NCBI GenBank assembly: GCA_016937995.1
Contig: JAFGVM010000082.1
Span: forward strand, 1-25,420
Direction: 5' to 3'
Length of the DNA stretch: 25,420 nucleotides
Source: Candidatus Delongbacteria bacterium
Lineage (GTDB): Bacteria > UBA4055
Part shown: positions 1-25,420 of the stretch, piece by piece
Layout: each line of letters begins with the position of its first letter
Numbering within the stretch: position 1 is the first letter of the stretch
The notes under the pieces: model-generated
The model's input: the letters and a program-made list of their open reading frames with translations, nothing else
Database searches by the model: none
Told to the model about the DNA's origin: nothing
Translations under genes and position numbers: made by a program

Positions 1-180
1 AATATTCACTATTTTATGTTCTTTAGCATAATATCTAACTTCTCTAAATAAATTTAATATGATGAAAAAACAAGAAAAACATATCCCCTTTTCGGGATAC
101 TTAAAATGGTACAAATTGTTAACGTTTTTGCGGGATTTAGTATTTATTGGAATTTTGATAAAATTTCAATTCGCATAATA

Positions 181-210
181 AAAAAGGCAGTTAATGAACT
201 GCCTTTTTTT
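181..210 (-). terminator. Rho-independent terminator of the RND/LolA/OMP operon
   Basis: A 10-bp perfect stem (AAAAAGGCAG pairing with CTGCCTTTTT) encloses an 8-nt loop and is bounded by T-runs on both strands, so it can work in both directions. It lies after the stop codon of the outer-membrane barrel gene and closes the minus-strand operon. The 180 bases to its left hold no gene I can support; there is a small TATCCC/GGGATA hairpin near 84-101. Confidence 0.85.
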
Positions 211-213
211 TCC

Positions 214-263
214 GGGCGTAACAAATTACGCCCCTACCTCTGACTTCTAACCTCTGACTTCTG
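214..263 (-). repeat. GTAG-headed REP-like palindrome plus 14-bp tandem repeat
   Basis: Read on the minus strand, a tandem repeat (ACCTCTGACTTCTA at 236-249 and a near copy at 250-263, given here in plus orientation) is followed by GTAG and then a hairpin with 8-bp arms GGGCGTAA/TTACGCCC (214-221 and 226-233). It begins about 5 nt after the stop codon of the outer-membrane barrel gene. Same architecture as the palindromes at 1594-1622, 2398-2433 and 12078-12125. Confidence 0.75.
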
Positions 264-267
264 ACTT

Positions 268-1536
268 TTAAAAATACCCTATCACACTGAACATCACTGA
301 ACTATACATCCCACCATATTCAGTTCTTTCACGACTACCCATAAAAATATTAGAATTAAGCTTAATCTGTATATTCTCATGAAAATCATAGGATAGCTCC
401 GGTATAAGTACACTTGAAATATCATCTAAGTTCGTAATGTTGAACAATGAAGCAGTATATTTATCCCGGAAAGAATATGAAATCACCGTAGCAAGATAGT
501 TCTGAGCAAACCCTGACATAGCACCTGCTGTAGATAAACCTATCGAACTTATATCATAATCTTTATAATCGTTATCTCCAAGAGCATTGTAATAATACTC
601 CGCCATGCAATATACACCGTTATCAAAAGTGTAATCAAAACCTGAAGCCGTCTGTATGTATATAGAATCTGTATCTGAATATTCCATGCCGTCATATCTG
701 GGATTTATAACTGCTACTTCACCCCACCAGCCTATTTCACTGATGATCTCTCCTGCAAAATCAGCTCCAAGTAATATTTTCTCAGGAAAGCCCATTATTT
801 CACCATCATCAGTTTTATCTCTGATAGCCAAAACTGAATAATCGAATCTACCGGTATTCGATTTAACTCTGAATCCATATCTCCAGTGATCAAAATTACT
901 CCCGGGGGATGCAATTAGATTCAGAGAAGAGTTTTCCCCGAAATATGTTTCAAGATTTAGTGCAAGAACACCGATCTTTCCTGCTGTGGCGTTCATTGGA
1001 TCCTTGATATTCCATATATCTGTAGGATTATACGCATATCCTGTCCCCCATGCTATCTGCTGTTTACCTATGATAAAGTCTGAATTCCCGAAATATAGTT
1101 TCACAAGTGCTCTATCTATTATCATAGTTTCCTTAGGATAATATGAACTATAAGGCAGGTAAGTAGATGTATTGTCTTCAAACAATTGTACAAGATAATC
1201 GTATATAACTCTTTCCGTCGAACTTAAACTATTTGGATCTATATCAAAATACAGATTTTCTCCCATTATCTTTGAATAGATACTGTTTTCTTTGAATGAG
1301 GAAAATGGATCTACCGGCTGAAGATCGTAATTATATAATAGATGTGCTTCCATTTTACCTTTATCTCCGATATCGTAGCTGGTTTCTAATCTGAAAAGTG
1401 TGTTCGAACTTGTTATTTCATCATCAGCGATCATGCAGGATAATTTCGTCTCCAGATAACCACCAAATTTCAAGCTATTTTCCTGAGCTACAGCTAACAT
1501 TGTAAATGTTATTATTATTATTAATATTTTTTTCAT
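268..1536 (-). CDS. outer-membrane beta-barrel (porin-like) protein of an RND export operon
   Basis: Predicted 422-aa outer-membrane protein. The N-terminus MKKILIIIITFTMLAVAQ is a signal peptide with a probable cut after A-V-A-Q or nearby. The rest is rich in alternating aromatic/polar stretches, has no internal hydrophobic helix, and ends in aromatic Phe (VIGYF), as barrel proteins recognised by BAM usually do. I chose the ATG at 1536, which has AAGGA about 6 nt upstream; the TTG two codons earlier would sit on top of that ribosome site. It is the last gene of the operon with the LolA-like protein and the RND pump. RND/MMPL exporter, LolA-like protein and a barrel of the DUF1302/alginate-export style commonly co-occur, which suggests the barrel is the outer-membrane exit or acceptor of an envelope transport route. 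The family assignment is by architecture, not by a recognised motif. Confidence 0.8.
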   Translation of the reverse strand: MKKILIIIITFTMLAVAQENSLKFGGYLETKLSCMIADDEITSSNTLFRLETSYDIGDKGKMEAHLLYNYDLQPVDPFSSFKENSIYSKIMGENLYFDIDPNSLSSTERVIYDYLVQLFEDNTSTYLPYSSYYPKETMIIDRALVKLYFGNSDFIIGKQQIAWGTGYAYNPTDIWNIKDPMNATAGKIGVLALNLETYFGENSSLNLIASPGSNFDHWRYGFRVKSNTGRFDYSVLAIRDKTDDGEIMGFPEKILLGADFAGEIISEIGWWGEVAVINPRYDGMEYSDTDSIYIQTASGFDYTFDNGVYCMAEYYYNALGDNDYKDYDISSIGLSTAGAMSGFAQNYLATVISYSFRDKYTASLFNITNLDDISSVLIPELSYDFHENIQIKLNSNIFMGSRERTEYGGMYSSVMFSVIGYF

Positions 1537-1559
1537 GATCAATCCTTTAATTGTTTCGG

Positions 1560-1622
1560 AAGGGACGCAGATCTGCGTCCCTTACTTTTCCCATAGGGTC
1601 GAATAGATGCGTTCGACCCTAC
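1560..1622 (-). repeat. double REP-like palindrome (BIME-like) between LolA-like and barrel genes
   Basis: Two palindromes lie 10 nt apart. The first (1560-1583) is a perfect 24-nt palindrome with core GGGACGCAGATCTGCGTCCC. The second (1594-1621) has 10-bp arms TAGGGTCGAA/TTCGACCCTA and an 8-nt loop. On the minus strand the second starts with GTAG at 1622, only 2 nt after the stop codon of the LolA-like gene. Both could form strong RNA hairpins inside the operon transcript and might attenuate or protect it. Confidence 0.75.
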
Positions 1623-1624
1623 AG

Positions 1625-2359
1625 TTACCTTTTTAATTTTCGTTCTGTGAACATATCCTCATCAAGTTCTATATCATATTCTATCTTGATCGTTTTAAAT
1701 ATCGTTTTGGAATCTTTCAGCAGATTTTTCATTTCAACTTCACCTGCCGACCAATATTTGCCTTCTTTTTTAATGTCTCTGATAGACAACCTTTTCCAAA
1801 GTACTCCGTCTTCGTCATAAAATTCTCCTGCTACAGCGAGAAAATTGTTCTTGTCGATCCATATATAAAATTTACTATACGTATTATCATTATCTTTTGC
1901 TTTGAATTCAAGCTTATAGCAGTCTTTATCATCAACTTTTTCTTCACCAAGAAGTTTGTAGTCATAGTCCTTTCTATTATCACTCATAGACATATCTTCA
2001 TAGGAAAAATCTGAACCGTTAGCAGATTGTTTCTTCTGATGTGATGCTATCTTTCTAACTCTGTTGGTCCTGTTTGAATAGAACCAGATATCATCACCAT
2101 CATTCAGCATTAATACTTTCATCCCCTGGATACGTTTCGGTTTGACATATTCCATTAATGATTTTTCGTTGCCGTTCATAGAATAAGCTATCATTTCAGA
2201 TTCTGTTTTACTTCCGTCAGATTTATATGATATTTCAAGATTAATTGACTTTGAAGTTTTAAAGTTGTCATTAGCTTCACTTTTATCCAGTATCTCATCT
2301 GCTGTGAGAGCGAATATCATATTTACTGTAAATATCAAAGTTAAAATAATGTGCTTCAT
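1625..2359 (-). CDS. LolA-like outer membrane lipoprotein-sorting family protein
   Basis: 244-aa exported protein. Residues 1-20 form a signal peptide (MKHIILTLIFTVNMIFALTA) followed by a mature N-terminus ADEILDKSEAND. The body matches the LolA_like family typified by TP_0789: a run with QGMKVLMLNDGDDIWFYSN, then basic NRVRKIA, then GSDFSYEDMS at about residues 115-124, followed by YKLLGEEKVDDKDCYKLE. The fold is an open beta-barrel that binds acyl chains. The family is regularly found beside RND/MMPL exporters, as here, and is thought to ferry lipid or lipoprotein between the pump and the outer membrane. The start has AAGGA 8 nt upstream. The C-terminus is basic (ERKLKR). Function in transport is established for LolA itself and inferred here. 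Confidence 0.88.
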   Translation of the reverse strand: MKHIILTLIFTVNMIFALTADEILDKSEANDNFKTSKSINLEISYKSDGSKTESEMIAYSMNGNEKSLMEYVKPKRIQGMKVLMLNDGDDIWFYSNRTNRVRKIASHQKKQSANGSDFSYEDMSMSDNRKDYDYKLLGEEKVDDKDCYKLEFKAKDNDNTYSKFYIWIDKNNFLAVAGEFYDEDGVLWKRLSIRDIKKEGKYWSAGEVEMKNLLKDSKTIFKTIKIEYDIELDEDMFTERKLKR

Positions 2360-2397
2360 AATTTGTCCTTATATTTATTTCGTTTTGTTTGTGTATT

Positions 2398-2433
2398 GGG
2401 GACGACTGATAGACGTACCCTACAAACTGATCA
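2398..2433 (-). repeat. degenerate GTAG-headed palindrome and short repeats after the RND gene
   Basis: On the minus strand the RND stop codon lies within a small repeated run (AGTGATTAGTGATCAGT), followed by GTAG and an imperfect hairpin GGTACG...CGTCCCC. The arms (2398-2404 and 2414-2420) carry one mismatch. It occupies the gap before the LolA-like gene and looks like a decayed member of the family at 214-237 and 12078-12103. Confidence 0.6.
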
Positions 2434-5349
2434 CTAATCACTTGCCACTGATTTATCTTTATACTTGATCTTATCCTTCAACGAGATCATTGCGGTTAAT
2501 AAGAATGCTGAACTGATAAAACATGAACCAACACCCAGCACAAGTACAATTCCCATACTTGCTAATCCTCTATGAGTTGCCATACCAATAGATCCAAAAC
2601 CTATCATGGTCGTCAACGATGTCAATAGAATAGCCTTTCCGGTATGCTTAGTAACTTTATCCATTGAATTTCTACCTTCTATCATATACCGATGGAGAAT
2701 ATGCACCCCATCGTCTATACCTATTCCGATAATGATGGGAAGTGCCATGAAATTATTTAAATTGAGTTTCATCTTGAACAGATACATCAATCCCATCATC
2801 CAGACCGCTCCTACCAAAAGTGGTATAAGTGCCATTATTGTATACCTTACAGATCTAAAATCCAGCAGTAATAATACAATAATAACAATTGAACCCAGTA
2901 TGACAGACAGTGTGCCCTTTTCCTTTATCAGGTCTATAAATACCAGCATTATTATAGGTAATCCTGTTATACCTTTGTCGATCTTTTGTGTTTGTTCATG
3001 GAATCTTCTAAGATTCTTCTCCTGCCATATATTTGAATTAGGATAGATCGATATCAGCAAGTTATTGTTGGACGTACTTACGAACCTGTCCTTAATACTG
3101 CTAGGAAGATTATCGAATCCTATAATGGTAGTATCTGAAATATTATAAAGATAACGTCTCAATTCAGGAATATATGCCTTCTGAAAGTCTATTATTTTTT
3201 TATTAGCTTCTGCTGTCGAAGCTATCTTGTTCTTGATCGCCAATATTTTACTGTTATCCTCTCCTGACCTTCCTGCGATCTCATCACATTTTACAATTAT
3301 TTTATTTTTCTCTCCAGAACTTAAAACAGAAAGCTCTCCGATCTCTACAATATTGAAATGTAACCTTTGAAGTTCATCCTTTATTTCAGCAATAACACCT
3401 TCATCCAATTCTTCAGGTGCTGCCTGTTTAAGAATATTATCTCTGTAATCATTCAAAATTCCCTGATTATCCCTCTGCTGTTCCTCATCTACAAAATATT
3501 CGGTTATAGCATCTATTCTGCCTATAATCTCTGTTTTGTCCGCAACTTTTTTTAATTCTTTCACTTTTTCTCTGCATGAATCCAGGTCATTAACAGAGAA
3601 CATTGCGAAATCCGGAGATATTTCGAGTTTTTCTATAATTTTATCCTGAGCTACTATAGCAGGCATTCCGTGCGGTTCAAGTTTCGTCATATCATATTCA
3701 TATTCAAGCTGCATTGCCCCGTATAAAGAAAGTGAAAAAGTTATAGCGCTGAATATCAGGACTATCCAAATATATGAGTTGTGTTTTGAAAGTTTTCCTA
3801 TCCTTTCCATAAAATGGAACTGCATAAATTCACCCAGTCCGTTCATCAACTTATTATCAAAAATAATATTACTGTTTTTTGTAACAAAATCATTTAACCT
3901 TGGAATAAATCCAAGACCCGTAAATTTCATAATTTTTCTTAATATTGGATGCTCTCTACTATCCCAGATAAACAATGAAGGTAATAAAATGAACATTGCC
4001 ATTAAAGCAATAAGTATACCTGATCCCATTGCATAGCCCATTTCAGTAAAAGCCCTGAAACCGGTTATGAACAATGAAAGAAATACAAATGATGTTGTCA
4101 GAGCACCGGTCAATACACCATTCCCAACTGTCAGGAACATCGTTGATATAGCCTTATCGGGTGTATCTCCCTCTTCAAGTGCATCTTTATATCCTGAAAG
4201 AATATGAATGGCAAAATCAATTCCAAGACCGACCAGTATCACTCCAAAAGCAGCTGACATAGTGTTAAGATATTTTAATGTAATCCCAAGCAGTCCAGAT
4301 GTCCATATTATTGATATCACAAGAGTAAAAATAGAATTAAAAGGGTTCCTCCAGGACTTAAATGAGCCGATTATGATGACCATTACTATCAATAGGGCTA
4401 TTAAAGTTGACCAGCCGAAATCACTTATAATTGCAGATTGTTCCTGATAACCGATTATTGGAGTTCCCGCTAATCCTATCTCAAGATCAGGAAATTTATC
4501 CTGGATCTCTTTCATTCTACCTGTTATAATTTCACTCATAATCAGCAAATTATCAAAATCATCAGTACTGATAGAAGGTAAAATTCCAACTAAAAGCATT
4601 GTCCGATCCGAAGAGAAAATATAATCATCTCCGATCAAGAATTTCCTGACACTGTTCTTCACCTTCGCAGAGTCATTATCGTCAAGATAAACACTAAGAG
4701 AATTTACAAAATTATAAATATTATTCAATCCTGACACAGCCTGTGCTTCACCGTCAAGTGAGTTTAAATTCTCGGAATCATCCACAAATTCCTGTTCAAA
4801 ATTATCATTTATATTCCTGAGAAGATCTCTGAATTCTAATGCAGAATACATTTCAGTGAAATTTTTCAAGTCCTTCTTTTTTTGAATTACTGCACCATGT
4901 TTCTCAAAAAAATCAGTATCAAGCTTTGCATCAATTCTTTTTACATAGTTTATTGTATCATACTTTACACCTTCTACAGGAAATACATTATTTGATATCT
5001 GCCATTTCTGCATGAACGATAGATCCTGATCAGCCACTGGTAAAACATGTTCAATTACCGCCAGGTCCTCTGATATCGTATTTGCACACATGATCATTCG
5101 TTCAGTGTCTTTCTTTTCACTGTTTATTGAGATCATTATTACAGCATCTGATGTAAAATCTTCAATAATATTATTGAATGAATCTACTACAGGTACATTT
5201 TCGGGCATCATATCAGCGATCCTGTTCTTAATGCCTATCCCAGCAGTAAAATATATCATCACTAAAGTTATTATGAATACGGTAAAGAGAACTTTATTGT
5301 TGTGTTTTGTAATGATCTTGGCCAGGATTCTATAAAATTTTTCTCTCAT
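2434..5349 (-). CDS. RND/MMPL-family exporter
   Basis: 971-aa inner-membrane transporter with two six-helix halves. TM1 is near residues 20-38, a large periplasmic domain spans about 39-310, TM2-6 run about 312-462, TM7 about 526-546, a second periplasmic domain 547-805, and TM8-12 about 812-956. Each half has the signature of the sterol-sensing/MMPL domain: GLGIDFAIHIL at 374-384 and GIGIDDGVHIL at 875-885, with paired acidic residues in the second. Known relatives (HpnN, MmpL, YdfJ) use proton motive force to move lipids or hydrophobic molecules across the envelope. The start codon has GGAG about 9 nt upstream. It follows the HAD gene by 15 nt and precedes the LolA-like and barrel genes, so the four are probably one operon. 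Both periplasmic domains are long and helix-rich, making the protein bigger than many MMPLs. The last residues (SVASD) are encoded in a small intergenic-type repeat. Confidence 0.93.
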   Translation of the reverse strand: MREKFYRILAKIITKHNNKVLFTVFIITLVMIYFTAGIGIKNRIADMMPENVPVVDSFNNIIEDFTSDAVIMISINSEKKDTERMIMCANTISEDLAVIEHVLPVADQDLSFMQKWQISNNVFPVEGVKYDTINYVKRIDAKLDTDFFEKHGAVIQKKKDLKNFTEMYSALEFRDLLRNINDNFEQEFVDDSENLNSLDGEAQAVSGLNNIYNFVNSLSVYLDDNDSAKVKNSVRKFLIGDDYIFSSDRTMLLVGILPSISTDDFDNLLIMSEIITGRMKEIQDKFPDLEIGLAGTPIIGYQEQSAIISDFGWSTLIALLIVMVIIIGSFKSWRNPFNSIFTLVISIIWTSGLLGITLKYLNTMSAAFGVILVGLGIDFAIHILSGYKDALEEGDTPDKAISTMFLTVGNGVLTGALTTSFVFLSLFITGFRAFTEMGYAMGSGILIALMAMFILLPSLFIWDSREHPILRKIMKFTGLGFIPRLNDFVTKNSNIIFDNKLMNGLGEFMQFHFMERIGKLSKHNSYIWIVLIFSAITFSLSLYGAMQLEYEYDMTKLEPHGMPAIVAQDKIIEKLEISPDFAMFSVNDLDSCREKVKELKKVADKTEIIGRIDAITEYFVDEEQQRDNQGILNDYRDNILKQAAPEELDEGVIAEIKDELQRLHFNIVEIGELSVLSSGEKNKIIVKCDEIAGRSGEDNSKILAIKNKIASTAEANKKIIDFQKAYIPELRRYLYNISDTTIIGFDNLPSSIKDRFVSTSNNNLLISIYPNSNIWQEKNLRRFHEQTQKIDKGITGLPIIMLVFIDLIKEKGTLSVILGSIVIIVLLLLDFRSVRYTIMALIPLLVGAVWMMGLMYLFKMKLNLNNFMALPIIIGIGIDDGVHILHRYMIEGRNSMDKVTKHTGKAILLTSLTTMIGFGSIGMATHRGLASMGIVLVLGVGSCFISSAFLLTAMISLKDKIKYKDKSVASD

Positions 5350-5364
5350 GATTATTTTGCTCCT

Positions 5365-6078
5365 TTATAGTAAAAAATCAATGATCTCATCCCATGATGA
5401 AACTACTTTATCTGCAGTAGTAATATCTTTGTCAGCATCTCTGAAACCGGTAAAAAGTATTGCCTTCATTCCAACTGATCTAGCACCTTTTATATCTTTC
5501 TCTTCCCTGTCTCCGATATGAAGCATTTCAGAAAATTCTGTTCCTGATTTCATTGCAGCAAGTTCAAATGCTCTCGGATCAGGTTTGGAATATCCTGTTT
5601 CATCAGAGAATACTTCGTAAATGAATAAATTATCCAATCCTGCGTTATTAATTGCTTTCCTCAAAGCTTTTCCCGGTTCAAAGCCCGTGTCTGAGATCAG
5701 GATCAGTTTATATTTTTTTGAAAGTTCTTTGATCGAATTAATTATCATTGGATCTATAGTAAAATATTTTTCAGGTACAAGATTTTCATTGTACTCTACA
5801 AGGATATTAAAATACTGATCGCTAAACTCAATTCCTGCATTCATCTCAAGATTCTTAAACATTTCAGAAGTAGAAGGTGTCCTGTGTTCATTTATCCAGA
5901 TCTCTTCGAAATGCACATATATGTTACGCATGAGTTTGACCGTCCTTTCAAGATCTATACCATACTCTTTAAATATACCGTATGCATGGCCAACTCTTTC
6001 CATAAATATTTCTTCTGAGAATGGATAAGATGTGATCGTATCCCAGAAATCAAGTGTTATGGTTTTAATGTTATTCAT
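5365..6078 (-). CDS. HAD-superfamily hydrolase (class IA-like)
   Basis: 237-aa phosphatase-fold protein, first gene of the RND operon. Motif I is LDFWDTIT with nucleophile Asp10; the usual second Asp at +2 is Trp12, followed by Asp13. Motif II is ISDTG (Ser129), motif III is GYSKPDP (Lys165), and motif IV is HIGDREEKD (Asp190, Asp195). A helical cap lies at about 20-100, as in subclass I HADs. The D-x-W-D-T variant occurs in a recognisable set of HAD proteins, so it may still be active with altered acid/base chemistry, or hydrolyse poorly. Substrate unknown. No Shine-Dalgarno is visible; a sigma70-type promoter ends only 7 nt before the ATG, so the message may be leaderless. The link to the exporter is positional only. 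Confidence 0.88.
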   Translation of the reverse strand: MNNIKTITLDFWDTITSYPFSEEIFMERVGHAYGIFKEYGIDLERTVKLMRNIYVHFEEIWINEHRTPSTSEMFKNLEMNAGIEFSDQYFNILVEYNENLVPEKYFTIDPMIINSIKELSKKYKLILISDTGFEPGKALRKAINNAGLDNLFIYEVFSDETGYSKPDPRAFELAAMKSGTEFSEMLHIGDREEKDIKGARSVGMKAILFTGFRDADKDITTADKVVSSWDEIIDFLL

Positions 6079-6085
6079 AAAAAGT

Positions 6086-6114
6086 AATATAGCTTAAACT
6101 AACTCTTTCATCAA
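6086..6114 (-). promoter_or_regulatory. sigma70-type promoter of the HAD-RND-LolA-OMP operon, apparently leaderless
   Basis: On the minus strand TTGATG (6109-6114) and TATATT (6086-6091) are separated by exactly 17 nt. Transcription would begin at about 6078-6080, on or next to the A of the HAD start codon at 6078, leaving no room for a ribosome site. Confidence 0.55.
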
Positions 6115-6233
6115 TGGATTTAATTAATAATTGTTTCCTGTTATAATGATGAACTGTCAATTATATTTTAATCTTTTCCTTGCAGAGACATATAAAATAA
6201 AGTACATTTCTACAACTTATCTTCAGGCATAGA

Positions 6234-7013
6234 ATGAAAGAACAAATTTTTTATATCGGGATCGATCTTCACGGAACACTTATAAATAATGAAGAGAAGA
6301 TCGCCGAAGGTTCGCTTCAATATCTGGAGACTCTTCTAAAAAACAAACCAGACAATTTCAGGATATATATTTGTACAGGCAATGACCTTCTTTTTGTCCA
6401 AAGGAAACTCAAGGATGTATTTGAGCTTTTCGATGGTGCGATCCTGGAAACAGGATGCGTTATCTCCAACGATAAAAAAAGCGAGAACATTATTGTTCCC
6501 AAAGAACTTCTTATCAAGATCAAAGAAGTTGAGGATATATTACTTGATGAAGACCATCCGGAAGTTTATAAATTTGCCAGAAGACTTGCAACTATAAGTT
6601 TATTCACAAAATATGGAATTTCAATACCTGAATTTCATACTAAAATGCAAAATGAGTTAAAAAATCTTGATTTTTGCAGGGTAACAAGGTCCAGTGTAGC
6701 GGTAGATATCCTTCCTAACGGTTTTGACAAATATTCAGGTTTGAAATATGTCGCCGGTGAATACGGTATCATTGTTGCGATTGCTGATTCATTGAACGAC
6801 ATTGAAATGCTTAAACAGGCGGATATAACATATATGCCAGGAAACGCGGATGATCAAACAGTTGAACTACTGGCAAAAACAAGATCAAAAAAAGATCTTT
6901 CGTACAGTATTGAAAAAGACAGTTTTTATATAGCAGGAAAAAAAGAAACGTTCGGGGTAATTGAAATACTTGAGCATTTATACAGAAATTTTGAAAATTT
7001 CAACAGGAAGTAA
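6234..7013 (+). CDS. HAD-superfamily hydrolase (Cof/MPGP-like) with altered catalytic motif
   Basis: 259-aa protein of HAD subclass IIB style. Motif I is IGIDLHGTLI: nucleophile Asp11 is kept, but the general acid/base Asp at +2 is His13. Motif II is ICTGND (Thr48). The lysine of motif III is Lys166 in DILPNGFDKYSG, and motif IV is IADSLNDIEML (Asp185, Asp189). A cap domain lies at about 80-160 between motifs II and III, as in sugar-phosphate, mannosylglycerate-phosphate and Cof phosphatases. The substrate cannot be read from the sequence. It heads a plus-strand operon, 33 nt before the EIIA gene. No good Shine-Dalgarno is seen before the ATG. The loss of the acid/base Asp may mean slowed hydrolysis, phosphate transfer, or a sensing role. 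Confidence 0.85.
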   Translation: MKEQIFYIGIDLHGTLINNEEKIAEGSLQYLETLLKNKPDNFRIYICTGNDLLFVQRKLKDVFELFDGAILETGCVISNDKKSENIIVPKELLIKIKEVEDILLDEDHPEVYKFARRLATISLFTKYGISIPEFHTKMQNELKNLDFCRVTRSSVAVDILPNGFDKYSGLKYVAGEYGIIVAIADSLNDIEMLKQADITYMPGNADDQTVELLAKTRSKKDLSYSIEKDSFYIAGKKETFGVIEILEHLYRNFENFNRK

Positions 7014-7046
7014 CTTATTTAAAATAGATTGCCGGAGGAATATTAA

Positions 7047-7493
7047 ATGATATTGTCTGAATTGATCAAACCTGAAAATGTTATATTTGTAGATCAGGAC
7101 AAAGTGAATTCCGCTTTGGAAGATATGGTAAATAAAGCATTTGAACTTAAACTTATAAAAGATCATAATAAATTTTTAAAAGCAGTACTGGAAAGAGAAA
7201 ATATTGTCAGTACAGGTATAGGTCTTGGTATAGCTGTTCCCCATTCAAAAATGGATAATATTGATGAGTTCTTTATAGTTGTGGGTATCCTAAAAAATGA
7301 GATCGAATGGAACTCAATTGATTCAAAGCCTGTCAAAGCAGTGTTTTTGATAGGTGGACCAACGAACGCACAGAAAAAATACCTTGGAATATTGGCAAAA
7401 CTAATGCTGTTGATAAGAAACTCAGCCATCAGGAATAAATTATTTACAGCTAAGGAAAAAACTGACATCACTGAGATATTTAAAGCTTTCTAA
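7047..7493 (+). CDS. PTS EIIA domain protein (fructose/nitrogen type), stand-alone
   Basis: 148-aa single-domain protein of the EIIA fructose/mannitol/Ntr family (PF00359). The signature run is VLERENIVSTGIGLGIAVPH, with phosphorylatable His66 in GIAVPHSK and the following DNIDEF. The family takes a phosphate from HPr or NPr and passes it to an EIIB domain, or acts as a regulator: PtsN in E. coli controls potassium uptake systems. There is no EIIB or EIIC here; the next gene is a cation antiporter. A regulatory role on that transporter is therefore more likely than sugar uptake. Ribosome site GGAGG lies 10 nt before ATG. Paralogue of the N-terminal half of the protein at 14366-15169. Confidence 0.92.
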   Translation: MILSELIKPENVIFVDQDKVNSALEDMVNKAFELKLIKDHNKFLKAVLERENIVSTGIGLGIAVPHSKMDNIDEFFIVVGILKNEIEWNSIDSKPVKAVFLIGGPTNAQKKYLGILAKLMLLIRNSAIRNKLFTAKEKTDITEIFKAF

Positions 7494-7522
7494 TATTTTT
7501 CACTCTATAAGGATTCTTTGCT

Positions 7523-8746
7523 TTGGAACCACACAACTTACTTCTTTACATGGGCATTTTATTCCTGATATCAACAGGTAATAAGATACTTTCCAAAAAG
7601 ATAAATATCCCAGAAGTTACCGGTTATGTAATTATCGGAGTGCTTTGCGGTCAGTCTGTTCTAAATGTATTTAATGATGACATAATAGAGAGTTTAAAAT
7701 ATCTGTCGTCAATTGCTTTGGGGATCATAGCATTTACTATCGGAGTTGAACTCAGATTCAATGTTTTGAAAAAGATAGGAAAATCTATTTTTCTCATCGT
7801 GATATTCGAAGGATTCGCGGCATTTTTTCTTGTATTTTTCTCAGTAAAATATCTGCTTCATCAGGAGACGTTCGTTGCTCTTTTACTGGCTGCTGTTTCT
7901 GCAGCAACTGCACCTGCAGCAACTGTAGCTGTTATCAAACAGTATAAGGCCAAAGGACAACTTACATCAGCTATACTTGCAGTTGTAGGTATAGATGATG
8001 CTCTTGCTTTAATTATCTATGTTTTCGCTGCAAGCTTTTCAAGATCTCTGATAATGGGTTCTGAAATGCATATTTTAAGCACTGTATTATTATCCGTGCT
8101 GTCAGTGTTATTTGCCGTAGTGACAGGAATTATCGCTGCTGTACTGTTTATGTCACTTTTAAGAAAGATCAGAAATGATGAAGTAATCAAAATGGCTTTA
8201 GCAGCATTTATATTCCTTCTACTCGGTATAAGTGAGTATTTCCATTTTTCTGAGCTTTTATCAATTATGACATTCGGTGCCGTACTTACTAACCTTTCCC
8301 CTGTGATAGCAAGAAAAAGTGAGGGTATCATTGAGTTCTTTACACCAATCTTTTTAGCTATATTCTTCATCATAGGCGGTGCACATTTAGATGTTATGTC
8401 CATTAAAAAGATCGGATTGATAGGAGTTGTTTACTTCTTCGCCAGAGGTATCGGTAAGATAGGTGGAGGTACTTTAGGAGCAGCATTAGGTAAAGCACCT
8501 GCCAATATTAGAAAATATATCGGCTTTGCTCTTCTGCCTCAAGTTGGTGTAGCGCTTGCGTTGGCATTATCTATAAATAAAGATTTTAATCAGCCTGAAT
8601 TCGGTGATAAAGGTAAAGAAGTAGCTGTACTTGTTATAAATATATTACTTTTCACAACTATAATCACAGAGATAGTAGGTCCAATATTAACCAAGAAAGT
8701 TCTTATGAAATCCGGTGAGATCGTAAGTAATGGCAGGGAGGATTAA
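7523..8746 (+). CDS. CPA2-family cation/proton antiporter (paralogue 1)
   Basis: 407-aa integral membrane protein with about 12-13 hydrophobic helices, Na_H_Exchanger domain. The motif VVGIDDALAL carries the Asp pair Asp158-Asp159, as in the electrogenic antiporters NhaA and NapA, rather than the QD of KefC. SAATAPAATVAVI before it is the typical substrate-helix region, and RGIGKIGGG carries Lys312 where NhaA has its conserved Lys300 (GK-x-x-G pattern). It would exchange Na+ or K+ for protons across the inner membrane. There is no RCK/TrkA_N domain at the C-terminus; the soluble regulators seem to be the separate EIIA and PII-like neighbours. The start is TTG, chosen because AAGGA lies 9 nt upstream; the internal ATG at 7550 would cut into the first helix. 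Ends 2 nt before the PII-like gene. Confidence 0.92.
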   Translation: MEPHNLLLYMGILFLISTGNKILSKKINIPEVTGYVIIGVLCGQSVLNVFNDDIIESLKYLSSIALGIIAFTIGVELRFNVLKKIGKSIFLIVIFEGFAAFFLVFFSVKYLLHQETFVALLLAAVSAATAPAATVAVIKQYKAKGQLTSAILAVVGIDDALALIIYVFAASFSRSLIMGSEMHILSTVLLSVLSVLFAVVTGIIAAVLFMSLLRKIRNDEVIKMALAAFIFLLLGISEYFHFSELLSIMTFGAVLTNLSPVIARKSEGIIEFFTPIFLAIFFIIGGAHLDVMSIKKIGLIGVVYFFARGIGKIGGGTLGAALGKAPANIRKYIGFALLPQVGVALALALSINKDFNQPEFGDKGKEVAVLVINILLFTTIITEIVGPILTKKVLMKSGEIVSNGRED

Positions 8747-8748
8747 TT

Positions 8749-9084
8749 ATGTATTTTATGTTCATGAAAATAATTGATGTAAATTATAAGGACGATATTT
8801 TTCTTGCTCTTGAGAGTGTTGAAATAACAAAGGCATCTTATATTGAAGCCAGGAATCTCGAAAAATCACTCACTGATGACCTTCCTCTGTTCAAAGGATT
8901 TTTTACTACTGATGAAGAAAAAGAAAAGCAGGTTATCATTGTTACAGCTCTGGTTGAAAGAACTGAGCAGATAGATGAATTTGTAAGTATTCTTGAAGCA
9001 TCAGGACTAAATGTAAGAGAAGAAGAGATCTTCAGGCTGGCTCTTATGCCTGTGACCATGACCTTTGATCCAACAAAGGATTAG
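8749..9084 (+). CDS. PII-like (ferredoxin-fold) small regulatory protein
   Basis: 111-aa soluble protein. The order is beta (FMKIIDVNY), helix (DDIFLALESV), beta (KASYIEARNL), a loop region with LPLFKGFF, beta (KQVIIVTALVE), helix (TEQIDEFVSILEASGL), beta (EEIFRLALMPV). This is the beta-alpha-beta-beta-alpha-beta layout of PII/CutA-type trimeric sensors. The T-loop Tyr and nucleotide-binding glycines of classical GlnB are not evident, so it is PII-like, not GlnB. Its start, with GGGAGG 8 nt upstream, is 2 nt after the antiporter stop codon, so the two are surely co-translated. It aligns over its length with the C-terminal domain of the EIIA protein at 14366-15169, sharing the PLF motif. Probable role (inferred): effector-dependent control of the antiporter, as SbtB does for SbtA. 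Its stop codon overlaps that of the exonuclease gene by 4 nt. Confidence 0.72.
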   Translation: MYFMFMKIIDVNYKDDIFLALESVEITKASYIEARNLEKSLTDDLPLFKGFFTTDEEKEKQVIIVTALVERTEQIDEFVSILEASGLNVREEEIFRLALMPVTMTFDPTKD

Positions 9085-9581
9085 AGTCTCAAAAACAGCT
9101 TTGCACACCCACGCGCATCAGATAAAGCATCATGATGATCCAAATGAATTCCATACCTGTAGCATAAACTGTTCAATCTGGCAGGTTTACATCCTAAAGC
9201 CCTGTATATTTTCATCGTACATTCCCAGCGATCTGCTATTCCCAGCTCAGAATAGTCTAATCCATAATGTTCCATTGTATACTTTAATACATTACGGTCG
9301 AAAGATTCATTGTGAGCAACAACTACCCTATTGTAAAGCCTTTTCTTTATCTCATGGTATATTTTGTCGAAGGAAGGAGCATCTTCCGTATCTTCCTCGT
9401 AAATGCCGTGTACATTAGTGTTGTGCCAGTTGTATTCATTGTATGGTGGTCGGATCAATGCTGAGTATTCTTCTACTATCACACCGTTCTCAACAGTTAC
9501 AATACCCACAGAGCAAATCGAATTTCTCTTTGAAGTTGCTGTTTCAAAATCTATAGCTGTAAAAGTGTTGTTATCTCGCAT
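9081..9581 (-). CDS. DEDDh 3'-5' exonuclease (DnaQ/epsilon-like)
   Basis: 166-aa exonuclease domain. ExoI motif FTAIDFETA gives Asp11 and Glu13; ExoII is VVAHNESFDRNVL with Asp95; ExoIII is HHDALSDARGCA with His150 and Asp155, hence the DEDDh class. VHGI at about 57-60 and LNSLCYRYGI fit DnaQ relatives that bind single-stranded 3' ends. It is domain-only in length, so it is a stand-alone nuclease and not a replicative polymerase fusion. The start codon lies inside the 52-aa upstream gene (11-nt overlap), with only a weak ribosome site, which suggests translational coupling. Converges on the PII-like gene with overlapping stop codons and no terminator between them. Confidence 0.9.
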   Translation of the reverse strand: MRDNNTFTAIDFETATSKRNSICSVGIVTVENGVIVEEYSALIRPPYNEYNWHNTNVHGIYEEDTEDAPSFDKIYHEIKKRLYNRVVVAHNESFDRNVLKYTMEHYGLDYSELGIADRWECTMKIYRALGCKPARLNSLCYRYGIHLDHHDALSDARGCAKLFLRL

Positions 9582-9729
9582 TTAAAGCTCTATTTAATTC
9601 TCTGATTTTCTCAGTAGAATATTTAAAATCTAAAGGCTTCGATCTTACTTGAGAATTCAGTTCTTTTAACTTTTGGAGTTTAATCCAATTTCGAATAATA
9701 TTTTTCTGTATTTTATCAGTTCTTTTCAT
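9571..9729 (-). CDS. small basic protein, co-transcribed with exonuclease
   Basis: A 52-aa reading frame beginning MKRTDKIQKNIIRNWIKLQ and ending RELNRALNAR. It is highly charged, with predicted helices and no signal peptide or membrane segment. I do not recognise a family. Support for it being real: its ATG lies 6 nt after a good -10 in the 9736-9764 promoter, the same geometry as the HAD gene at 6078; the frame runs to the exonuclease start and overlaps it by 11 nt; and it fills the only space between that promoter and the exonuclease. It might bind nucleic acid or the nuclease. It could instead be only a leader peptide that delivers ribosomes to the exonuclease start. Confidence 0.5.
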   Translation of the reverse strand: MKRTDKIQKNIIRNWIKLQKLKELNSQVRSKPLDFKYSTEKIRELNRALNAR

Positions 9730-9735
9730 AAATGT

Positions 9736-9764
9736 AATATGCTATTATCTATCCTAGAAGTCAA
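9736..9764 (-). promoter_or_regulatory. sigma70-type promoter of the small ORF/exonuclease pair, apparently leaderless
   Basis: On the minus strand TTGACT (9759-9764) and CATATT (9736-9741) are 17 nt apart. The -10 element is followed by ACATTT and then the ATG at 9729, nearly the same string as TATATT-ACTTTTT-ATG at the HAD promoter. Confidence 0.5.
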
Positions 9765-9775
9765 TAATAACAAAT

Positions 9776-9940
9776 CTAAATTCCATTCATATCTTCAGAA
9801 TAGTTTTGCGACCATTTTAATGGATTATTTCTCATATAATCTCTAACATTATTCAATTCTTTATCACTTCGTATTATACGATCATAAAAACGAGTATGCC
9901 ATTGGAATGGAATATTGTTGATTGTTGAATATTTTTTTAA
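9776..9940 (-). pseudogene. remnant of a REP-associated tyrosine transposase (RAYT, IS200/Y1-like), C-terminal part only
   Basis: An open frame of about 54 codons without a start, ending in TAG at 9776-9778, reads LKKYSTINNIPFQW, then HTRFYDRIIRSDKELNNVRD, then YMRNNPLKW. The patterns NNIPF-x-W, RF-x-D-x-IIR-x-x-KEL and Y-x-x-NNP-x-KW are the hallmark of the C-terminal end of TnpA_REP/RAYT transposases. The N-terminal HUH catalytic motif and Y1 tyrosine region are missing: the frame runs into the 3' end of the propeller lipoprotein gene at about 9937-9960. The fragment is therefore dead. It is notable because the window also carries GTAG-headed palindromes, the known substrate type of this family. 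Confidence 0.78.
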
Positions 9941-11070
9941 TAAGAATATACTTTTAAATACTGATCTTTTCTGTTTATATAATAAAGCCTGTCTCTCTTT
10001 AAAATTATCTGCTCATCATAATTCACAAAATCATATCCCGGACAGATATCAAGTTTGATCTGCTGTAAGAATACTCCGTCTTTGAATAGATCAACAAGGT
10101 AATCAGTTTTGTTGGTCTCATCCCTTTTTATTGCAGATATTACCCATAATCTTTCATACTTATCATATCCCATCTGAATAATAGCACTTTTAAACTTCGA
10201 TTTGTTATTACTAAAATACCATCTATTATTGTATTCTTTTTCAAAAATAATTAATTCCTCTTCGCTGAAAGGGATCTTCGCGTAATTCTTCATGATAGAA
10301 TAAATGTGATTAGCTTCATGATCATAAACATTTATTTTATACTTGGAATCACTTTTTTCAGCAAAATATATCAGACTGTCAGATGTTGCATAAGCGGATA
10401 AGAACATGTCAAAGAAATTATATTTTTCTCTGTTAAATAGTATCTGTTTTTGAGCTACTTCTTTATAATTTGTAAAATTACTATTTTTAATTGTAAGATT
10501 GTAACTCATGTAAACTTCTTCACCTTCTTCTTTGTAATACACCTGATAACCGATTATTTTATCATCAGTCAATGCCTGATATCTTTCAAAAGGTCCTGGT
10601 TCATTGACTCTGTTTTTATAAAGATAATTACCGTCAGCATCAAATTTCAGCATATCCTGTACTATATAATCATCAACAATAACGGTATCTTTCAAAACCA
10701 TCATCCACCCCGTCATCTCAACTTCACCCGGGCCCTTTCCCCTGCCTCCGAAACTTTTTATGTAATTTCCATTACTGTCGAACTTTTTCAATGTATTGTT
10801 ACTCATATCAGAAATGTAAATATTGTTATTAATATCAACATCAAAATCGTTAAATCTTTTAATTATTCTTGTTGAGTCTGTTGTTGAATTATCTTCACAA
10901 TTTATCGTAAATAATTCAACTGGTTTTATCACGATATCCTTTGTAGATGGAATATTCTTATTTCTGTAGGTCTTCACACCGTTGATCACTTCAATAGTGT
11001 AGTTTTTCTCCTGAACAGTACATGACAACAGACTGAATAACACCGAGATGATCATAAAATGTTTTAACAT
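9937..11070 (-). CDS. 6-bladed beta-propeller lipoprotein
   Basis: 377-aa lipoprotein. I chose the ATG at 11070, not the longer frame beginning at 11133, because GGAG lies 8 nt upstream and the new N-terminus is a clean lipoprotein signal, MLKHFMIISVLFSLLSC, with lipobox LLSC and Cys17. The body has NHL/6-bladed propeller style: FDVDINNNIYISDMSNNTLK, then FDSNGNYIKSFGGRGKGPGE, the typical first blade of the family seen in Bacteroidota (BF3164/DUF5128-like). Probable role: surface or periplasmic binding, function unknown. The gene's 3' end abuts the decayed transposase, so its last codons (VYSY) may be recent. A 6-bp hairpin (AGATTG/CAATCT) at 11094-11109 lies in its leader. Confidence 0.82.
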   Translation of the reverse strand: MLKHFMIISVLFSLLSCTVQEKNYTIEVINGVKTYRNKNIPSTKDIVIKPVELFTINCEDNSTTDSTRIIKRFNDFDVDINNNIYISDMSNNTLKKFDSNGNYIKSFGGRGKGPGEVEMTGWMMVLKDTVIVDDYIVQDMLKFDADGNYLYKNRVNEPGPFERYQALTDDKIIGYQVYYKEEGEEVYMSYNLTIKNSNFTNYKEVAQKQILFNREKYNFFDMFLSAYATSDSLIYFAEKSDSKYKINVYDHEANHIYSIMKNYAKIPFSEEELIIFEKEYNNRWYFSNNKSKFKSAIIQMGYDKYERLWVISAIKRDETNKTDYLVDLFKDGVFLQQIKLDICPGYDFVNYDEQIILKRDRLYYINRKDQYLKVYSY

Positions 11071-11215
11071 GGTTTTGCTCCTGTGTGAATTTGAGATTGA
11101 AAACAATCTATAGTTATTTATTTTATAAGTCAATGCAAATATTTAGTGGAATATTGAAAAACAAAAACATATCTTATTGCTAGATTAGTTATTGTTTAAA
11201 AAAAGGAGAATTTAA

Positions 11216-11968
11216 ATGCAATTATTTAATCCAATTATGTTAGGTATCTTTTTTCTTTTAGTTCTATTTTTTATTTTGGACTTATACCATTTTATAATAT
11301 TAAACAAGAAGATAAAAGACAAAAATGTGACATCAGATTTGCATATTGATAAATATCATGAGTTAAAATGGAGAATTAACACTTTACTCACTGTCGCTAC
11401 AGTTATTGGAATTATACTTGGTTATACAGGATTTGATATTCAGAAAAAACTTACTGAAACTTTTTTAGATTATGATAATAAAATTGCAAAATTAGATTCA
11501 TTAATTGAATCTTCTCAAAAAAAGTTATCCTCTATCAATTCTATTAGTTTAAATTTAGAATCAAAATATTCAAAATTATCCGAAATACCTAAAAAAATTG
11601 AAAATGATATACAGAATGTAAAAACTGATATCAAAAAAGTACAAGATGAAAATTTAAGAAGATCACAAATTTATGTAGTTACGAGCATTCCAATAACAAT
11701 TGGGAAAAAAGATAATGAGGAACAAAAAATTTACTATAAGGATTTAAATACAAACACAAACAATAAATTACCTAGTTTTAATAAACCTCCAATTATACAA
11801 ATTCTCATAAATGAAAAAGAGACAGAGAATATTTCAATCATAAAAAATACAGTTGATTATTTTATAATAACATATAACTATTTGTCCGCTATCACTGATG
11901 AAAACAATATAATTGGAAAAGAAAAACCAAAAACTGGAACATTTGATATTTGGATTTCAAATCAGTAG
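11216..11968 (+). CDS. two-TM coiled-coil membrane protein, unknown function
   Basis: 250-aa protein that I do not recognise. TM1 is at about 7-28 (a Phe/Leu-rich stretch ending LDLYHFIIL). A second hydrophobic stretch at about 55-75 reads INTLLTVATVIGIILGYTGF. Residues about 76-150 are a long coiled coil (KLDSLIESSQKKL, SKLSEIPKKIENDIQNVKTD). The C-terminal 100 residues look beta-rich, from RSQIYVVTSIPITIG to FDIWISNQ. The ribosome site AAGGAG lies 8 nt before ATG. It stands alone, divergent from the propeller lipoprotein, and its third positions are visibly more A+T-rich than those of the neighbours, with long Lys/Asn/Ile runs, which suggests acquisition. The layout resembles small membrane scaffolds or sensors, but no function should be assigned. 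Confidence 0.8.
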   Translation: MQLFNPIMLGIFFLLVLFFILDLYHFIILNKKIKDKNVTSDLHIDKYHELKWRINTLLTVATVIGIILGYTGFDIQKKLTETFLDYDNKIAKLDSLIESSQKKLSSINSISLNLESKYSKLSEIPKKIENDIQNVKTDIKKVQDENLRRSQIYVVTSIPITIGKKDNEEQKIYYKDLNTNTNNKLPSFNKPPIIQILINEKETENISIIKNTVDYFIITYNYLSAITDENNIIGKEKPKTGTFDIWISNQ

Positions 11969-12023
11969 CTATTCATAAAAAGATCCTGTAATCAAATCCA
12001 AGATGACTATTCAAAAGTGGGAT

Positions 12024-12125
12024 TCCTTCCTCTCTTCCCTGCTTCCTGTAAATATTTTTTTTTGTTTAATTCGTTTTGGGGACGAAAAGAAATCGTCCCC
12101 TACGGTAAATTGTAAATTGTAAATT
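12024..12125 (-). repeat. composite repeat: GTAAATT tandem, GTAG palindrome, purine-rich tail
   Basis: Minus-strand order: three copies of a 7-nt unit (GTAAATT in plus sense, 12105-12125, overlapping the kinase stop codon); GTAG; a hairpin with 8-bp arms GGGGACGA/TCGTCCCC (12078-12085, 12093-12100); then an A-rich tract; and the purine run ACAGGAAGCAGGGAAGAGAG ending near 12024. The last part matches the sequence after the palindrome at 15262-15285. It fills most of the gap between the kinase and the coiled-coil gene; no other feature is seen there. Confidence 0.72.
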
Positions 12126-13074
12126 AACCATTGTCAATTGATTGCTTTTCAAGCAATCGTGTCGCTGCTTCCAGATCGATCCGCTTATCACTTTTATAAA
12201 TATTCATATCATCAACAAGCTTATCTTTTAATAGTTCTACAACAATTTTCTGCTTGAACACTGATCCGTGAAGTACCACATAGGAAGCTTCATTTTTTAT
12301 AAGCTTCGAACAATTTCTGACTAAATACTCAAGCTTGTCAACACCTTTATGAATTGCTTTTTCTGCAAAAGGACATCCTTCTTTGTAGGCATCAAAAAGA
12401 AGTTTCGATGCTGAAGCTACCAGATTCTTACCTTGTTCTTTGTAGATAAGGTCATAAAGTTCTTCAGGTTCTTTGATACTGAATTTATTGAAGACCATCT
12501 CCTCAATAACAGATTTTTCTTCATGATGAAATCTGGAATTTAAGGCTAGTTTGATCGCCTGTTTCCCGAACCACTGGCCTGAACCCCCATCATCTATCAT
12601 ATGCCCAAATCCGCCAGTCTTATAAACATTCCCATTTGTATCCTTTCCAAAACAAATACTTCCTGTACCCGAAATAAGTAAAAGACCCGGTTTATTCGGA
12701 AAATAAACATTTAATGCAAGAAGTGCATCTGAACCGAATTCAAGGTCTTTAACAGTAATATTTTGACCTATGGTTGCCCTTGTGATTACATCTATAAATC
12801 TTTGTTCAGCATTTGATCTAGTGGATATACCTGCAAAACCGGCAGAAATATGAAGCTCATATTTTGCTGTAATATTTTTCTTTAGAAGAGAAACCAGTTT
12901 TTTTAAAAGTTTAAACAGATTATCCTCGAACTCAGTTCCGTTCAGAAGATTTGAGGGACCACACGTTTCAGAAAATATTAGATCATTTGTTTTACTTAAA
13001 ACTGAAATATTGGTCTTAGTACCACCACCGTCAATTCCTACGAATAGCTCAGTTGGGGTGCTGTCAATATTCAT
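12124..13074 (-). CDS. BadF/BadG/BcrA/BcrD-family ATPase, N-acetylglucosamine kinase-like
   Basis: Predicted 316-aa sugar kinase of the ASKHA fold. FVGIDGGGTKT near the N-terminus is the phosphate-1 motif; GSDALLALN supplies the probable catalytic Asp; LLLISGTGSICFG is the phosphate-2 loop; and GGFGHMIDDGGSGQWFG is the signature shared with GlcNAc kinases (NagK). Members phosphorylate GlcNAc or glucosamine from cell-wall turnover with ATP. The substrate here is inferred. Three starts are possible: GTG 13104, ATG 13095 and ATG 13074. I prefer 13074, where AGGA sits beside the antiporter stop codon at the same distance seen before the antiporter itself; 13095 would overlap the antiporter by 14 nt. 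Last gene of the EIIA/PII-antiporter-kinase operon. Its stop codon is embedded in a GTAAATT tandem repeat. Confidence 0.87.
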   Translation of the reverse strand: MNIDSTPTELFVGIDGGGTKTNISVLSKTNDLIFSETCGPSNLLNGTEFEDNLFKLLKKLVSLLKKNITAKYELHISAGFAGISTRSNAEQRFIDVITRATIGQNITVKDLEFGSDALLALNVYFPNKPGLLLISGTGSICFGKDTNGNVYKTGGFGHMIDDGGSGQWFGKQAIKLALNSRFHHEEKSVIEEMVFNKFSIKEPEELYDLIYKEQGKNLVASASKLLFDAYKEGCPFAEKAIHKGVDKLEYLVRNCSKLIKNEASYVVLHGSVFKQKIVVELLKDKLVDDMNIYKSDKRIDLEAATRLLEKQSIDNG

Positions 13075-13081
13075 TGCAAAA

Positions 13082-14353
13082 TCATTCCTGGGCATTGATC
13101 TCACCTGCCTTTGTCAAAGCTATCTTAGTTAAAATAGGTCCGATTATCTCAAAGAATATACATGTAGCTGTAACAGTTGTGATCACTACTGATCCAAGCT
13201 GATCTCCTGAAGTGATATTTACACCGTCCACTGTATTTACAACTTTGCCCAGACCTGCGAATTCATACTTTACGATCAATGCCAGACCGATAGCGACTCC
13301 TGCCTGGGAAAGAATTCCGAGACCTACCCATTTCTTTATTTTATCCTCAACATGACCGAACATGGCACCTATCCTTGATCCTCCCACAAGACCAACAGAC
13401 CTTGCAATGATATATAAGACACCGAGTAAACCCAGTGAAGGCAGTGCAGAAACGTGAAGATTAGCACCTGCGAGTGTAAAGAACATTATGAACAATAAAG
13501 GCATGAAAAGTATCATTCTTTCATGGAATTTCTGTACTATATAATGAGGTTGTGTATTAACGATCACCATACCAAGTATCATGTTTGTCAAGATTATTGA
13601 CAAATGAAATAACTCACTCAGACCACAGGCTATAAATGAAAAACCGAATATCAAAATTACAAGACCACCCTCTTTTTTGACCCCTCTTGCAAGTAATGAA
13701 ATAATTACCGCCAGTACTGCACCAATTAATAAACTGAGGAAAACTTCTTTGAGAGGGAACATCATAGCAGCAAGCATATTCCCTGAAGTGTCTCCGGTTT
13801 CAGTCATCAGAAAATATTTTGCCATTGCAGCTGCAAATCCAAAGATAATTATACCAAGTCCATCATCAAATCCAACGATCGCATATAATGCTTTAGTCAA
13901 AGTTCCTTTAGCTTTGTATTCATGGATTACTGCAACAGTTCCGGCAGGAGCACTGGCAGGTGCTATTGAACCGAATATCAAAGCCATGGCAATATCATCA
14001 GTGAAAAGATATACGACTATAAAAACAACAATGAAAGCTGAAAAAGATTCTGCTAATATAATATAAATAATACCTTTACCCAGTTTTTTTAGGATCGAAA
14101 ATTTCAACTCAAGTCCGATACTTAGAGCAACAAAGCTTAATGCTATATCTGTGATGAATGAAAGGTCCTGTTGTATATCATCATGCATAATATCAAATAA
14201 TGACGGTCCCAGCAAAACACCGAAGATCATGTATCCGATAAGGGACGGAAGTTTCATGTATTTCATATTATTACCAATATAAAAACCCACAATAATGACC
14301 GTTCCAAGGATCAGCAATATTGGTATAGATGTTAGTTCTTTTATTTCATGCAT
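13082..14353 (-). CDS. CPA2-family cation/proton antiporter (paralogue 2)
   Basis: 423-aa membrane protein, about 12-13 helices, homologous over its length to the antiporter at 7523-8746. The Asp pair is Asp163-Asp164 in AIVGFDDGLG, again the DD type linked with electrogenic exchange. The preceding segment is IAPASAPAGTVAVIHEYKAK, very close to paralogue 1. At the position of the conserved Lys (GK-x-x-G) it has Leu322, in ARSVGLVGGS. It has a longer loop near 366-385 before the last helices. No C-terminal nucleotide-binding domain. It starts 12 nt after the EIIA/PII-like gene, with AGGA overlapping that gene's stop codon. It would move Na+ or K+ against protons in the inner membrane, probably under control of the fused EIIA/PII-like protein. 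Confidence 0.92.
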   Translation of the reverse strand: MHEIKELTSIPILLILGTVIIVGFYIGNNMKYMKLPSLIGYMIFGVLLGPSLFDIMHDDIQQDLSFITDIALSFVALSIGLELKFSILKKLGKGIIYIILAESFSAFIVVFIVVYLFTDDIAMALIFGSIAPASAPAGTVAVIHEYKAKGTLTKALYAIVGFDDGLGIIIFGFAAAMAKYFLMTETGDTSGNMLAAMMFPLKEVFLSLLIGAVLAVIISLLARGVKKEGGLVILIFGFSFIACGLSELFHLSIILTNMILGMVIVNTQPHYIVQKFHERMILFMPLLFIMFFTLAGANLHVSALPSLGLLGVLYIIARSVGLVGGSRIGAMFGHVEDKIKKWVGLGILSQAGVAIGLALIVKYEFAGLGKVVNTVDGVNITSGDQLGSVVITTVTATCIFFEIIGPILTKIALTKAGEINAQE

Positions 14354-14365
14354 GAGCAGAATTTC

Positions 14366-15169
14366 CTATACGTTCAAATTTCCGTTGATATAATCAATAG
14401 TCTGCATATAGACCATTACTCCCGTTCTCTCAGGAAGTTTATCAATGATATTGTTTATCTTTCTCAAAATATCATTTGTGTTTGTCTTTGGTAACACAGT
14501 GGTGATTATTCTCTGGAAACCCTGTGATTCATCACCCCAGAACTTGGCGAATAAAGGCATAGCGTGAATATATTTGCCTGCGTTATTTCCTTCAATAACT
14601 GAGATATCACATTCACTTACTTCAGTGATAATGCCCATTATCTCATCAAATTTTTCTTCAAGCTGACAATATATGTGAAGCAGGTTGAATTCTTTACTTT
14701 CTTTTTTATTCGTTGCAGACGGTAATGAATATCTTAAAAAACTTTCCAGGACCGCAGTCGGAGTTTTTTCAGAAAGCATTTCATTAACAGCCTGTTCCTG
14801 CTTTAAGATGCCTGATATCGCTGACAAGAATCTGATATGATGATTTCTCTTCTTTTCAGGAGCTATGATAAATACAAAAACTTTTGTCGGTTCTTTATCA
14901 AGTGAATCAAAATCAATACCGTTTAGCACAATGATTATACCTACAATAAATTCGTCTATATTGTCTAAAGCACAATGAGGTATTGCTATTCCGTTACCAA
15001 ATCCGGTAGATCCCAGATCTTCCCTGTCTTTAAGCTTTTTAAATACGTTTTTCTGCTCTGAAGGATCAGTAGCTGCAAGTGATGCAATTTCATTTAAAAC
15101 ACCGTCTTTATCGATGTTCTCTTTTATTATTTTGATGTTCTTTTCAAACAAAAAATCCGAGAGATCCAT
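14366..15169 (-). CDS. PTS EIIA (fructose/Ntr type) fused to a C-terminal PII-like domain
   Basis: Predicted 267-aa two-domain cytosolic protein. I chose the ATG at 15169, preceded by AGGGGAA, over the longer frame at 15199. Residues about 1-150 are an EIIA domain with LKDREDLGSTGFGNGIAIPH; His65 is the phosphorylation site. A short Ser/Lys-rich linker (about 150-160) leads to about 100 residues that align with the separate PII-like protein at 8749-9084: FNLLHIYCQL / FMKIIDVNYK, then ISVIEGNN...MPLFAKFW / ASYIEARN...LPLFKGFF, then IITTVLPKTNTNDILRKIN / VIIVTALVERTEQIDEFVS. Such a fusion would allow one protein to read phosphotransfer status and a small effector. It heads the operon with antiporter 2 and the NagK-like kinase. 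The domain equivalence is my reading by eye. Confidence 0.85.
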   Translation of the reverse strand: MDLSDFLFEKNIKIIKENIDKDGVLNEIASLAATDPSEQKNVFKKLKDREDLGSTGFGNGIAIPHCALDNIDEFIVGIIIVLNGIDFDSLDKEPTKVFVFIIAPEKKRNHHIRFLSAISGILKQEQAVNEMLSEKTPTAVLESFLRYSLPSATNKKESKEFNLLHIYCQLEEKFDEIMGIITEVSECDISVIEGNNAGKYIHAMPLFAKFWGDESQGFQRIITTVLPKTNTNDILRKINNIIDKLPERTGVMVYMQTIDYINGNLNV

Positions 15170-15261
15170 ATTGTTCCCCTTTAGTATTAAAAAATTCAAT
15201 TAGGAATGTAATGTTATAAAATATATTGTCAAGGTGTTTTTTGATTTGAAAAATGGGATTC

Positions 15262-15330
15262 GTAGGGGCGTTATTTATAACGCCCAACCAATCAAAAAAT
15301 ATTACAGGAAGGTGGGAAGATAAAGAAGAT
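15262..15330 (+). repeat. composite repeat: GTAG palindrome plus purine-rich tail (plus orientation)
   Basis: GTAG at 15262 is followed by a hairpin with 9-bp arms GGGCGTTAT/ATAACGCCC and a 2-nt loop (15266-15285), then an A-rich tract and ACAGGAAGGTGGGAAGATAA. The tail matches the one in the inverted copy at 12024-12061, so the repeat unit extends beyond the hairpin. It lies in the 288-nt gap between the LVIVD gene and the EIIA/PII-like gene. Confidence 0.72.
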
Positions 15331-15343
15331 TTATTGTTCTTTG

Positions 15344-15399
15344 CAAGGGGTTGAAACCCCTTGTTCATATGTATCGTTACCCTGAATTTATTTCAGGGT
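15344..15399. repeat. two further intergenic hairpins
   Basis: CAAGGGGTT/AACCCCTTG (15344-15352, 15355-15363, 2-nt loop) and ACCCTGAA/TTCAGGGT (15379-15386, 15392-15399, 5-nt loop). Together with the composite repeat and the terminator, this makes four hairpins in about 175 nt. Neither has a T-run, so they are more likely repeats than terminators. Confidence 0.6.
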
Positions 15400-15400
15400 C

Positions 15401-15434
15401 AAAAAAGTAAGGGAGCAAATATTTTGCTCCCTTA
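15401..15434 (-). terminator. Rho-independent terminator of the LVIVD/type IX cargo gene
   Basis: 12-bp arms TAAGGGAGCAAA/TTTGCTCCCTTA (15408-15419, 15423-15434) with a 3-nt loop, followed on the minus strand by CTTTTTT. It lies 24 nt after the stop codon at 15458. Its outer bases (AAGTAAGGGA) match those of the palindrome at 1560-1590, so a mobile palindrome may have been adopted as the terminator. Confidence 0.82.
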
Positions 15435-15457
15435 TTACCCTCTAATATAGTATCAAA

Positions 15458-17587
15458 CTACTTTATCATTACCATCTTCTTCGTTGCTTCCTTAACCCCA
15501 TTTACCTCAAAAGAATAATAATAAACACCACTGTTCAGTGCAGATGCATCGAAATTTATTGAATATCTTCCTTTATTTTTCAATCCATCAAATAATGTAC
15601 TCACTAACTGACCGTTAACATTGTAAACAACAAGCTTAATCTTTGAATTGTTATGTGGGACAGAAAAGTTTATACTAGTACTAGGATTGAATGGATTTGG
15701 ATAATTTTGCTCTAATTCGTAGTTTTGAATAATATTATTGTCAGTATCATCAATAGATACAAATTGAGAAATATCCATAATGGAAACACCATAATCCAGA
15801 TTGGTGCTATACAGAAGATCGTTTACATATATCATCTTTCCAATATATCTATCATATTTTATGGATTGAAGTAGAGTAATATTATCAATATCCATTATAT
15901 CATAAATAAACAATTCATTCCAATTCGTATCAAATAAAAATAATTGTCCATCATAAATATATGGTCTTGAAAATGATGTTATTGAATTTTGATGTGCACT
16001 TAATGAATCAAGCAAAATCGGAGATGTAGGATCACTGACATCATAGATCTTAAGTCCATTTTTGTAATGAGAAACAAATAAAATATTGTTTCTAATAGCT
16101 AGGGTTGCCCCGTATATACCTAAATCTATAGTTGATTTAAGAGAAGGTGTATCAGGAGAAGAAACATCAATCAGATCAATACATTTAGATTCTAGTGTAA
16201 CATACGCTATTCTGTTTGACACAACTATATCTGTGATCCAGTCTTCTGCAAAATAACTTCCTTTTAAAACCGGATCTCCGGCATCACTTTTTTCATAGAT
16301 TTTAAATTCTTCCAGTGTATTCAAATAAATATAATCCTGATCCTGATCTGAATTCATCGTTGTAAGATCTGTACCTACATAGTCAAAATCATATAATTCT
16401 ACTGGATTTGTTGGGTCAGTAATATCGATCATGAGCATATCAGGTTTTTGGTATGAGTATCCAAGGCATAATATATTATCGTACAAAGACAACGTAAATG
16501 TTTCCCCCAAGGCATTAAAGAAATAACCTATGGAAGTTGGATTATAAGAGTCTCTTACATCAATTATATTTAGGCTATAACCATCAGCTGTTAACAGATA
16601 CCCATCTTTAAATTCAATATCGCGAGCCCTCCTTACAGTTTTTGTAGATCCGAGTAGATAGTCATTAGTTGGATCACTTATATCGATAACATGTATTCCA
16701 TAAAATCCGTCGCAATCATAAACAAGATCACCATCAGCAATTACTCTAAAATCCTCTCCAAGGGAATCATAAGTTCCAGAATAGCTTAGATTATATGGAT
16801 CGGTAATATCAATAACTGAAAGTCCTTTAGCATTGGTACATGCTTTATTTCCTGAGATACTTACAGTAGAAGATGGATTATCTGCTAATGAATCCATAAC
16901 AACAGGATTTTGAATATTTCTTATATCAATAGAAGTAAAATAAACTGAGGATACATATGCAATTGAATCCTGTATCGCTAATCCTCCATAATCATTATTT
17001 GAAATACTTAACTCACTAATAAATTCTGGATTTTCAGGATCTTTAACATCCATAATTTTAAATTTATCAGAGACTCCATAGATCAGAGAGTCAGAAGAAA
17101 GGATTATTGATGTAAAATTATCTCCGCAAGACCACACAATCCCTTCGTAACGAGGTGTTGTATCATAAACATAAAATGCCTGATCATCTGCGATATACAA
17201 AATATTACCGGATTCGATAATTTGTCTCACATTTCCGAAGCCATATGTTCGGTCAATTTCAGGATTTGGAATATCAGAAATATCTACAACAGATATTGAA
17301 TCCTCTCCGCATAAGTAAATTTTTTGATTAAATACACCACCAATACGACCACCAAAAAAATCATCCATTTGGAGTTCACTTATCAATTCAGGATTTAAGG
17401 GATTGGAAACATCGATTATTTCTAGCAAACCGGCATAAGTCAAAGAAAATAGTAAACTATCGCTTTTTTCTATGCTTACTCTTCTCTTAGTCCCATCATA
17501 ATATTCCCCCACTTTGTGATAAATCCCGTAAAGATTAATTGATACACACACCAATAAAAAAACGATCAAAATTCGTAGTGATTTCAT
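15458..17587 (-). CDS. LVIVD-repeat beta-propeller protein with type IX secretion sorting domain
   Basis: 709-aa secreted protein. Signal peptide at 1-21 (MKSLRILIVFLLVCVSINLYG). From about 45 to 615 there are roughly a dozen LVIVD-type repeats, each with a core like IDVSNPLNPELISEL, VDISDIPNPE, IDISDPTNDYLLG or YDVSDPTSPILLDSL, which build propeller blades. Residues 622-709 are a Por/type IX C-terminal sorting domain: the signature NYPNPFNPSTSINFSVP, then VVYNVNGQLV, then NSGVYYYSFEVNG, ending KKMVMIK. The cargo would cross the outer membrane by type IX secretion, be cleaved, and be released or anchored. The binding role of the propeller is unknown. The start has GGGGAA 8 nt upstream. It follows the C1 peptidase gene on the same strand by 77 nt, and has its own terminator. 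Confidence 0.93.
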   Translation of the reverse strand: MKSLRILIVFLLVCVSINLYGIYHKVGEYYDGTKRRVSIEKSDSLLFSLTYAGLLEIIDVSNPLNPELISELQMDDFFGGRIGGVFNQKIYLCGEDSISVVDISDIPNPEIDRTYGFGNVRQIIESGNILYIADDQAFYVYDTTPRYEGIVWSCGDNFTSIILSSDSLIYGVSDKFKIMDVKDPENPEFISELSISNNDYGGLAIQDSIAYVSSVYFTSIDIRNIQNPVVMDSLADNPSSTVSISGNKACTNAKGLSVIDITDPYNLSYSGTYDSLGEDFRVIADGDLVYDCDGFYGIHVIDISDPTNDYLLGSTKTVRRARDIEFKDGYLLTADGYSLNIIDVRDSYNPTSIGYFFNALGETFTLSLYDNILCLGYSYQKPDMLMIDITDPTNPVELYDFDYVGTDLTTMNSDQDQDYIYLNTLEEFKIYEKSDAGDPVLKGSYFAEDWITDIVVSNRIAYVTLESKCIDLIDVSSPDTPSLKSTIDLGIYGATLAIRNNILFVSHYKNGLKIYDVSDPTSPILLDSLSAHQNSITSFSRPYIYDGQLFLFDTNWNELFIYDIMDIDNITLLQSIKYDRYIGKMIYVNDLLYSTNLDYGVSIMDISQFVSIDDTDNNIIQNYELEQNYPNPFNPSTSINFSVPHNNSKIKLVVYNVNGQLVSTLFDGLKNKGRYSINFDASALNSGVYYYSFEVNGVKEATKKMVMIK

Positions 17588-17664
17588 TTATTTCCCCATA
17601 ATATTCATTTCACATTAACATTAACAATGAAAATAATATATAAACGCACTATTTACAAGTATTA

Positions 17665-20600
17665 TTATTTTAGTCGCACTGTTTCCGGCACATCTTCCCT
17701 CTTCACAGCAGAATCGGCTATGATATAATAAAATTTCTTCGTCGTAGCATCTATAGCACTTGACCAGGAATTTGTTGCAGTTGTTCCAAGGTAGTTAAAG
17801 ATGCCATAAGGGTCGTCTGATGAATAAATGCAATAAGTGTTGGCGTTCTCAACATCATCCCAGGTAATGTACACATTAAAAGCATCGAGAGAGATCTGTA
17901 CGTTAGTCGGAGATCCCATATTTAAAAATACAGGATTTGTCAGAGCTTTTATACAGAAGTTTGCTGTTCCGGGATTATCGATAGTTGTATTGTCATAGAG
18001 ATCTTTCCAGATCCCGCCTTCATAGTAATAACTTTCATCCGCAGATGCTTTTGATTCTACCGTAGCTTTGGTCTTAGCTCCAAGAAGAGTTGGAATGAAA
18101 GAAGTTCTGTCAAAGGGCTGTCCTCCATCGGAAAGATCAAGGTAGACATAGAAATCATCCCCATTGGAAACTTGAACAGAGTTGTTAAGATCAATAGTGT
18201 GAAATCCTTTGTGTTCAATATATCCGGTCTTACTTTCAAGTTCATTTTGTAAAGTACCGGTCGTAAAATCATCGTAGATCTTAATAGTGTAATTCACACT
18301 GTCTTTCGCTGTATAGAAACTAACTGCATTGATATATTCATCCTGAGCAGAAACAAATTTATTAAATGCTTCATTTATACCTGTATAAGTATCTCTCCAA
18401 CCGTGATAATCATGGTAATAAACATTATCATATCTCATTTTTTCAACGTTCATGAATGAAACAGCACCCATTTCAGGATGCTTACCTGCATACTTATCGT
18501 AATATGAGATCCAGAAATAACCGTCAAAACCCCAGTCCTCACTGTAACTGTTCTTACAAAGCCATGCACCCTTACCTTTAGGAGCTTGAGTTATTAAACT
18601 GTCATTCCATCCAACAATAGCAATTGAATGATTAGGTTCTTCTATTGTTGCAGGTGGTTGATAATGAATATAGTCAGTTGTATAACCCGCACTTGAGGTC
18701 ATACAGGTCGCGATAGCTCCATTCTCCATGATCTTCTGCTTAACTTCATTAATATTTTCAAGATCATCACCAACATTATAGAATTCAACATCTCTCGGAT
18801 AAAAATAATGATAACTGTCGGAATTTCTGACTGGTGGAGTGTCATATGACTGACCATCAATTTCTCTGACTCCACCCTCTCCTCTGGAAAAATAAGCTGA
18901 AGCCATCAGATAATCACCACCCTGATGTACTTCAATCCCAGCTCCTTGCACAGCAATATCATCATTGTTATAATCGTTAAATCCGTTCCACCAGTCGAGA
19001 TGATATTCAGCCAGAGCAGGCTCACCCTCTTCACCGTAGTAACTCCAGAGATCAGTCATTAACAGATTACTTTCCATTGAAGCTAAAGTACCATGTGTCC
19101 AGCATGTTCCTCCAAGCTGTAATTTTATTGAAGTAACATAATTTTCAGGATAAGAAGTTCTAAGATCGAAACTGTCAGGAGGAGTTGATGTCCAGTTAAT
19201 TACATAATCGCCGGAATTTAATCTGTTGCCTTCAAAGTCTTCTATTGTAAATCTGAGATTCCCCTGTAATTCTGAAGTTTCTGCAGGGAGAATTCCTTCA
19301 TAGACGTAAGTATGCATTTTTGGTAAGTTCATCGCAAAATCATATTGTGTATCCCAGTCATTCTTTGAATAATGACCTGTACATGACACTATATCGGATT
19401 CATCATTGACGGTAATAGATATCTTTGCATCTTTATTTACAAATGCAGTTCTTCCTCTTACGGCTGTAATTAAAGGTACATCATAATCCCGGACAAAATA
19501 AATATTATAGTCAGGAGTTATAACACTTTGTTCTCCATTATCTGTTATGTCAAAATTGATAGTGCCTGAATCAACACTTGCTAAAGCAGGTATTTTGCCT
19601 GTCCAGATATCGTCAATTAACTTTGTGAACCTGATAGTACCGGGAGGATATTTCCCGTTGAAAAGGTAATGTCCGTAAATAGAATCTATACCAACCCGTG
19701 AAGATAAAGTAAGCTCGATCTCCATATCATTATTAAGATAAGCACCTACGATAGGTAATAATGCAGGATTTGCCTGAATGTTAGTTATGGAAGGTTCTTC
19801 ATCGTCACAGATAATATTTACATTATCTATATACCAGAGATCACTGTTATCACCAGTATAATGCCAACCGAGATAAATATTCTGATCAATGTAAGAGCTC
19901 AGTGAAATAATATTCTCACTAAATTCATCTTCTGAAGATATGCCTGACCAAAGAGTTGTCCAGTTTGTTTTATCAGTGGAAACACAGACTTCATGGATAC
20001 CGTTTGCTGCTGAAGATAGTGAGTCCTTCTGCCAGTATGATAATATCACAGAAACCGAATCCGGAATATATATCTGTGGTGAGATCAACCAGTCATCCTG
20101 TGTACCGGTATTATTTAAATGAGTGGCTGAGTTTTCTCCTGTATGGACAGGATATTGAACTTGAACAAATCCTGCACCTGCTGTCTGTAATTCCCAGTTG
20201 TATGGTGGAAATTCTTCTTCGAAATCTTCTGAGAACAGATAATATTCTTTTGACCAGCTTAGAGGAAAAGTACCTGACCATTGTGAGTTCGTTTGATCAT
20301 CTTCGGCCAAAAATCTAACCTGACCTGTTGATCCATCAGGTTGCCCCGGGATCGTTCCGTGGAATTTCGTATCTCCTTTCGCAGTGCTCATGTTGAAAGG
20401 CACCCATGCTCCGCCGTCTATGCTGTACTCCGCATTCATCGGTGAAAGAACAGAATTCTGATCCTGTACCATAATTGTTATTTGCAGATCAATATTCTGA
20501 TATCCTTCATTTCCTGTAATAGTTCTAACAGAAGGCGGATATACGTCCGTTCCTGCGTAGTGCTCAAGTAATACTCTCGTAATAAATTCTTTATGATATT

Positions 20601-21063
20601 TTGTCCAATCTCCGGGCATACCATCATAGCTGTGACAATCATCAGAATCGTATCTGTCTGCCACTATTGTCGGTAGTCCTGATATCGTATCAGGCACCAT
20701 TGCGACCCAGAAATCATCATTGAATACCATTGTTGAAGGCAGATATACATCATTCCAGCTCTGAATAGATAAACTTTCATCTGACTGCCATAGTATAGTT
20801 GAACCGTCTTTAGCATAGATCTTGAAGGTAAAAGTTTCTCCGTTCTGCCATAGATACGAACTGACTGCATTTAAACTGACCGGATATTCAAGTCCGAAGT
20901 CATTTGCATTGATATAAGTTGCTTTCTCTTCAGTGGAAGTATAAAGATCCCATGCCTGTCCCCAATAATCATACCAGGCAAAAGTCCTGTTTTCTTTTGA
21001 ATACCAGTCAGAAGCAGACAGTGATAAATATGTTGATAAAATTAAAATTGCTATTTTTTTCAT
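17665..21063 (-). CDS. secreted multidomain papain-family (C1) cysteine peptidase
   Basis: Predicted 1132-aa exported protein. The ATG at 21063 is chosen because GGGGAT precedes it and it gives a clean signal peptide (MKKIAILILSTYLSLSASDW); the longer frame from 21180 runs through a promoter and a palindrome. Domains: a region at 20-170, an Ig-like segment at about 175-270, a MAM/choice-of-anchor-J jelly roll at about 275-420 (FSEDFEEEFPPYNWE to WYIDNVNI), two Ig-like segments at about 425-620, then the peptidase at about 625-870. Papain residues are all present: oxyanion Gln649 and Cys654 in LQLGGTCWTHG, His812 in NHSIAIVGW, Asn838 in CKNSYSEDWG. A lectin-like beta domain follows at about 895-1040, then an FN3-like module at 1050-1120 and a short tail. 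No type IX sorting signature; probably secreted, substrate unknown. Confidence 0.9.
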   Translation of the reverse strand: MKKIAILILSTYLSLSASDWYSKENRTFAWYDYWGQAWDLYTSTEEKATYINANDFGLEYPVSLNAVSSYLWQNGETFTFKIYAKDGSTILWQSDESLSIQSWNDVYLPSTMVFNDDFWVAMVPDTISGLPTIVADRYDSDDCHSYDGMPGDWTKYHKEFITRVLLEHYAGTDVYPPSVRTITGNEGYQNIDLQITIMVQDQNSVLSPMNAEYSIDGGAWVPFNMSTAKGDTKFHGTIPGQPDGSTGQVRFLAEDDQTNSQWSGTFPLSWSKEYYLFSEDFEEEFPPYNWELQTAGAGFVQVQYPVHTGENSATHLNNTGTQDDWLISPQIYIPDSVSVILSYWQKDSLSSAANGIHEVCVSTDKTNWTTLWSGISSEDEFSENIISLSSYIDQNIYLGWHYTGDNSDLWYIDNVNIICDDEEPSITNIQANPALLPIVGAYLNNDMEIELTLSSRVGIDSIYGHYLFNGKYPPGTIRFTKLIDDIWTGKIPALASVDSGTINFDITDNGEQSVITPDYNIYFVRDYDVPLITAVRGRTAFVNKDAKISITVNDESDIVSCTGHYSKNDWDTQYDFAMNLPKMHTYVYEGILPAETSELQGNLRFTIEDFEGNRLNSGDYVINWTSTPPDSFDLRTSYPENYVTSIKLQLGGTCWTHGTLASMESNLLMTDLWSYYGEEGEPALAEYHLDWWNGFNDYNNDDIAVQGAGIEVHQGGDYLMASAYFSRGEGGVREIDGQSYDTPPVRNSDSYHYFYPRDVEFYNVGDDLENINEVKQKIMENGAIATCMTSSAGYTTDYIHYQPPATIEEPNHSIAIVGWNDSLITQAPKGKGAWLCKNSYSEDWGFDGYFWISYYDKYAGKHPEMGAVSFMNVEKMRYDNVYYHDYHGWRDTYTGINEAFNKFVSAQDEYINAVSFYTAKDSVNYTIKIYDDFTTGTLQNELESKTGYIEHKGFHTIDLNNSVQVSNGDDFYVYLDLSDGGQPFDRTSFIPTLLGAKTKATVESKASADESYYYEGGIWKDLYDNTTIDNPGTANFCIKALTNPVFLNMGSPTNVQISLDAFNVYITWDDVENANTYCIYSSDDPYGIFNYLGTTATNSWSSAIDATTKKFYYIIADSAVKREDVPETVRLK

Positions 21064-21090
21064 AGATATCCCCGTAAAATTTATACTTTT

Positions 21091-21120
21091 ATAATATACA
21101 AAATATAATCGATTCTTCAA
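21091..21120 (-). promoter_or_regulatory. candidate promoter of the C1 peptidase gene
   Basis: Minus strand: TTGAAG (21115-21120) and TATTAT (21091-21096) are separated by 18 nt. They lie about 30 nt before the start codon at 21063, leaving room for the GGGGAT ribosome site. This supports 21063 over the longer frame. Confidence 0.45.
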
Positions 21121-21161
21121 ATGATATAAAATCGTTCTTTCATTGCGTTGTGTTTTTTTTC

Positions 21162-21260
21162 GGGGACGAATGGGAATCATTCCCTACAGATGTCATTGCG
21201 AATCCCGAATTATGGGATGTGCAATCTGTTTTTTCCAGGGGCGTTATGAATAACGCCCCT
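21162..21260. repeat. cluster of three palindromic repeats between the divergent peptidase genes
   Basis: 21162-21187 is a degenerate GTAG-headed palindrome on the minus strand (GTAGGGAATGATTCCC, ending TCGTCCCC). 21187-21228 is a different element in the style of the widespread TCATTGCGA...GCAAT repeats: CAGAT/ATCTG, ATTGC/GCAAT and ATCCC/GGGAT arms nested. 21237-21260 is a strong hairpin with 11-bp arms AGGGGCGTTAT/ATAACGCCCCT and a 2-nt loop, nearly the same core as at 15266-15285. They take up much of the 303-nt divergent gap. The rest holds the two promoters. Confidence 0.7.
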
Positions 21261-21308
21261 TCATGTTTTCTCCGTGTTGAATATTTAACATTGTTATGAT
21301 TTTATTCC

Positions 21309-21338
21309 TTGATTTATTACGATAAATTATTGTATTTT
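21309..21338 (+). promoter_or_regulatory. candidate promoter of the C39-like peptidase gene
   Basis: TTGATT (21309-21314) and TATTTT (21333-21338) are 18 nt apart, with the start codon 28 nt downstream. The -10 is weak, so this is tentative. Confidence 0.3.
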
Positions 21339-21366
21339 GAATAATACTGATAAATTGGAGGAGATA

Positions 21367-24114
21367 ATGAAAATAGTTGCAATTGTTTTGATATTTGTAT
21401 CTCTATGTCTTTTTGGCAAAATATCGCAGGAAGAACTTGTTTCTATTGAGAACAAAGGATATTTAACAAATTTAACTCAAACAGAACTCGGTACCGTTGC
21501 AACGAACAATCTTGAAAATGCCTTGTATCTGATAAATGATGGAGAGTTATCGACTCTGATTGAAAACCCCGGTTGTGGAAGATACTTCAACGTTTACAAT
21601 GAATTCATAGGCTTCAAATATATTGATCCGGGAACTGCAGAACAAACTCCTGCTTTATTCGATCTTAAAACTAATGATATTATTCATTTAGCTTCTCCTT
21701 CAAAGTATTGCGGACAGGTATCTTTCTCAGAAAATGGAGATATTGCTTATACGGTCAGCAATGATCTGATAGTTGAGTATACTAATGGTGTTAAATTCGA
21801 ATATGATCTAGAAACTTATTCAAATATTACTCCTATCTCTCCGGATGGTAACAAAGTATCCTACCATGATAAAAACCAGAACATATACATACTTGATCTC
21901 ACAACTCATAACTCTAAACCCATAACTCACAACAATGGCTTCTTCGACCAGAAATGGTCTCCTGACTCTAAGAAACTTGCTTTCAGAGATATTTCAGGCA
22001 AGTTATTAGTCTATGATCTCTTTTCTGAGAATACAACAGAATACGATATTGTTAACAACTACAACTGGAAAAGTAACACTACAATACACTGTGTCAAATT
22101 TATCCATGATGAAGAATCTTTGCTCTCAAGCGATGTTTACGAATTGAATACAGAAAACAACCTTGAAAGAAATCTTACAAACAGTACTGATGTTTACGAA
22201 TTCAATACTTTGCTTGTCGATAATCAATTGATCTCAAACCTGAATTACCAATTGAAATTGAAACCGATTATCATGAAAGAACCTAAGCAAAAATCAACTT
22301 TGAACGCACCTTACATACATCAGGTTAATGATACTGATGGTTATGGGCATAGATATGGTTGCTGTGCAGCTACAACTTGTGCAATGGTTCTCGCTTATTA
22401 TAAGATAATTCCACACTGGATTAATACAACAAATGAGTGGGCACATTTTATTTATGATAATTATATTTATAAAGATTTTGTTTACGACATTCTTTACGAT
22501 ATCGGAGTTGGTACTGGCGGTGGTGACGGATTTATGTGGAACGATAACGGACCAGGAGGCACTTCTCCTTCAGGTAATCAGAAATATTACTTACAATATC
22601 ACGGTCTAACATCTGTACAATACTGGAGTAACTGGTGGAATGTTATCTCTGCAGATGTAAACAATGGCTATCCTCATCCAATGTGTGTTATGCTTACAGC
22701 TTCAGGTCATCTTATTCTTCCGGTCGGGATAGCTGATGATATTCAGCAGGTGATGTATTACAATGACCCTTACGGTAATAAGAACGTAGCATATCCAAGT
22801 GCGGACGGTTTTGAAGTAATGTATGACTGGCCGGGATTTAATACTGGTATAGAGAATCTTGATGCTGTAGCCTGGACTACTTCTGCAATTGGAATTATAC
22901 CTGAAGAAGCTGGACTTCAGATAAATGACAACCAGTTAGCGTATACAACCGATTACTATGATTTCAGTGATAGAAACAATGGGTTCTTCATGCTTGCTGA
23001 AGGTACTACGGGTATGAAATACTGGAGAAATGTAGATGGTGTAGATCCATACTGGTGGACTGGAGCTATGACCGCTACAACTATCGATGATTACAGTGCT
23101 TCCTGGAATCCTGATATAACTTCCCCCGGAGATTATAAAGTTGAAGTATACATCCCCTCAAATACAGAACTTATAACAAATGCAAAATATCAGATCTTCC
23201 ATAATTCAACTGTCGATGAAATCAGAGTAGATCAAGGAGCAAATGCCGGTCTGTGGGTCGATCTTGGAACTTATTATTTCACAGGTTCAGATCAGGAAAT
23301 GGTCTATCTGGGTGATGCGACAGGGACAAAGAGCATTAAACAAGATCACACAGAGAAAGCAAAAGTATTCAAAATTGTTTATGACAAAGTAAAATTTACA
23401 CCTCAAGACCCATTTTTCACAGCCGACGGAGACTGGCAATTCGGCACTGATGCAGCGGTTGGTTCTGTCTCAGGCGGAAATATCTGGGGAACTGTGCTTA
23501 ACGCAAATTATACTGATAATTCAAATTCAAAGTTAACTTATGATCTTTCCGCTGTCCCACTGGAAGAGAATTCATTACTTACTTTTTATCACTGGTTTCA
23601 GATGGAGGATGGAACTGCCCCAACAGCTTACGATGGTGGCAATGTCAAAATTTCGACTGATAATGGTAACAATTATACTCTGATCTACCCTCTTGACGGA
23701 TATAGTTATGAGATATCTTCAGAATACACGAATCCAATGCCGGGAGAAGATGCATATTCCGGTGATTCCGGTGGCTGGATCTCAGTGATCTTTGATCTGA
23801 GTGCATACGCGAGACAGAACGTAATAATCCAGTGGCAGTTCGGCAGTGATACTCTTTACAATGAAAGGGGCTGGTATCTGGATAATATTACAGTTTCACA
23901 GTTCATGTCTCCGGAGAATCTTCTTATCACTTACAATGGATCTGTTGTGAATATTACCTGGGATGTAGTAGAAAATGCTGAATCTTATCTCATCTATTCA
24001 GCTGATGACCCTTACGGAACTTATTCTCAGATTGGAATTTCTGTAACAAACTCCTGGAACGGAACTGAAAGTTCAACTAAGAAATTCTATAGGATCATCG
24101 CAGCAACTGATTAA
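21367..24114 (+). CDS. secreted multidomain C39-like cysteine peptidase
   Basis: Predicted 915-aa exported protein. The ATG at 21367 has GGAGGAG just upstream and starts a signal peptide (MKIVAIVLIFVSLCLFG); the frame open from 21337 adds ten unlikely residues. Residues about 20-300 are TolB/WD40-like blades (WSPDSKKLAFRD is typical). About 310-510 is a peptidase_C39-like domain: Gln319 in IHQVND, Cys332-Cys333 in GCCAATTCAMVLAYY, His448 in SGHLILPVGI, and Asn466-Asp467 in YYNDPYGN. About 516-655 resembles the golvesin C-terminal domain (YSASWNPDITSPGDYKVEVY, VDQGANAGLWVDLG). About 680-843 is a MAM/immune-inhibitor-A-like jelly roll ending GWYLDNITV. The last 65 residues are an FN3-like module close to that of the C1 peptidase. 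No type IX signature. Which Cys is catalytic is not certain from sequence alone. Confidence 0.85.
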   Translation: MKIVAIVLIFVSLCLFGKISQEELVSIENKGYLTNLTQTELGTVATNNLENALYLINDGELSTLIENPGCGRYFNVYNEFIGFKYIDPGTAEQTPALFDLKTNDIIHLASPSKYCGQVSFSENGDIAYTVSNDLIVEYTNGVKFEYDLETYSNITPISPDGNKVSYHDKNQNIYILDLTTHNSKPITHNNGFFDQKWSPDSKKLAFRDISGKLLVYDLFSENTTEYDIVNNYNWKSNTTIHCVKFIHDEESLLSSDVYELNTENNLERNLTNSTDVYEFNTLLVDNQLISNLNYQLKLKPIIMKEPKQKSTLNAPYIHQVNDTDGYGHRYGCCAATTCAMVLAYYKIIPHWINTTNEWAHFIYDNYIYKDFVYDILYDIGVGTGGGDGFMWNDNGPGGTSPSGNQKYYLQYHGLTSVQYWSNWWNVISADVNNGYPHPMCVMLTASGHLILPVGIADDIQQVMYYNDPYGNKNVAYPSADGFEVMYDWPGFNTGIENLDAVAWTTSAIGIIPEEAGLQINDNQLAYTTDYYDFSDRNNGFFMLAEGTTGMKYWRNVDGVDPYWWTGAMTATTIDDYSASWNPDITSPGDYKVEVYIPSNTELITNAKYQIFHNSTVDEIRVDQGANAGLWVDLGTYYFTGSDQEMVYLGDATGTKSIKQDHTEKAKVFKIVYDKVKFTPQDPFFTADGDWQFGTDAAVGSVSGGNIWGTVLNANYTDNSNSKLTYDLSAVPLEENSLLTFYHWFQMEDGTAPTAYDGGNVKISTDNGNNYTLIYPLDGYSYEISSEYTNPMPGEDAYSGDSGGWISVIFDLSAYARQNVIIQWQFGSDTLYNERGWYLDNITVSQFMSPENLLITYNGSVVNITWDVVENAESYLIYSADDPYGTYSQIGISVTNSWNGTESSTKKFYRIIAATD

Positions 24115-24174
24115 TAAATTATTGCTTTTATTATAAATTTTGCTTTATTTCCACTAAAATTACCGGAGTGACAA

Positions 24175-25239
24175 ATTAAAGACCAGTTCAATATATTAAG
24201 AGCATTTGCAATAATTGCTGTCATCGCGATTCATGTAACAAGTAATTTCAGCAAGATAGTTTCTTACTCAGCTTTACCGGTTGTAGTTTGCGGAGTAGAT
24301 ATTTTCAGCCAGTTTGCTGTTCCAATGTTCATCCTGATTTCAGGTTTGGTTCTCAGCCTTAGATACGATGGTGATTATTCTATAAAAACATTCTATAAGA
24401 AAAGGATCAACAGAATACTGGTCCCATATCTGATCTGGTCTGTAATTTACGTTACCATGACTTTTATTCTAACAAAAGATATTTCTGTACAAAGAATCAT
24501 ATATATGCTTTTCACAGGTAGTGCATATTATCATCTGTGGTTCTTTTTCCTGATATTTCAATTGTATCTGATATTCCCGTTTTACAGGAAGCTGTTAAAA
24601 GGAAGAAGTTTTATCATGATAATATTCACATATGGACTTCAAATATTATTCAATCACTACAAAATTGGAGTTGTCGGGAACGAACAATTAGCTATGATAA
24701 TAAACCGGATATTCTTATCTCATATTTTCTATTTCAGTCTGGGTATATGGATCGCTGATAATATTGGGAACGTTGAAATCCAATTATCAAAACTCAATTA
24801 TTATTTAAATTTGATGCTTGTAATTATCATAACATGGGCTTCGTATATTTTTACATTTAACTGGCTTGCTACAAACAATGATTTTTTTCCGATATTTAAC
24901 GCTTTGGTCGTACTTGAGAAAGCATTATTACCCTTAGTTTATGTTTTAGTGTTTATTGTCTTATACTCTTTGGCTAAGAAAATCACTAATGCTGAGGCAA
25001 GGAAATATCTGGAATTAATATCAAGATATTCTTTCGGGATCTATCTTTCTCATGCACTTATATTATATACATTGATCAAATTGATAAAACAGGTAAATAT
25101 AGTTCCTAACAATTTTTCATTCTATTTTATCACTTTTGCAGGCACACTAATTGCGAGTATATTTTTTTGCATCGTCCTTGAAAGAACAGTATTTTCAAAA
25201 TACTTATTGAGCATTGATCAAAAGAAAAAGGTGGAATAA
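24175..25239 (+). CDS. acyltransferase-3 family membrane protein (OafA-like), ATT start
   Basis: Predicted 354-aa integral membrane O-acyltransferase (PF01757). The frame is open from 24172, after a TGA at 24169-24171. The N-terminal family signature, KDQFNILRAFAIIAVIAIHV, with the catalytic-type Arg and His, lies upstream of the first ATG (24325), which is inside a membrane helix (VPMFILISGLVLSLR). No in-frame ATG, GTG or TTG exists before that. GGAG at 24165-24168 is 6 nt before an ATT at 24175, so ATT is the likely start, otherwise the gene has lost its start by mutation or read error. About ten hydrophobic helices follow, with YHLWFFFLIFQLYLIFPFY and RYSFGIYLSHALIL typical of the family. 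It would acetylate surface polysaccharide or lipid-linked sugar; the substrate is unknown. Ends inside a bidirectional terminator. Confidence 0.85.
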   Translation: MKDQFNILRAFAIIAVIAIHVTSNFSKIVSYSALPVVVCGVDIFSQFAVPMFILISGLVLSLRYDGDYSIKTFYKKRINRILVPYLIWSVIYVTMTFILTKDISVQRIIYMLFTGSAYYHLWFFFLIFQLYLIFPFYRKLLKGRSFIMIIFTYGLQILFNHYKIGVVGNEQLAMIINRIFLSHIFYFSLGIWIADNIGNVEIQLSKLNYYLNLMLVIIITWASYIFTFNWLATNNDFFPIFNALVVLEKALLPLVYVLVFIVLYSLAKKITNAEARKYLELISRYSFGIYLSHALILYTLIKLIKQVNIVPNNFSFYFITFAGTLIASIFFCIVLERTVFSKYLLSIDQKKKVE

Positions 25240-25251
25240 TATCCACCTTTT
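25226..25251. terminator. bidirectional terminator overlapping the acyltransferase stop codon
   Basis: 10-bp arms AAAAGGTGGA/TCCACCTTTT with a 6-nt loop; T-runs on both strands. The acyltransferase stop codon (25237-25239) lies within it. It separates this gene from the convergent type IX cargo gene. Confidence 0.78.
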
Positions 25252-25293
25252 GAATTCTGTCATCTTCGGACTCGATCCGGAGATCCATAATTT

Positions 25294-25420
25294 CTATTTT
25301 ATCATTACCATCTTCTTCGTTACCTGTTTCAGTCCATCAACTTCCAGGCAATAATAATAAATCCCACTATTGAATTTTGAAGCATCAAAAACGACTGAAT
25401 GTTTACCTCGGTGTTGAATT
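25294..25420 (-). CDS. partial: C-terminal type IX sorting domain of an exported protein
   Basis: Only the last 41 residues are in the window; the gene continues past the right edge. The frame reads IQHRGKHSVVFDASKFNSG, then IYYYCLEVDGLKQ, then VTKKMVMIK and TAG at 25294-25296. It matches the end of the LVIVD protein (INFDASALNSGVYYYSFEV, KKMVMIK) almost residue for residue, so it is the tail of a Por/type IX sorting domain. The N-terminal domains and function cannot be seen. Converges with the acyltransferase across a shared terminator. Confidence 0.88.
   Translation of the reverse strand, partial: IQHRGKHSVVFDASKFNSGIYYYCLEVDGLKQVTKKMVMIK

Follow-up and report, generated by a model that had tools for sequence, protein, structure and literature searches.

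The window analysed here, the whole stretch of 25,420 nucleotides from Candidatus Delongbacteria bacterium (contig JAFGVM010000082.1), holds two modules that each encode an EIIA domain, a CPA2/NapA-like antiporter and a PII-like domain. Module A (7047-9084, forward strand) has the three as adjacent genes, while module B (15169-12124, reverse strand) begins with an EIIA-PII fusion. A preliminary description made from the sequence alone had noted the same three parts in both places, in different order and fusion state, together with the histidine motifs IAVPH and IAIPH and a DD pair in each antiporter; the open reading frames, coordinates and Pfam domains bear this out. The genes of the two modules and their immediate neighbors are as follows.

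6234 to 7013, forward strand: HAD-family phosphatase, 5' of module A (Pfam PF08282, 9e-18)
7047 to 7493, forward strand: module A, stand-alone EIIA (PTS_EIIA_2), IAVPH with the phospho-acceptor His (Pfam PF00359, 6e-34)
7523 to 8746, forward strand: module A, CPA2/NapA-like antiporter, 407 aa, motif ATAP..DD..K (Pfam PF00999, Na_H_Exchanger, 2e-35)
8749 to 9084, forward strand: module A, stand-alone PII-like protein, 111 aa (AlphaFold2 model, structural matches, family profile)
12124 to 13104, reverse strand: BadF/BcrA-type (N-acetylglucosamine-kinase-like) kinase (Pfam PF01869, BcrAD_BadFG, 2e-18)
13082 to 14353, reverse strand: module B, CPA2/NapA-like antiporter, 423 aa, motif ASAP..DD..L (Pfam PF00999, 3e-28)
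14366 to 15169, reverse strand: module B, EIIA-PII fusion, residues 1-150 EIIANtr-like (IAIPH), about 158-260 PII-like (PF00359, 1e-26, plus model)

The PII-like reading frame of module A starts 2 bases past the antiporter stop; in module B the antiporter frame begins 12 bases downstream of the fusion, whose own start, the ATG at 15169, is backed by relatives. Orthologs of the module A EIIA are found in the same place in genomes G001 and G002 (locus L028) and in Spirochaetota, Bacteroidota and Fusobacteriota. The HAD phosphatase was rejected as a part of module A; it adjoins the module in G002 (L028), but neither G001 (L009) nor other phyla have it there. The kinase frame (13104-12124) overlaps the 3' end of the module B antiporter, and the preliminary description had counted a sugar kinase as part of this module. 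It is not a conserved member of the unit, being present in G001 (L023) and missing from G011 (L010), and we regard it as a lineage-specific passenger. Its score against the NCBIfam NagK-like model is far under the cut-off.

The EIIA_2 matches of both modules exceed the curated cut-off. In the predicted structure of the fusion (pLDDT 88.6), residues 1-149 superimpose on 1a6j_A over 148 aligned residues at 1.8 A (Z 24.2), so that EIIANtr is the best structural match; the same part also matches the cytosolic domains of Band 3, AE2 and NDCBE, with Z about 12-15. All 63 EIIA domains of the set, ten of which were read by eye, retain the phospho-acceptor histidine, including those from genomes that lack EI. 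Among 27 aligned fusions, H65 is invariant, as are R49, E50, T55 and P64.

Neither PII-like protein of the window matches PF00543 by itself, whereas 22 of 36 stand-alone relatives do (E values up to 1, best 5e-10), along with only 2 of 27 fusions. For the single-chain AlphaFold2 model of the module A protein (pLDDT 85.6), the Foldseek matches listed are PII or SbtB chains (best E 6e-5), and structural alignment gives a best Z of 8.9 to 1v3r (83 residues, 2.3 A), with the top matches all PII or PII-like. The C-terminus of the fusion matches PII chains 4usi, 6yc6 and 2gw8 by Foldseek (E 2e-4 to 3e-4); the structural-alignment list for the fusion is filled by its EIIA part, and the PII assignment there draws on Foldseek, on profiles and on the separate module A model. 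The two small domains thus have EIIANtr and PII folds in predicted structures, as had been supposed. The canonical ATP/2-oxoglutarate residues of GlnB (Q39, K90, R101, R103) are not conserved, the family consensus reading a, i, g and t in a profile alignment to 2gw8, and in the loop found in place of the canonical T-loop a P-x-F motif is conserved, reading PLFA in fusions. A PII-like match in Borrelia (PMC6516651) was rejected as a relative; it is an unrelated DUF2179 membrane protein.

The two antiporters of the window share 37% identity over 402 columns (BLAST, 4e-83) and the two EIIA domains 32% over 102 (3e-19). The PII-like parts give no significant pairwise BLAST match (E 0.52); structure prediction gives each of them the PII fold, and iterative profiles seeded with either converge on the same 75 ORFs. 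The module A antiporter belongs to a supported clade of nine from four phyla, and that of module B to a 35-member clade. Because the antiporters sit in two separately supported clades, a recent tandem duplication of one module was rejected; judged by their sequences, modules A and B are two old, widespread lineages.

Eighty loci were chosen by antiporter sequence alone. A PII-like domain adjoins the antiporter in 63 of them and an EIIA domain in 36, across more than ten phyla; tested for confinement to the source genome, the association proves not to be confined. Since just 56 of 337 surveyed genomes have a gene of the PII-like family, mostly once, a linkage seen in 63 of 80 loci is more than chance. 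Counted by distance, a PII-like domain lies no more than 400 bases from 67 of 87 antiporters (32 with PII only, 28 with an EIIA-PII fusion, 7 with separate EIIA and PII genes), and ten more of the 87 are accompanied by tandem CBS, which is a sensor domain too. Neighbors outside the unit do not recur across loci. The PII/EIIA pair also adjoins Mrp antiporter operons and ClC genes, and genes of the PII-like family occur away from ion transporters as well, in 8 of the 27 loci read outside the genus. The open-access literature, preprints excluded, yielded no description of an EIIA/PII/antiporter system. Because relatives of both modules occur in many phyla, the combination looks, from this survey of sequences, like a means of coupling the cell's salt and pH balance to metabolism that is widespread and apparently not yet described.

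As first reported, EI, HPr, EIIB and EIIC are missing from the window. EI and HPr genes are found elsewhere in the genome, adjacent to each other, with the motifs GGSTSHAA and GLHARPA and the active-site histidines present. No fructose/mannitol-type EIIB (PF02302) or EIIC (PF02378) was found in the source genome or in 12 other related genomes, by searches whose controls worked. PTS-like relays that lack a matching sugar permease occur commonly, and their purpose is often obscure. The source genome also holds a split mannose-type PTS (EIIA-man, EIIB, EIID), so the relay has other customers. Each of its six EIIA_2 domains goes with an ion or solute transporter of non-PTS type, either fused to it or next to it, with direct fusions to antiporters and to an APC permease. 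Among 37 genomes with EIIA loci, EI occurs in 33 and a PF02378 EIIC in one; the four without EI, two of them Latescibacterota, are all drafts. EI is found just as often where the antiporter lacks an EIIA (12 of 13 genomes), so its co-occurrence does not discriminate, and EI presence was dropped as a test of phosphorylation.

The explanation we favor, and consider fairly probable, is that each module is a two-input regulated monovalent cation/proton antiporter, in which EIIA reports phosphorylation by the PEP relay and the PII-like part senses a ligand; we infer that these parts gate the antiporter. EI would take phosphate from PEP and pass it through HPr to the EIIA histidine, where, because the phosphate has no cognate fructose/mannitol-type EIIB/EIIC, EIIA would end the relay as a regulator, in the manner of PtsN. 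Both EIIA and the PII-like part would bind the antiporter from its cytosolic side, the latter probably through its P-x-F loop, which takes the place of the canonical T-loop. A simple antiporter/PII complex has mismatched symmetries, since PII proteins normally form trimers and CPA2 antiporters form dimers. Unphosphorylated PtsN binds and inhibits the K+/H+ antiporter YcgO (PMC11808508), and by this precedent unphosphorylated EIIA, prevailing when PEP is low, may be the inhibiting form that phosphorylation releases. The PII-like part would be the second input, with a ligand unlikely to be bound in the way GlnB binds ATP/2-oxoglutarate; because the family lacks the canonical residues at the aligned positions, that ligand is an assumption. 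In module B both inputs would reside in one polypeptide. Of the joint gating by phosphotransfer and a ligand sensor first proposed, the phosphotransfer half is therefore strengthened, by EI and HPr with their active-site histidines, by the missing EIIB/EIIC and by the six transporter-tied EIIA_2 domains, and the ligand half is weaker.

An unlikely alternative makes EIIA the only real input and the PII-like part a ligand-free adaptor or assembly factor that keeps EIIA on the antiporter. The loss of the GlnB Q39, K90, R101 and R103 positions from the family consensus agrees with such a role, and the fusion to EIIA in 27 aligned proteins fits a tether. However, 32 antiporters are accompanied by a PII-like protein but by no EIIA nearby, so the PII-like protein must have some function of its own there, and the PII-like families SbtB, CPII and PstA bind ligands at non-canonical sites. 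We find it distinctly improbable that EIIA acts without phosphorylation, as a fold that contacts the transporter, the way SLC4 anion exchangers use their EIIA-like cytosolic domains. The Band 3, AE2 and NDCBE matches and the four genomes with EIIA loci but no EI lend themselves to this idea, yet the histidine is kept in all 63 EIIAs, even where EI is absent, the five residues named above are invariant in the fusions, and EI occurs in 33 of the 37 genomes. Mere co-transcription, with EIIA serving a sugar PTS or nitrogen relay elsewhere and the antiporter only a neighbor, is very improbable: the sugar-kinase-like gene that ends module B, the flanking of module A-type genes at L030 by an FGGY (glycerol-kinase-like) kinase on one side and a FAD oxidoreductase of the DAO family on the other, and the split mannose-type PTS speak for it, but fructose/mannitol-type EIIB/EIIC are absent from the 13 related genomes, EIIC occurs in one of 37 genomes with loci, the linkage holds over several phyla in varied fusion states with no recurrent outside neighbors, and the same genome has direct EIIA fusions to antiporters and to an APC permease.

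The proposed two-input antiporter resembles several known systems in part. In the E. coli pair PtsN (EIIANtr)-YcgO (CvrA), an EIIANtr-fold protein acts on a cation/proton antiporter with its phosphorylation state as the switch (PMC11808508), as is proposed here. YcgO, however, is a CPA1 protein whose cytosolic parts are of RCK/CorC type, and PtsN is encoded at another locus, whereas here a CPA2 antiporter without RCK has EIIA in its operon or fused, and a PII-like partner. GlnK-AmtB, SbtB-SbtA and PII-NrtBCD likewise have a PII-fold protein encoded with a membrane transporter, their action on it being known where ours is proposed, and the 111-aa protein of module A matches them in fold; they differ from the present case, which has a cation/proton antiporter, no canonical ATP/2-oxoglutarate residues, the P-x-F loop and the EIIA fusion. 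KhtT-KhtU and KefF-KefC also have a CPA2 antiporter whose soluble regulator is a separate subunit encoded in the operon, but use RCK or flavodoxin-like regulators and respond to c-di-AMP/pH or glutathione adducts. We found no RCK domain or KefF/KhtT-type partner in either module: both antiporters carry only PF00999 by Pfam, and their putative regulators have EIIA and PII-like folds. The system is a new variation on regulatory principles already known.

A wider generalization, toward which we are slightly more doubtful than confident, is that EIIA and PII-like domains, as neighbors or fused, serve ion transporters (CPA2 and Mrp, perhaps also ClC) across phyla as a general two-input regulator, through which a PEP phosphorelay without a matching sugar permease sets Na+/K+/H+ balance, the fused branch driving lysine-less, maybe electroneutral antiporters. 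If so, the widespread fusion would merge two textbook signalling proteins in one polypeptide on one exchanger, and would offer targets for carbon and energy control of ion homeostasis in phyla without model organisms.

The closest solved antiporter is TtNapA (5bz2, 4bwz), for which we know of no dedicated regulator. The module A antiporter profile has NapA 5bz2 as its best PDB match (6e-13), and the conserved DD pair of TM5, present in 100 of 109 aligned relatives, aligns with NapA D156/D157. K312 of module A occupies the position of NapA K305, where module B has Leu; the module B branch differs from TtNapA in mostly lacking this lysine: of 28 fusion-linked antiporters, 23 do not have it. In a congener (L023) the module B antiporter does carry Lys, so that even inside one genus electroneutrality is not predicted throughout. 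The K305Q variant of NapA is electroneutral, and a non-polar residue at position 4 of the CPA motif marks Na+-type CPA2 proteins (PMC6181914). B-type antiporters that have lost the NapA lysine may be electroneutral; module A (DD plus Lys) is predicted to be electrogenic, module B (DD plus Leu) electroneutral, and the non-polar fourth residue of the motif would favor Na+ over K+. How electrogenicity arises is disputed, and a NapA branch that naturally lacks the lysine is relevant to that question (PMC6181914).

A scan for promoters and terminators gave 52 matches, close to the 44.8 expected from shuffled sequence, and only two of them are well placed: a TTGACA-16-TACATT site at 15232-15205, 36 bases upstream of the module B start, along with a hairpin of 12 pairs at 15434-15408.

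The preliminary description had claimed two modules, A and B, each combining a PTS EIIA domain, a DD-type CPA2 antiporter and a PII-like part, with the three as separate genes in A and with EIIA fused to the PII-like part in B. Both modules are present where claimed and arranged as claimed:

7047-7493, forward strand: module A EIIA (Pfam PTS_EIIA_2, strong)
7523-8746, forward strand: module A antiporter (Pfam Na_H_Exchanger, strong)
8749-9084, forward strand: module A 111-residue PII-like protein (predicted fold)
15169 (ATG) to 14366, reverse strand: module B EIIA protein with C-terminal extension (Pfam PTS_EIIA_2, strong)
14353-13082, reverse strand: module B antiporter (Pfam Na_H_Exchanger, strong)
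13104-12124, reverse strand: module B kinase, overlapping the antiporter end

Gaps within module A are 29 bases, then 2 bases. Between modules, the antiporters share 37% identity and the EIIA domains 32%, while the PII-like parts have diverged too far for a BLAST match. Neither the 111-residue protein nor the module B extension matches any Pfam or NCBIfam model. The window is an entire contig (C30) of a 2.75 Mb draft genome, congeneric with Candidatus Delongbacteria isolate GH31. Among the nearest genomes, module A occurs in G001 and G002, and module B in G001 and in G011, of the same family.

Structure prediction assigns the small domains to PII and EIIANtr folds, in line with the preliminary description. 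The module A protein (pLDDT 85.6) is modeled as a beta-alpha-beta/beta-alpha-beta domain, for which the best solved structures among the matches listed are PII and PII-like proteins (Foldseek E 6e-5; Z 8.9 over 83 residues at 2.3 A). In the module B fusion (pLDDT 88.6), residues 1-149 superimpose on EIIANtr 1a6j (Z 24.2, 1.8 A), and the C-terminal part matches PII chains with E-values from 2e-4 to 3e-4. PII proteins are likewise the best PDB sequence matches to the PII-like profile, and 22 of 36 stand-alone relatives match Pfam P-II, at E-values up to 1 (best 5e-10). GlnB positions Q39, K90, R101 and R103 are not conserved in the profile-PDB alignment; the family is therefore one of PII fold that lacks the canonical ATP/2-oxoglutarate site. 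The T-loop is replaced by a short helical stretch bearing a conserved P-x-F motif (F in 33/36 stand-alone proteins; in fusions, L206 and F207 in 27/27 and P205 in 26/27), a putative docking segment.

The association extends well beyond this genome. Profiles grown from either the module A protein or the module B extension converge on the same 75 ORFs, a set that takes in loci of the window's genome and of its relatives. One scan with an antiporter-only alignment, which used no EIIA or PII information, collected 80 loci from named genomes; among these, a PII-like domain adjoins the antiporter in 63, and an EIIA domain is present in 36. The 87 antiporters in these loci are accompanied by PII only (32), an EIIA-PII fusion (28), separate EIIA and PII (7), tandem CBS sensor domains (10), EIIA only (2) or no visible regulator (8, several at contig ends). 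Phyla with both EIIA and PII-like parts include Delongbacteria, Fusobacteriota, Spirochaetota, Bacteroidota, Planctomycetota, Cloacimonadota, Neomarinimicrobiota (Fidelibacterota), Kiritimatiellota, Myxococcota, Thermodesulfobacteriota, Auribacterota and Latescibacterota; in Bacillota the PII-like protein mostly occurs without EIIA. In one Brevinematales locus (L030:2967-7970), module A-type genes have an FGGY-family (glycerol-kinase-like) kinase on one side and a DAO-family FAD oxidoreductase on the other, an arrangement that resembles a glycerol operon.

Searched in reverse, the PII-like profile has members in 56 of 337 widely sampled genomes. The 27 loci read outside the genus lie beside CPA antiporters (11), beside Mrp antiporter operons (4), near ClC genes (2), beside EIIA only (2), or with neither these transporters nor EIIA nearby (8). 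In the Mrp-linked loci (L148, L149, L150 and L152), where MnhE/F/G/B and antiporter subunits were verified by Pfam in the first three and by reading in L152, the PII-like gene is directly upstream of the Mrp Na+/H+ operon, with EIIA too in three of the four. In L151 and L153, PII-like and EIIA genes line up with a gene for a ClC-CBS chloride channel/transporter. The CPA-EIIA-PII set of L160 is flanked by Nuo-type and Nqr/Rnf-type genes, surroundings consistent with a sodium role.

A tree of 98 antiporters puts module A in a nine-member clade (support 100/99) that spans Delongbacteria, Fusobacteriota, Spirochaetota and Bacteroidota and in which every member has the EIIA-antiporter-PII order. 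Module B belongs to a clade of 35 (support 100/100): 28 have EIIA-PII fusions, three have CBS, and in four the regulator is absent or truncated at a contig end. This separation into two supported clades rules out a recent duplication; modules A and B belong to old lineages. The tree requires about 20 changes of regulator label, versus 54 when labels are shuffled, so regulators descend together with their antiporter and are occasionally exchanged.

In the alignment to NapA, the DD motif corresponds to D156/D157, and module A K312 to K305. At the latter position, 109 aligned antiporters have Lys in 77 and Leu in 30, with Leu in 23/28 fusion-linked, 0/10 CBS-linked and 0/7 separate EIIA and PII antiporters. 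According to Masrati et al. 2018 (PMC6181914), 95% of CPAs have Arg or Lys at position 8, the K305Q variant of NapA is electroneutral, and Na+-selective CPA2s typically have a non-polar residue at the fourth motif position; because of these findings, module A (ATAP, DD, K) is predicted to be electrogenic and Na+-type, whereas electroneutral exchange is predicted for module B (ASAP, DD, L). A congener's antiporter (L023) retains Lys, so Leu, and with it the predicted electroneutrality, is a tendency of the branch. A related group of antiporters with C-terminal EIIA in the window genome's family (L012, L014, L024) has NN in place of DD, and their ion-binding site may therefore be altered or dead.

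PII proteins act on transporters, as in GlnK-AmtB, SbtB-SbtA and PII-NrtBCD. The antiporters studied here most likely carry two inputs, the phosphorylation state of EIIA and a putative ligand sensed by the PII-like part. Composition, folds and conservation are documented directly; with moderate confidence in the mechanism, we infer that EIIA would be phosphorylated and that the two parts would bind and jointly gate the antiporter. The closest experimentally tested precedent for EIIA acting on an antiporter is E. coli PtsN, which when unphosphorylated binds and inhibits the K+/H+ antiporter YcgO, phosphorylation weakening the binding (PMC11808508); PtsN acts on TrkA and KdpD as well (PMC13104625). 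Each single regulatory principle is already known. In the open-access literature we found no description of EIIA and PII on one cation/proton antiporter, of an EIIA-PII fused protein, or of the spread over many phyla and the Mrp-operon link, any of which may have been described elsewhere.

The PH motif is kept in all 63 EIIA domains (53 by pattern, 10 by reading of sequence). In the window's genome, EI (motif GGSTSHAAIM) and HPr (motif GLHARPA) adjoin on contig C14, and HPr kinase adjoins a mannose-type EIIA on C2. EI occurs in 33 of the 37 genomes with EIIA-antiporter loci (including L062, its fusion cut by a contig end), and also in 12 of 13 whose antiporter has no EIIA; its presence therefore indicates possibility, not linkage. 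EIIC (PF02378) and EIIB (PF02302) are absent from the window's genome and 12 others, and among the 37 genomes PF02378 is found in Ilyobacter only. A mannose-type EIIB (C26) and EIID (C14) may belong to a split mannose-type PTS, which has an EIIA of its own (C2). Its EIIA and EIIB genes are scattered; EIID adjoins HPr/EI (L112:7456-8874) and has next to it, in the usual EIIC place, a 215-residue membrane protein without Pfam match.

All six EIIA_2 domains of the genome are tied to transporters. Besides modules A and B, CPA antiporters on C43 and C9 carry C-terminal EIIA, as does an APC amino-acid permease (C84:1402-3249, L115), a PTS regulatory domain on a non-PTS carrier; on C12 (L116:4492-6655), an EIIA-CBS fusion just precedes a CitMHS/ArsB-type carrier.

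Elsewhere in the window, 268-5349 (reverse strand) encodes, consecutively, an MMPL/RND transporter, a lipoprotein-sorting protein resembling LolA and a porin-like protein. Large secreted proteins are encoded at 15458-21180 (reverse) and 21337-24114 (forward): one has LVIVD repeats and a sorting tail for type IX secretion, another is a papain-family protease that also carries a lectin-like domain, and a third is Golvesin-C/MAM-like.

Follow-up and report, generated by a model that had tools for sequence, protein, structure and literature searches.

The TnpAREP enzyme of E. coli is specific for GTAG REPs. An arrangement in which REPs lie in frame inside the transposase gene, between its HUH and Tyr motifs, is reported as unique to TnpAREP subclass 2.4 by Quentin et al. 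2018 (PMC6006769). Di Nocera et al. 2013 (PMC3733652) described REPtrons and intragenic REPs and reported REPs in genes for DNA synthesis and repair.

The window analyzed here is a stretch of 25,420 nucleotides from a Candidatus Delongbacteria bacterium. It is contig C30 of genome G000 (2.75 Mb, 99 contigs), one of nine genomes compared (G000 to G008), of which G001 and G002 are congeners and G007 belongs to another genus. On its minus strand, a frame reads ...NNIPFQWHTRFYDRIIRSDKELNNVRDYMRNNPLKWSQNYSEDMNGI*, with the stop at 9776-9778. A sequence-only reading of the window had assigned C-terminal RAYT motifs to this fragment, and the NCBIfam profile NF047646 (REP-associated tyrosine transposase) bore this out: positions 104-133 of its 146 match the fragment (E 5e-6), and an unguided search of the own genome recovered it as G000:C30:9815-9904. 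It spans approximately the C-terminal third of a RAYT. Aligned with the RAYTs of the genus, 8 to 18 of about 33 residues are identical, and the motif residues IIR, Y, NP and W are preserved. Frame and alignment contain no HUH motif, the fragment beginning about a dozen residues ahead of the W motif. Hence, it is a relic and not a gene. A DNA search found no copies of it elsewhere in the own genome.

The relic starts near 9936, just past the stop codon of a propeller gene. We observed that the end of this propeller is conserved: the homologue G007:C79 ends in ...MKVYDY* and the window gene in ...LKVYSY*, at the same residue. Hence, the propeller gene is complete and the relic starts directly behind its stop; an overlap of the two was dropped, since the homologues show the propeller ending at its own stop. 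We attribute an FKS-like match upstream of 9937 to chance. Overall, it is very probable that the fragment is what is left of a RAYT (TnpAREP) and that the RAYTs of this lineage process the GTAG hairpins as their REPs.

Six GTAG-headed palindromes had been listed for the window, and all lie exactly where they were placed (237, 1622, 2423, 12103 and 21187 on the minus strand, 15262 on the plus strand). They join a seventh hairpin and a decayed double-foot REP in the table below. Two REP families account for many such elements: the own genome has 69 strand-hits to family A (GTAGGGGACGR...YCGTCCCC) and 53 to family B (GTAGGGGCGT...ACGCCC), or about 50 distinct places each once both strands of these near-perfect palindromes are merged. 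For both families the reversed-pattern controls gave 0 matches in G000 and never more than one per strand in the other genomes. The pattern GTAGGGRCGN{3,22}CGYCCC was unsuitable (one match), since not all window REPs end in the CCC that it demands (several do not), and the family patterns were used. The window also holds perfect hairpins with no GTAG foot at 180-209 (AAAAAAGGCAGTT...AACTGCCTTTTTT) and 15408-15434 (TAAGGGAGCAAA...TTTGCTCCCTTA); the first is probably a terminator.

Table. Features of the window, with strand and the closest related element or supporting match.
Feature	Position	Strand	Remark
REP hairpin GTAGGGGCGTAATTTGTTACGCCC, family B	214..237	-	No REP at the matching place in related contig L112
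Decayed double-foot REP AAGGGACGCAGATCTGCGTCCCTT	1560..1583		Resembles GTAGGGGACGCAGATCTGCGCCCCTAC inside RAYT G001:C357
REP hairpin GTAGGGTCGAACGCATCTATTCGACCCTA	1594..1622	-	No REP at the matching place in related contig L112
REP hairpin GTAGGGTACGTCTATCAGTCGTCCCC, family A	2398..2423	-	L112 has a REP of another family at the same spot
RAYT/TnpAREP relic, C-terminal Tyr-helix part (FQWHTRFYDRIIRSDKELNNVRDYMRNNPLKW)	9776..9936	-	NF047646 match and alignment; HUH half and 5' region absent
Six-bladed beta-propeller gene, intact	9937..11133	-	PF17170; neighbor, outside the REP/RAYT system
REP hairpin GTAGGGGACGATTTCTTTTCGTCCCC, family A	12078..12103	-	One base from a REP inside RAYT G001:C193
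REP hairpin GTAGGGGCGTTATTTATAACGCCC, family B	15262..15285	+	Identical to REPs within RAYT G002:C84 and just after it
REP hairpin GTAGGGAATGATTCCCATTCGTCCCC, family A	21162..21187	-	Differs at two bases from the REP within RAYT G000:C80 of the own genome
Seventh hairpin, family B REP GAAGGGGCGTTATTCATAACGCCC, foot decayed to GAAG	21239..21262	-	

No REP flanks the relic in the window, where the nearest GTAG hairpin (12078-12103) is 2.1 kb away. Relic and hairpin are not physically associated, and the relic cannot be matched one to one with the window REPs. The association drawn earlier between the decayed RAYT and the palindromes therefore stands at the level of the system in the genus but not, given this gap, in the window itself.

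The own genome has a single RAYT of full length, which scores weakly, another at the edge of a contig and three relics. The full-length copy (G000:C41) is a 205-aa open frame with a weak profile score, in which conserved residues are lost (IIRN to IIWN, NNP to SNV in the alignment). Truncated where its contig stops, G000:C80 retains the C-terminal half and, in frame with it, a REP. C81 and C56:24165 are the relics outside the window. None of these copies appears clearly intact, C41 having lost conserved residues and C80 being cut. Intact genes are present in the congeners (for example G001:C156, C214 and C335, and G002:C84 and C53), all scoring under the strict NF047646 cut-off (at most 57 bits against 80). 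Related RAYTs thus exist, intact in the congeners, while the possible active copy suggested earlier for the own genome is not borne out by C41 or C80. Used by itself, PF01797 overlooks the majority of the genus RAYTs and yields just an IS200-type TnpA in the own genome, whereas NF047646 finds the RAYTs. Matches of the hairpin type occur together with family A and B REPs in four members of the taxonomic family, G000, G001, G002 and G007, and these are the only members with such REPs; profile and pattern searches of G004, G005, G006 and G008 found neither NF047646 matches nor REPs of the two families. In G003 there is a single Y1 gene, of another type, and no family A or B REPs.

Where do the REPs stand relative to these genes? 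In nine of the ten genus RAYTs with a readable interval, a REP lies in frame between HUH and Tyr: C41 (foot decayed to GCAG) and C80 of the own genome, C193 (an inverted pair), C214, C335 and C357 of G001, and C84, C53 (inverted pairs in both) and C174 of G002. The exception, G001:C156, has no internal REP, and an inverted pair of identical REPs flanks the gene, one on each side. HUH-Tyr genes with REPs inside or on their flanks are therefore what the genus contains. Two stumps are broken at a REP, the N-terminal stump G001:C357 ending at a double-foot REP and the C-terminal stump G000:C81 starting at half a REP, which suggests, from these two cases, that RAYT genes break at their internal REPs. 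In the RAYT of the other genus, G007:C108 (L050, L145), the HUH-Tyr interval, where other RAYTs carry REPs, holds a run of short repeats (MRHDE, or SHHGA in another frame).

A 27-bp palindrome, GCAAAGGGTCAYTATNTGAYACTTTGC, lies upstream of RAYT genes. At three or fewer mismatches it matches 31 times in G001 and 25 times in G002 and not at all in the other seven genomes, and the reversed pattern gave zero matches; a variant is present in G000. The loci in G001, G002 and G000 are L115-L144, L148, L152, L155 and L175-L194 (for example L116, L152 and L143). With TA[TC]NTT, a -10-like box, at one identical offset in 61 of the 64 distinct sites, the palindrome resembles a regulated promoter more than a stray repeat. 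Reading TTGACA in this operator as a sigma-70 -35 box was dropped, its spacing to TATATT being just 12 bases; the claim is hence limited to the palindrome and, at a constant distance from it, a -10-like box. Where the 5' end of a RAYT gene can be read, the gene nearly always sits behind this palindrome. In the genus these number nine, relics included: C156, C214, C335, C357 and C407 (an N-terminal start at a contig end) of G001, C84 and C174 of G002, and C41 and the relic C56:24165 of G000. G007:C108, in the other genus, is placed likewise. G002:C53 differs in directly following a coding sequence that, judging by sequence, resembles KilA-N. No IS200-type TnpA was seen with the palindrome. From sequence, the gene that follows the promoter-headed RAYT G001:C335 (L087) appears to encode a UvrA-type ATPase.

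By Pfam, the other genes behind the palindrome comprise dprA (in two genomes), comM, radC, UPF0102, a UmuC-like polymerase and DUF3276; NgoPII-type and HsdR-like restriction proteins and DUF1016/YhcG nucleases; and KilA-N, ORF6N, Bro-N, RhuM, 23S IVP and HicB-like proteins and one phosphofructokinase-like gene. In other bacteria, dprA, comM and radC are members of competence regulons. The palindrome-headed genes are thus a candidate competence-type regulon of Candidatus Delongbacteria. It is a good possibility, which we hold tentatively, that the RAYTs of the genus joined such a regulon by insertion downstream of promoters of the dprA/comM/radC type, and that REP spread is timed to the single-stranded DNA present at uptake. 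Perhaps the palindromic promoter is instead a control site for DNA damage or for mobile genes in general, near which RAYTs merely landed? The UmuC-like polymerase, the restriction enzymes, the DUF1016 nucleases and the phage-type KilA-N, ORF6N, Bro-N and RhuM domains would fit this, but dprA, comM and radC speak against it. SOS control was rejected, since a domain search of G000-G002 found no LexA DNA-binding domain; another damage regulator is possible. We consider a damage or mobile-gene site a real if somewhat doubtful possibility. Literature searches for RAYTs with competence or dprA, and for KilA-N or ORF6N with dprA or radC, found nothing; as far as we could find, RAYT genes behind a promoter common to DNA-uptake and DNA-repair genes are new.

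The comM locus bears on the candidate competence-type regulon. Each of the three congeners G000, G001 and G002 has one comM. In G000 the order is operator, comM (L198, G000:C67), and in G002 it is REP, operator, comM (L116, G002:C4). In G001 (L085, G001:C156, 3173-3804) we observed the same REP as in G002, then the operator, a RAYT, a REP in the opposite orientation and comM. G001 and G002 align at 83% on either side of a 563-base block that holds just the RAYT and the second REP. Because the RAYT is missing at comM in two of the three congeners, its insertion would be a simpler reading than its loss. The operator precedes comM in all three, so the RAYT would have been placed behind a pre-existing promoter.

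Turnover is also apparent around the window relic. The syntenic place in G001 has the same antiporter, the same 111-aa gene and the same propeller; about 20 nt after the propeller stop comes a REP, followed by the 27-bp palindrome operator and an 83-aa gene. It is possible that this place was formerly occupied by a RAYT in both G000 and G001. The REPs headed at 237 and 1622 have no counterpart in the related contig JAQIDB010000105 (L112), and the spot of the one at 2423 is taken by another family; these are statements of presence or absence and not base-level comparisons, as intergenic DNA aligns poorly.

Might the fragment come instead from an IS200/IS605-type TnpA, the hairpins being unrelated to it? 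The own genome does have an intact IS200-type TnpA (G000:C56:32618-32959) that scores above the NF033573 cut-off. The relic, however, matches the RAYT profile, and searches of the relic itself with Pfam Y1_Tnp (PF01797) and the IS200 TnpA profile NF033573 found no match. It can also be aligned with those genus RAYTs that bear hairpins, and the repeats flanking the IS200-type gene are different (GTCCCTTAGGGACGACCTA). We therefore regard an IS200/IS605 origin as very improbable. At L001 1375-1930 (G000:C56), the intact IS200-type TnpA lies between the inverted repeats AAAGTCCCTTAGGGACGACCTA and TAGGTCGTCCCGAGGGGACTTT, a hairpin type unlike the GTAG REPs.

To score enrichment, we counted hairpins starting at or adjacent to each GTAG, and used as controls 11 other arrangements of the same letters and dinucleotide shuffles. 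At the stricter cut-offs, a 488-kb sample of own-genome stretches, of which one contig and the window make up 245 kb, contained 28 GTAG hairpins against 0.88 per dinucleotide shuffle (maximum 3 in 25 runs), and the window alone had 4 against 0.045 (maximum 2 in 200 runs). The other arrangements gave 1 to 8 hairpins each (leaving out TAGG, which overlaps GTAGG), though from more starting positions. The stems covary, with four of eight pairs changed on both sides. The hairpins thus have a 5' GTAG foot, repeat genome-wide and exceed chance, as GTAG REPs do. The comparison with shuffled controls proposed earlier accordingly came out as strong enrichment, and the genome-wide REP/RAYT system suggested from the window is supported by this together with the related RAYTs and the roughly 50 places per family. 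Neither of the two outcomes named earlier as refuting it, a lack of related RAYTs and a lack of GTAG enrichment, was observed. Nineteen of 27 distinct hairpins in the sample lie outside crude ORFs or only partly inside them, the ORFs making up 88% of the sample, and many are within about 20 bases of the 3' end of a gene. That the hairpins are unconnected with any transposase and simply serve as transcription terminators or form other RNA hairpins is hardly credible: lying mostly outside genes and often no more than about 20 bases from a stop codon, they could terminate transcription once there, but the one-sided GTAG foot is far above chance, and near-identical copies occur genome-wide and inside RAYT genes and turn over between related contigs. 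REPs could have a secondary role in termination.

For the decayed RAYT and its REPs, we envisage the following, by analogy with E. coli TnpAREP. The HUH-Tyr enzyme would bind a REP as a folded single strand, recognize the GTAG foot, cut there and move REPs to new sites. More than one REP family is present side by side, and the REPs within related RAYT genes match the dispersed families. RAYT genes would be gained and lost, leaving C- or N-terminal stumps, some broken at an internal REP, and the window piece would be one such C-terminal stump. The enzyme may be made when the cell runs a competence-type or repair-type program and single-stranded DNA is present. The relic and hairpins extend the REP/RAYT system, in its intragenic-REP form, to this uncultivated lineage. 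Of these findings the link to the promoter most deserves attention, as it bears on why cells keep RAYTs and when RAYTs act: a promoter common with dprA, comM and radC, together with an apparent RAYT insertion at comM, would make a tie of RAYTs to DNA uptake or repair testable.

How does this system compare with those described? Its HUH motif region aligns with that of E. coli TnpAREP (PDB 4ER8), although sequence similarity is marginal (E 0.8). As in Di Nocera et al. 2013 (PMC3733652), the GTAG hairpins lie mostly outside genes and near gene ends, each genome has several REP families, and GTAG repeats flank RAYT genes; in contrast to that account, whole RAYT genes here sit behind a promoter common with DNA-processing genes. 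The system also resembles TnpAREP subclass 2.4, as set out in the part of Quentin et al. 2018 (PMC6006769) used here: an HUH-Tyr protein, in-frame REPs between the HUH and Tyr motifs, and long REPs with a 5' GTAG and a G-C stem base, some of them double-footed. By the intragenic-REP hallmark, the RAYTs of the genus appear to match this subclass. Since intragenic REPs are already published for it, the arrangement is known; the system type is not new and the member is. Unlike subclass 2.4 as described there, this member belongs to a Candidatus Delongbacteria lineage and has a palindromic promoter common with dprA, comM and radC.
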